From Phycisphaerae bacterium (GTDB taxonomy: Bacteria > Planctomycetota > Phycisphaerae > Sedimentisphaerales > Anaerobacaceae), in assembly GCA_028715705.1 (NCBI GenBank), contig JAQURJ010000005.1, positions 1 through 46,785 on the forward strand: a DNA stretch of 46,785 nt, read 5' to 3'. A program made the position numbers and the translations under genes. The notes under the pieces are model-generated. The model had not been told where the DNA came from, did no database searches, and worked only from the letters and a program-made list of their open reading frames with translations. Below, in pieces: positions 1 to 46,785 of this stretch (position 1 is its first letter; each line of letters opens with the position of its first letter).

Positions 1-336
1 AGAGGTGGTATGGGGAAAAAACCATTGATTGCCGCACAGGAAAAATTGAATGCCGTATCAGAAGATAAATCAAATCTGATTTTAGCAACAGGCCGTTATC
101 TTGGTGAAGGTTTTGATCATTCTCGTCTTGATACGCTTTTCTTGGCCTTGCCGGTTTCATGGAAAGGTACCATTGCTCAGTATGCTGGTCGTCTTCATCG
201 TGACCATCACAGCAAAAGAGAAGTTATAATTTATGACTATGCTGATATAAATGTGCCGATGCTTGCCAAAATGTTTAGTCGCAGATTACGGGGTTATAAA
301 GCCATTGGCTACAAGGTATCGAATAATATGGAATAG
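1..336 (+). CDS. Superfamily II helicase, C-terminal fragment (5' end outside the window)
   Basis: The frame is open to the left edge, so the ATG at base 10 is not a trustworthy start and this is the last ~111 codons of a longer gene. What is visible is the end of the second RecA-like domain of an SF2 helicase: motif V (ATGRYLGEGFDHSRLDTLF) and motif VI (QYAGRLHRDHH) with the arginine finger region, then a tail ending RRLRGYKAIGYKV. From memory, this tail resembles large DEAD/DEAH helicases that carry a TOTE-type primase domain further upstream, but that domain would lie outside the window, so the assignment stays open. It is followed 30 bases later by a second helicase on the same strand, suggesting a two-gene defence or conflict cassette. 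Confidence 0.75.
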   Translation, partial: RGGMGKKPLIAAQEKLNAVSEDKSNLILATGRYLGEGFDHSRLDTLFLALPVSWKGTIAQYAGRLHRDHHSKREVIIYDYADINVPMLAKMFSRRLRGYKAIGYKVSNNME

Positions 337-366
337 GTTGATAACTATTAATGTGAGGATATAGAT

Positions 367-2805
367 ATGCCCAAAGTAAAAGTACAACACAAAATAAAAA
401 GACAATCGAAAGATCATAAAATCAAAAAGATTTCACACCTGCGAAAACCTGAAGACATGCCTTTGGAGCAGTGGCAGATTGTTTTGCGCAAACAGTTCGC
501 ACAAAAACAAAATTTCAGTCTTAAAAATATTGGTGATGAGCCGATTTTTTCTGAATTTATCGTTACAAATCCGGAAACCGGTGGTGAATATCGCGTTGCA
601 ATTCGTGGTCAGGGATTAGGCAATAATTACTGTTCATGTCCGGATTTTGCAGTAAATACCCTTGGGACATGTAAGCACATTGAGTTTACACTTGTCAAAC
701 TTCAGCAAAAACGTGGTGGCAGGAAGGCTTTTGCAGATGGTTTTCAGCCAGCCTATTCAGAAATTTATTTACGTTACGGTGCTAAGCGGGAAGTGATATT
801 CAGTCCCGGAACAAAATGTCCGAAATCTTTGATAGAACTTGCTTCATGCTACTTTGATAAACGCGGAATTTTAAAGCCACAAGGTTACTCCCAATTCGAT
901 ACCTTTATGAGAAAGGCCAGGGCGATCAAGCATGACTTACGCTGCTATGATGACACAATAGAATTTATCGCACAGGTGAGGGACAATGCTCTTCTAAAGA
1001 AACGAATCGAAAAAGCGTTCCCAGGCGATGCCAACAGTGCCGTTTTCAGAAAGTTATTGAAAGCCTCGTTGTATCCTTACCAGCGTAAGGGAGCCTTATT
1101 TGCCGCAAAAGCGGGGCGGAGTCTGATTGCCGATGATATGGGCCTTGGCAAAACCATTCAGGCAATTGCAGTAGTTGAGATATTAGCCAGAACGGTTGGC
1201 CTTGAGCGTGTATTGATTATATCTCCGACTTCGCTGAAGCATCAGTGGAAACAGGAGATTGAAAAATTCTGTGACAGTTCAGCTCAAGTAGTAGAAGGCT
1301 CTCTTGTAAAACGAAAGGGGCTTTACGGCACTGAGTCGCTTTATAAAATCATCAATTACGAGGTTGTCCACCGCGACCTTGACCTTATTCGCAACTGGGC
1401 ACCGGAAATGATTATTCTTGATGAAGCCCAGCGAATCAAAAACTGGAAAACCCGAAGGGCGCAAAGCGTAAAAAAACTTGATTCGAAATATGCCCTTGTG
1501 CTTACAGGGACACCGTTAGAAAATCGGCTGGAAGAATTACACTCCATTGTTGAATTTATAGACCGCTTCCACTTAGGACCAATGTTTCGCTTCCTTGCCG
1601 AGCATCAACATGTAGATGAAGTTGGCCGGGTGGTAGGATATCGTAATCTTTCCAAAATCGCAAAATCATTGGAAACGATCCTTCTTCGACGCACTAAAAA
1701 CGAAGTTTTGAAGGAACTACCGGAACGTCTGGATAAGAACTATTTTGTTCCGATGACCAATGAGCAGATGAAACACCATGAGGAAAATCGTGAAACCGTT
1801 GCACGCATAGTTGCCAAATGGCGTAGGTTCGGTTTTTTATCTGAAACCGACCAGAGAATACTTATGATTGCCCTGCAAAATATGCGGATGAGCTGCAATA
1901 GCACTTACCTTCTTGACAAAAAGACAGACTTCGGTGTTAAAGCCGATGAGCTTATCTCAGTACTCGATGAGATATTTGAGCAACCGGAGGCAAAGGTAGT
2001 TGTATTCAGCCAATGGATAGGAACACATGAAATACTTCTGGATCGTCTCGAATCCTCTAAACGAAAACATGTGCTGTTTCACGGTCGAATCCCAGGTGCC
2101 AAAAGAAAGGATTTGATAAGAGAATTCAAAAATGATTCTGACTGCCGAGTATTTCTTTCGACAGATGCCGGCGGAGTGGGGCTAAACCTGCAAAATGCCT
2201 CAGCAGTGATTAATATGGACCTACCATGGAACCCTGCAGTACTCGAGCAGCGTATTGGACGAATTCATCGTCTTGGCCAGCATCGACCTGTACGGGTAGT
2301 AAATTTTGTAGCTCAGGGTACAATAGAGCATGGTATGCTTTCACTTTTGTCTTTCAAGCAATCTCTTTTTTCAGGCGTTCTTGACAAAGGACAGGACGAA
2401 GTATTCTTAGGCGGAACAAGATTAAAGAGATTTATGGATTCGGTTGACAAGGCCACAAACGCCATTCCTGAATCTATGCCTCAACAAGCCGAGTCAGGAG
2501 AAAATGGTGACGGCACAGAGTGGGAAGGTCCAGTCGAAACAGAAAAGGGGAAAATACCAGAAATAATACAGAGACAGGATTGGGACGAGCTTGTTTCAAC
2601 TGGCCTATCATTCCTTGACAAATTGGGCCGAACACTGCATGGCCGGGAAGGTCAACAACAGCAACCAATTTCTAAAACGCTCTCTGGATTAAAAATTGAA
2701 ACGGATAAAGCTACCGGCCAGCAGCACTTGAAACTGCCAATACCCCCAAAGGAAATTTTTACAGGTTTAGCTAATTTGCTCAATGAACTCTCAAAAAGGA
2801 TGTAA
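367..2805 (+). CDS. SNF2-family DEAD/DEAH helicase with N-terminal SWIM zinc finger
   Basis: An 812-residue protein with a basic N-terminus, a SWIM zinc finger at about 89-104 (C89, C91, C102, H104), then a Swi2/Snf2 ATPase. Walker A is DDMGLGKT near 256-263, the Walker B box is DEAQ at 352-355, motif III is LTGTPLEN near 379-386, and the second RecA domain has DAGGVGLNLQ and QRIGRIHRLGQ. This is a double-stranded DNA translocase/remodelling motor; the SWIM finger suggests nucleic-acid or protein docking. The start has GAGG eight bases before the ATG. SNF2 proteins of this size occur as stand-alone ATPases and in phage-defence loci (DISARM has one). Next to a second helicase and a tRNA-derived integration scar, a mobile defence role is plausible but not shown. 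The C-terminal ~130 residues match no domain I know. Confidence 0.88.
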   Translation: MPKVKVQHKIKRQSKDHKIKKISHLRKPEDMPLEQWQIVLRKQFAQKQNFSLKNIGDEPIFSEFIVTNPETGGEYRVAIRGQGLGNNYCSCPDFAVNTLGTCKHIEFTLVKLQQKRGGRKAFADGFQPAYSEIYLRYGAKREVIFSPGTKCPKSLIELASCYFDKRGILKPQGYSQFDTFMRKARAIKHDLRCYDDTIEFIAQVRDNALLKKRIEKAFPGDANSAVFRKLLKASLYPYQRKGALFAAKAGRSLIADDMGLGKTIQAIAVVEILARTVGLERVLIISPTSLKHQWKQEIEKFCDSSAQVVEGSLVKRKGLYGTESLYKIINYEVVHRDLDLIRNWAPEMIILDEAQRIKNWKTRRAQSVKKLDSKYALVLTGTPLENRLEELHSIVEFIDRFHLGPMFRFLAEHQHVDEVGRVVGYRNLSKIAKSLETILLRRTKNEVLKELPERLDKNYFVPMTNEQMKHHEENRETVARIVAKWRRFGFLSETDQRILMIALQNMRMSCNSTYLLDKKTDFGVKADELISVLDEIFEQPEAKVVVFSQWIGTHEILLDRLESSKRKHVLFHGRIPGAKRKDLIREFKNDSDCRVFLSTDAGGVGLNLQNASAVINMDLPWNPAVLEQRIGRIHRLGQHRPVRVVNFVAQGTIEHGMLSLLSFKQSLFSGVLDKGQDEVFLGGTRLKRFMDSVDKATNAIPESMPQQAESGENGDGTEWEGPVETEKGKIPEIIQRQDWDELVSTGLSFLDKLGRTLHGREGQQQQPISKTLSGLKIETDKATGQQHLKLPIPPKEIFTGLANLLNELSKRM

Positions 2806-2837
2806 CAAGCTGAAATAAAAGGTTAACCCGAGTCTTG

Positions 2838-2861
2838 AATTTGCAACAGAATTTGCAACAG
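2838..2861 (+). repeat. Tandem 12-bp direct repeat (AATTTGCAACAG x2)
   Basis: Two perfect back-to-back copies of AATTTGCAACAG lie just after the SNF2 gene and about 110 bases before the tRNA fragment. Short direct repeats near an att site can be integrase arm-binding sites, but this is only a positional inference. Confidence 0.5.
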
Positions 2862-2973
2862 TTTGGCGCTTTTGGGCTACTTTTGCGGTACTGTTGCGAT
2901 TCGGTCATCATCATAAGTCCTTATTTGACAATCATAAACGTTTTTAGTACAATAAGTTACAAACCCGATAACA

Positions 2974-3018
2974 GGATTTCTAATCCGTAGGTCGCAGGTC
3001 CGAATCCTGCCGGGCGTA
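2974..3018 (+). other. 3' fragment of a tRNA-Arg(TCT) gene, probable integration (att) scar
   Basis: This 45-base stretch reads as the anticodon arm, variable loop, T arm and 3' acceptor strand of a tRNA. The anticodon loop TTTCTAA gives TCT (Arg), the T arm is GCAGG/CCTGC with loop TCCGAAT, and the 3' acceptor strand is CGGGCGT plus A. No matching 5' acceptor strand or D arm is present upstream, and no CCA is encoded. Partial tRNA 3' ends arise when integrase-driven elements insert into tRNA genes, so this most likely marks one end of the element carrying the two helicase genes. The rest of 2806-3435 (630 bases without a gene) shows only AT-rich sequence, the 12-bp repeat and, at its end, the ribosome-binding site (GGGAG) of the next gene. 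Confidence 0.65.
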
Positions 3019-3435
3019 TTTATAAAGCAGTTTGATCCTTTGCAAACATCCTATCTAATCGATAACCTAAGAGCTCATATAAACTTATGTAATTAGACTT
3101 TGAGTTCGAAAACAAAGGAAATAGTTAAGTATTTAGAAAATAATATTCAGTGATTTTAGCGCAACCTATTATGTTTAATGGTGTTGTGAAAGTTCGATAA
3201 TTTTATACCCCTCTTTGTAATTCCGTTTACAGCCTGATAGGTTTATAAAGTTTTCTTTCTGCCCCCGGAATAGTTATGAAGAAGATTTGCTTCTGGCGGC
3301 ATAGACAAGGTAAGCTGATCTCATCGTACTTTTTAATATAATTGTTTCTGAATGAATCTCCAGTTACAATGATAGTGAAATGGCCCCCTCGGAAACGCTA
3401 ACCATAAGCAAAAAGCTGCTGCGGGAGAAAAAGTT

Positions 3436-5058
3436 ATGGTCTCGGAGAACAATTCTTATTCAGATGACAAGAATGTGAGCGGTAAAATCGTAAAAGACCC
3501 GGTTTGCGGTATGACTGTGTCCGATCTTTCTGATGAATGGAAATTTGAATACAAGGGAAGATTCTATTTTTTCTGTAGTTCGGGCTGTTTGACAAAATTC
3601 AAGGCCGATCCCGAAGCATATTTACACAAGACAGAAAAAGGGCAAACAGATGCCTCACCTTCCGGCAGCTACACCTGTCCGATGCACCCTGAAGTTTTGC
3701 AGGACCACCCGGGGGAATGTCCCATCTGCGGCATGGCGTTGGAACCGAAAGTTGCGACTGCCGGTGACGAAGAAAATCGAGAATTAACCATCATGACCCA
3801 GCGATTTTGGGTCTGCGTTTGTCTGACGCTGCCGGTTTTTCTGATTGCCATGTCCGAGATGATTCCCGGCCAGCCACTTCAGAAGTTGGTTTCCCAAAAA
3901 GTGCTTATCTGGGCCGAATTTATTTTAGCCGTTCCGGTTGTCCTGTGGGGAGCGTGGCCTTTCTATTTAAGGGGATGGCGTTCGATCATCAGCCGCCATT
4001 TTAATATGTTCACGCTTGTTTCGCTGGGGGTCGGTGTCGCGTTCATTTACAGTGTTGTGGCTACATTAGCCCCGCATCTCTTTCCTGAATCGATGCGAAC
4101 GGAAAATGGTCTGGTGGCAGTATATTTTGAAGCAGCTGCTGTTATTACGACACTTGTTCTGCTGGGACAAATTTTGGAACTAAGAGCGAGAAACCGTACG
4201 AGCAGTGCGATAAAATCGCTTCTCAATTTAGCCCCCAAAAAGGCACGGTTAATCAAAGACGATGGTTCTGAAGTGGAAATATCGCTGGATGAGGTCGAGC
4301 CGGGAAACATCCTGAGAGTCAAACCCGGTGAGAAAGTACCTGTGGACGGGGTTGTTTCCGAAGGCCGCAGTTCCGTCGATGAATCCATGATTACGGGAGA
4401 ACCTGTCCCTGTTGAAAAATCCGACGGCGACAAGGTCACAGGCGGCACGATTAACGGCACTGGCTCATTTCTCATGCGGGCAGAACGTGTCGGAGCCGAG
4501 ACACTACTGGCGCAGATTGTACAAATGGTCGCCGAAGCACAGCGAAGCCGGGCTCCCATCCAGCATCTTGCGGATGTTGTTGCCGGATGGTTTGTGCCGG
4601 CCGTCGTTCTCAGTTCGATCGTGACGTTTTTTATATGGTTTTTTTTCGGGCCACAGCCCACATTAACCCATGCAATCGTCAACGCCGTTGCCGTGTTGAT
4701 TATCGCCTGTCCATGTGCTTTAGGGCTGGCGACCCCGATGTCGATCATGGTTGGAACCGGACGCGGAGCACAACTGGGTGTTCTGATTAAAAATGCTGAA
4801 GTCTTAGAGACAATGGAGAAGGTAACTGTTCTGGTGGTTGACAAAACAGGAACATTAACTGAAGGCAAGCCGAAACTTGTGACCGTCCAGCCAACAGAAG
4901 ACTTTAACGAAAAGACCCTAGTGCGGCTGGCTGCTTCGCTGGAACAAAACTCCGAACATCCCCTAGCTGCCGCCATCTTACAGTATGCCCAAAAACAAAC
5001 TACCAAAACTCCAATAAATCCTTGTTTTTTCGTAAATTTCGCCAATTCCAGTACTTAG
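3436..5058 (+). pseudogene. copA: Copper-type P1B ATPase, truncated after the phosphorylation site
   Basis: The N-terminus has a YHS/TRASH-like metal-binding motif (DPVCGM near 21-26, then CSSGC at 47-51) and a second heavy-metal module (CPMHP and CPICGM at about 81-100). It continues with transmembrane helices, the actuator TGEP near 322, the CPC metal motif in ACPCALG near 425, the phosphorylated DKTGT near 469 and the SEHP motif near 507. After [11 protein letters not shown] (around base 5000) the similarity stops and about 19 unrelated residues follow before the stop. The rest of the nucleotide-binding domain, the GDGxND hinge and the last two helices are missing; family members run to about 740-800 residues and this has 540. 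It cannot pump copper as it stands. The break may be an insertion or deletion next to the accessory region, or a misassembly. Confidence 0.85.
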
Positions 5059-5139
5059 AAAATGGTAAATATCACATTTTTGGTAGATATTGCATCTATT
5101 GGTTGTAGTCAGGTTGTAGCAAATTTTAAAGAGTTATAG

Positions 5140-5345
5140 ATAGAGCTTGTCCGTTGTTCGCAATTAGTTTTCTTGCTGCCAATGGAAACCGCTGCCGCCA
5201 AAAGAAATGCGGTCCGAGGAAACCGCCGCCGCATAATTTTTTGCCGGGGTGGTCGGGGCGAGGGCTGACGCGGTAGTCCGTTTCCAGCCCCCGCCTCGCC
5301 AATCAATGGAAAAGTGGCAGCTCTCGGCACAATAACCGAGTGATC
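5140..5345. other. GC-rich structured block in a gene-free stretch
   Basis: The 669 bases after the truncated ATPase (5059-5727) hold no convincing gene. Within them, about 5140-5345 is much richer in G+C than its AT-rich flanks and contains a strong imperfect hairpin: GGCGAGG plus GCTG at 5257-5267 pairs with CAGC plus CCTCGCC at 5285-5300, leaving a five-base bulge and a loop of about 17. An 89-codon minus-strand frame crosses it but has low-complexity Pro/Arg-rich content and no ribosome-binding site. It could be a structured RNA, a mobile-element end or a relic; I recognise no known RNA family. Confidence 0.4.
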
Positions 5346-5454
5346 GTTGCTATGATAGGTACATTTATCCAGTGACATCTCGATTTTTTATTTTCTTTAT
5401 TTTCCATCCGAAGAATTTATCATAAGTTCTTGACTTTGCAATGATTATTTGCAT

Positions 5455-5500
5455 AATTATATATGCTCAAATTGGGCGTACACATAAATGTACCACACGG
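5455..5500 (+). repeat. 46-bp direct repeat, copy A
   Basis: This copy differs from copy B (5562-5607) at only three positions and lies 107 bases upstream of it. Both share the core ATTGGGCGTACACATAAATG and contain the short inverted repeat GTACA/TGTAC around CATAAA. An 11-bp piece of the same core (ATAAATGTACC) also occurs inverted at about 5358-5368. The function is unknown; candidates are regulator binding sites or ends of a lost mobile element. Confidence 0.75.
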
Positions 5501-5561
5501 GCTTCTTTTACATACAATTTTACAAGGGTTTTGAATAAATTTTGTTTCCGCAACAGGAACT

Positions 5562-5607
5562 AATTATACATGCTCGAATTGGGCGTACACATAAATGTAC
5601 CCCACGG
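5562..5607 (+). repeat. 46-bp direct repeat, copy B
   Basis: This is the second copy of the repeat at 5455-5500, with T/C, A/G and A/C substitutions. It lies about 120 bases from the 3' end of the minus-strand precorrin-2 dehydrogenase gene and has no gene of its own. Confidence 0.75.
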
Positions 5608-5727
5608 TATATCGGCTTAAGTGCCCCGCCCTCTTATTTATTTATACTATGGAATCTGGCCAATATCCCATGCAAATGGACGACTGTTTGAATTAGGACC
5701 ATTCTGCATCCACTTTTTTAGAAAAAG

Positions 5728-6375
5728 TTAAGTTCCCTTTGACAGTGCGGAATTAATAGTATCCTGAGCGAAGATTTGCCATCTATCGGTGCCTTGCTCT
5801 TCGAATAGTTTGAAGGAAATATCATCCACCAGCGTACCGAGGATGGTTTTTCGCAGAGGCGGATTTTCAATCAGTTCTATTATCTTTTTCCTCTGCTTTT
5901 CGAGTTCAGCAAGGAATAGACCGTGCTGTGCAGTGAACATTCGTTCGATCTTTTCACGCAAATGTCCTGAATATGCGGGGCAGCTCCCATCCGTGCCGAC
6001 AGCTATCTGCAAATCCCCCCGTTTTACTAACGCTGGAACGAAAAAGTCACAAAGCTGCGGTTCGTCCACCACATTGCACAGAATTTCAAGTTCCTGACAG
6101 TCCTTATAGATTTGCGCATTTATCGCATAATTGTTTGTCGCAGCTATAACGAGGGTGGCACCGGTGAGGTACTCTTTAGAATACTTTACCTTTATAAGTT
6201 CTGCATTTGTTCCAATGCACATGGTCGTAAGGGTCTGGTTTATGTGGTCGGCTATCACTACCAGCCGAGCGCCAACATCAAGCAGTGTTTCAGCCTTTCT
6301 GACAGCAACTGCCCCACCACCGACGACAACCACGCGTCTTTCGGCCATTTCGAGAAAAATTGGATATTTCGCCAT
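5728..6375 (-). CDS. Precorrin-2 dehydrogenase (siroheme synthase N-terminal type)
   Basis: A 215-residue protein that would oxidise precorrin-2 to sirohydrochlorin with NAD+; many homologues also insert iron to give siroheme. The N-terminal Rossmann motif VVVVGGGAVAVRKAETLL is characteristic of the CysG-N/Met8/SirC family, followed by ATNNYAIN and CDFFVPALVKRGDLQIAVGT, the conserved dimer/active-site region. The methyltransferase domain of full CysG is absent, as in SirC/Met8; that activity is supplied by the CobA-HemD fusion at 36350. I start at 6375 because GGGAG sits seven bases upstream and the extra upstream codons are not family-like. In this window siroheme is probably the precursor of haem b through AhbA/C/D. 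It sits downstream of a cytochrome gene on the same strand but with about 318 bases between them. Confidence 0.9.
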   Translation of the reverse strand: MAKYPIFLEMAERRVVVVGGGAVAVRKAETLLDVGARLVVIADHINQTLTTMCIGTNAELIKVKYSKEYLTGATLVIAATNNYAINAQIYKDCQELEILCNVVDEPQLCDFFVPALVKRGDLQIAVGTDGSCPAYSGHLREKIERMFTAQHGLFLAELEKQRKKIIELIENPPLRKTILGTLVDDISFKLFEEQGTDRWQIFAQDTINSALSKGT

Positions 6376-6507
6376 TTCTGTGCTCCCACTCAAATAATCC
6401 CAATACATTATTCCATTAAACTTTAACACTTTTTAGGCAACTGACTTCAATGGTTTATCAACAAAAAAATATTCAACCAGAAAGCTCGTGTCCAATAAAT
6501 AATGTAT

Positions 6508-6657
6508 ATGAAAAATTATACGTTGTCAAAAGAGAAAAAAACTGAACTGGAGAAATTTCATCGCTCCCTTAATGATAAATACCATGCCGATCTTGTCAAA
6601 GTGATCATTGCGATATCGAGTAGTAACTTATTAGGCTCAGGAAAATTTTATAATTGA
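6508..6657 (+). pseudogene. Transposase N-terminal remnant (IS630-like)
   Basis: A 49-codon frame between the cytochrome and precorrin-2 dehydrogenase genes reads MKNYTLSKEKKTELEKFHRS and continues LNDKYHADLVKVIIAIS. This resembles the helix-turn-helix start of IS630-type transposases (a helix with HR..x..R.A, then a hydrophobic helix), and it stops before any catalytic domain. I read it as a fragment of a lost insertion sequence. The similarity is from memory and short, so another DNA-binding origin is possible. Nothing else is visible in 6376-6693. Confidence 0.4.
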
Positions 6658-6693
6658 CTGTCCTCAGATTCGATGTAAATTGTCAAACCTCCC

Positions 6694-7602
6694 CTATTTG
6701 ATGTGGCAAGTTCGACAAAGAATATCGTCCTGGCCTTCTAATACAATGTGCGCCTTGTTGTCGGCATAAAGGCTGTGGCAGCTTCCACAGCCCACCTTGC
6801 CGTCAAAAAGGCGAATACGACTTTCAAATGACAAAGGGAATCTGTATTCACCGGCTAGGCGCATAGCGATCTGCGTGTAATCAATGCCAATGGGATGGTC
6901 CGACATTCTTTTCCAACGGTCAAACTTCTGGCTTTGAGTTTCATCGGACAAAGGTATTGTAACGGCGATGTTGTCATGGCAGCCAAGGCAGGTTCTGGAT
7001 TCATCGTCAATATCCCCGATCGGACCAAAAGACATTTGTGAACTTATGGAGTCAGACAAGATTGAACCAAGATGGGCCTTAGAAGAAAATTGCCAGTGTA
7101 CCCGCCCTGCCAAGCTACCCACTGAATTCGTATGACATGAGGCACAGAAGTCAGGACTATCCGGCACAAATAGAAAACGATCGCGATTTGCGTTTATTTC
7201 TCCGGTTTCAGAAGTGTTCGACTGTTCGTGGCATGTCAGGCACGTCAACTGTGAGTTTTCATCAGTTTTCATACCGGAAAGCCGCGAGCCCGTCACTGTC
7301 ACTCCAACAGGATGATTCAAAACCGCATCATAATCATGACAGCCGGAAATGGTGCAGAGCCTGTTAAGGTCATCGTTTAAAGCGACCTTGTTGTTTCTAT
7401 CACTTTGATACCAGTCATCGGCGTGGCAGTTATCGCATGGAAGCTCAAAGTGATGGAGACTGATATTGGCAGCGACCTGCCGGCTGGCAAATGAATTTAC
7501 AGACACAAGCATCAAAACCACCAGCAACAGACCTGCCGCAAAGCCGGCTTTGGAAATTTGACTATGCCTCTTTATAATCCGATATAAAAATCTTATTTTC
7601 AT
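6694..7602 (-). CDS. Periplasmic heptahaem c-type cytochrome
   Basis: A 302-residue exported protein with a long basic n-region and a hydrophobic helix (GFAAGLLLVVLMLVSVNSF) that serves as signal peptide or anchor. It carries six CXXCH haem motifs (CDNCH, CLTCH, CASCH, CLGCH, CGSCH, CRTCH) and one CX4CH (CTISGCH), so seven haems are expected. Distal histidines such as NHPVGV and DHPIGI resemble the 'doubled' motif cytochromes of anaerobes, and the same DHPIS/HPVSF style recurs in the cytochromes at 13517 and 21681, pointing to a shared family. It follows the ccm genes on the same strand after a 214-base structured gap, so it may be read from the same transcript or from its own promoter. The role is probably periplasmic electron transfer; redox partners are unknown. 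Confidence 0.88.
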   Translation of the reverse strand: MKIRFLYRIIKRHSQISKAGFAAGLLLVVLMLVSVNSFASRQVAANISLHHFELPCDNCHADDWYQSDRNNKVALNDDLNRLCTISGCHDYDAVLNHPVGVTVTGSRLSGMKTDENSQLTCLTCHEQSNTSETGEINANRDRFLFVPDSPDFCASCHTNSVGSLAGRVHWQFSSKAHLGSILSDSISSQMSFGPIGDIDDESRTCLGCHDNIAVTIPLSDETQSQKFDRWKRMSDHPIGIDYTQIAMRLAGEYRFPLSFESRIRLFDGKVGCGSCHSLYADNKAHIVLEGQDDILCRTCHIK

Positions 7603-7623
7603 CCTACTACTACCCTATAACAA

Positions 7624-7646
7624 GGGCACAAACATAATGTGTGCCC
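7624..7646 (-). other. Hairpin in the leader of the heptahaem cytochrome gene
   Basis: GGGCACA (7624-7630) and TGTGCCC (7640-7646) form a perfect 7-bp stem with a nine-base loop, 22 bases before the ATG at 7602. On the minus strand the bases after it (TTGTTAT) are only weakly U-rich, so it is a poor intrinsic terminator for the genes here; on the plus strand TTTTCT follows but no plus-strand gene ends here. A leader hairpin or attenuator is possible. Confidence 0.4.
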
Positions 7647-7711
7647 GTTTTCTATCGGCGGAGTAGAAAGGCAGGATAATTAGAAAAAAGAATCAATGCG
7701 GGTTAAAGGGG

Positions 7712-7830
7712 TAAAAACGGCTGTTTACCGTTCATAAGTGGCGATAATATCGGCTTTGCGGCCCGATAAAAATCCTGAAACCAGCGGCAGACGGCTTGTG
7801 CCCCCTAAGAGAAAATTCAAGCCCATGCTG
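7712..7830 (-). other. Structured intergenic segment between ccmD and the heptahaem gene
   Basis: On the minus strand this segment has a series of short stems: GGCTTG/CAAGCC starting at the end of ccmD, ATCGG/CCGAT around a loop with GCAAAG, and AACGG/CCGTT or alternatively GGTAAA/TTTACC just before T-rich sequence (7710-7733). The mutually exclusive last pair could act as a switch or weak terminator. No known riboswitch consensus fits convincingly; a cyclic-dinucleotide (GEMM) aptamer was considered and not accepted. Confidence 0.3.
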
Positions 7831-7939
7831 ACCGCGCATCCAGTCTTTTTCGAATGTCTTTTGTTTGCCGGTCCAAAATGAAAAGATACACAAAATTCAC
7901 AAGCCACAAAATAGAAAATGCAAGGCAAAGATAAACCAT
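7817..7939 (-). CDS. ccmD: CcmD-like small membrane protein
   Basis: A 40-residue ORF: one transmembrane helix (VYLCLAFSILWLVNFVYLFI) followed by a charged cytoplasmic tail (DRQTKDIRKRLDARSAW). Its size, single helix and basic helical tail match CcmD, which joins CcmA-CcmB to CcmC-CcmE and helps release holo-CcmE. A strong GGAGG lies five bases before the ATG, and the gene starts 11 bases after ccmC ends, the standard ccmABCD order. It is short enough to be missed by automated callers, and a longer overlapping frame here (7725-7928) has no ribosome-binding site logic and is not the gene. Confidence 0.8.
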   Translation of the reverse strand: MVYLCLAFSILWLVNFVYLFILDRQTKDIRKRLDARSAWA

Positions 7940-7950
7940 GAAAACCTCCA

Positions 7951-8586
7951 TTAGCTGATAGATTCTTTTTCGAATCTGGTCTTATTTTTTAAAATATCCG
8001 TTTTTAACCAAATCATATTCGCGGCAATGAACACCATCGCTGCCATGCTAAGCATAAGTCCGGCTGACTGCCACGGCGAATCAAAGGTGAAGTTGGCCCT
8101 GTGTATATCAGGTATAAAGCGGGCACTTATTATAACCATCGGCACATCGAGAAAAGCGATGATTCCCAGGACCGCACATACTCGTGCCTTTTTATGCTGC
8201 GAGACAGGAAGGCTCGAACGCATAATCAAATAGGCAACATAGAGAAACCACAGAATGGCTGACGAAACAAGACGGGGGCTGGGAGTCCACCAGATATTCC
8301 ATTCGGCGCGGGAAAAAATCATTCCAGTTGCATTCAGGATGGTGGCAAATACCGCACCTACTTCGGCAGAGGCAACGGCGACTATATCCCATATCTGCCG
8401 GTTGGTTTTTAAATAGCCTATTGACGCTATGAGCAAAACAACAAAACAAAGCAGCGCACAAATAGAGCTGGGAACATGGGCGTAAAGAATATTGCGTTTG
8501 ACCGGAGTTATCTGACCAAGTGTCAACGCTATCCACATCGAACCCAACAGCAGAATAAAAGCCAACAGTAATAATGCACGCCTCAT
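7951..8586 (-). CDS. ccmC: Cytochrome c maturation protein CcmC, with a degenerate WWD motif
   Basis: A 211-residue, six-helix membrane protein of the haem-handling WWD family that loads haem onto CcmE. The first axial histidine is in YAHVPS (H37). The WWD region reads WNIWWTPSPRLVSS at about 96-109, where the family usually has WGTWWxWDARLTS, so the tryptophans and R-L are kept but the W-D pair is replaced by P-S. The second periplasmic histidine is probably H162 (DIHRAN). The start at 8586 has AAGGAG five bases upstream overlapping the ccmB stop; a longer upstream reading would run into ccmB. It acts between ccmB and ccmD in one operon. Confidence 0.9.
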   Translation of the reverse strand: MRRALLLLAFILLLGSMWIALTLGQITPVKRNILYAHVPSSICALLCFVVLLIASIGYLKTNRQIWDIVAVASAEVGAVFATILNATGMIFSRAEWNIWWTPSPRLVSSAILWFLYVAYLIMRSSLPVSQHKKARVCAVLGIIAFLDVPMVIISARFIPDIHRANFTFDSPWQSAGLMLSMAAMVFIAANMIWLKTDILKNKTRFEKESIS

Positions 8587-8588
8587 TT

Positions 8589-9305
8589 CTACTCCTTTAT
8601 TATAAAGCCAAATAATAACCAGCAAGCTACTGTGAATACAGCATCAAACGCAATCATATAACCAACCGCCGAATTAAAACCGCCGACAAAAGACAATGCG
8701 CCAGAACCGGCAACATTTTGCATCGGAAGGATGCCAAAAATAACAAACAGCGCAAATGTAGCAGGCACCATCATAGGCATAAGTATCACAAGAACAACAA
8801 TACTCAAAAGATCTCCTCGCATTCTGGAAAGTTGTGTAACCGCGGAGAAAAGTGTCCCGATGCTGGATATACCAATATTGCCTAAAAGCAAAACGATAAT
8901 GAGCTGCGGCCACCTGTCACTTACGCTTAACTGAAAAGAAATACAGGCTAAAGGGACAATGATAATCTCGAAGATACACAACATCATCACGTTTACAAGC
9001 ATCTTGGCAAGGTATATAGTACCTTCATCTACAGGAGCAAGCAGCAAGCCGTAAATACAATCCTGCTCCTGTTCAGCAGCAAAAGACCTTTCCTGGGCCA
9101 AGAGGCCTGAAAAAAGAAAAGCCACCCACAACGCCGCAGAACCCATTACCGCCTGATTCACAGCGGCTGCTTCTGAAGCAATGCGGATTATCCAGACTAT
9201 TAGCATACCAAGAACAATCATTGTGGGCAGAACCTGTTTTGCCCTAAGTTCTGTAACGATGTCCTTGATGAATATAGCCTTGAAGCTAAGCCAGAAATAA
9301 TTCAA
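8589..9305 (-). CDS. ccmB: Haem exporter membrane subunit CcmB
   Basis: A 238-residue protein with six predicted helices and the CcmB-type N-terminus (KDIVTELRAKQVLPTMIVLG), including the conserved loop LLAPVDEGTIYLAKM. It forms the ABC transporter-like complex with CcmA that uses ATP to release haem-loaded CcmE from CcmC. The start is a TTG overlapping the ccmA stop (TTGA), supported by AAGGAG six bases upstream. Family length is about 220, so it is complete. Coupled translation with ccmA and ccmC is evident. Confidence 0.92.
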   Translation of the reverse strand: MNYFWLSFKAIFIKDIVTELRAKQVLPTMIVLGMLIVWIIRIASEAAAVNQAVMGSAALWVAFLFSGLLAQERSFAAEQEQDCIYGLLLAPVDEGTIYLAKMLVNVMMLCIFEIIIVPLACISFQLSVSDRWPQLIIVLLLGNIGISSIGTLFSAVTQLSRMRGDLLSIVVLVILMPMMVPATFALFVIFGILPMQNVAGSGALSFVGGFNSAVGYMIAFDAVFTVACWLLFGFIIKE

Positions 9306-10051
9306 TTGCCGCTCCTTTTCCTTGCGTACAAAAGGTAATCGTTCGCAAAATCCGCTGTATCCATATCAGTATTCGGCAAATCTAAAATCAATTGAGATCT
9401 ATCCAGAACAAGCATACGCCGGCAACACCTTAGACCAAAATTTATGTCATGGGTAGTCATAATGACCGTTCCTCCGTTATCGACAAATCCGGCTAAAACG
9501 GCTACCAGGTGTTCACAAGCATCCTTGTCCAGACCGGTAAAAGGTTCATCGGCAAGAAGTATTGCCGGGCGGTGCACCAAAGCCCTTGCGATACTCAAAC
9601 GCTGAAGCAACCCACGGGAAAGAATATCGGCTCTGTCATAGCGGTAAGATGAGAGGCCGACATCATCGAGAAGTTCAGTAACACGGGATTGACAGTCATT
9701 AACACCGTAAAGCTCAGCGAAGAACCGAAGATTTTCAAGAACCGTAAGGGCAGGATACACCATACTCTTATGTGAAATCACACCGAGTTTAGGTTTTGCC
9801 TTTTCGGGGTCCTTATGGATGTCATATCCACAAAGCCGGACGCTTCCGCTATCAGGATGAAGCAGGCCAGCGGCTATACGAAGCAAAGTGCTTTTGCCAG
9901 CGCCGTTGATACCGCAAAGACAAACAGAGTCACCTTTGTCTATTCGCAGGCTTAGGTCCCTCAATACCAACCTGGTCGAAAAGGCTTTGGATATCGATTT
10001 GATATTTATTACGGCATCGCCGCCTTCATTATTTTGTAAATGTTTGCTCAT
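9302..10051 (-). CDS. ccmA: Haem exporter ATP-binding subunit CcmA
   Basis: A ~249-residue ABC ATPase. Walker A is CGINGAGKST, the signature is LSRGLLQRLSIARAL, Walker B is ILLADEP followed by FTGLD, and the switch histidine is in MTTHD. With CcmB it powers release of holo-CcmE. The ATG at 10051 is chosen over a TTG two codons earlier; neither has a clear Shine-Dalgarno sequence, which fits translational coupling to the upstream gene, whose stop overlaps. It is identified as CcmA rather than a generic ABC protein by its place between ccmF/ccmE and ccmB. Confidence 0.9.
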   Translation of the reverse strand: MSKHLQNNEGGDAVINIKSISKAFSTRLVLRDLSLRIDKGDSVCLCGINGAGKSTLLRIAAGLLHPDSGSVRLCGYDIHKDPEKAKPKLGVISHKSMVYPALTVLENLRFFAELYGVNDCQSRVTELLDDVGLSSYRYDRADILSRGLLQRLSIARALVHRPAILLADEPFTGLDKDACEHLVAVLAGFVDNGGTVIMTTHDINFGLRCCRRMLVLDRSQLILDLPNTDMDTADFANDYLLYARKRSGN

Positions 10052-10053
10052 AA

Positions 10054-11046
10054 TCAATTTCTACGAGTACGTAAACGAAGAATCACAAAGATTATAACCA
10101 CACCAAATACCATAACAAGAATTATTTCTACAGGTAATTTTTCGGCAACATTAAAACCTTTGATCCTGAAGTCAACTTCATCACCCTTGGCAAGACCGCT
10201 GATCTTATAATAAGTCATTGAAGTACCACCTGAACGGCTGACGGTATTATCCGGCTGGCCAAGCCCTTCCACACGTGTCCCGTCAGCTTCAATAAAAATT
10301 ATAAGGTCGGATGTAGGCAGGGAAATCTTTTTCGTAATATTAATAGTGGGTCGGTCAATATCGAGCGTGTAGAAAAAAGCCGCCGAATATTCACCGGGTG
10401 GAATCGCCATAGTATCGTAAAATCCATCTCTGGTAACAATAAGTGCGTTTTCATCAAAATAACTTATACTCTTAAAGTTGTGAAATTCTTTGGGAAGCAT
10501 CATTTTTAAAACAACCGGCCTGTTTTCACTATCCGTCTGCTCTGAAGAGATGGCCATATCGGAGACATTTTTGAGTTGGATATACTCACTGATCTTAAGT
10601 CCATCTGGACCTGTTTCGATGATCATGTGGTGTGTTGCTGCTGAAAGATTTGAATTGTCATAGGAAACCTCATAGACATAAACTGCAATATTAACATTAT
10701 TTACATCCGAAGTTATTACTGCCGGATGACCGCTAAACATCATGCCGCCGTGTTTTACTTTTGCGATTGCCATCGACTGACCAGTGATGTGGATATCTGA
10801 AAAAACTATCTGACTATTGGCATCAACAACACCATCTAATTTTTTTATCAACTGGTCATGGCCATATATCTGAATCGTAACCGTATCATCGGCTGCGGCA
10901 GAAGCACCTTCAGTGCCATTTATAACATCGACTGTAAGGCTGGCGGTAAACCCATTTGCATCTTCTGCACAACATGCCATATCAGCAGCACAAAATACCG
11001 GAAAAAATAAGTTTAATACCATTATAAGCGTTATGATATATCTCAC
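10054..11046 (-). CDS. Membrane-anchored periplasmic protein of unknown function in the ccm operon
   Basis: A 330-residue protein with a cleavable signal peptide (ends near PVFCAADM), a largely beta-strand periplasmic region, and one C-terminal helix (VEIILVMVFGVVIIFVIL) followed by the basic stop-transfer RLRTRRN. A C-C pair (MACC) follows the signal peptide, but there is no CXXC thioredoxin motif and no haem motif. The early part (residues ~30-120) resembles Ig-like or transthyretin-like folds; the later part has PPGEYSAAFFYTLDI, like beta-sandwich domains. It lies between the ccmF block and ccmA with no space for a separate promoter, so it is co-expressed with cytochrome maturation. System I variants without CcmH need another way to present apocytochrome; this protein is a candidate partner, purely by context. 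I do not recognise the family. Confidence 0.75.
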   Translation of the reverse strand: MRYIITLIMVLNLFFPVFCAADMACCAEDANGFTASLTVDVINGTEGASAAADDTVTIQIYGHDQLIKKLDGVVDANSQIVFSDIHITGQSMAIAKVKHGGMMFSGHPAVITSDVNNVNIAVYVYEVSYDNSNLSAATHHMIIETGPDGLKISEYIQLKNVSDMAISSEQTDSENRPVVLKMMLPKEFHNFKSISYFDENALIVTRDGFYDTMAIPPGEYSAAFFYTLDIDRPTINITKKISLPTSDLIIFIEADGTRVEGLGQPDNTVSRSGGTSMTYYKISGLAKGDEVDFRIKGFNVAEKLPVEIILVMVFGVVIIFVILRLRTRRN

Positions 11047-11062
11047 AAAATCGCTCCTTCGT

Positions 11063-11146
11063 CTATTCGGTGGAATTTTTTGAAATCAACGGCCAAATCA
11101 CGAATAAAACACTTGCTATCAGTAAAATCCATTTCAAATTATGCAT
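11063..11146 (-). CDS. 27-residue single-helix membrane protein overlapping ccmF
   Basis: The ATG at 11146 overlaps the ccmF stop (GATGCATAA) and is preceded by GGAGG at about eight bases. The product is MHNLKWILLIASVLFVIWPL plus ISKNSTE: a short polar start, one hydrophobic helix and a polar tail. It ends 17 bases before the next gene's start, whose own AAGGAG lies in the gap. Position, ribosome-binding site and membrane character argue for a real microprotein, but with only 27 codons chance cannot be excluded. It is different from the CcmD-like ORF at 7817. Confidence 0.5.
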   Translation of the reverse strand: MHNLKWILLIASVLFVIWPLISKNSTE

Positions 11147-13082
11147 CGCCAGCCTCCATATCAACCTTACAGGATGTGAATTTTTGTTTATAGATAAAGA
11201 ACAGGATAATTATAACTCCGAAAACGGACATAATAGAACCGATCCAAATCCAGTTTATAAGCGGTTTTATGAGCACTCGAAGATTTATGGTTTCGTCCGT
11301 ACTGTTTGCCGCTTCCAGCGCGAAATATAAGTCACCTCCCATAGTTCTTCTGATATCAACCTCGCTGGTCCATTTTTCGCTCACGTTATAAAATGCGCGG
11401 GATGGAGCCAGCTGGGCAACCAGCAGTTCACCTTTTCGCACGTCGATGTCGGCTATAACAGCCGTACGGTTCGTTTGATCGCTGACTCTAAGACCTTTAT
11501 ATTCGATATCAAACTCGCCTACATTCACTTGATCACCAGGTTTTAATACCATCTGCTTTTCAATGCTGAAGCCTCCAGAACCTGCTATACCGATAAAAGT
11601 CATGACAACGCCGATATGCACTATCCTCGAACCATACCATCTAAGATTAATTTTCTGAGCGACACTTTTGGTATCGTTTGCCCGACTTCTAAGATGCCTG
11701 TTCATAAAATCGCCAAGAATACTAAGCAGAGCAAATCCGCAAAGTATAAAACACAAAATCGCCAGTTTGTGCGTTGTCAGCCAGAACACAACAACCGCAA
11801 CCGCTGCAAGAAGTCCGCCGATAGTGCGCCACCTTCTGTTAATTCCATAACGCAAGAAAGCAGGACATATCGCCAGCAAAAACAGCATTGCCAGTCCGAT
11901 GGGGGCAGTTATCTTTGTGAAATATTCTGGCTTAAGCGTTATTTTCTGATCGCTGAAAAGGCCGCTTAAAAACGGAAATAGCGTCCCTACAAGTATAACG
12001 AATGTCAATAGCATCATCAGCCAGTTATTAAAAACTATAAAGTTATCGCCACCCGTTGAGACCATGGGAGTATTCCAGCGACGGTAAAAACGCCATAGAA
12101 GCATCGCTGCCAAAACCGCTATATGAATCAGCAGCACCAGAAACAATATACCCAAACCGGGGTCAGGAAAAGCATGGACACTTGAAACCAAGCCGTATCT
12201 TGTAAGGAATGTCCCTAAAATGCATAAACTAAATACAACGATGCCAAGTATGATCATCCAGACCGCAATCGGACTATTTTTTCTATACGTTCTCGAGCAG
12301 TGCAGCAATGCCGTAGCTACCAGCCATGGCATCAATGATGAATTTTCGACAGGGTCCCACGCCCAATAACCGCCCCACCCAAGTTCTTCATAAGCCCACC
12401 ATGCGCCAAGAGCGATCCCTATTGTCAAAAACATCCACGCCCATAATATCCAGTTGCGTGCTTGCGACAAAAACAGGGAAAATTCCTGCATGTCACGACT
12501 TTTAAGGCAGGCAAATGACCATGCAAAAGGTATGGCAAAAGCCGCATAACCAATAAAGAGTGTCGGAGGATGCAGAGCCATCGCTGGATGCTGAAGCAAA
12601 GGATTCAGACCAGCCCCATCGGAAGGAGTTACCAAGGATAGCGCAAAAGGATTCTTATCAAAAATCATGACGGTGAGAAAAAAAACCGAAACGAAATTAG
12701 CAATCGCTCTGGCGGCTGCGGCAAATACTCTGCGATCTTTTCCAGATCTTGAAAAAACGATGGTGACAAAACCAACCTGCAGCCACAACCAAAACAAAAG
12801 CGACCCGGCTGCACCAGCCCAGAATGCGCTTATTTTATACGCAAGCGGCAAATCTTTTGATGTATGCTCGGCAACATAGCTGACACTGAAATCAGACTTG
12901 ACCAGCAACATCCAGAGCACGGTCGCAGCAACAGTAAGACATGCAAAAGACGCCATTGTAGCATTGCGTCCGCTCTTAACCACCCCCCAGTCCTTTCGCC
13001 AACTCCCCAGCGTATCCGCTAAAACAGCGTACCCACTCAAAAAAAGACAGAGAAGCAGAGTAAATTTTCCAAAATCGGCCAT
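11139..13082 (-). CDS. ccmF: Cytochrome c haem lyase subunit CcmF
   Basis: A 647-residue polytopic membrane protein, the usual CcmF length. The WWD motif WGGYWAWDPVENSS is intact at about 236-249, flanked by conserved histidines in LLQHPAMALHPPTLF (about 163-177) and HCSRT (261). A large periplasmic domain precedes the last helix near the C-terminus. It ligates haem delivered by CcmE to the CXXCH cysteines. Normally CcmF works with CcmH, which keeps apocytochrome thiols reduced; no ccmH or ccmG is in this cluster. ccmE ends three bases upstream, and the 27-residue ORF overlaps its stop. Confidence 0.95.
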   Translation of the reverse strand: MADFGKFTLLLCLFLSGYAVLADTLGSWRKDWGVVKSGRNATMASFACLTVAATVLWMLLVKSDFSVSYVAEHTSKDLPLAYKISAFWAGAAGSLLFWLWLQVGFVTIVFSRSGKDRRVFAAAARAIANFVSVFFLTVMIFDKNPFALSLVTPSDGAGLNPLLQHPAMALHPPTLFIGYAAFAIPFAWSFACLKSRDMQEFSLFLSQARNWILWAWMFLTIGIALGAWWAYEELGWGGYWAWDPVENSSLMPWLVATALLHCSRTYRKNSPIAVWMIILGIVVFSLCILGTFLTRYGLVSSVHAFPDPGLGILFLVLLIHIAVLAAMLLWRFYRRWNTPMVSTGGDNFIVFNNWLMMLLTFVILVGTLFPFLSGLFSDQKITLKPEYFTKITAPIGLAMLFLLAICPAFLRYGINRRWRTIGGLLAAVAVVVFWLTTHKLAILCFILCGFALLSILGDFMNRHLRSRANDTKSVAQKINLRWYGSRIVHIGVVMTFIGIAGSGGFSIEKQMVLKPGDQVNVGEFDIEYKGLRVSDQTNRTAVIADIDVRKGELLVAQLAPSRAFYNVSEKWTSEVDIRRTMGGDLYFALEAANSTDETINLRVLIKPLINWIWIGSIMSVFGVIIILFFIYKQKFTSCKVDMEAGDA

Positions 13083-13085
13083 AGC

Positions 13086-13484
13086 TTATTCCACCTTTGC
13101 TTTATACTTTGATTCACAACGTGTCATGAGAGTTTCCGCGTCAAAGACCGCATTGGTATTCATACGCCCTTCCACAACTACTTCTATGCCTTCGGCGAAA
13201 TTATCCGGAACGGTACCTTTGTATTCAACCGGCACCTCTGATTTCGAACCGGCAATGGTGAAAGTCATATCCATAGCATTTATATCACGCACAATGCTTC
13301 CATCTTTTACCTTTCCGGTTATCCGCAGTGAGTTATCCTTAACAACATCACTGTTAGCGGAAAAATCATCCACAGAATAATAATACGACCATGATGACTG
13401 CATGGCCTGATACATGAAATAGCCCGTACCACCGCCAATGACAAGTATCCCTATCAAAACTTTAACGATTGTTTTTGTTTTCAC
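13086..13484 (-). CDS. ccmE: Haem chaperone CcmE, CxxxY variant
   Basis: A 132-residue periplasmic haem chaperone with an N-terminal anchor (IVKVLIGILVIGGGTGYFMY) and an OB-fold core (LRITGKV, FTIAG, VPVEYKGTVPDNFAEG, VVVEGR). Classical CcmE binds haem through the histidine of an HxxxY motif; here the site is C123-ESK-Y127, so cysteine replaces histidine. The CxxxY form defines the variant System I described from archaea and some bacteria such as Desulfovibrio, which also lacks CcmH; the gene set here agrees. The start is GTG with GGAG five bases upstream. It lies 32 bases after the 12-haem cytochrome gene and just before ccmF. Confidence 0.93.
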   Translation of the reverse strand: MKTKTIVKVLIGILVIGGGTGYFMYQAMQSSWSYYYSVDDFSANSDVVKDNSLRITGKVKDGSIVRDINAMDMTFTIAGSKSEVPVEYKGTVPDNFAEGIEVVVEGRMNTNAVFDAETLMTRCESKYKAKVE

Positions 13485-13516
13485 TATTGCTCCTTTTCAA
13501 AATTAATTTTAAAAAT

Positions 13517-15166
13517 CTAATACTCTTCTGGTGAGTGCTCTTTGCCATGGCAAGCCAGAAAACATCGGCCATGTTCCTGGCCAAGATCATCAAATTCCAA
13601 AAACCCCGTCACCTGATCCGGACTTACTATCGAGATGTCGAAATTAATCAGGTGAGTATTATTTGCTAAATTGCCTTGTGCCGAACTAATACCGTGCGGA
13701 TCATGACACGCAGAACATGGAATATCTTCCTTAAGGTGCTCTTCATGCTTGGGAAAACTTTCGTCATTTAGAATACTGTTTCTGCTATGACAGCTATAGC
13801 AAAGGGCATAAGCATAATCACTTTCCTTCGTAAAATCAGCTGTCTGATATTGTTTGGCAAGTAAGTTAGGATAGATGGAGCCGTGCGGTCCCTTAGCCCC
13901 TGAGCCGCTGTTAGAGCTATGACAGTCGGTACAATATATTATATCGGCAACGGTCATAGGCTGAAGCAGACTCGGAACATTTTTATTTACACCTGTCGAT
14001 ACAACCGGATGAAAAGAGGGGTTGGAAATATCAAATTCCAGGCGTGTATTGGTCTGGGTTATCTGTCGTGTTATCGAAGATTGAACCCTGTTTGGATTAT
14101 CACCGTGACATTTATAGCACACCTCGTATTCATATTGAACTCGTGGAGTTGTCCCGCCTGACGCCGTAACTCCGGAAACTCCCCGAATCGCCCCCTTTGC
14201 AACCGGAGCCTGTACTGTTATGGACTGCATGCTGTGAGGATTATGACAATCAACACATTCCACATGTTCAGGGGCTGATGTAGGTATCTCCGTGGGATCA
14301 TGAATCCCGTTATACCGAGTCACATCATGCCTTGAAAATTTATTGATCTCAGTTCTCAAATTGGTTGTTGCTACAGAACCATCATGACAATTGAGGCAGT
14401 TATCCTCGGACTTTGAAAAATGAAGCAATCGCTGGTGTCCACCCGCCAGATGAGGCCGATGACAGCTTAAGCATCCGGCATCACCGACTGTCGCAAAGCC
14501 AGTGGCTTGTAGATAGGTGTCACTTGTGGCAACTAATGGCACCGATGATCTTTCATGGCTGGAATTGATCCATCCATAAAGATCATGACAGCTTACGCAC
14601 ATAGCCGAGCGATCATTGGGCATAACCATAAAATTACCATACTGATTGTCATGCGGGTCGTGACAGGTAGTACATTGCAATTCGTTCGATCTGTCAAGTT
14701 TAAGCTGGGAAGGCAATATGGATGGCGGGCGTATTTCCGTATCTTCGGCTGACAAAGCCGCAGAATAAATAAAACTGATCGGATGGTCATCTGACAGGTC
14801 TGTTCCAATATTTGCCACATCTGGAGATATATAAGTCCCGCCAGTAAACTCGCCGCCTATCGTCTCAGTCAAAGCAATCGTACCATCATGGCAGCTAAGG
14901 CACAACTTGCTTGACCCTGTCGGCTGGCCCACTTTGGCATCTAAAGAGGTGCTTTCATATATCTTATAGACCGCCGAAGAAAGTTTGTGATTCCACAGCG
15001 GAGTTCCAACCAGAGCGCCGTGCGGAGTATGGCAATAACTGCAAGGATTACGTCCGCCAATAACTGACAGATCGTGCGGGGAACCTTCTATCGTTGCCAG
15101 GGCCGATGAACACCACAGCAAGCAAATAAGAATTATCCACAATAAACAGAATAAAGAAATTTTCAT
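13517..15166 (-). CDS. Dodecahaem c-type cytochrome, secreted
   Basis: A 549-residue exported protein with a signal peptide ending near SSALATIEG. It has eleven CXXCH motifs and a final CX3CH (CFLACH), so up to twelve haems. The first half has the same pattern as the tetrahaem protein at 21681 (CHTPHG, then LWNHK or LWNSD, YxSxSLDA, CLSCHDG, HPISFIYSAAL), showing that the two share a domain. CH-x-PH segments (CHDPH, CHRPH, CHNPH) are of the 'doubled CXXCH' type. Its start overlaps the preceding NHL gene stop (ATGA) with GGAGG upstream, and ccmE follows 32 bases later, tying it tightly to both the conduit genes and maturation genes. It is either periplasmic or, if moved through the barrel or another route, outside the cell. 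Confidence 0.9.
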   Translation of the reverse strand: MKISLFCLLWIILICLLWCSSALATIEGSPHDLSVIGGRNPCSYCHTPHGALVGTPLWNHKLSSAVYKIYESTSLDAKVGQPTGSSKLCLSCHDGTIALTETIGGEFTGGTYISPDVANIGTDLSDDHPISFIYSAALSAEDTEIRPPSILPSQLKLDRSNELQCTTCHDPHDNQYGNFMVMPNDRSAMCVSCHDLYGWINSSHERSSVPLVATSDTYLQATGFATVGDAGCLSCHRPHLAGGHQRLLHFSKSEDNCLNCHDGSVATTNLRTEINKFSRHDVTRYNGIHDPTEIPTSAPEHVECVDCHNPHSMQSITVQAPVAKGAIRGVSGVTASGGTTPRVQYEYEVCYKCHGDNPNRVQSSITRQITQTNTRLEFDISNPSFHPVVSTGVNKNVPSLLQPMTVADIIYCTDCHSSNSGSGAKGPHGSIYPNLLAKQYQTADFTKESDYAYALCYSCHSRNSILNDESFPKHEEHLKEDIPCSACHDPHGISSAQGNLANNTHLINFDISIVSPDQVTGFLEFDDLGQEHGRCFLACHGKEHSPEEY

Positions 15167-16242
15167 TTCTCGCCTCCCTCCAGAAGATCAAACACCTGGA
15201 TTCTTGAATTGAATGAGTCTGCGATATATATCCTGTTTTGTTCATCTATGCAAATACCAGCAGGCAGCCAGAATTGTCCTTCTTTATTGCCTTCATGTCC
15301 CCATGCCATAAGTATCTGATCGTCCTTATTGAATATCTGGATATTTTCAAATTGTCGATCAGTTACATAAACATTTTCAAAGTTGTCAACCACAATACCG
15401 CAAGGATGGGCAAAATTGCCAGGTCTATCGCCCTGTACACCAAACTCCCTGATAAATTTGCCGGCGGCAGTAAAGACCTGTATCCTGTAATTGAGGGTAT
15501 CGCTGACATAGAGCAGGCCTTTGCTGTCAATGAACAAATGGGTCGGAAAATTGAATGAACCAGGACCAGAACCCCTCTGCCCAATCTGTTCAATAAAATT
15601 GCCTTTGGGGTCGAATAAATCTATCGTGTGCCGTGCAGTATCTGTAATATATACTTTTTGCTCAGCAGGCCAATAGGTTATCCCCGTCGGTCTTTTAAGT
15701 CTATCCTTTCCAAAAGAAAACAGGAAATTTCCGCCCAGGTCAAATACACAAACTTTTTGCAAAACACTATCAACTACAAAAACTGAATTGTCAACTATTG
15801 CCAAACCAACAGGATTCAACAATCTTTCATTTTCTGAAATTTCAAAGAATTGCTTGTAGTTACGGTTTTCAAGGTTGAAAATGTGAACGACAGCGCCTGA
15901 AACGTCACTAACATACAAGACCTTACCATCTTCAACGACAACGGCATATGGCGCAACCAAAACACCTTTATCCTTCTTTCCAAAAATAAATTGGCCAACA
16001 CCTTCGAAAAACGCAATTTCTTTTTTCAGGTCAGCTTCGCCTGACAATGAACCCACATATTCTATACGTGGTTTTTCCGGCGGCTCGGGCCATACCAAAT
16101 GCTGCTCCCGCGGTGGAAACAATTCGCCTCTCGGACTGCCGCATCCGCCGCAAGCCACAACCAACAGAACAGCCGTAAAGCAAATTCCAGCGAAATTGCC
16201 GATCATGCTCTTAATCATAAAATGTCGCACCATAACCCTCAT
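15163..16242 (-). CDS. NHL-repeat beta-propeller lipoprotein
   Basis: A 359-residue lipoprotein: basic start, hydrophobic helix and lipobox (VVACGGC-G near 31-36), then a short linker rich in Pro/Glu and about six NHL-type repeats (e.g. FNFPTHLFIDSKGLLYVSDT, FAHPCGIVVDNFENVYVTDR) that would close one six-bladed propeller. No enzymatic motif is seen; NHL propellers are usually binding scaffolds. The gene overlaps the barrel gene stop (TAATG) and the next cytochrome start, so all three are translated together. It is a paralogue of the NHL lipoprotein at 18947, and the two flank the barrel and lipoprotein cytochrome. A structural role in holding cytochromes at the outer membrane is inferred. An ATG three codons downstream would serve equally. 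Confidence 0.85.
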   Translation of the reverse strand: MRVMVRHFMIKSMIGNFAGICFTAVLLVVACGGCGSPRGELFPPREQHLVWPEPPEKPRIEYVGSLSGEADLKKEIAFFEGVGQFIFGKKDKGVLVAPYAVVVEDGKVLYVSDVSGAVVHIFNLENRNYKQFFEISENERLLNPVGLAIVDNSVFVVDSVLQKVCVFDLGGNFLFSFGKDRLKRPTGITYWPAEQKVYITDTARHTIDLFDPKGNFIEQIGQRGSGPGSFNFPTHLFIDSKGLLYVSDTLNYRIQVFTAAGKFIREFGVQGDRPGNFAHPCGIVVDNFENVYVTDRQFENIQIFNKDDQILMAWGHEGNKEGQFWLPAGICIDEQNRIYIADSFNSRIQVFDLLEGGEK

Positions 16243-18278
16243 TAAAAAATTCGTCTCAGCCTAAAATATAGAAACGTGGTGTTATTTTCAGTATCCCTTC
16301 GCTTGAGGAAGTCTATCTCCATCCCCAGTTCAAAGCTCAATTGCCGATACCTGTATTGAAGTTCCGGAATGAAGTGTAACCCAGTGGTTTTGCCGAATGA
16401 ACTGTCATTTTCATTGCGATAATCCAGGCGAGTCGAAATACTGTACGTATCTGTGAGTCTGCTGGATAATTCGCCGCCAGCATCAAAAAACGTTATGTCT
16501 CTGGGGTCCGGTTCGCCAAAATCAAGCCAGTGATTCGATGCATATACGGTTGCTCTTGTATCCTGATTTACAAGCCAGTTATAACTAGCCTCAAGCCGCT
16601 TGCTTGTTGATGGACTCTGGGTGGAATCTTCTTTGCTATATTCGGCCAGCAATCCCAAGCCCCCCTTATAATAATCCGCACCAAAAGTGTTTACTCTATA
16701 TTCATCGGGTACGATATTGCTGAAGTTCGATTTAATTTTTTCATCCTGACGTCGATGAGAGTAATACAAAGAAAATCCATTTGTAAAACGCTCCCTCAGT
16801 GTAAAGGTCTGGTAAAGCCTTTCCTCAGTTCTTTCCGGCTCAAGAATGAAATCATAATCAAACGAAAGGGTCTGATCGCCGCTCAGGAAAATATCTCCGC
16901 CGGTAATAATCGATATTTGCACCCTGCCGTTAATTTCCGTAACCCTGTAGTCAATATTCTCAAGAAAAACTGTGGTTCTGACGCTATCCCATACGACAAT
17001 GGTCGATGCGTCAATATCTCTCCTGTCAAGCTCTATGGGTGTCGGGTCAGTTACTCTAAAGAAGTGACGTTCATTTATCACTGTACCTATGCCGCTGCCG
17101 CCAGACTGTTCCGTCTCGGTAAGAGTGGTGGTATATGTGGCAAATAATGTTCCCCATGGGTTTTTCTTTTGGTAATTAAATCCCAACGTCCCTCCCTGCT
17201 GGTTAATTTCGCTCTCGGAACCAATCTCTGTTTTAGATGTAAAAATATCTCCTGTCGTAAAAAGACTTTCATATAACCTGTGTTCAAAACCAGCCAAACC
17301 TCGAGTTTCAGTAGTTGTGGATATATCCTGTATGGACTCTAAATATCCAAATTCATAACGTGTCGAAAAGTTCTCTAAGTGCTTTATTCGAAAACGCTCT
17401 TCTAACTGCTGTGTTTCAAGGTTGAACGAACCAGTCTGTTTAAGATATGAAGCGAAGGTATCGAGTCTGTATTGCTCTTTGTCGCCGAAAATCAAGTCAT
17501 GCAAAAAAGTGTACCTATCTTTCTGCGTATCAGTCGAACCACCAAATCTTTGCTGAGAAAAATTATTCCGTTCAGCCTGAAAACTCATGTGCGACAATTC
17601 ACTGAAATAATGGCTTACAGAATAACTTAGACGTTTATCATCTCTGGTAAAAAAATCCCTCGCTCGCTGCGACAGTGAATTTTGAGTGGTTTTTGACTCG
17701 CTATAGCCAAACGTCATCGGCCAGTCCTCTGAACGCACAGAAAGTGAAGCACCTGAATTTTCGGTTTCAGACTGTAGCGATCCTAAAAAATGACGAGGGA
17801 TTATATCCTCCGATTTGCTCGTATAAAAATTTATAGGATACTTTTTCGTTCGCAGTAATTGTCCAAAAAAGTTGTATTCGTCAAGCGTGTCCGATACCCG
17901 TCCTGATTCCTCGTCCGAGTCAAGACGCTGTTGGGTAAGGCCTATACCAATACCCGCGTTAAAAAGTAAAAAATTGGGATGATACACACTGCCGGTCGTA
18001 TTCAGCCTAAGACGCTCCTCGAATACGGTCGTTTCGCTTTTTCGCAAATTGTTGCTTGCCCCAACCTCGTCCGTCTGTTTTTCGGCCACAAGTTCCACCT
18101 CTCCTCCGATAGGCCCATGCTCTATCAGCGGCATCCGGTTTCCCTTGACATCCATACTACAACCCATCATAAATATCATAATAAACACAAAAAAAACAGC
18201 AACAACAAAAATTTGTGATCTTTGCAAATGTCCAACAAATGCACCGGTTATTATGCGATATTTTATATCCGGCGCCAC
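16242..18278 (-). CDS. Outer-membrane beta-barrel, candidate electron-conduit porin
   Basis: A ~678-residue protein with an N-terminal hydrophobic segment ending in a lipobox-like FMMGC-S, an acidic linker, and then some 550 residues of alternating amphipathic strands with aromatic girdles, finishing LYFRLRRIF with the terminal phenylalanine typical of barrel proteins. Length and strand content would allow more than 20 strands, comparable with MtrB/PioB-like porins that sheath a multihaem cytochrome, though I cannot show homology. I use the GTG at 18278 because GGGAG lies five bases upstream; a TTG seven codons earlier has none. It is sandwiched between a pentahaem lipoprotein and an NHL lipoprotein. 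A lipidated barrel would be unusual, so the lipobox may be coincidental. Confidence 0.75.
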   Translation of the reverse strand: MAPDIKYRIITGAFVGHLQRSQIFVVAVFFVFIMIFMMGCSMDVKGNRMPLIEHGPIGGEVELVAEKQTDEVGASNNLRKSETTVFEERLRLNTTGSVYHPNFLLFNAGIGIGLTQQRLDSDEESGRVSDTLDEYNFFGQLLRTKKYPINFYTSKSEDIIPRHFLGSLQSETENSGASLSVRSEDWPMTFGYSESKTTQNSLSQRARDFFTRDDKRLSYSVSHYFSELSHMSFQAERNNFSQQRFGGSTDTQKDRYTFLHDLIFGDKEQYRLDTFASYLKQTGSFNLETQQLEERFRIKHLENFSTRYEFGYLESIQDISTTTETRGLAGFEHRLYESLFTTGDIFTSKTEIGSESEINQQGGTLGFNYQKKNPWGTLFATYTTTLTETEQSGGSGIGTVINERHFFRVTDPTPIELDRRDIDASTIVVWDSVRTTVFLENIDYRVTEINGRVQISIITGGDIFLSGDQTLSFDYDFILEPERTEERLYQTFTLRERFTNGFSLYYSHRRQDEKIKSNFSNIVPDEYRVNTFGADYYKGGLGLLAEYSKEDSTQSPSTSKRLEASYNWLVNQDTRATVYASNHWLDFGEPDPRDITFFDAGGELSSRLTDTYSISTRLDYRNENDSSFGKTTGLHFIPELQYRYRQLSFELGMEIDFLKRRDTENNTTFLYFRLRRIF

Positions 18279-18295
18279 CTTTACTCCCTTACATT

Positions 18296-18907
18296 TCAAT
18301 TGATACTGTCCATTATATCGGTTTTCATAAGCCCCCTTCTTGGACTTGCGTGGGCCTCATGACAATCTGTGCACACAGAATTCGGTTCTGCCGCATGAAC
18401 AAGCATTGATTCAATAATTTGCTGCTCATGACAGATATAGCAGAGTTTTGGCTGCGGCTCCTGCAAAAGGTGTTCAGCACTGCTTCGATGAGGATTGTGA
18501 CATATCAGGCATTCACCTACGGCTACCGGACCATGCACCCAACCGCTCAATCTGGAATATTCCTCATGGCACTGAAAACATAATTCAGGCACAGGCTTAA
18601 CCAACTTTACATTAAGTGAAAAATTTTTCATACTGTCTTGACCGTGGCAAGTCCTGCAATCTTTGGCCGGTTCATGCTCAAAAAGAACCTTACGTATTTC
18701 TGTTCCACGTCGCACCAATTCTTCATCGGAAGAGTTTATTTCCAAAGACGATTCTTCCGGCATCTGAGGCTCACCCCCTATCGGGGGCACACCGTCAAAA
18801 AAAAATGTCAGCCATTTCTGCTTTTCGACCGGATCGCAACTGATAGTAGTTAAAATAACTGTCAGAACTGCTAATCCAACAATTAAGCGTCTTGGCCGCT
18901 TAAACAC
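18296..18907 (-). CDS. Pentahaem c-type cytochrome lipoprotein
   Basis: A 203-residue lipoprotein with lipobox TTISC at about residue 24 (Asp at +2), a ~60-residue linker, and five CXXCH motifs (CRTCH, CFQCH, CLICH, CYICH, CTDCH) in the doubled-motif style (GPVAVGECLICHNPH also occurs, nearly identical, in the 15-haem protein at 23579). The GTG start has AAGG about ten bases upstream; an ATG nearby is out of frame. It sits between an NHL lipoprotein and the barrel gene. A small lipidated multihaem protein beside a barrel is the layout of porin-cytochrome conduits, in which such a protein plugs the barrel from the periplasmic side. Five haems could span about 30 Angstrom, short for a full membrane crossing alone. 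Confidence 0.88.
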   Translation of the reverse strand: MFKRPRRLIVGLAVLTVILTTISCDPVEKQKWLTFFFDGVPPIGGEPQMPEESSLEINSSDEELVRRGTEIRKVLFEHEPAKDCRTCHGQDSMKNFSLNVKLVKPVPELCFQCHEEYSRLSGWVHGPVAVGECLICHNPHRSSAEHLLQEPQPKLCYICHEQQIIESMLVHAAEPNSVCTDCHEAHASPRRGLMKTDIMDSIN

Positions 18908-18946
18908 GATATCATGGCCTTTCTAAATGAGCTAAGCAAACATAAC

Positions 18947-20140
18947 TCATTGGCTTGACGGCTCAGACTGCTGTTCTTCCGATACCCCAAGCTTTTCCTC
19001 AAGTTTCTTCTTTCTTTCCAATTCCCATTGTCTTTGCTCTTCCTGTGCCTCTTTTTCCTGTATCGGGAAGCTGCCGAAAGCGTAAACACCAACCTTGTGC
19101 AAACCATATTGGTTTGTAACCAGAACCATAAATTCAATGTCAGCCCCCGGTGCAATATGGTCCCTGAACAGTTCTATGTTATCATAGTCCAGTTTGATTT
19201 CGGCAGGAAGATTCATCATTCCAGGTTTATTGCCGGGAAGACCAAAATACGTCAAAATCTCTCCGTCAGGAGCGTAAACCTTGCCGACATCCGTTGCCGC
19301 ATCAATTATCCACAGCCTTCCCTCACGGTCAATTTCTATACCTTTGGGTCTGACAAATTCATTGATAGCATCGCCGGACTTGCCAATTGTAGTCTGATAA
19401 ATTCCAGACTTATCGAATTTTGTTAATTCGCCTTTACTCTTGTCCGTAACATAAACATTCTCAGCCGCGTCAATCGTGACGCTGCCGATCATTTCAAATT
19501 CCCCTATGCCGCTCCCTTGTTTTCCCATACGAAGAATTTCCTTCTGCGTAATAAGATCAAAGACAATAACCTGATTACTGCCAGAATCGGCTACATAGCA
19601 TCGTCGCCCGCGAACAACCACATCAATCGGACTTATTTTAAGATCTTTGCCTAAAATACCGCCAAAATTATCATCTTTGTCGAAAATGAATACGCCGCCT
19701 GCGGTCGGGTCCGCAATATATTTCGTCCCATCGTCCTCAATGAAAATATTTATAGGATTCATCAAGCGGCGGTCTTTCGTAAGATAGCCAAAAGTATGAT
19801 TCTTTAGATCAAGCACTTCGACCATCCTCCTGCTCACATCGCATACATATATTTTACCATCATAAATGGAAACACCGTATGGTTTTTCTATACCTTCCTC
19901 GGTTTTTGCCTTGCCTACCACAAATAACTCAAATGCACTGGGCCCTTTTACGCCCACATCTGAAGGTTCAGAATAAGATCTAACAAATTGAAGCATAGGC
20001 TTTGCCGGGGCTGGAAAAAACACCATTGCCTGGGTAGAATCCTCGGCAACCGGTTTCTGACATCCATAAAATAAGCAAACACCCCAAAATAGAAAGACAA
20101 ATAACAAATATCTGCGCAACAAATTTTCACTTATTTTCAT
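18947..20140 (-). CDS. NHL-repeat beta-propeller lipoprotein, first gene of the conduit-ccm operon
   Basis: A 397-residue lipoprotein with lipobox FYGC-Q near residue 27 and about six NHL-like repeats (e.g. KPYGVSIYDGKIYVCDVSRR, RPKGIEIDREGRLWIIDAAT), followed by a charged coiled-coil-like tail (EKEAQEEQRQWELERKKKLEEKL) that its paralogue at 15163 lacks. No catalytic residues are apparent. It is the first gene after the promoter at 20188-20216 and the following cytochrome begins about 40 bases after its stop. Gln after the lipobox Cys fits outer-membrane sorting if Lol rules apply. Probable role: scaffold in the outer-membrane cytochrome assembly (inference). Confidence 0.85.
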   Translation of the reverse strand: MKISENLLRRYLLFVFLFWGVCLFYGCQKPVAEDSTQAMVFFPAPAKPMLQFVRSYSEPSDVGVKGPSAFELFVVGKAKTEEGIEKPYGVSIYDGKIYVCDVSRRMVEVLDLKNHTFGYLTKDRRLMNPINIFIEDDGTKYIADPTAGGVFIFDKDDNFGGILGKDLKISPIDVVVRGRRCYVADSGSNQVIVFDLITQKEILRMGKQGSGIGEFEMIGSVTIDAAENVYVTDKSKGELTKFDKSGIYQTTIGKSGDAINEFVRPKGIEIDREGRLWIIDAATDVGKVYAPDGEILTYFGLPGNKPGMMNLPAEIKLDYDNIELFRDHIAPGADIEFMVLVTNQYGLHKVGVYAFGSFPIQEKEAQEEQRQWELERKKKLEEKLGVSEEQQSEPSSQ

Positions 20141-20187
20141 GGTGATCTCTTCAACAAATTAAAAACCCATTTCTATCACTTAAAGCT

Positions 20188-20216
20188 TATTTTAAGGGAA
20201 CGATAATTGTATTTCA
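20188..20216 (-). promoter_or_regulatory. Sigma-70-type promoter of the conduit-ccm operon
   Basis: On the minus strand TTGAAA (20211-20216) and TAAAAT (20188-20193) are separated by exactly 17 bases, about 48 bases before the ATG at 20140. No other promoter-like pair is closer, and the downstream genes are packed without gaps, so this likely drives the whole block to at least ccmD. Confidence 0.55.
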
Positions 20217-20264
20217 AGCCTGAAAAGATATTATTAAGCAAGAACTAAATTTCCACGTGTTAAC

Positions 20265-21494
20265 GGGCCTGTTGCCCAAATCAGATTTTCTTATATCAAC
20301 TTGCATAAAAATGCGCTAAAATTACTTCATCAATTATCGCTTTGGAGTAATCAATATGCTTGGAAAGCCAAATCAATTACAGCCAAAACTATTCTATAAT
20401 TCAATTTCTCTGGAGCAGCGGATTCATAAAGATCATCCACTGCGTAAAATCAAAGACTTAATCGATTTTTCGTATATTCGCTCAGAAGTCAAAGACCTTT
20501 ATCTGAAGATTTATATAATCAACTCGATAAAAGTACAGAAGATAAAAGTTCCCAGAAAATAAGTAAAACAGACCCTGACGCTGGTTTTGGCAAAAAGAAA
20601 GGGTCGCCTTCAGTCCTCGGCTATAAGGATCACAGGGCTGTTGACGATAAACACGGCATTATCACGGCAACTATTACCACAGCAGCTAATATTAGAGATG
20701 ACAAGGTTTTTGAAGACGCTCTTGAAGAGAGCATCTCTAATACAAAAATCAAACCCTCAACAGCAGTGGCCGATTCCGGCTATAGCTATGAAAACAACTT
20801 CGAATACCTTCATGACAATAATATACAAAGCTGTATTTCTCAAAGAGGATTTGGAAATATAATCTGCCAGGACTTTTCCAGAGATCACTTTCTTTATGAT
20901 GCCGACAATGACTGTTTTATTTGTCCGGCCGGCCAAAAACTGCTTCGTTTAACTCTTGCACAGCATAATGGAGTAGTAAAATACAGAGCCGAGAGACAAA
21001 CATGCCAAAATTGTGAGTATCTCAACAAATGCGTTCGTAGTTCTAAAAATGGTCGGATTGTAAGCCGTAAAATTGATATTGATTACCGTCATTGGGCATA
21101 TAACTGTCTCAGTAAAGAAAAACGCTTACGCCTTTTGAGGCGAAGAAAGCACAAAATAGAAGGCAGTTTTGCTGATGCAGCAAACAATCATGGTTTCAAG
21201 AAAATGAGATTTCGAAGTATTGAAAAAGCAACTATTCAGAACCTGATGATAGCTGCTATTCAAAATCTGAGAAAATTTATCAAATTCAATGTATTGAAAC
21301 CCGCTGTTTCAATGGCAAATTCTGCTCTGCATAAGACTATTTATGCTATTCTCAGCCAGTTTTTCTACTGTCGAAAGGCATTGACCTCAAATCTGAGCGA
21401 ATATTCAGTTTTCAAAGAACTTTTTCCAGCTTTTTCGATTCAAGCTGCTATTTTTATAAAATCTTTTTCAAAATCTGCTTTGGGCAACAAGCCC
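20265..21494 (+). mobile_element. Decayed IS1182-like insertion sequence with terminal inverted repeats
   Basis: The left end (20265-20289) and the reverse complement of the right end (21470-21494) match at 23 of 25 positions, sharing GGGCxTGTTGCCCAAAxCAG and the next five bases, which fits terminal inverted repeats. Between them is a transposase pseudogene. At about 1.23 kb the element is shorter than the usual ~1.6 kb for this family because the transposase has lost an internal part. No clear target-site duplication is visible. The transposase frame runs 12 bases past my right end, so the outer limits are approximate. It lies between the conduit-ccm operon promoter and the tetrahaem terminator without breaking a gene. 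Confidence 0.75.
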
Positions 21495-21506
21495 TTACAC
21501 CCGTAG
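20356..21506 (+). pseudogene. IS1182-like transposase, frameshifted with internal deletion
   Basis: The N-terminal piece (20356 to about 20500) has the LFYNSISLEQRIHKDHPLRK and SYIRSEVKDLY signature of the InsH/DUF772 domain. The remainder continues in a different frame from about 20499, with GKKKGSPSVLGYKDHRAVD, VADSGYSYENN (a catalytic Asp region), the Cys cluster CxxC...C in the insertion domain, and the C-terminal RLRLLRRRKHKIEGSFADA containing the catalytic Glu. Between SEVKDLY and the second part roughly 150 residues that normally hold the first catalytic Asp are missing. It cannot encode an active enzyme. Confidence 0.85.
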
Positions 21507-21583
21507 AATTGCGGCAGAGCATTAAAAATACCTTAGATGGCTTTTGGAAACGCCTTAAAATCGATACTTTTTAAATAAAAATA

Positions 21584-21616
21584 AGTCCGGAAAGCGAATG
21601 GTTCGCTTTCCGGACT
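21584..21616 (-). terminator. Strong intrinsic terminator after the tetrahaem cytochrome gene
   Basis: AGTCCGGAAAGCGAA (21584-21598) and its perfect reverse complement (21602-21616) form a 15-bp stem with a three-base loop. On the minus strand it is followed at once by TATTTTTATTT, a good U-tract. It lies 65 bases after the stop of the gene at 21681 and insulates the cytochrome operon from the IS remnant. Confidence 0.9.
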
Positions 21617-21680
21617 AAGTTAACATCTTAAATCACATACAAATCGGTTGCTAATAACTAATTTATGCAACCAGAGTTCA

Positions 21681-22280
21681 CTATTTAAGGTGGCAAACCT
21701 TACAAAGCGAACCCGTAGTAAAATTATCCTCGAAGCCAGCACGAAGATATCCATAATCCTTACTTGTGCCGCCTACATGAATATCATGACAGCTCGAACA
21801 CTGCATCTTGCCGGCATATAACATCTCGTGGGCAATCGTACCGGGTGTGTCAGTATCGCCCGGATCGACCAAATCACCATCCAAAGTCGCCAATGCAGAA
21901 TCATAGACAAACGAAACTGGGTGTGTACCAGCCAACCCCACTTCTCCGGTAATGTCGTGGCTACCGCCGTCATGACAGCTCAAGCATAGCCTTGAAGCCC
22001 CATCGGCACCGCCGACTGCATCCATGCCGGCATCCAACGAACTGCTGGCATAAACGGCAAATACAGCCGTGGTCACAGGTGTGCCGTAGGAACTGCCATA
22101 AGGTGAAAGCGGGTTAATTGTGGGGTCACTGTTCCACAGAGGCCCATCTACAGTCGTGTCCGCATTGTGGGGGGTATGGCATCTTGCACAGGCACCCTGA
22201 TGCAGAGCCATCACTGACGCTGTCATAGACAATACTGCAAAAGCTACCAAAAAATTTCCAATGTTTCGACTTAACTTCAT
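21681..22280 (-). CDS. Periplasmic tetrahaem c-type cytochrome under a sigma-54 promoter
   Basis: A 199-residue exported protein with signal peptide (NIGNFLVAFAVLSMTASVMA) and four CXXCH motifs (CARCH, CLSCH, CSSCH, CKVCH). It shares layout with the N-terminal part of the 12-haem protein at 13517 (CHTPH, PLWNSD, ASSSLDAGM, CLSCHDG, HPVSFVYDSAL), so it looks like the single-domain version. The ATG at 22280 is chosen because GGAGG lies nine bases upstream and the signal peptide begins there; upstream codons are not protein-like. It is separated from the upstream gene by 247 bases that hold a near-perfect sigma-54 promoter, and followed by a strong terminator, so it can be expressed alone. Probable role: soluble periplasmic electron shuttle made on demand. 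Confidence 0.9.
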   Translation of the reverse strand: MKLSRNIGNFLVAFAVLSMTASVMALHQGACARCHTPHNADTTVDGPLWNSDPTINPLSPYGSSYGTPVTTAVFAVYASSSLDAGMDAVGGADGASRLCLSCHDGGSHDITGEVGLAGTHPVSFVYDSALATLDGDLVDPGDTDTPGTIAHEMLYAGKMQCSSCHDIHVGGTSKDYGYLRAGFEDNFTTGSLCKVCHLK

Positions 22281-22354
22281 CCTACAAAACCTCCAAGCCC
22301 ATAATATATTGTTATTCTTCAGCCAGAACCATGCCAGCACTCTATAATAGACAT

Positions 22355-22370
22355 AGCAATAGCCGTGCCA
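22355..22370 (-). promoter_or_regulatory. Sigma-54 (RpoN) -24/-12 promoter
   Basis: On the minus strand the sequence TGGCACGGCTATTGCT matches the consensus TGGCACG-N4-TTGCW at every fixed position, with the GG and GC doublets ten bases apart. The start site would be about 22344, giving a leader of some 64 bases to the tetrahaem ATG. An activator of the NtrC family is encoded at 39598; whether it acts here is inference. Confidence 0.75.
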
Positions 22371-22527
22371 TTGCTTCAAACAGTATGCAAAAAAAAAAAC
22401 AATGAAACTTATAAAGCTTTTATTTACAAGGCGTTAAGAAAGGACAAAAATAAGGGAATAGTTATCACGGACCATCCGGAAATAACAATTTTCTCAATAA
22501 CAAGAAAGGGTGGGCCTTTGGTTATTG

Positions 22528-23571
22528 TCAATGGGAAAGTCCACTGTTGATGGTTTCAGGAAATATCCGCGATAAGGCTGTGCGATATACATTTAAGGCA
22601 TCTTCACTACGGCCTTGTGCTTCATATATCTTGCCTAATTCAAAAAAGGCCCTATTTAAGGCGGGGTTTAACTGGGTTGCCTCAAGCAAGAATTTTTCCG
22701 CATCCTCCATTTGTCCCGTTTGCCTCTTCGCCCACCCGTAAATCAGCTTGGTTTCAGCTCTTTGCTGTTGGGTTTGGGCATTTATCTGCCCTGCTATAGA
22801 CAAAGCTGCTTCGCTTTGGCCGCTTTTGCAATACAGCTCACCAAGCCGCAATAAAACCTCTGCTGAATTCGGATCAAGTTGCCGAGCTTCCTGAAGTTCG
22901 CTTACCGCCGCTTGAATCTTACCTTTCTGCTCAAGCAACCCGCTCATTTGTAAGTGCATCTGAACTTTTGCCTGCTGGGTACCATTTTGCAGCATCCTAA
23001 CCTGATTTGGTTCCTCAGCAGCCTCATGCCCGGCAATTCCCAAAACACTATTAAAATGAGACCTCAAAGAAGAGAAAAAATCATAACTATATCCGGCTTC
23101 GATCCACCTAATGCTGTCATCTTTTCCGACAAGCACTATTGTAGGCTTCGCAATTACACCCAATTGCCCCCACAATTTATGATCCGTATCAATTAGAAAA
23201 TGAAACTTCGGATGGATTTGCCCAGCCTCTGATTCCTTATCACTTTGAGTTTCCTGACTATCCATAACAATTAAAAAATCGAAAGGTTCGGCTATTTCAG
23301 GCAATTCTTTTGCCAGTCTTCTAATATCCATCAGTACATTCTTTGATTGTTCCTGATCGGCTGATAAAAAGGCAATCACCTGCACTCCACTCTGCCCATG
23401 TCTGTATGAAAACACATCGCCATTGGGGTCTATAAGTGAGAACTCCGGCATTTTATCGGAGACATTTATATTTCGCAATTGGGCTTTAACCTGGGCAACA
23501 AGAGCTAAACCACATGCCGCAATGATAAAACCAAAGATTCCGATTAGTTTTCGAGACCGACTGAATATCAT
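22528..23571 (-). CDS. Thioredoxin-fold domain plus TPR protein, membrane-anchored or exported
   Basis: A 347-residue protein with an N-terminal signal/anchor helix (IGIFGFIIAACGLALVAQVKA), a TlpA/AhpC-like thioredoxin fold (PEFSLIDPNGDVFSYRHG, then QVIAFLSADQEQS and the cis-Pro region IAKPTIVLVG), and four or five tetratricopeptide repeats (residues ~200-335, e.g. AAVSELQEARQLDPNSAEVL). The position where an active CXXC would stand reads SADQEQS, so it has no redox dithiol; it is more likely a binding or assembly factor than a reductase. Its ATG follows the 15-haem cytochrome stop by seven bases with GGAG inside the end of that gene, so the two are co-translated. A role in handling apocytochrome is suggested by context only. 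Confidence 0.85.
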   Translation of the reverse strand: MIFSRSRKLIGIFGFIIAACGLALVAQVKAQLRNINVSDKMPEFSLIDPNGDVFSYRHGQSGVQVIAFLSADQEQSKNVLMDIRRLAKELPEIAEPFDFLIVMDSQETQSDKESEAGQIHPKFHFLIDTDHKLWGQLGVIAKPTIVLVGKDDSIRWIEAGYSYDFFSSLRSHFNSVLGIAGHEAAEEPNQVRMLQNGTQQAKVQMHLQMSGLLEQKGKIQAAVSELQEARQLDPNSAEVLLRLGELYCKSGQSEAALSIAGQINAQTQQQRAETKLIYGWAKRQTGQMEDAEKFLLEATQLNPALNRAFFELGKIYEAQGRSEDALNVYRTALSRIFPETINSGLSH

Positions 23572-23578
23572 AACTCAA

Positions 23579-24958
23579 CTAGTCTCCTGATCCGGCTTGT
23601 GTTTCTGTATTTTCGGTTTTGGGTTTTTCATACGATACGGGCGATTGACGATCATAAGAGAATGACACATGACATCCAGGGCTGCAACTGCCACCCGTTT
23701 CGGTCTTGTCATACTTTATAGGCATATCCCACATTCCATAAGGAACACTTTCACGAATGTGCTTGGGCAGATCGCTTGCGTGAGTTGCGTGACATGCACG
23801 ACAGGTCCGTCCCCTCTCCTCTTTGTTCACATGCAGATAATGCAGATTTAAGCTGCCGTTTCTGAAATCGGTAAGATCGGTGGTCTGAGGTGTTAGAACA
23901 AGACTTTTTTCATGACAGCTAAAGCATAACTCATAATTTTCCTCGCTGAAAGGAGCATAAAATTGCGGAGGGTATTCTTTTGTAAGCAGACGGAAATTCT
24001 TGCTGCCATGGCTGTTGTGGCAGCCGTTGCAATTTTTCTCTGCCACAGGGCCATGCAGGTATTTCTTATTCTCGATCTGGTTCGTGAATGACGGCAGTAT
24101 TTCATCCTTGCTAATCCCCACAGGTTTATTGTGACAGGACATACACAGAGTTTCAGGATTATCCTTAAGACAGTACTTAACCGTAGAAGCATGAGGCGTA
24201 TGACAGTTCATACACCCATCCTTTTCAGTTATAGCGGTATGTTTATATTCCGCGGTTTCTGCAAGATTTTTGACATCCTCATGACACGGATAACATAATT
24301 GAGGCGCCTGCGCCTTAAGCATCATGGAATTGTCGGCACCATGACTATCATGGCAGCCGATACAGTTATCCTGTGCTGGCTTGTGAACAAATTCAAATTT
24401 CGCAAGCTCATTTTTTGTCACAATGTGACATGTCACGCAAAGTTCATAAGGTTCTGCTATCAGTAATTTTTCATGGTCTTCACTGTGTGAATCGTGACAG
24501 ATAGTACACTCACCTATTGCCACAGGCCCGTGAGGGAATTTCATACCTTTGCCTGTTTCATGGCATTCATAACAGAGTTCAGCAACCGTTTCTTTAGGCA
24601 AAAGAAACTTGTTGTCGCTGCTGTGCGGATCGTGACATTGAGCACAATCCCCCGTCTGAACCGGCGTATGAACATGCTTTTTGACGGCCTGATCTAAATG
24701 ACAGTATTCGCACAGATCTTTTCCCTTTCGCACAAGCGTAAAGGCATGTTTCTTTGGGTCAGCAGATTCGTGACATGATTTGCAGTCGCCAAGCCCTACC
24801 GGACCATGAACAAACGCCTTTTTGCTATAATCTGCATGGCATTCTTCGGTGACGCATGTCTTCTGAAGTGTTGTCGGCTTGTCCACGCCAAAAGCAGCTG
24901 ATGCCAATATACCAAATACTAAAATATTTAATCTGAAATTACATTTCTTTAATGCCAT
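23579..24958 (-). CDS. Pentadecahaem c-type cytochrome (doubled-motif family)
   Basis: A ~459-residue exported protein with a signal peptide (FRLNILVFGILASAAFG). It has thirteen CXXCH motifs plus one CX4CH near the start (CVTEECH) and one CX3CH near the end (CSPGCH), so fifteen haems are possible. Segments repeat with a period of about 40-45 residues (HGPVGLGDCKSCH, HTPVQTGDCAQCHDPHS, HGPVAIGECTICHDSHS, HKPAQDNCIGCHDSHG), so the protein grew by tandem duplication of a two-haem unit. I start at ATG 24958, after AGGA about nine bases upstream, instead of a TTG six codons earlier. It follows the ResB-like gene and precedes the thioredoxin/TPR gene. A wire-like role across the periplasm fits its haem number and place after the NapC-type cytochrome. 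Confidence 0.92.
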   Translation of the reverse strand: MALKKCNFRLNILVFGILASAAFGVDKPTTLQKTCVTEECHADYSKKAFVHGPVGLGDCKSCHESADPKKHAFTLVRKGKDLCEYCHLDQAVKKHVHTPVQTGDCAQCHDPHSSDNKFLLPKETVAELCYECHETGKGMKFPHGPVAIGECTICHDSHSEDHEKLLIAEPYELCVTCHIVTKNELAKFEFVHKPAQDNCIGCHDSHGADNSMMLKAQAPQLCYPCHEDVKNLAETAEYKHTAITEKDGCMNCHTPHASTVKYCLKDNPETLCMSCHNKPVGISKDEILPSFTNQIENKKYLHGPVAEKNCNGCHNSHGSKNFRLLTKEYPPQFYAPFSEENYELCFSCHEKSLVLTPQTTDLTDFRNGSLNLHYLHVNKEERGRTCRACHATHASDLPKHIRESVPYGMWDMPIKYDKTETGGSCSPGCHVSFSYDRQSPVSYEKPKTENTETQAGSGD

Positions 24959-25003
24959 TGTCTCGGTTCCTATCAAAAAAAAACCTTAATCTTTCTTGCT
25001 ATC

Positions 25004-26176
25004 TCACATAGAATCACCAGAAGGTTTCGCCCGCTGCCGATAAAGAAGTACAATTGTCCCTGATTCGGCGTTATAGTGATAGGGCTTATTGTATTCAAGC
25101 ACAATATCCTGCATCATATCGCCGTAACCTATAAATGCTATAATAGCCGGATGCTGTAAATTTTCCGAATTATTCTTCCACGAAGTCTCGATACCTGCCT
25201 GGGACACTACATCTTCAATAACAAAAGAATATCCCTCTTTTGTAAATACAAAAGATTTACCCAAAATATCTGTCGCTGCCTGATTTTTTCCATCTTTGAA
25301 CAAAAAAAGCCATGATTTCGATTCCGGCAGCACTGCGATGATATACCTTCCCTCTTTGCCACCAAGATCAAAATCGGTAAACGTTACGCGGAATGGAAGT
25401 TTATTTTCCGTATGCGGAGATGTCGCAAACTTGGACCAAAGCCACTGTTCACGTTTATCTTTGCCATTATCAATACCGATTTTAATCGCAGGATTGACGG
25501 GATTTTCAGACCTATTTATCACTTCTTTGGTCCCTATATCTATCGAATAGTGCGGCATATATTCCAATATTTTCAGGCAATACTGTGATCCAGGCAATGT
25601 TATCTTTTCACCTTTTTCTATCACAAACTCAAGAGGCACATTGGCATCTTCTATCCAAACTGAAATTATTCCTATAGCACTACCATCGGCCATCCGGCCT
25701 GCCAGTTTTTCGGCTGTGCCGGAATCGTAGAGTCTCTTTATTGCCACACCGCCAACAGGGGATGAGATTGCCTGCCTTTCAGGATCATCTGAAACAAGCC
25801 ACACCTTCTGCTCCAAATCCGCGGCTTTAACCTGCAATGAGGCTACAATTCCGCCATTCGGCCGTTTGACAATGTTAGTGTCCCAGCCCAGATCGGGCAA
25901 ATACTGTTTCAGTTTTATGCTTATCGGTGTCCCCATAACAGGAAAAGTATAGTTAAGTGCGCTAACCGCATTATAATCAGGCACGTTTACCGGAAATGCC
26001 AAACTCGCTCCATCCATACCGACCTGAACGGCAAGTTCCCATGGACCGACTAACATTGTTTCCTGAACAGCTCGCGGGTATGCAATAGCTTTGCCGCCAA
26101 ACAGCAAAACCGCTGCTATCGCCGCTGTGATAAATAAAATTTGTGAATATTTTTCTACTTTTGTGATCATTTGCAT
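25004..26176 (-). CDS. Exported protein with ResB-like periplasmic repeats
   Basis: A ~390-residue protein with a signal/anchor helix (ILFITAAIAAVLLFGGKAIA) and no haem motifs. Two halves share a pattern: ISIKLKQYLPDLGWD near 85-100 and YCLKILEYMPHYSID near 195-210, followed by NPVNPAIKIGI. The phrase 'leYxPh...NPAxxv' recalls the periplasmic domain of ResB/Ccs1 cytochrome-assembly proteins, but there are no ResB transmembrane helices. The gene overlaps the NapC-type cytochrome stop (TGA inside the start region) and AGGA lies six bases before ATG 26176. I think it is an accessory factor of the neighbouring cytochromes; the ResB relation is a weak impression. Confidence 0.6.
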   Translation of the reverse strand: MQMITKVEKYSQILFITAAIAAVLLFGGKAIAYPRAVQETMLVGPWELAVQVGMDGASLAFPVNVPDYNAVSALNYTFPVMGTPISIKLKQYLPDLGWDTNIVKRPNGGIVASLQVKAADLEQKVWLVSDDPERQAISSPVGGVAIKRLYDSGTAEKLAGRMADGSAIGIISVWIEDANVPLEFVIEKGEKITLPGSQYCLKILEYMPHYSIDIGTKEVINRSENPVNPAIKIGIDNGKDKREQWLWSKFATSPHTENKLPFRVTFTDFDLGGKEGRYIIAVLPESKSWLFLFKDGKNQAATDILGKSFVFTKEGYSFVIEDVVSQAGIETSWKNNSENLQHPAIIAFIGYGDMMQDIVLEYNKPYHYNAESGTIVLLYRQRAKPSGDSM

Positions 26177-26178
26177 TT

Positions 26179-27564
26179 TCAATCCTGTTGTGCTTCAGTT
26201 ATTATTCTATTTGCCTCTCGCAACATAGTCTCAGTATATTTAAGATTATGCACACCCCAGCTTCCGTCTGATTCTACGGACGCCAAAAGTTTCTTGGCCT
26301 GCTGAATTTTATTTTTCAATTCTTTTGATTTTTCAGGCGTCTCTGACTGCCCCTGCTGTTCCTCCAGCCTCTGGAGCCTGTTTCTTACCTGCTCATAAAA
26401 TTTCTTGATCTGATCCTGCCAGAATGGAATGTATTTCTCTCCGGTTCCGGCCTCATGGCATCGGTCACATGCCTGTGGAATAGCTTTCGCCACCGTTCCG
26501 ATGCTACCAATACCAGCCGATTTAACCTGACCAGGCTGGATATGGCACGCCGTACACTCTACATGTGTCAGGAACATCGGGCTGAGAACCCGCTCACTGT
26601 TCTGCTCTTCAGAGTGCCATTGTGCCGTATATATATCAAGCTGAACATTATGGGTATCACGATGACAACTCTTGCAGTCCATCATCCCCGACACAGAATC
26701 AAATTTGCTTTGCGTATGCGAAACCTTGTCATGACAGGCAAAACACTCAACCTTTTCACCGCCGGCATGTTCTTCATGGAGTTTTTTGCCGTCATAATTT
26801 CCCTCTTTGCCGAAGCTGTGACAGTTAAGGCATACGGTATCAGAAACATTGCTCACTTTTTCGATTTGTTTTTTGTGGCAGGAATCGTCACAACTAGCAT
26901 TATAGGAAACAAACTCAGCATGATTGATCTTTACCATTCCCCGTTCAATTATCTTATTAGGCACTTCGTGGCAGCTCTGACAGCGAGTATCGACCATCCT
27001 TATTGCGTTATCACTGCCCTTGAGAAAGTGGCACGTATAACAGACACCGGTGTTAACGGTAAAGTGTTCATCGCCTTCAAAGTGGCTGTGACATGTACCG
27101 CAGGAAATAGGAATACCATCTACAAGCTTTGAAACATGCTTTTCATGTTTAAATTTTATACCATGAAAGTCAATAACTTTGGCTGTTATCTCTTCGTTGC
27201 TATGGCATTCAGATCTCAAACATGAAGCATCTAAAATCTTAGCATTCGGCTTAGTCCCGATTCTACCAACCGCACAATCAACAGCTTGCGCAAGACCGTT
27301 GATTTTACCTTTGATATAACCTGTAAAACCCGGCTGCAAGTGACAGTCGAGGCAATTTATTTCGGAATGGCTGGATTTCTGCCAGCTTGCGTAATAAGAA
27401 TTCATAATATGACACGAATTACAAAAACCCGGCTGACTGGTGACAACAAGCGACCCACCGGTAAACACTCCAGCCATCAGAATCAACAGAAGTATCTTAC
27501 TGTGCCATCGCATTTTCCATAATTTTTTTAATGCTGGCGGAATTACTTTTTTTATTTTGAACAT
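26179..27564 (-). CDS. NapC/NirT-type membrane-anchored dodecahaem cytochrome, candidate quinol dehydrogenase
   Basis: A 461-residue protein with one N-terminal membrane helix (ILLLILMAGVFTGGSLVVT) followed directly by FCNSCHIM and SSHSEINCLDCH, the haem-1/haem-2 layout of NapC/NirT/NrfH-type quinol oxidases. In all there are ten CXXCH motifs plus a CX4CH (CLRSECH) and a CX3CH (CDDSCH), up to twelve haems; classical NapC has four, so this is a NapC head fused to a long cytochrome tail. The last ~90 residues form a coiled coil (KKFYEQVRNRLQRLEEQQGQ onward). The ATG at 27564 has AGGA about nine bases upstream. It lies downstream of a quinone-reducing NQR and a quinone-type sensor kinase in the same gene run, so it probably carries electrons from quinol to the periplasmic cytochromes. 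Confidence 0.9.
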   Translation of the reverse strand: MFKIKKVIPPALKKLWKMRWHSKILLLILMAGVFTGGSLVVTSQPGFCNSCHIMNSYYASWQKSSHSEINCLDCHLQPGFTGYIKGKINGLAQAVDCAVGRIGTKPNAKILDASCLRSECHSNEEITAKVIDFHGIKFKHEKHVSKLVDGIPISCGTCHSHFEGDEHFTVNTGVCYTCHFLKGSDNAIRMVDTRCQSCHEVPNKIIERGMVKINHAEFVSYNASCDDSCHKKQIEKVSNVSDTVCLNCHSFGKEGNYDGKKLHEEHAGGEKVECFACHDKVSHTQSKFDSVSGMMDCKSCHRDTHNVQLDIYTAQWHSEEQNSERVLSPMFLTHVECTACHIQPGQVKSAGIGSIGTVAKAIPQACDRCHEAGTGEKYIPFWQDQIKKFYEQVRNRLQRLEEQQGQSETPEKSKELKNKIQQAKKLLASVESDGSWGVHNLKYTETMLREANRIITEAQQD

Positions 27565-27594
27565 TATTTTTTATCCTGCAAGTTTTAAAATCAG

Positions 27595-28962
27595 TTATGC
27601 CGGTGTTTCTTTCAAATTGTTCCTATTCTGTACACAACTTTTTGGTAATGTGAACTTAAATGAGGCACCCACTCCTTCTTCACTTTCGACCCATATCGTT
27701 CCTTTATGTCGTTCGACAATCTGTTTGGCTATGGACAAGCCAAGCCCTGTACCATCTTTTACAACTTTCCTGGCATTGCTCGCCCTGTAAAATTCTTCAA
27801 AAATCTTTTTCAGTTCTTCTTTTGGTATTCCAATTCCTGTGTCACTAATTTCGACCAGAATAGAATCCATATCGTTCCTGGCGATTAGCGAGACATGCCC
27901 TTTTGGCGGCGTATATTTGATAGCATTTAGTATTAGGTTCGTAATCATCTCTTCAATCGAAAACTGATCCCCAGACACCTTATCCTCCGGCAAATCAATA
28001 TGACAGCTTAAAATAATTGATTTTTCTTCGGCTCTGGCTTCAACGGTGGCTACAGCATCATCTATAACTTCTTTCAACGAAAAGTCTTTTATCTCCATGT
28101 TGTTATTTAATCTCATATTGGTCAATTTCAACAATGTTCGCACGAACACGCTAAGCTTCACCGTGCGGCTGTGCGCTCTATGGATAAAATCGGCCTGACA
28201 ATCATTAAGCGTGCCGACAAAACCATCAACTACCACATCAAGGCAGTTTTGTATCGCGGCCAGATGACCTTTAATATCGTGCGTAACTCGTTCGACATAT
28301 TCATCCTTTATTCTGTCTTTTTCGCGAAGCTGCATATTCGCAAGCCGCTGACCGTGTTCTGCTCGTTTAAGCATCAGTGAAATATAACTGGTCATATACA
28401 CCACAAGGTACATTGCCGTCGTAAACGCAAAAAACGTACCAAATACATAAATTCCATCCCGGTGCAAACAATTAATCACAAAACCCTTTAAACAGTGATG
28501 CGGTATTATTTGCATATACTCAAGCAGGAGAAGAAGCCCAAAAAGCAAAACCGCAAATGTTGCCTGCAAATAACTTTCCTTTACTGAAAGCAAAATGCTT
28601 GCAATGATCATGTGGAATATAAAATAGAAAACGAACGGATTTTCCACTCCGCCTGAAAAATGCATCAGTATGGTCAATATTATCAGATCGGCACATATTT
28701 GAAAACTGATTATCCTCTTGATTGATTTATAGGGCACATTTCGCAGCCCCCTCTGATAGCGACCCAGCAGAAGATACATGGCCGTATTATATATCGTAAG
28801 CAATATTGCAATTCCATATAACGCATATTCCTGAAGCTCTATTCCTAAAATCCTGAACGAAAACCATGTCCCCCCTGCTACCCATGCAATGGCCACCCAT
28901 CGGAGCCTTATAAGCCAATAGGCTCGCTTAAGCAGCCTCCCGTTTTCGAACATACTTTCCAC
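27595..28962 (-). CDS. RegB-like membrane histidine kinase with GGxxNPF quinone motif
   Basis: A ~455-residue sensor kinase. Six hydrophobic helices fill the first ~200 residues; the loop HFSGGVENPFVFYF (about 102-116) contains GGVENPF, the GGxxNPF motif known to bind ubiquinone in RegB/PrrB. A dimerisation/phosphoacceptor helix follows (VTHDIKGHLAAIQN), then an HATPase with NLILNAIKYTP, DTGIGIP and GTGLGLSIAK. Its N-terminus (YWLIRLRWVAIA) is the same as in the kinase at 41006, so they are paralogues. I use GTG 28962, with AAGGA five bases upstream overlapping the response-regulator stop; an ATG three codons on is the alternative. It probably senses the quinone pool and signals to the adjacent receiver protein. 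Confidence 0.9.
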   Translation of the reverse strand: MESMFENGRLLKRAYWLIRLRWVAIAWVAGGTWFSFRILGIELQEYALYGIAILLTIYNTAMYLLLGRYQRGLRNVPYKSIKRIISFQICADLIILTILMHFSGGVENPFVFYFIFHMIIASILLSVKESYLQATFAVLLFGLLLLLEYMQIIPHHCLKGFVINCLHRDGIYVFGTFFAFTTAMYLVVYMTSYISLMLKRAEHGQRLANMQLREKDRIKDEYVERVTHDIKGHLAAIQNCLDVVVDGFVGTLNDCQADFIHRAHSRTVKLSVFVRTLLKLTNMRLNNNMEIKDFSLKEVIDDAVATVEARAEEKSIILSCHIDLPEDKVSGDQFSIEEMITNLILNAIKYTPPKGHVSLIARNDMDSILVEISDTGIGIPKEELKKIFEEFYRASNARKVVKDGTGLGLSIAKQIVERHKGTIWVESEEGVGASFKFTLPKSCVQNRNNLKETPA

Positions 28963-28963
28963 A

Positions 28964-29362
28964 TTAGTCCTTTTTTGCAAGCAGTTTTGCGACCTCGTCC
29001 AGCAATTGTTTCGGCTCTACTGGTTTATCGAGAAACCCATCTACAGGCAGCCAGGTAGGGTCACCAGCCGTTGATTTGAATTCTATACCCGTCTTACCCT
29101 TCACGCCGGTAATCATCAGAATTGGTATATCCTTTGTCTCAGGAGACTTTTTCAGTTCTCTGCTCATCTCGAAACCATCCTGCCATGTATCCATCATGAC
29201 ATCAAGGATGAGCAGGTCCGGCTTTTCAGCTTTTATTTTTTCGAGCCCTTCACCTTTGCTGCTGGCCGTGTCAACAGAGTAATCGGAGCTCTTTAAAATA
29301 GCCCTGATCGCCTGCGTGATGTCCACATCATCATCTACAATTAAAATTTTAGAATTTTCCAT
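28964..29362 (-). CDS. Single-domain response regulator (receiver only)
   Basis: A 132-residue CheY-like receiver with the acidic pair DD at 10-11, the phosphoacceptor Asp in LLILDVMMD near 54, Thr in MITG and Lys in LDKPV. There is no output domain, so it must act by protein contact or phosphotransfer. An insertion between the fourth strand and the lysine loop (GVKGKTGIEFKSTAGDPTWL) lengthens it slightly, a feature of receivers in anaerobes' redox systems. GAGG lies six bases before the ATG. It is translated just before the RegB-like kinase, its likely partner. Confidence 0.88.
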   Translation of the reverse strand: MENSKILIVDDDVDITQAIRAILKSSDYSVDTASSKGEGLEKIKAEKPDLLILDVMMDTWQDGFEMSRELKKSPETKDIPILMITGVKGKTGIEFKSTAGDPTWLPVDGFLDKPVEPKQLLDEVAKLLAKKD

Positions 29363-29412
29363 AGTTCACCTCACAAAAAAATGTTAATTTTAGAACTAAT
29401 ATCATTTAACCA

Positions 29413-29865
29413 TCAAAAATAGTCCATTGCCTTTATTTTCTTCAGTTCCATCTCGTCATCCTGCTCCCAGCGAATAAGACTCTCGAACAATTCTTTCACC
29501 TCATGATCGACATCCTGCCCAAGCACCTGGTGATAAAGTCTGATCAAGCATTCGTCAAAGCGAACTGCCGCATCGATAATTTGCGAAGCCTTTGCGTCAG
29601 GCGATAGATCAATACCCTCAAAACAATGAATGTCAGCTGCGTTGGGTTCGTACCGTAAGGGGGTTTTATAAATACGATTGATCGTTTCTGCTTGCATTTT
29701 CGCCAGTGCATGATGTGTCCGCTGCCTGTGTCGACTCATATAGTCACTTAACAGACGCACACCTTCACGGGTTGTCTCATGGGAGATTTTCGTATAGAAC
29801 TCGGAGAGCATTCGCTCGAATTCCTCTGCACACGCCAAAACTTGAGCAACTGTAATTATCGCCAT
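29413..29865 (-). CDS. Ferritin-like (four-helix) small protein
   Basis: A 150-residue, all-helical, soluble protein. Acidic and histidine residues sit as in ferritin-like di-iron folds: EEFERMLSEFYTKISHE, then SRHRQRTHHAL, DECLIRLYHQVL and FESLIRWEQDDEMELKK. The E..Y..I and E..D-D-E pattern suggests a metal site, but I cannot match it to rubrerythrin or bacterioferritin and there is no rubredoxin domain. GGGAG lies seven bases before the ATG, and it starts 12 bases after nqrF ends. It might handle iron or peroxide stress for the Fe-S proteins and cytochromes made by the same transcript. Confidence 0.6.
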   Translation of the reverse strand: MAIITVAQVLACAEEFERMLSEFYTKISHETTREGVRLLSDYMSRHRQRTHHALAKMQAETINRIYKTPLRYEPNAADIHCFEGIDLSPDAKASQIIDAAVRFDECLIRLYHQVLGQDVDHEVKELFESLIRWEQDDEMELKKIKAMDYF

Positions 29866-29877
29866 AAAATGGCTCCC

Positions 29878-30969
29878 TTAGAATTTGTCATAGAAGATAT
29901 CGCCGGCTTGAACGCCTTTTTCTTCCAAAACTCTGGTAACCGCCTCGATCATAGGAGGCGGGCCGCAAAGAAACGCCTGCCGCTCGACACCAGTTTTAAG
30001 TTTTTTATCCACAGCCAAATGTATAAATCCCCTTTCACCTTCCCATTGACCATCGCCGTTTGATTCGTCTGAAAGAGCATAAACTACATGAAAATTAGGA
30101 TGCTTTTGGGCAAGTTGCTGGAATTGTTTAAGATAAAACACATCATCGGTAGTTCTGCACCCAAAAAACAGCCAGCATGATCGGTCTGGCCATCGGCTGT
30201 AAAGCGTGTATATGATATTTTTCATCGGTGCCATTCCGCAGCCGCCACCAACACAAATAATTTCAACGGATGGATCTTCATTAAGATAAAATTCGCCATA
30301 CGGACCGGTAAAGGATACAGAATCACCTACCTTAAGGTTATGAAGATATGTAGAACCTACCCCCCCCGGCACCAGTCTTACCATCAATTCAATAACATCT
30401 GATTCATACGAAGGGGAACTTATTGAATAAGCTCGATACACCGGGCCATCCGGCGATGACGCTTCGATTTGGGCATATTGCCCCGGTCGTTGAGAAATCT
30501 GGGCAGGCTCCTTAAGCCGCATACGTAATTCTCTTATGTCATGGGTCAGCATAGCCGCATATTCAACCTCGGCACCAAAAAGCTTAACATTCAGCATCTC
30601 ATCAGGAATACGCACAAAAATATCTTCACGAATTTTCACCTGACAGGCCAACCGCACGTTTGCCCTGACCTCCTGACGTGAAAGATAAGACAATTCAGTA
30701 GGTAGAACCGGCCCTCCGCCATTTGGAACTGTAATCTTGCAATGGCCGCATGAACCCTTGCCGCCACAGGCCGAGGGTATAAAAATTTCATTCGCATAAA
30801 GCGCTGCAAGCAATGTCTGGCCGCCCTGTACTTCTAACGGTTTTTCACCTGCGTTGATATCAAGTTTGCATATCCCGTAATTTACAAGAAACCTCTCCGC
30901 AACGATCAGCACGCCTGATAATACAATTGCCAGACCTCCAAAAACTGCTACGGATAATAAATAAACCAT
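29878..30969 (-). CDS. nqrF: Na+-NQR subunit F (NADH dehydrogenase, 2Fe-2S and FAD)
   Basis: A 363-residue protein: N-terminal membrane helix, a ferredoxin domain with 2Fe-2S cysteines C68, C74, C77 and C109 (ACGGKGSCGHC ... LACQ), then a ferredoxin-reductase module with the FAD motif RAYSISSPS and the NAD(P) motif CVGGGCGMAP plus CGPPPM. This is the NADH entry site that passes hydride electrons via FAD and 2Fe-2S to the membrane subunits. Classical NqrF has ~408 residues; the difference is mostly in loops. Its presence separates this complex from Rnf, which uses RnfB instead. It ends the nqrABCDEF order, with AGGAG six bases before the ATG. Confidence 0.95.
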   Translation of the reverse strand: MVYLLSVAVFGGLAIVLSGVLIVAERFLVNYGICKLDINAGEKPLEVQGGQTLLAALYANEIFIPSACGGKGSCGHCKITVPNGGGPVLPTELSYLSRQEVRANVRLACQVKIREDIFVRIPDEMLNVKLFGAEVEYAAMLTHDIRELRMRLKEPAQISQRPGQYAQIEASSPDGPVYRAYSISSPSYESDVIELMVRLVPGGVGSTYLHNLKVGDSVSFTGPYGEFYLNEDPSVEIICVGGGCGMAPMKNIIYTLYSRWPDRSCWLFFGCRTTDDVFYLKQFQQLAQKHPNFHVVYALSDESNGDGQWEGERGFIHLAVDKKLKTGVERQAFLCGPPPMIEAVTRVLEEKGVQAGDIFYDKF

Positions 30970-30978
30970 TAAAAACTC

Positions 30979-31569
30979 CTACTGAATCGACACCATGCCC
31001 GCAAATCCCATAAAAGCCATAGCAATAACACATGTAACTATCATAGCTATAGAAACACCTTTGAAAGGCTCAGGGATATTGCTGTATCTCATTTTTTGCC
31101 GCAAACCAGCCATTAAAACTATCGCCATAGCCCAACCCAAACCAGCTCCGAAGCCAAAACCAACGGACTGAACAAAATTATAACTGCGAAGAATCATAAA
31201 CAGAGAAGCGCCAAGGATAGCGCAGTTGACCGTAATCAAAGGTAAAAATATACCAAGAGCAAAGTAAAGCTTCGGACTAAATCGTTCTATAAACATCTCC
31301 ACGAACTGTACAAAACCCGCTATTACTGCAATAAAAACAATAAATGTCAGGTGTTCAAGACCAAATTTAACCAGCAGCAAATGATAAATCGCATAGTTAA
31401 TTATTGTCGTCATAGTCATAACAAATGTAACCGCAACACCCAGCCCGATAGATGTCACTATCTGTCCCGAACAGGCGATAAAAGAACACATACCAAGAAA
31501 ATTACTTAGCAGTATATTGTTGGTGAATATTGCCGCGATAAGTATCACAAATGCGGATGTCTGATCCAT
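30979..31569 (-). CDS. nqrE: Na+-NQR subunit E
   Basis: A ~196-residue, six-helix membrane protein. LGMCSFIAC near the N-terminus and LPLITVNCAILGAS carry the two conserved cysteines that, with those in NqrD, hold the intramembrane iron centre. The start at 31569 overlaps the nqrD stop (TAATG) with GAGGAG eight bases upstream; a longer upstream reading in the same frame is not family-like. The RnfA homologue is similar, but the operon order and companion NqrF make it NqrE. Confidence 0.93.
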   Translation of the reverse strand: MDQTSAFVILIAAIFTNNILLSNFLGMCSFIACSGQIVTSIGLGVAVTFVMTMTTIINYAIYHLLLVKFGLEHLTFIVFIAVIAGFVQFVEMFIERFSPKLYFALGIFLPLITVNCAILGASLFMILRSYNFVQSVGFGFGAGLGWAMAIVLMAGLRQKMRYSNIPEPFKGVSIAMIVTCVIAMAFMGFAGMVSIQ

Positions 31570-32237
31570 TATTTTTTCTCCTCGCCACTTGATTTCAAAG
31601 TATTGAAAATCGCGATAAGAATGCCAAGAGTTAAAAATGCTCCCGGAGCAAGAATCATCAACTGATTGGGGGTATACCAATCACCTATAGGTAAATGCCA
31701 CCCCATGAACGTCACAGCCCCAGTACCTGACAATTCACGTAATAATCCTATACACCCAAGACCGACAGCATAACCAAAACCGTTTGCTGCTCCGTCAACC
31801 ATGGATAAAACAGGTGGGTTTTGAAGCGCGAGTGCTTCCGCTCGTCCCATCACTATACAATTGGTTATTATAAGGCCGACATAGGGGCCAAGCTGCTTGG
31901 ACATATCCCAATAAAAGGCCTTAAGGAACTGGTCAAAAATTATCACGAAGGTGGCTATGATCGCAACTTCCGCTATCATTCGAATACGATGCGGCGTAAC
32001 ATTGCGAAGAAGTGACACAAATAAATTCGACCCCACGCAAACGAAGATAAGCGCAACACCCATAACAATCGCATTTTCAAATCTATTGGTCACAGCCAGT
32101 GCAGAACAAATGCCCAGCACCTGTATGGCCAGCGGATTCATCGTCCACGCCCCCTCTTTGAACGTGATTACCACTTTCCCGCCGCATAACCCTTTGGATC
32201 CGCACGATGTACAGGATGTTTTTTTATCATCAGCCAT
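31569..32237 (-). CDS. nqrD: Na+-NQR subunit D with a cysteine-bearing N-terminal extension
   Basis: A 222-residue, six-helix membrane subunit with family motifs NPLAIQVLGICSALAVTN and LIITNCIVMGRAEALA, giving the two cysteines of the intramembrane iron centre. Ahead of the usual NqrD start there are about 30 extra residues with C9, C12 and C18 (CTSCGSKGLC), which could bind a metal or Fe-S cluster if a fourth ligand is provided; I do not know this extension from classical NQR. The ATG at 32237 is four bases after the nqrC stop, with GGAG about ten bases upstream, so the extension is probably translated. Confidence 0.92.
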   Translation of the reverse strand: MADDKKTSCTSCGSKGLCGGKVVITFKEGAWTMNPLAIQVLGICSALAVTNRFENAIVMGVALIFVCVGSNLFVSLLRNVTPHRIRMIAEVAIIATFVIIFDQFLKAFYWDMSKQLGPYVGLIITNCIVMGRAEALALQNPPVLSMVDGAANGFGYAVGLGCIGLLRELSGTGAVTFMGWHLPIGDWYTPNQLMILAPGAFLTLGILIAIFNTLKSSGEEKK

Positions 32238-32241
32238 CCGT

Positions 32242-32850
32242 TCAGTTCTCCGAAACAATTGTTTTTACAACATTATTGATCATTTCTTCAACCTTATCGC
32301 AGGTCATCGTCGCACCGGTAATAGCGTCAATATGATTAACCGTATCTTTACCGCTACTAATTATAATTCCTGGGTTGCCGTCACCATCCACTATCAACTT
32401 TCCCTTAAACCGGCTGGTAAATCCTGATGAAGCAATCTCTCCTCCAAGTCCGGGCGTTTCTTCCTGTTGATAAAAAGTTACTCCCTGAATCGTCCTCATA
32501 TCAGGCTTCAACGCCAAAAAACCTTTGATGGGCCCCCATAACCCTGGCCCTTCAAATGCCAAAGCTGCTATTTCCGTTCCATTGCTGTCTTTAGGAGGAA
32601 TGTATCTGTATATTTCAAGCTCGCCTATTTTTTCAGCTTTGACGTTTGATTCAAATATCTCAACTAGTTCAAGAGAAGAAATTTTCTCATCAAATGGTAC
32701 ATCCAATACTTTCAGAATATTTCGTTTTCTCTCAGCATCGGCGTTTGCGTTTCTATAAGGCTCTGTAAAATTCGCCGCAAAAGTCAGAAGAAGAGCGCAC
32801 AGACAACCTAATATTCCAGCATACTTAAGTGTATAAAAATTACCCTTCAC
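32242..32850 (-). CDS. nqrC: Na+-NQR subunit C (covalent FMN)
   Basis: A 202-residue periplasmic subunit with one N-terminal anchor. NqrC hallmarks are FEGPGLWGPIKGFLALKPD and FYQQEETPGLGGEI. The flavinylation site is in DAITGATMT with Thr181 as the expected FMN acceptor (consensus SGAT). A GTG start is used, overlapping the nqrB stop by 11 bases, so the genes are translationally coupled. A flavin transferase (ApbE) is needed to attach FMN; none is in this window. Confidence 0.93.
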   Translation of the reverse strand: MKGNFYTLKYAGILGCLCALLLTFAANFTEPYRNANADAERKRNILKVLDVPFDEKISSLELVEIFESNVKAEKIGELEIYRYIPPKDSNGTEIAALAFEGPGLWGPIKGFLALKPDMRTIQGVTFYQQEETPGLGGEIASSGFTSRFKGKLIVDGDGNPGIIISSGKDTVNHIDAITGATMTCDKVEEMINNVVKTIVSEN

Positions 32851-33928
32851 CTCTAAGCCTCCAGAAACGCATTCTGAATACTATCTCATCAAGAATAGGG
32901 GCGACGATATTTCCAAGCAGAATCGCAAACATCACGCCCTCGACATAACCTGTAAAATTGCGGATAAGTAATGTCACTACACCTATTATAATACCATAAA
33001 TCCACTTGCCTTCATTCGTGGCCGGGCATGTAACCGGGTCTGTTGCCATGAAAAACGCTCCGAAAAGCAACCCACCCGCGAACAAATGCCACATTAGAGG
33101 GGCAAACCTCGCGGGGTTGCTGTAATGAAGTATTCCTGCAAATATGGCTGTGGAAACTATAATACTCACAACTGTACGCCAATTGGCAACGCGTGTAACC
33201 AATAAAAACACCCCGCCTAGAATAATAGCTATACCTGATGTCTCCCCTATACTTCCGGAGACACTTCCTAAAAACATGTGCGATATATTAGCCAAATGTC
33301 CCTGTTTGGCCAGTACCAGCGGAGTCGCTGCAGTGATTGCATCCACTTTGTCTGCCCCGACATACTGAAACAAACGGCCAGTTAAGGCATATCCCGGCTT
33401 AACCCAGTTACCTGACATTGCAGCAGGATATGCCAAAGCAAGAAAACATCGCCCAACGACAGCCGGATTGAAGACATTCCTGCCGGTTCCCCCAAATAAC
33501 TCTTTGCCGACAAATACACCAAATGCAACTCCAACACCGACCATCCAAAGCGGTAATGTCGGCGGAAGAATTAACGGAAACAGCATACCGGTGACGAGAA
33601 ATCCTTCGTTTATGTTCTCCTTGCGAATGATCGCAAAAGCCACTTCCACAGCCCCTCCCGCTGCGTATGAAACTATTATCATCGCCAGCAATCTCAAGCC
33701 AAAAAAGTAAACGGAGGCAAGAAGACACGGCAAAAGCGCTATTATTACCATCGACATGAAACGCTTTACATCCAGCGGATCACGAGCAAAAGGAGCTGAC
33801 ACCGCCACAGCCGAAGGCGCAAAGCAAAAATTCTCCATCGCTTCATAAACAGGTTTGAGAACGCTAAATCTGCCGCCATCCTCAAAAGATGGTTTAACCT
33901 TCTCAAAAATTTTCAGCAGCAACTTCAT
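32840..33928 (-). CDS. nqrB: Na+-NQR subunit B (covalent FMN, ion channel)
   Basis: A ~362-residue polytopic protein. The cytoplasmic start KVKPSFEDGGRFSVLKPVYE and LDVKRFM are NqrB-specific and absent from RnfD. VDAITAATPL holds the FMN acceptor threonine (about Thr202). LGSVSGSIGETS and FATDPVTCP-type loops (ATDPVTCPATNEGKW) are conserved. Two starts are possible; I chose ATG 33928 with GAGG ten bases upstream rather than GTG 33934. It forms the Na+ path together with NqrD and NqrE and holds the likely quinone-reduction region. Confidence 0.93.
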   Translation of the reverse strand: MKLLLKIFEKVKPSFEDGGRFSVLKPVYEAMENFCFAPSAVAVSAPFARDPLDVKRFMSMVIIALLPCLLASVYFFGLRLLAMIIVSYAAGGAVEVAFAIIRKENINEGFLVTGMLFPLILPPTLPLWMVGVGVAFGVFVGKELFGGTGRNVFNPAVVGRCFLALAYPAAMSGNWVKPGYALTGRLFQYVGADKVDAITAATPLVLAKQGHLANISHMFLGSVSGSIGETSGIAIILGGVFLLVTRVANWRTVVSIIVSTAIFAGILHYSNPARFAPLMWHLFAGGLLFGAFFMATDPVTCPATNEGKWIYGIIIGVVTLLIRNFTGYVEGVMFAILLGNIVAPILDEIVFRMRFWRLRGEG

Positions 33929-33959
33929 GCGCACTTTTCCTCAAATCATTTTCTATCAA

Positions 33960-35348
33960 TTATTCCCTGCACTGTTCCGCTTGCGCTACTTCTTCTTTTT
34001 CTTTAGCGATTAATTGCTTGGCAGTTATGAACTCATTTCTCAGCTCGATCTTCGATGGGCATACATACGAGCATAATCCGCACTCTATACAAAGATCAAG
34101 GCGAGCCTTATCAACTTCGTCAATTAAATCTCCATATAGATATTTATGAAGTAAATAAGGCATAATACCGGCTGGACAGATCTCCTCACAGTATCCGCAG
34201 GAAACGCACGGGCGCTCTTCGCCCCGTACCGCTGTTGTCAATCGCTCTACAAATTCCGCTCTCGCCGAACTCAGAAAAGATGCGCGATAAGAATGACGAT
34301 CCCACCCAGGTCTCATAAACCCAAGAAATTCTCTTTCCTTATGCTCCGGTAAAATCGTCAAGCCGCGGCACTCAGAATCAAGTCCTAATAAATCGGCTGT
34401 TATAGTTTCGCCTGTAAAGATGCCTCCATTAATTATTCTTGCTGGTGACTGTGAGGCAAATATGTCAATTATTTTTTGTATAGGATAACCGGTCGGCACT
34501 TCAATATGTACAGGAGAATTCACAGCCGGCCCACCAACAGAAATGGTCCGCATTGTACACGGTTTCATCGATGTTAAAGTTTTTTCAACCGCAAGCACCC
34601 CCTCGGTCCTGATTCCCCATACAGTTCCTGATTTTTTTTTAAGCATCAACCATCTGGCAAGAATATTGAAGTTATCGTAAGGATACTTTAATGGAATTTC
34701 TACCAGCTTGACCCAGGCATATCCGCGTAAATGTTCTTGAACTTGCGAAGCTAAATCCGATTTGATATCAGGCATGACAAGGTAAATGGGCTGATATTCA
34801 AGCAGCGACTGCAAATGTTCCAAGCCTCGCGTAAAATTTAACAGCCGCTCATGAAGCTGAACATCTCCACGGGCCACGAAAGGTTCAAGGCTCAAAGTAC
34901 ACACAATTATAGCCTGTGGCGTACCCAGAGGGTCAGGCAACGCTCCCGTGTACGCATCATGGAAATACTCCCACGCACCGAGTGTAAGAAGCTTATATCT
35001 TTTGATCCCTGCAGCACCCATTTCCTGTACAATATGAGGCAACTCAACTTCAACGGTATGAATCTGGCCACTGCTCTGGCTGGCATTATCCAAAACTATA
35101 TGGCCATCAACCGCACCTAAACGTACAGTTCCGGCATGCGGCGAAAGCAACGGTATAGCATAGTTGGCCAAATCTTTTGCCAAAATGTCGCCTTCAACTA
35201 CCTGCTGCCCCTCTTTGACACAGATTTCACTGAACGTGAAACGTTTTGCCCGCAAGGGCAAATACAGTTCCTCCGCCGCGGGCATCACTCTTATCTGCTC
35301 GGCAGGCGGTCCGGCAAGCAACACCTTATAGCCGCCCCTAAGTCTCAT
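33960..35348 (-). CDS. nqrA: Na+-NQR subunit A retaining two RnfC-type 4Fe-4S motifs
   Basis: A 462-residue soluble subunit. Three parts are NqrA-like: the start YKVLLAGPPAEQIR, the central VGGPAVNSPVHIEVPTG and ILPEHKEREFLGFMRPGWDR, followed by SFLS. The C-terminus, however, holds two complete ferredoxin-type clusters: C381, C384, C387, C391-P and C420, C423, C426, C430-P. Proteobacterial NqrA keeps only remnants of this region and binds no Fe-S, whereas RnfC has both clusters. So it looks intermediate between RnfC and NqrA. It is the first gene of nqrABCDEF, about 60 bases after a good promoter. It could give the complex an extra redox entry, for example ferredoxin, or be a relic; function is not decided by sequence. 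Confidence 0.9.
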   Translation of the reverse strand: MRLRGGYKVLLAGPPAEQIRVMPAAEELYLPLRAKRFTFSEICVKEGQQVVEGDILAKDLANYAIPLLSPHAGTVRLGAVDGHIVLDNASQSSGQIHTVEVELPHIVQEMGAAGIKRYKLLTLGAWEYFHDAYTGALPDPLGTPQAIIVCTLSLEPFVARGDVQLHERLLNFTRGLEHLQSLLEYQPIYLVMPDIKSDLASQVQEHLRGYAWVKLVEIPLKYPYDNFNILARWLMLKKKSGTVWGIRTEGVLAVEKTLTSMKPCTMRTISVGGPAVNSPVHIEVPTGYPIQKIIDIFASQSPARIINGGIFTGETITADLLGLDSECRGLTILPEHKEREFLGFMRPGWDRHSYRASFLSSARAEFVERLTTAVRGEERPCVSCGYCEEICPAGIMPYLLHKYLYGDLIDEVDKARLDLCIECGLCSYVCPSKIELRNEFITAKQLIAKEKEEVAQAEQCRE

Positions 35349-35408
35349 TTTTCACTCTCTTTATGCCTACAAAAATCGCACAATAAAAAGGTTTATTTAT
35401 ATATTGAA

Positions 35409-35437
35409 ATTTTATCACAACTAACAGTGGGAATCAA
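35409..35437 (-). promoter_or_regulatory. Sigma-70-type promoter of the nqr gene run
   Basis: On the minus strand TTGATT (35432-35437) and TAAAAT (35409-35414) are separated by 17 bases, about 60 bases before the nqrA ATG. From here to the thioredoxin/TPR gene (35.4 to 22.5 kb) thirteen genes follow on the same strand with no gap above about 51 bases, so one transcript is plausible. Confidence 0.55.
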
Positions 35438-35583
35438 CCTGTTGGAACTTCTATAAGACCAGAAATGGCGGGACTATACTAATATTTTCTCATTTATAAG
35501 AAATAATTTGCCACCCAAATATATCTCTCGATGGGGACATAAGAACAATTCTAAATACTTGGTATAGACCTGAAACTATCGAC

Positions 35584-36042
35584 TTAATTTGGAAATTTGA
35601 ATCTCGCATCCAGCTTGAAGAGTCTCTTTACGGGGAGATTTAAAACTTCTGACACCTCAAGCGACAAGGCTATGCGGATTTGCTCAAGTATTGAAACGAT
35701 CTGATGGTCATCCTGGGCAATAATTGTAAACCAGATGTTAAAAGTATTATCCCGCAGATAACTATGAGTAACTTGCGGAAAGCCGCTTATGATCTCCGCA
35801 GCTTTCTCTACAAGTTCCGACTTCACGCTGACCGCCGCTAAAGTGCTTTTATAGCTGAACTTACGAGAGTCAAGACTAACTCCAATTCTTCGGATCACTC
35901 CATCTTTTGTCAGCCGCTCAATTCTCTCCCATAGATCATTACATGAAATTCCCAGGTTTTTCGCTATGATTCCATATGGCTTTTCACTTAATGGAAAGTC
36001 GTTCTGAAGTGCTTCAAGAATACTGCTATCCAGCTCGTCCAT
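35584..36042 (-). CDS. ahbA: Siroheme decarboxylase subunit, AhbA-like (Lrp/AsnC fold)
   Basis: A 152-residue protein of the Lrp/AsnC-type fold: N-terminal helix-turn-helix (AKNLGISCNDLWERIERLTK) and a ferredoxin-like C-terminal half. The segment THSYLRDNTFNIWFTI and the end LPVKRLFKLDARF match AhbA/NirD-type siroheme decarboxylases, which remove the two acetate carboxyls to give 12,18-didecarboxysiroheme. In Desulfovibrio the enzyme is an AhbA-AhbB heterodimer; only one subunit is seen here, so AhbB may be elsewhere or this may work alone. AGGA is six bases before the ATG. It is transcribed away from cobA-hemD. A plain AsnC-type transcription factor is the alternative, made less likely by ahbC and ahbD nearby. 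Confidence 0.82.
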   Translation of the reverse strand: MDELDSSILEALQNDFPLSEKPYGIIAKNLGISCNDLWERIERLTKDGVIRRIGVSLDSRKFSYKSTLAAVSVKSELVEKAAEIISGFPQVTHSYLRDNTFNIWFTIIAQDDHQIVSILEQIRIALSLEVSEVLNLPVKRLFKLDARFKFPN

Positions 36043-36167
36043 TAAAAATCCTGTAAAATATAAAAAATTTATTGCAACCCAACCTTTTAAAACTTTTCGG
36101 CTATTCGAATAGAGTTTAACCTATCAACCCGTCAATGAAGCAAAACTCGATGAGTGTTCATTTTCAC

Positions 36168-36196
36168 TTGACACTGCAGAAGCAAACAATTATACA
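36168..36196 (+). promoter_or_regulatory. Sigma-70 promoter of cobA-hemD and hemL
   Basis: TTGACA (36168-36173), a 17-base spacer and TATACA (36191-36196) form an almost perfect promoter. The leader to the ATG at 36350 is about 147 bases and has a hairpin TTCTCA/TGAGAA (about 36291-36306) followed by A/T tracts, which could slow transcription or translation. The gap 36043-36349 otherwise shows no gene. Confidence 0.6.
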
Positions 36197-36349
36197 AGAG
36201 TAAAGTATCATAAAACCGCAGGCTTGTAAAGCGGATATCAGTTTGTATCTGTGGCTGGATGGTTTGTCTTACTATCTTGCTGGCACGTATTTCTCAATTA
36301 TGAGAATAATAAAAAATTTTTATTTTTTTAGAAAATCTGTAAAAAAACT

Positions 36350-37771
36350 ATGGCAAAAGCGAAAGTTTACCTTGTAGGGGCCGGTCCTGGTGATGTTGAA
36401 TTGGTTACATTGAAAGGGTATCGTTTAATTTGCCAGGCAGATGTTTTGCTCTATGATCATCTAATCGGCCCGCAGCTTATAGACTTTGCCAGACACGATG
36501 CCGAAAAAATATCCGTTGGAAAATTCGCCGGCAGGCACACCATGCCGCAGTCAGAAATAAATAAACTCCTTATCGAAAAGGCAGCCGCCGGTAAAACGGT
36601 AGTCAGACTAAAAGGCGGCGACCCGTATCTGTTTGGAAGAGGTGGTGAGGAGGCCGAAGCTTGTGTAGAAGCAGGTATTGATTTTGAGGTCGTCCCAGGT
36701 ATAACAAGTGCGTTCGCCGCTGCCTGTTATGGGGGCATACCTGTGACACATCGCGACTGTACATCCAGCGTTGCCGTTGTCACAGGACATCGAAGGGACG
36801 AAAAGGAAATTGAGATTCCTAATGCCGGTACATTGATTTTTTTGATGTCGGTCGTAAATATTGGCACAATTGTTGATTCGGTATTGAAAGCCGGATGGCC
36901 GTCTGATACAAAGATGGCCGCTGTTGAGCATGGGACATGTTACGATCAAAGAGTCATCACGGGCACACTGACAGACTTTGTCAGCAAAGTTGAACAGGCT
37001 AAGCTTAGGACACCGGCCATATTCATTGTCGGTAAAGTTGTGGAAATGCAGGAAAAGCTCGATTGGTTTACTAAAAAACCAAATATACTGGTGCTAGGCA
37101 ATCACCCTGCAAGGTATGGCTATCTTGGTAATATAGTCTATCGACGAGTAATAGATTGTGTCCCAATCGACGATTACTCAGATGCGGACAAGGTAATAGA
37201 GAAAATCGGCAGATTTGACTGGATCGTCTTTACAAGCGTAAATGGCGCCAAATATCTTATGGATAGACTTTTCGCTATGAATTTTGACGCAAGAGCCTTG
37301 GCCTCCGCCAAAATAGCCGCCATAGGGAAAACTACGGCACACCGTCTAAAAGATTTTGGCCTCATAGCCGATATTGTCCCCTCTACTGAATCAAGCGCAG
37401 GTCTTCTCGAAGAATTCAGAAAACTGGACATGACCGAAAAGAAGGTTCTTTTGCCGCAAGCTCTTGTTTCTTCCGACCAATTACCAGCCGGCCTTATCGA
37501 TATGCAGGCGATTGTAGAACAAATGCCTGTTTATAAGACTGTCGAGATAGACCCAGGTGACATTGATTTCGATTTTATCGATCAGATATTATTTACCAGC
37601 GGATCAACCGTCCGCGCTTTTGTAAACCGTTTCGGAAAGGTCCCTGAAAATGTAAAATCATACTGCCTTGGACCGCCAACTTTGAAGGAAGCACAAAAAT
37701 TTAATATCGACGCACAGCTTCTGCCCGGTTCATCGTGTTATAAAAGGCAAGACAATGACAATATCGAATAA
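36350..37771 (+). CDS. cobA-hemD: Bifunctional uroporphyrinogen-III C-methyltransferase / uroporphyrinogen-III synthase
   Basis: A 473-residue fusion. Residues ~1-240 are the SUMT domain, with VYLVGAGPGDVELVTLKG at the start, VVRLKGGDPYLFGRGGEEAE and PGITSAFAA, which bind S-adenosylmethionine and make precorrin-2. Residues ~250-473 are the HemD domain that cyclises hydroxymethylbilane to uroporphyrinogen III, with FDWIVFTSVNGAKYLMDR and ILFTSGSTVRAFVNRF. Together with the precorrin-2 dehydrogenase at 5728 this gives sirohydrochlorin/siroheme. The upstream leader lacks a clear Shine-Dalgarno sequence. hemL overlaps its end by 17 bases. Such fusions are known in Clostridia, PVC bacteria and others. 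Confidence 0.95.
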   Translation: MAKAKVYLVGAGPGDVELVTLKGYRLICQADVLLYDHLIGPQLIDFARHDAEKISVGKFAGRHTMPQSEINKLLIEKAAAGKTVVRLKGGDPYLFGRGGEEAEACVEAGIDFEVVPGITSAFAAACYGGIPVTHRDCTSSVAVVTGHRRDEKEIEIPNAGTLIFLMSVVNIGTIVDSVLKAGWPSDTKMAAVEHGTCYDQRVITGTLTDFVSKVEQAKLRTPAIFIVGKVVEMQEKLDWFTKKPNILVLGNHPARYGYLGNIVYRRVIDCVPIDDYSDADKVIEKIGRFDWIVFTSVNGAKYLMDRLFAMNFDARALASAKIAAIGKTTAHRLKDFGLIADIVPSTESSAGLLEEFRKLDMTEKKVLLPQALVSSDQLPAGLIDMQAIVEQMPVYKTVEIDPGDIDFDFIDQILFTSGSTVRAFVNRFGKVPENVKSYCLGPPTLKEAQKFNIDAQLLPGSSCYKRQDNDNIE

Positions 37772-39032
37772 TACACGTTTGTTCAAGGAAGCGATCAAAT
37801 TCATACCTGGCGGCGTAAACAGTCCTGTCCGTGCGTTCAAAGCCGTCAATGCAAAACCGATATTTATCGAAAAAGCCAAAGGTCAATATCTCTACGATGC
37901 CGACAGCAATAAATACATAGACTATTGCCTTTCGTGGGGACCCATGATACTGGGCCACGCCAATAAATACGTTCTCGAACAAGTCGGCAAAACAATGGCC
38001 AAAGGGACAAGTTTTGGAATACCAACAAAACTTGAGACAAAACTGGCAAAGATGATAGCTGACGCAATTGATTCGATTGAGAAGGTGCGTCTTTTAAGTT
38101 CCGGCACAGAAGCGACAATGACAGCCATCCGGCTGGCACGCGGAACCACCGGCAGGGACAAAATAATTAAATTCATCGGATGCTATCACGGCCATGTTGA
38201 TCACTTGCTTGTCAAGGCAGGCTCCGGTGCAATGACTCTCGGTACCCCAAGCAGTCCCGGTGTTCCAAAAGACTTCACAAAACACACGATACTTGTCCCG
38301 TACAATGATTGTGAAAAACTCGAGGCTGCTTTTAATAAATATAAAGACAAAATAGCAGCTGTAATAGTGGAGCCTATCGCCGCAAATATGGGTGTAATCC
38401 TTCCGCAAAAAGATTTTCTCAAAACCATCAGAAAATTATGCGATAAAAACCACAGCATCCTAATCTTTGATGAAGTCATAACTGGATTCAGAGTAAAGTA
38501 CGGAAGCGTTCAGCCGCTCTACAATGTCCAGGCTGATATCACTTGTCTTGGCAAAATTATCGGAGGAGGATTTCCGATAGGCGCATGCGCCGGAAAAACA
38601 AAAATTATGAATAATCTGGCTCCACAGGGACAGGTCTATCAAGCCGGAACTCTTTCAGGCAATCCAGCCTGCGTCGCCGCTGGTGTCGCCACACTTGAAT
38701 TGCTTAAATCACAGAAACCATACTCCGAACTTAAAAAGACAACCGAAAAGCTTTGTTCACGTATTTGCCAAACACTCCGTCAAAAAAATATCAAATATAC
38801 CTTAAACCAGATCGGTTCGATGTTTACTCTTTTCTTCAATGAAAATCCCGTAGTCGATTTCGATTCCGCAGCCGCCTCCGACACCGCCCGATACGCAAAA
38901 TATTTCTCCGAAATGTTAAAAGCCGGTATTTATCTGCCGCCGTCACAATTCGAGGCCTGCTTCATTTCAACCGAACACCAGCAAAAAGATTTAGATAAAA
39001 CAATTCTCGCTATTAATAATATTAGGCTTTAA
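37755..39032 (+). CDS. hemL: Glutamate-1-semialdehyde 2,1-aminomutase
   Basis: A 425-residue PLP enzyme of aminotransferase class III. It converts glutamate-1-semialdehyde to 5-aminolevulinate. FIPGGVNSPVRAF at the start is the family signature, with SSGTEATMTAIRLAR, the PLP-aspartate in ILIFDEVITGFR and the Schiff-base lysine K267 in LGKIIGGGFPIG. It overlaps cobA-hemD by 17 bases with AAGG seven bases upstream of its start. hemA (45339) makes its substrate. Length and motifs are complete. It ends six bases before the convergent Rrf2 gene. Confidence 0.96.
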   Translation: MTISNNTRLFKEAIKFIPGGVNSPVRAFKAVNAKPIFIEKAKGQYLYDADSNKYIDYCLSWGPMILGHANKYVLEQVGKTMAKGTSFGIPTKLETKLAKMIADAIDSIEKVRLLSSGTEATMTAIRLARGTTGRDKIIKFIGCYHGHVDHLLVKAGSGAMTLGTPSSPGVPKDFTKHTILVPYNDCEKLEAAFNKYKDKIAAVIVEPIAANMGVILPQKDFLKTIRKLCDKNHSILIFDEVITGFRVKYGSVQPLYNVQADITCLGKIIGGGFPIGACAGKTKIMNNLAPQGQVYQAGTLSGNPACVAAGVATLELLKSQKPYSELKKTTEKLCSRICQTLRQKNIKYTLNQIGSMFTLFFNENPVVDFDSAAASDTARYAKYFSEMLKAGIYLPPSQFEACFISTEHQQKDLDKTILAINNIRL

Positions 39033-39038
39033 GTTTAA

Positions 39039-39524
39039 TTAAATGCGTTTTTTATTTTTTAGTCGCTTGGTATCTTTAGTATTTGCAGTATCTGGAAGAA
39101 TATCAAAACGATGCTCTGGGTGATTCCACGCCGCTGCTTCAAGGCTCGTTTCCTCAAACAGTTTCTTTATATTCTTCGTAGCACTAAGCCATCTTGAATA
39201 AATGTGGCAATTCTGTGGAGTTCCGCCACACTCACAGTGCCGCAACAAACAATCATTGAACAAGGGACCTTTTTTAATAGTTTCTAATAATTCGAGCATA
39301 TTTATTTCATCTGGCTGGCGCGCAAAGGTGTAGCCCCTTTTCTTACCTCTCACCGCTTTTATTAAGCCAGCCTTGGTCAGTTGCTGAAGTATTTTTGATA
39401 AATATCCAGCCGGAATCCCCTCAGCTTTGGCTATAGTTTCAGATGTTACAGGTAATTGTGTTCTATGTCGCACCATATACATAGCGGCATGTAATGCATA
39501 AGCTGCTGATTTTGAAACTTTCAT
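39039..39524 (-). CDS. Rrf2-family transcriptional regulator with cysteine cluster
   Basis: A 161-residue winged-helix protein: MKVSKSAAYALHAAMYM start, recognition helix IPAGYLSKILQQLTKAGLIK and wing KKRGYTFAR. The loop has C92, C97, C99 and C106 followed by His107, close to the Fe-S-binding triads of IscR, NsrR and RirA, so it may sense Fe-S status, iron, NO or redox. The C-terminal ~40 residues are extra and basic. GAGG lies seven bases before the ATG. It neighbours haem and redox-regulator genes, so haem genes are plausible targets. A palindromic candidate operator lies before hemA, though its form is not a clear Rrf2 site. Confidence 0.9.
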   Translation of the reverse strand: MKVSKSAAYALHAAMYMVRHRTQLPVTSETIAKAEGIPAGYLSKILQQLTKAGLIKAVRGKKRGYTFARQPDEINMLELLETIKKGPLFNDCLLRHCECGGTPQNCHIYSRWLSATKNIKKLFEETSLEAAAWNHPEHRFDILPDTANTKDTKRLKNKKRI

Positions 39525-39597
39525 TTTTTTACCTCAAAATTTTTGTTAAAAGCAGGATAAATCTTTTATAATTTCATCGAGTCGTTGCGCGGCCTGT

Positions 39598-40950
39598 TTA
39601 TTTTTTTATGATAATACCCAGTTCATCTATTTTCCTGTACAGGCTTGAAAGCCCCACATCCAACGCTTTTGCGGTCTGAGCTTTATCCCAGTCATATCTG
39701 ATTAAAGTTCTATATATCTGTTCTTTTTCATAAGCTTTTATCGCAGTAACAAGACTTTCGTCTTTCTTATCTTGCATTTCCGCGCCTGCGCCAACCAAAC
39801 CAATATCACAAACTTCTATAACATCGCCTTCTGCAAATATCACCGCTCGCTCTATCACGTTCTGCATTTCTCTTATATTACCTTTCCAGTCATAACTCAT
39901 AAATAAACGCATAGCATCATCATTTAACCCTGTAAAATTCTTGCCCATTTCAAAATTGTATTTTTTTATAAAATGTTCGACCAATAGCGGAATATCTTCT
40001 TTACGCTCGCGAAGCGGAGGCAAATGGATGCCGACCACATTAATTCTGTAATATAAATCCTCCCGGAAATTTTCCGCCTTAATTTCTTTAAGAAGGTCTT
40101 TATTTGTTGCCGAGATCAAACGTAGATCAATATCTATCGGCTCAGTACCTCCAACCGGCAGTATCTGTCTTTGCTCCACCGCCCGAAGCAGTTTCACTTG
40201 ACAATTCATGGGCATGTAACCTATCTCATCAAGAAATAAAGTCCCGCCGCGAGCATTTTCAAAAAGTCCCTTCTTATCGGCAATTGCCGAAGTAAAACTT
40301 CCCTTCTTGTGCCCGAACAGTTCACTTTCAAGAAGCCCCTCCGGTATAGCGCCGCAGTTTATCGCAATAAACCGACCGTTGTTCTTGACCCCCAAAGAAT
40401 GGATTGCATGAGCGACTAATTCTTTTCCGGTTCCGCTTTCCCCTGTTATCAGGACATTACTTCTGATTCCGGCAACTTTTCGAATTGCCTCAAAAACATC
40501 CTGCATGCCGGGCGATTTACCCACAATCCGGCTTACATCGAATTTGCCGTTAAGTTCCATCTTAAGCTGTTTATTCTCATTCTGCAGTTCCAGATATCGT
40601 AAATTCTGGCGGATTTTAATTAAAACATCTTCAAATATCACCGGCTTAATCACATAGTCACAGGCACCAAGTTTGATAGCCTCTACGGCCATTTCAACCG
40701 TCCCATAAGCCGTTATCATTATCACACGTGTTTCGGGTCTTACTTTCATTATCTCGCGCAAAACTTTTATCCCGTCGGCACCAGGCATTTGAATATCAAG
40801 TATCGCCACAGCATAAGGCTGCCGCATCACAGCATCTACCGCATCCGTGCCATTATCAACACTGGTAACCGGCAATCCTTCTTCTTCAAGAACCCTTGCA
40901 AAGGTTTCTCTAAAAATTGACTCATCATCAGCCAATAATATCTCATTCAT
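39598..40950 (-). CDS. NtrC-family sigma-54-dependent response regulator
   Basis: A ~450-residue activator with three domains: receiver (phosphoacceptor Asp near 52, AILDIQMPGADG), AAA+ ATPase with Walker A GESGTGKE, Walker B GGTLFLDEIG and a sigma-54 contact loop reading GSFTSA instead of GAFTGA, and a Fis-type helix-turn-helix at the end (AQTAKALDVGLSSLYRKIDE). Phe and Thr of the contact loop are kept, so it should still engage sigma-54. The ATG at 40950 is used; a GTG two codons earlier is possible. It lies 55 bases after the second RegB-like kinase on the same strand, its likely partner. A sigma-54 promoter before the tetrahaem cytochrome is a candidate target. Confidence 0.93.
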   Translation of the reverse strand: MNEILLADDESIFRETFARVLEEEGLPVTSVDNGTDAVDAVMRQPYAVAILDIQMPGADGIKVLREIMKVRPETRVIMITAYGTVEMAVEAIKLGACDYVIKPVIFEDVLIKIRQNLRYLELQNENKQLKMELNGKFDVSRIVGKSPGMQDVFEAIRKVAGIRSNVLITGESGTGKELVAHAIHSLGVKNNGRFIAINCGAIPEGLLESELFGHKKGSFTSAIADKKGLFENARGGTLFLDEIGYMPMNCQVKLLRAVEQRQILPVGGTEPIDIDLRLISATNKDLLKEIKAENFREDLYYRINVVGIHLPPLRERKEDIPLLVEHFIKKYNFEMGKNFTGLNDDAMRLFMSYDWKGNIREMQNVIERAVIFAEGDVIEVCDIGLVGAGAEMQDKKDESLVTAIKAYEKEQIYRTLIRYDWDKAQTAKALDVGLSSLYRKIDELGIIIKK

Positions 40951-41005
40951 AATCACTTACTTTCCAAAATAACGCTATTTTGCTGCTTTTTGCATGTGTC
41001 AATAT

Positions 41006-42805
41006 CTATTCAATTTCCTTTAATTGAGTACTGCTGGAATATCCATTTTCACTATCAGAAAACAGTGCGTTTTTTGGCCTGACAGGAATTTTTATTTTCA
41101 CTGTGGTCCCAACACCCGGCTCCGAATCCATTTCAATTGTGCCATCCATCTCCGCAACAAGATTGTAACTTATAAAAAGACCAAGTCCCGTGCCTTTGCC
41201 AATTTCCTTAGTCGTAAAGAACGACTCAAAGGCACGTTTGCAAACATCGGGACTCATACCGATTCCGGTATCGCGAACATGAATTTCGATTATGCCGTCA
41301 TTATACGCTCTGGATATTTCAAGAATATGTTCATCCTGCTTCCCCTTAGCTTCCATCGCATCCATTGCGTTAATGAGCAGATTTAACAACACCTGTTCAA
41401 ATGATTGCGGATTCATCCATACCATAGGTAAGTCAGGATGGACAACATCTTTGACCGTAACAGATGCCATACGTTTGTCAAATTTAACAAGAGACAAAGT
41501 GTTGGCTATCAGTTCATTGATATCGTTCCATTTATATTCGGCGGTAGCGGGTTTTGCCAGAGTGAGCATGCGTTTAAGAATATTTGATATGCGATTTACC
41601 TGATAGTCGATAATCAGCAAATGCTCTTTTTGTTCATGAGAGTTTAATTTTCTTCCAAGATACTGCGCAACCGAAGAAAGGCTCGCCAGCGGATTGCCGA
41701 TTTCATGCGCTATTCCCGCCGCCATTTGACCTATCGCAACCATCTTCTCCTGCTGGGCCATTCTCACCCTTGACATTTTGAGCATTTCATTGATCGCAGT
41801 AACGTTTTCTGTCTGTTCAAGTAGATTTTTTTCCAGTTTTTTGTGTTCGGTCAGGTCCTGCCCAACAAGAACATAACCTAGCTCCACACCTTCGGCACTT
41901 TTAACCTTGCATCCTTTTGTCTCAAAATAGCTTTCCTGATCTCCGGTTTTGCCAAACTTGATTACAGGGCCTGAATAGTCTAATTCCTCATCACCTTTTA
42001 AAAGAGCTTTCATGTGTTCTGCTAAAATCGGTGAAAAATCATCAATTGAATCATCGGCCCTATTTATACAATCGCTTTTTTTCCATAACTTTGCGGCAGG
42101 ATTGCAAATTGCTATCTTTCCATCTCTGGTAAGAAAAATCAGTCCCTCAGCCATAGCAATGATCACGGCCTTCAACACATCATTATTTCGAGCTGCCTCG
42201 GCCTCCTTGGCGGTCATACGAGTAATAATCATTTTTGTCAAATACTGTGACAACATTACAGTGGAGGCAAATGCGACAAAAGCGCCAAAAACATATACTG
42301 GATTTCTCCACAACCCAAACCCTGAAGAAAATCTTAAAGGGTAATATCCAAGCCAGGTCCAATCATTTAGTTTGGCAACAGCTAACAGGCTAAACAGTAA
42401 AATCGCGGTAAGCCCAACAATATCCGACAAGTTTTTGGGCAGTATTATAGTCGCAATTATTATATGAAAGATATAGAACAGGAAAAATGGATTGGCTATT
42501 CCACCGGAAAAATGAAGCACGGCTGTCAGGATTATAAGATCACACTCTACCTGGATAAACCCTATCTTGATATCTCTGTTCCAGTTGCCTGCTTTGCGGA
42601 ATGCAAACAAAAAAATGATATTACATAGCAAGAGTATACCCGCACAAACAAATATAGGAATCGTACTTATAAGAACAGGAAAGGCGTATTTACCCGCCAA
42701 AGTCGCTATTACAACCCCAGCAACAGCAACCCACCTTAGCTTTATAAGCCAGCGGATTTGTTCACCAAGAATTTCCTTTTTGCACTGACTTTGAGTCTCG
42801 ATGAT
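41006..42805 (-). CDS. RegB-like sensor kinase with PAS domain; probable non-ATG start
   Basis: A histidine kinase with six N-terminal helices, the quinone motif GGIANPF (about 101-107 in this numbering), a PAS-like domain (about 210-330, e.g. GLIFLTRDGKIAICN), a coiled linker, H-box AAGIAHEIGNPLASL and an HATPase (LINAMDAMEA, DTGIGMS, GTGLGLFISYN). Starting at the first common start codon, a TTG at 42700, would cut away the first helix and IRWLIKLRWVAVAG, which is conserved in the paralogue at 27595. The frame is open to 42826, and GGAG lies five bases before ATC at 42803-42805, with a promoter ~32 bases upstream. So an ATC or ATA start (infC-like) or a sequence error is likely. It precedes and probably phosphorylates the NtrC-type regulator. 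Confidence 0.85.
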   Translation of the reverse strand: MIETQSQCKKEILGEQIRWLIKLRWVAVAGVVIATLAGKYAFPVLISTIPIFVCAGILLLCNIIFLFAFRKAGNWNRDIKIGFIQVECDLIILTAVLHFSGGIANPFFLFYIFHIIIATIILPKNLSDIVGLTAILLFSLLAVAKLNDWTWLGYYPLRFSSGFGLWRNPVYVFGAFVAFASTVMLSQYLTKMIITRMTAKEAEAARNNDVLKAVIIAMAEGLIFLTRDGKIAICNPAAKLWKKSDCINRADDSIDDFSPILAEHMKALLKGDEELDYSGPVIKFGKTGDQESYFETKGCKVKSAEGVELGYVLVGQDLTEHKKLEKNLLEQTENVTAINEMLKMSRVRMAQQEKMVAIGQMAAGIAHEIGNPLASLSSVAQYLGRKLNSHEQKEHLLIIDYQVNRISNILKRMLTLAKPATAEYKWNDINELIANTLSLVKFDKRMASVTVKDVVHPDLPMVWMNPQSFEQVLLNLLINAMDAMEAKGKQDEHILEISRAYNDGIIEIHVRDTGIGMSPDVCKRAFESFFTTKEIGKGTGLGLFISYNLVAEMDGTIEMDSEPGVGTTVKIKIPVRPKNALFSDSENGYSSSTQLKEIE

Positions 42806-42836
42806 TATTACTCCAATATAACGGTCCTATATGTAT

Positions 42837-42864
42837 ATTTTAGCATTGATAAGGCAAAAAACAA
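42837..42864 (-). promoter_or_regulatory. Promoter of the PAS kinase / NtrC operon
   Basis: On the minus strand TTGTTT (42859-42864), a 16-base spacer and TAAAAT (42837-42842) give a start site near 42830. This leaves a leader of about 25 bases to the proposed 42805 start and supports it over a start 130 bases downstream. Confidence 0.45.
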
Positions 42865-42955
42865 GGAATTTTCTTGAAATTGAGAAAATTTTAGAAGCTA
42901 CTGGAGTTTTTGTTTCTCGTAAACACCAAAAATATTGCAAAAATAACATTTCAGC

Positions 42956-44206
42956 CTATTCAGGCATTTTGAATATTTCACCACTGAGCCGCAGTTGTTC
43001 CTGTTTTTCCGAATCAAGCCCGATTTCATCGTCGGTCAGATAACAGGCAGGGTCAGGTGCCCACGGATCGCCAAAATGCAGGTCCGCTCGTACTCGCAAA
43101 CTTCCGCCGCAGACCTCAAAGAATTTGCACAGCCGACATCGCCCTTTAACATAAGCCCTCCGATTTCTAAGCCTCTTCAGCAATGGCTCGTCAGAGTCCG
43201 TCCATATCTTGCTGAATGGTTTTTTGTAAATATCGCCAAGATCATAATGCCACCAGAACTGATTGGGGTGCACTTTACCATTGAAATCAATGCAACCTAT
43301 ACCAACACCGCTGCTGAACATTCCACCACCGTTCCACTTCATCAATTTCCAGACATTTTCCGCCCGGCTCGGATATTCTGCCAAAAGTTTCAGATATAGA
43401 TAAACACCATCAACATGGTTATCAACGGTCAATATATCCGTATTTTTACCGGCCCCTTTGAACTGTTTTGCCTTTGCCAATATAATATCTACAGCCGATC
43501 TGCTTTGAGAATGAGTAAGGTCTTCGCTGGCGATTGCGCCGCCCCTGCCGCATGGAACAAGATGATAGAAACATATCCTTTCAATGCCTTCGGATTCAAA
43601 AAAATCAAACAGTTTTTCAAGGTCCTGAACATTGCGGCGAGTCAATGTCAACCTCAGACCCACTCTAACACCTGCGTCTCGACAATTTCTTATGCCCCTG
43701 ACAGCCTTGTCAAAAGCTCCCTCAACTCCCCTGAATGCATCATTTATTTCGCCTATCCCGTCAAGGCTGATCCCAACATAAGAAACTCCACCCTGCTTTA
43801 TTTTTTGTACCATTTCTGCGTTAATAAGCGTCCCGTTAGTTGATATAACAGTTCTAACCCCGCGCGAGCGGGCATGTTCTATCAATTCCAGTAAATCCGA
43901 CCTCATCAATGGTTCGCCGCCGGAAAATAATATGGAAGGAACACCAAATTGTGCCAAATCGTCTATTACCTCTTTGGCCTTGACTGTCGTTACCTCATTA
44001 CAAACCTTACCGATGCCGCTATCGTTATAACAATGAACACACTTTAGATTACACAATCTTGTGATGTTCCAGACCACTATGGGACGCCTCTGTGAAGCCG
44101 TCTTAGGCACAATTTCGCCAGCCCGCTCACCAGAACCTTTCATACCGTATCGAAGCCAATCACCCGGGGTTACCTGATCACAATAGAGTTTACTGATATT
44201 AATCAT
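42956..44206 (-). CDS. ahbC: 12,18-didecarboxysiroheme deacetylase (radical SAM, AhbC)
   Basis: A 416-residue radical SAM protein. It would remove two acetate chains from 12,18-didecarboxysiroheme to give Fe-coproporphyrin III. The start MINISKLYCDQVTPGDWLRYG and VVWNITRLCNLKCVHCY (4Fe-4S cysteines C52, C56, C59) are AhbC-like, as are SYVGISLDG, FYHLVPCGRG and LTVDNHVDGVYLYLKL. The C-terminal SPASM-like part has cysteines in GIGCIDFNG, CRLCKFFEVCGG and DPACYLTDDE for an auxiliary cluster. GAGG is seven bases before the ATG; ahbD ends 26 bases upstream. It is classed as AhbC rather than AhbD by these long matches. Confidence 0.92.
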   Translation of the reverse strand: MINISKLYCDQVTPGDWLRYGMKGSGERAGEIVPKTASQRRPIVVWNITRLCNLKCVHCYNDSGIGKVCNEVTTVKAKEVIDDLAQFGVPSILFSGGEPLMRSDLLELIEHARSRGVRTVISTNGTLINAEMVQKIKQGGVSYVGISLDGIGEINDAFRGVEGAFDKAVRGIRNCRDAGVRVGLRLTLTRRNVQDLEKLFDFFESEGIERICFYHLVPCGRGGAIASEDLTHSQSRSAVDIILAKAKQFKGAGKNTDILTVDNHVDGVYLYLKLLAEYPSRAENVWKLMKWNGGGMFSSGVGIGCIDFNGKVHPNQFWWHYDLGDIYKKPFSKIWTDSDEPLLKRLRNRRAYVKGRCRLCKFFEVCGGSLRVRADLHFGDPWAPDPACYLTDDEIGLDSEKQEQLRLSGEIFKMPE

Positions 44207-44232
44207 AAATATACCTCAGAATTTTTATATTT

Positions 44233-45342
44233 TTAATGCGCAGCTTCAGGTGGAATATAAGCACAGAATGGTTCTTGCGCCATATAGTTTCCTGCAACAG
44301 AATATGCTCGTCCTCGACATCCGCCACAAACCTCTCGATAACCGCAAACTCCGCATTTACCCTCAAGCTTGCCGCTGTCACGCATTATGGCAAGGTCTTT
44401 GTTTTCAAACCAGATAGTGGAAAGTTTTTCCTCAAGTATGTTTCCGCATTTAACGGGCAAATAACCGCAGGGGAAAACATCGCCGTTATGCCCCACAAAA
44501 AGAACGCCCAAACCGGCCAAGCACCCTTTTGACGGCCCATTGTGCACATGCCTGCCCGGAACATGACCACCGCGATCGCCGCTGCTCGCACGCTGACGGT
44601 ATAATCCGTTTTGTCTGATTACACGCTCATAGTGCGGCCCGCATGTAACTTTTAATTGCAATTCACCAAGACTGTCAAGCCGACATATTTCGACCATTTT
44701 CTGTTCATACTCCTCCGGTGAAAGCATATCCGTTTCAGCCAGCACCTGTCCGCACCCGACCGGTACGAGCATAAAAACGTGAACAGCCACAGCCCCAAGC
44801 GATTTTGCTATGTTATATACATCGTTCAATTGATGGGCGTTATGTTTTGTCAGCGTAATATTTATCTGAAACGGTATCTTTTTTTCGTGCAGATTTTTTA
44901 TTCCATCGATCGCCCTTTGAAATGCCCCCGGCAGCTGCCGCAGCCGATCGTGAACCTCTGCGGTTGCTCCGTCTATACTTACCGATACCCTGGCAATACC
45001 GCTTTGTGCAATGAGATCGGCACAGGCCGAATCTACCATTGTTCCGTTTGTGGCAAGAGCGGGAACAAGCCCGACATTTCTGGCCAGATCAACCAACTCG
45101 AACAAGTCAGCTCGACAAAGCGGTTCACCGCCAGAAAAAACCAGCACTGGCATCGTATGCTGCCCTCTGCCCAATTCGGCTAAATCATAAATGAGCCTCC
45201 CTGCCTGCTCAGTTGAAATATCTGTAAATGCGGCCTCGTCAGACTCGATACGCCGGCAGTGTGAACATTTCAGGTTACATTTTATAGTGCTTTCCCAGAA
45301 TAGAAGTCTGAGAACTTGATTTGGAGAGGTTCGTTGTGTCAC
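44233..45342 (-). CDS. ahbD: Haem b synthase (radical SAM, AhbD)
   Basis: A 369-residue radical SAM enzyme expected to convert the two propionates of Fe-coproporphyrin III to vinyl groups, making haem b without oxygen. Cluster cysteines C22, C26 and C29 are in ESTIKCNLKCSHCRR. The C-terminal part (KGCLAGLGVLFVGHNGDVFPCGYLPV and CGVCGYREVCGGCRGRAYS) carries the auxiliary-cluster cysteines typical of AhbD. It begins with GTG overlapping the hemA stop (GTGA), with GGAG eight bases upstream, so it is translationally coupled to hemA. Order hemA-ahbD-ahbC suggests one haem operon. Confidence 0.92.
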   Translation of the reverse strand: MTQRTSPNQVLRLLFWESTIKCNLKCSHCRRIESDEAAFTDISTEQAGRLIYDLAELGRGQHTMPVLVFSGGEPLCRADLFELVDLARNVGLVPALATNGTMVDSACADLIAQSGIARVSVSIDGATAEVHDRLRQLPGAFQRAIDGIKNLHEKKIPFQINITLTKHNAHQLNDVYNIAKSLGAVAVHVFMLVPVGCGQVLAETDMLSPEEYEQKMVEICRLDSLGELQLKVTCGPHYERVIRQNGLYRQRASSGDRGGHVPGRHVHNGPSKGCLAGLGVLFVGHNGDVFPCGYLPVKCGNILEEKLSTIWFENKDLAIMRDSGKLEGKCGVCGYREVCGGCRGRAYSVAGNYMAQEPFCAYIPPEAAH

Positions 45343-46643
45343 TTCTGTTGCTCCTCATCACTCTGTGCATGCGATGATATATTTTCTGCGTGTTGAATTA
45401 TGCTGTTGACCAATTTTGCCGCCTCTAAAGTTCCACCTTCTTTTGCTACGGTATTTACATTTTTAATAACACAATGCAAAAGCCTGTTGACGATACGCCT
45501 TACCATAGGTTCCATCACGTTTCTGCAGGATGCGTCTTCTCTGGATCCAACAAAAAAGCTGTCGAGTTCCTGCTGACTGATTTTGGCAAACTGCTTTCGC
45601 ATTTGACCAATTAACGGGCCAATATCTCTTGCACTGATCCAGAAAATAAAATCATCCGCATTTTCATTAACAATCTGCACCGCCTTTAAAATGTCACCTT
45701 CTCGGGCTTTACGATTCTCCTCTGCCGCCTGCGAAAGCTCATCGATGCTGTAAAGATATACGCCTTCAATATCATTCACTGAAGGTTCAAAGTTTCTGGG
45801 AACAGCAATATCGAGGATAAGCAAAGCCCCCTTGCGGCGACGGCTGATAATCTTTTTGAGGGATTTTTTTTTAAAAAGATAATCCTGAACAGCAGCGGAT
45901 GCGATAGCTATGTTAGCCTCGGCAAGAAGCTGTTCAAGTTCTTCCCATTTCTTTGCCATGATTCCATATCGCTCGGCTATATTTAAGGCGCGGTCGTAAG
46001 ACCTGTTAACGATTATAATATCGGCGCATCCAACGTGCCGCAGATGTTGGACGAACAGATCCCCCATCTCACCTGCACCGATAACGACCACTTTCGCCGA
46101 AGAAATATCAGCAAAAAGTTGGCTCGCCAGTTCTACAGCAACCCCAGCAACGCTTGTTCTGCCATGGGCGATTGAAGTATTGGTATATACTTTTTTGGCA
46201 GTGCTGAAAGCACAATGAAACAGCCTGTTCAGCACCTTTCCTGTACTTTTAGCTGCACAGGCCAAATGATAGCTTTCCTTAACTTGGTTAATTATCTGGG
46301 CTTCACCGATCACCATACTGTCAAGACTTGAGGCAACTGTCAGCAAATGATTTACGGCGTGTTCGTTTTTATGGACATACAAAAAATGCTCAAAATCCTT
46401 CAACGGCACCTTATGGAATTCCGCCAGAAAATTCGCCAAAGTTTCTGGGGCGATCTGACCTGAATACGCAGCAGCGCAATATAACTCAACTCTATTGCAA
46501 GTTGCCAACAGCACAAACTCTGCGTCAGGGAAGCTGTTTTTTAACAGTTTCAGTGCCGTGAGAGTATCATGCTCGTTAAAAGCGTGTTTCTCACGAATGT
46601 CGATGGGAGCGCTTTTATGGTTTAGTCCTACGACTGTTATCAT
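45339..46643 (-). CDS. hemA: Glutamyl-tRNA reductase
   Basis: A 434-residue enzyme that reduces glutamyl-tRNA(Glu) with NADPH to glutamate-1-semialdehyde, the first committed step of tetrapyrrole synthesis. MITVVGLNHKSAPIDIRE opens the protein, catalytic Cys49 is in LLATCNRVELY, then GEAQIINQVK, an NADPH Rossmann motif VVVIGAGEMGDL and the C-terminal dimerisation helices. It is complete by family length. The product goes to HemL at 37755. The gene is first of an apparent hemA-ahbD-ahbC operon. A perfect palindrome about 44 bases upstream of the start may be its operator. Confidence 0.96.
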   Translation of the reverse strand: MITVVGLNHKSAPIDIREKHAFNEHDTLTALKLLKNSFPDAEFVLLATCNRVELYCAAAYSGQIAPETLANFLAEFHKVPLKDFEHFLYVHKNEHAVNHLLTVASSLDSMVIGEAQIINQVKESYHLACAAKSTGKVLNRLFHCAFSTAKKVYTNTSIAHGRTSVAGVAVELASQLFADISSAKVVVIGAGEMGDLFVQHLRHVGCADIIIVNRSYDRALNIAERYGIMAKKWEELEQLLAEANIAIASAAVQDYLFKKKSLKKIISRRRKGALLILDIAVPRNFEPSVNDIEGVYLYSIDELSQAAEENRKAREGDILKAVQIVNENADDFIFWISARDIGPLIGQMRKQFAKISQQELDSFFVGSREDASCRNVMEPMVRRIVNRLLHCVIKNVNTVAKEGGTLEAAKLVNSIIQHAENISSHAQSDEEQQK

Positions 46644-46686
46644 TATTTTTTCACTTATGGGTTCCTCTAAAAATTGATAAATTTAC

Positions 46687-46702
46687 GTGCAATTGATTGC
46701 AC
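46687..46702. promoter_or_regulatory. Perfect 16-bp palindrome upstream of hemA (candidate operator)
   Basis: GTGCAAT-TG-ATTGCAC is a perfect inverted repeat with 7-bp arms, 44 to 59 bases before the hemA ATG. On the minus strand a TTGTCA (46724-46729) lies upstream and AT-rich TATATTTAAA between, so a regulator bound here would block transcription of hemA-ahbD-ahbC. The regulator is unknown. Confidence 0.5.
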
Positions 46703-46766
46703 CTTTAAATATATTACGCTCATTGACAATTAAATCACAGTATTTCATTCGATGGAGATTATTTCG

Positions 46767-46785
46767 ATGATGCAGACAGGCCTTT
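46767..46785 (+). CDS. Possible start of a divergent gene cut by the window edge
   Basis: GGAG at 46754-46757 is followed nine bases later by ATGATGCAGACAGGCCTT at the right edge, divergent from hemA. Only six codons are visible, so the product cannot be named, and this may not be a gene. Confidence 0.25.

Follow-up and report, generated by a model that had tools for sequence, protein, structure and literature searches.

The question raised by this locus is whether a minus-strand run of genes for propeller lipoproteins, multihaem cytochromes, a giant beta-barrel and cytochrome-maturation proteins in a Phycisphaerae planctomycete encodes a conduit for extracellular electron transfer and, if so, what that conduit would serve. 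The window, a stretch of 46,785 nucleotides, carries the core genes at 13086-20140 in the order NHL1, pentahaem lipoprotein, barrel, NHL2, 12-haem cytochrome and CcmE, with successive spacings of 39, -4, -1, -4 and 32 bases, followed on the same strand by CcmF, orf330, CcmA, CcmB, CcmC and a CcmD-like ORF. The gene types and order described by an earlier, sequence-only reading are all present and nearly gapless, and the spacing suggests that the core and ccm genes are co-transcribed. That reading had started the module at NHL1, which proved too narrow: the full module spans 6694 to 27564, with an upstream half that runs from an OmcE-like gene to a NapC/NrfH-like gene. All features described below lie on the minus strand, with the exception of one insertion sequence.

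The first core product, NHL1 (18947-20140), has a lipoprotein-like N-terminus and matches the Pfam DUF5128 6-bladed propeller (E 4e-11) and NHL (E 7.5e-8) models. NHL2 (15163-16242), which carries a VVAC lipobox, matches the same two models (E 7.5e-23 and 1e-20, respectively). Between them, the pentahaem lipoprotein (18296-18907; five CXXCH motifs) is MtrA-like, with MtrA as its top PDB match (6r2q_A, E 1.6e-9); the cytochrome found at this position in Verrucomicrobiota has 11-21 haems. No full MtrC/OmcA member was identified among the tested cassette proteins, the pentahaem lipoprotein scoring a weak 19 bits with the OmcA/MtrC model, whose cut-off is 209.

The product of the adjoining gene (16242-18299, ~685 aa) is predicted to be a giant outer-membrane beta-barrel of about 28-30 strands, as counted from the strand list of a structure model with pLDDT 88.1 and pTM 0.70. 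When this model was compared with the PDB using VIA, MtrB ranked first (Z 20.5, 426 residues, rmsd 9.6) and the next row had a Z of 19.0. Since this lead over TonB-dependent receptors amounts to just 1.5 Z, the structural match is not decisive, and Foldseek and VIA both place MtrB, TonB-dependent receptors, LptD and ushers close in rank. The modelled protein is hence referred to as a giant barrel, and the structural ranking is used for no more. At the sequence level, no match of the barrel to Pfam or NCBIfam exceeded the cut-off, its family profile found no PDB sequence, and none of 31 barrel members matched the Pfam and NCBIfam MtrB/PioB models at E 1. The comparison with MtrB put forward as a check by the sequence-only reading thus gives a narrow, undecided lead in structure and no match in sequence family, and the barrel appears, on its sequence, to represent a new family. 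Scanning genome contigs for homologues with the single sequence returned nothing, whereas scanning with the alignment yielded matches. In Phycisphaerae the barrel has a lipobox-like N-terminal GC, and the G-C is kept in 14 of 15 close relatives. Matches of 13 barrel members to an NCBIfam 'phage tail tube' model (best E 7e-9) were set aside as probable cross-matches between beta-rich proteins, and a polysaccharide-exporter role found no support among the neighbouring genes.

The nature of the cytochromes flanking these genes suggests what the conduit may connect to. The 12-haem cytochrome (13517-15166; 11 CXXCH and one CX3CH) comprises an N-terminal OmcE-like tetrahaem domain, at about residues 21-195, plus eight haems; residues 14-195 match PDB entries 9yuq (E 6e-20) and 7tfs (E 3e-19). 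Across 23 sequences the haem motifs and His31 are invariant, and identity across phyla is 40-47%. In the OmcE-like domain all four haem motifs are kept, as are the four candidate distal histidines, among them the one at the N-terminus. The AlphaFold model of this protein (pLDDT 45), in which haems cannot be modelled, carries no fold claim. A separate OmcE-like tetrahaem cytochrome, cyt4 (21681-22379), is a candidate filament subunit; its signal peptide probably starts at Met34, at about 22280. Homology to OmcE (7tfs) is weak for the cyt4 of the window (E 1.2e-5) and is carried mainly by its orthologues, such as that of locus L067 (E 1.5e-38). Alignment A2 of cyt4 presents four haem motifs, invariant H71, H153 and H201, and an N-terminal histidine in at least 90% of the sequences, which in the window lies at LHQG; which of these histidines would bridge subunits is proposed by analogy with OmcE. 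Downstream of the gene there is a terminator-like hairpin with a T-run (21579-21621, dG -26.3 kcal/mol). Similar hairpins occur after 10 of 46 OmcE-like genes and 2 of 46 NHL1 genes, with none after the remaining genes in the count, as would be expected if a filament subunit were made in excess. An Rfam scan found no RNA.

In this genome the OmcE-like gene is separated from the conduit genes by a decayed insertion sequence (plus strand, about 20251-21508) with 39-nt terminal inverted repeats (82%) and an ORF matching Pfam DDE_Tnp_1_6 (E 2e-21), and this separation counts against reading the two halves as a single machine. The insertion is found in this genome only, the element being absent from this place in the relatives compared.

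The remainder of the upstream half encodes proteins that could supply such a conduit. Its first gene (26179-27564) codes for a NapC/NrfH-type membrane-anchored multihaem cytochrome with 10-12 haem motifs (Pfam Cytochrom_NNT, E 5e-10; NCBIfam NrfH, E 6e-15), the position of which is kept in relatives and which is the probable quinol-side electron donor. It is followed by a 392-aa exported protein (25004-26182) conserved in the cassette order, which has no Pfam match and for which assignment as a ResB domain was rejected for want of Pfam support. Next come a 15-haem MtrA/DmsE-like periplasmic cytochrome (23579-24976), with MtrA as top PDB match (6r2q_A, E 2.4e-16) and a match to NCBIfam decahem_SO (E 4e-42) that lies under the curated cut-off, and a protein combining a thioredoxin fold with TPR (22528-23571; Pfam TPR and Redoxin/AhpC-TSA) that is conserved in relatives. 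At the opposite, downstream end of the run lies a six- to seven-haem cytochrome (6694-7602; Pfam Paired_CXXCH_1, E 4e-10), which is also terminal in the related locus L011.

Conservation of the neighbourhood in relatives had been set beforehand as a test that could refute a conduit. The order OmcE-like cytochrome, NHL, MtrA-like cytochrome, barrel, NHL and 12-haem cytochrome turned out to be almost invariant across several phyla, the cassette being present in Planctomycetota, Verrucomicrobiota/Lentisphaerae, 'Deltaproteobacteria', Aminicenantes and Neomarinimicrobiota, and the same gene order recurs in about 50 loci, far beyond chance. Counts were restricted to loci with enough DNA at the tested side, which for the OmcE-like gene means enough upstream DNA. 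Among the named loci, an NHL gene lies upstream of the barrel in 30 of 32 and a cytochrome of at least five haems directly upstream in 30 of 32; downstream, both the NHL gene and the 12-haem gene are present in all 32, and the locus includes an OmcE-like gene in 23 of 26. The corresponding values for the deltaproteobacterial set are 14/14 and 13/14 upstream, 13/13 and 13/13 downstream, and 11/11 for the OmcE-like gene. Taking both sets, a cytochrome of at least five haems directly precedes the barrel in 43 of 46 loci, and 34 of 37 include an OmcE-like gene. The proposal that two NHL propellers frame an electron conduit hence has good support from the MtrA-type cytochromes, the giant barrel and the cross-phylum order, but it was incomplete, lacking the OmcE-type cytochrome, the OmcE-like domain of the 12-haem protein and the upstream quinol-side cytochromes.

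The module thus probably encodes a near-complete extracellular electron-transfer chain, in which the conduit is joined to an OmcE-type filament. It is best read as a new family of porin-cytochrome conduits for OmcE-type nanowires, in which the 12-haem protein may form the filament base. Electrons would pass from quinol to the NapC/NrfH-like cytochrome in the inner membrane, from there to the 15-haem periplasmic cytochrome, and on to an outer-membrane complex formed by the barrel, the pentahaem lipoprotein and the two propeller lipoproteins, which would hand them through the 12-haem cytochrome to a filament polymerised from the OmcE-like tetrahaem cytochrome. Because its OmcE-like domain keeps the haem motifs and candidate distal histidines, the 12-haem protein may act as the base, or first subunit, coupling the complex to the filament, and the propellers may act as docking or assembly factors. 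A more specific form of this reading, held tentatively, is that the barrel, an MtrA-like wire and the two propellers constitute a dedicated multi-phylum socket for OmcE-type nanowires, and that the 12-haem protein, as an OmcE subunit plus eight haems, is the first link, sharing its N-terminal histidine or last OmcE-like haem with the filament.

The same machine could also run in reverse, with minerals, Fe(II) or partner cells as the electron source, which we regard as rather unlikely. Quinol oxidation is the usual task of NapC/NrfH-type cytochromes, and among the scanned cassette proteins neither a terminal oxidase nor a CO2-fixation gene product was seen; genes alone, however, do not fix direction, and OetABI, the nearest described kind of conduit, has been proposed to serve electron uptake from ANME archaea (PMC10553843). 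It is improbable, in turn, that the barrel is mainly an usher-like secretion or assembly pore for the OmcE-like filament, with the propellers and the 12-haem protein as assembly factors and electrons reaching the filament some other way. In favour of such a pore, almost every barrel gene has a filament-type cytochrome gene for a neighbour, the structural matches of the barrel include the ushers FimD and PapC, and NHL proteins adjoin OmcE even where this barrel is undetected; the cytochrome so regularly encoded directly before the barrel is nevertheless MtrA-homologous in the window, and its high haem numbers in Verrucomicrobiota suit a wire through a pore better than an exporter. Ordinary MtrCAB or DmsEF-type extracellular respiration, in which the acceptor is soluble and the filament cytochrome a mere neighbour, would account for the MtrA/DmsE-type cytochromes but is very improbable given the regular presence of the OmcE-like gene and the lack, among the tested cassette proteins, of a terminal reductase or a full MtrC/OmcA member.

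For a conduit serving nanowires, as preferred here, the nearest systems in kind are OetABI and MtrCAB. The OetABI operon, first described in PMC5539420, is found in ANME-partner sulfate reducers and Geobacter, where it has been proposed to feed or drain nanowires (PMC10553843). It likewise unites a porin, periplasmic and surface cytochromes, a six-bladed propeller and filament-type cytochromes in one cassette, but its core has one propeller, 16-haem and 26-haem cytochromes and a PPIase (PMC5539420), together with OmcX/OmcS-like filament proteins. The conduit described here has instead two propellers, 15-, 12-, 5- and 4-haem proteins and an OmcE-like subunit; neither a PPIase match nor 16-haem or 26-haem cytochromes were found in the cassette. 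MtrCAB of Shewanella shares the MtrA-type cytochromes and a giant barrel, for which MtrB leads structurally by a narrow margin, whereas the present barrel falls outside the MtrB/PioB sequence families, MtrC/OmcA is lacking, and propellers and a filament cytochrome are added. A porin-multiheme system of freshwater Verrucomicrobia, compared by description only, clusters a predicted large porin with multihaem cytochromes, but its periplasmic cytochromes have eight haems and an NHL protein is unmentioned (PMC5615132). In Geobacter, GSU2203/GSU2204 (NCBIfam NF041028, NF041027) pair an MtrA-like cytochrome with a large protein that weakly matches one barrel member and the barrel profile, at the edge of detection, in a two-gene unit without propellers.

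No description of the conduit family was found in the open-access literature searched; the OmcE/nanowire papers of Wang 2022 and Baquero 2023, which lie outside that scope, may describe part of this gene neighbourhood. Such a system is also unmentioned in at least part of the text of a class-wide Phycisphaerae genome survey that screened mtrBC (PMC11266412). How extracellular cytochrome filaments connect to the cell is poorly understood (PMC10553843), and the cassette offers a small part list, with an apparent filament subunit extended by a second chain of haems among its members, that is kept together across phyla; its conservation makes the connection between nanowire and cell testable by structure and gene removal. 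The cassette also leads one to expect that Phycisphaerae, and further lineages, carry out extracellular electron transfer.

The remaining genes concern cytochrome maturation. CcmE (13086-13484; Pfam CcmE, E 2e-28) is a CXXXY variant with a CESKY motif present in all nine loci compared. It is followed by CcmF (11139-13082; Pfam CcmF_C, E 2e-49; NCBIfam nrfE, E 3e-119), CcmA (9302-10057; NCBIfam ccmA, above cut-off at 145 bits), CcmB (8589-9305; Pfam CcmB, E 2e-22), CcmC (7951-8625; Pfam Cytochrom_C_asm, E 2e-15; NCBIfam ccmC, E 7e-22) and a 44-aa single-helix ORF (7817-7951) that is CcmD-like in sequence and position, with no Pfam hit. Between ccmF and ccmA, orf330 (10054-11046) encodes an exported protein with a C-terminal TM helix, aligned in eight loci, for which no family was found and whose position is conserved. 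Variant System I, as reportedly defined by Allen et al. (2006), replaces the haem-binding His of CcmE by CXXXY and lacks CcmH, and no CcmH was found in this genome (about 96% complete), so that, judged by its sequences, the set is a variant System I. That the conduit has its own maturation genes is true locally, this being the only CcmE locus of the genome, but not as a rule: ccm genes adjoin it in nine Phycisphaerae loci and are absent beside it in most other relatives, a linkage that is frequent in Phycisphaerae and not general.

Geobacter-like genomes (L133-L135, L149) encode a true OmcE (E 6e-62 to 7tfs) with no clear barrel-profile hit and no 12-haem OmcE fusion seen at the omcE locus, indicating that OmcE-type proteins do not need the barrel, which counts against the preferred reading; the 750-790-aa proteins encoded after OmcE in these loci match no Pfam family. 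In its favour, an NHL protein is encoded next to the OmcE homologue there, as in the window, along with paired-CXXCH cytochromes and maturation genes, but the latter belong to System II (ResB/ResC) rather than to the variant System I found here.

ORF and family scans bore out the genes, order and single strand of the sequence-only reading, which had placed an NHL-cytochrome-barrel-NHL conduit at 13086-20216, as well as its haem counts. NHL1 (18947-20140), the pentahaem cytochrome (18296-18907, five CXXCH motifs), the barrel (16242-18299), NHL2 (15163-16242) and the 12-haem cytochrome (13517-15166, eleven CXXCH and one CX3CH) are arranged on the minus strand with gaps of 39, -4, -1, -4 and 32 bases between consecutive core genes, and a 44-aa ORF overlapping the stop of ccmC is the CcmD candidate. 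The limits drawn for the module were too tight: minus-strand genes continue upstream to 27564, encoding a four-haem cytochrome (21681-22379), a protein with thioredoxin fold and TPR (22528-23571), a cytochrome with 15 haem motifs (23579-24976), a protein of no assigned family (25004-26182) and a NapC/NrfH-type cytochrome (26179-27564). A decayed insertion sequence (DDE_Tnp_1_6, 39-nt inverted ends, 20251-21508) lies between the four-haem gene and NHL1 and splits the module in the window only. Relatives lack it at this place, and there the upstream genes are contiguous with the core, in the order NapC, 25004-26182 homologue, 15-haem, Trx-TPR, 4-haem, NHL1, 5-haem, barrel, NHL2 and 12-haem, followed in some by ccmE-F-orf330-A-B-C. 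Directly upstream, the cassette adjoins a histidine kinase and response regulator (27595-29362), beyond which lies an Nqr/Rnf-type operon (29878-35348).

The cassette is widely conserved. Of 89 genomes in the GTDB family to which the window belongs, 18 (roughly a fifth) have the barrel, and an alignment-based scan of named genomes yielded 41 loci, mostly in Phycisphaerae, with other carriers in Victivallales, Lentisphaerae, Verrucomicrobia subdivision 3/Limisphaerales, Aminicenantes, Neomarinimicrobiota and a 'Deltaproteobacteria' MAG, in whose phylum 14 of 297 sampled genomes match. Gene order was counted by script at loci with a long enough contig; some Phycisphaerae contigs carry two handles across two scans, and the counts use one set only. 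At named loci, an NHL gene upstream (30/32), a cytochrome directly upstream (30/32), an NHL gene downstream (32/32), a 12-haem gene downstream (32/32) and an OmcE-like gene (23/26) recur; the corresponding deltaproteobacterial counts are 14/14, 13/14, 13/13, 13/13 and 11/11. A tree of 44 12-haem sequences requires seven group-label changes versus a minimum of four, so that groups cluster without all being single clades, which points to an old origin with some transfer. In L062 (Phycisphaerales bin164 chromosome) the cassette is complete except that the barrel gene (9941-11979) is broken into two overlapping frames, by a frameshift or an error of assembly, and two genomes, G099 (L035, L036) and G287 (L104, L106), hold two divergent copies each.

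The four-haem protein matches OmcE (7tfs; PMC12954529) in PDB sequence searches, with E 1.2e-5 for the window protein and 1.5e-38 for the L067 orthologue, and its alignment contains four conserved non-motif histidines, one N-terminal. Residues 21-194 of the 12-haem protein also match OmcE (E 3e-19), and the protein matches another multihaem cytochrome, 9yuq (E 6e-20). Its His31, invariant in 23 sequences across phyla, takes the place of the N-terminal HDL histidine of OmcE. The interfacial haem of OmcE receives a histidine ligand from the neighbouring subunit (PMC12954529), presumably the N-terminal one. A hairpin and T-run (21579-21621, dG -26.3) follow the window's OmcE-like gene; under a strict rule, terminator-like hairpins directly follow this gene in 10 of 46 related loci, NHL1 in 2 of 46 and other genes counted in 0 of about 265. 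Partial termination there would yield the filament subunit in excess.

The best PDB match of both the 15-haem and pentahaem proteins is MtrA (6r2q_A, from the Mtr complex despite its odd name in the PDB file). At the pentahaem place, Verrucomicrobia and Lentisphaerae (L074-L082) encode members of that family enlarged to 11-21 haems, through repeat expansion in the conduit cytochrome. The barrel had no Pfam or NCBIfam match above curated cut-offs, and its profile matched no PDB sequence. Its model, built from 31 sequences (pLDDT 88.1, pTM 0.70), has about 28-30 barrel strands, as counted from DSSP rather than coordinates, and, around residues 420-475, a small beta insertion; structural comparison against the PDB (VIA) ranks MtrB first (Z 20.5), with TonB-dependent receptors close behind (19.0 and below). 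Phycisphaerae barrels begin with a lipobox-like L-[AT]-G-C, missing in most other groups, and may be lipidated; such a motif is unusual ahead of an outer-membrane barrel.

Electrons would pass from quinol through the NapC-like and 15-haem cytochromes to an outer-membrane complex of barrel, pentahaem, NHL1 and NHL2, and on through the 12-haem protein, as putative filament base, to the OmcE-like filament; flow could run in either direction. By description, the nearest system in kind is OetABI, with which the cassette shares a porin, periplasmic and surface cytochromes, a propeller and filament cytochromes (PMC10553843; PMC5539420), but it does not match the OetABI core of 16-haem and 26-haem cytochromes and a PPIase (PMC5539420). 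MtrA-type cytochromes, and perhaps the MtrB fold, are shared with MtrCAB. The Verrucomicrobia system (PMC5615132) has eight-haem partners and no NHL protein in its description. No text on this cassette was found in the open-access literature searched, papers on OmcE and extracellular cytochrome nanowires lying outside that scope. The cassette is best read as a new and widely conserved form of the porin-cytochrome conduit that probably serves OmcE-type nanowires.

CcmE (13086-13484) shows the CXXXY motif CESKY in nine loci, and CcmH was not found in the window's genome. This pairing is the hallmark of variant System I, which certain bacteria and archaea use, and the Phycisphaerae maturation genes are of this kind. 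Besides the window, L011, L014, L016, L017, L037, L038, L042 and L057 have Ccm genes next to the cassette. The conduit had been credited with its own maturation genes; they do adjoin it, but CcmE occurs once in the genome, so they are its main Ccm set rather than a copy reserved for the conduit. Elsewhere the genome also has a ResB-like gene. The product of orf330 (10054-11046, minus strand), conserved between ccmF and ccmA, is an exported protein of no family with a C-terminal TM helix, and is a candidate for a missing apocytochrome-handling function. In Geobacter-like genomes (L133, L134, L135, L149), the gene for OmcE itself sits with an NHL protein and multihaem cytochromes downstream of a System II ResB/ResC pair (ResB, Cytochrom_C_asm), and a 750-790-aa protein with no Pfam match comes after it. 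Linkage of OmcE-type genes to an NHL protein and maturation genes is therefore seen again, here with another maturation system.
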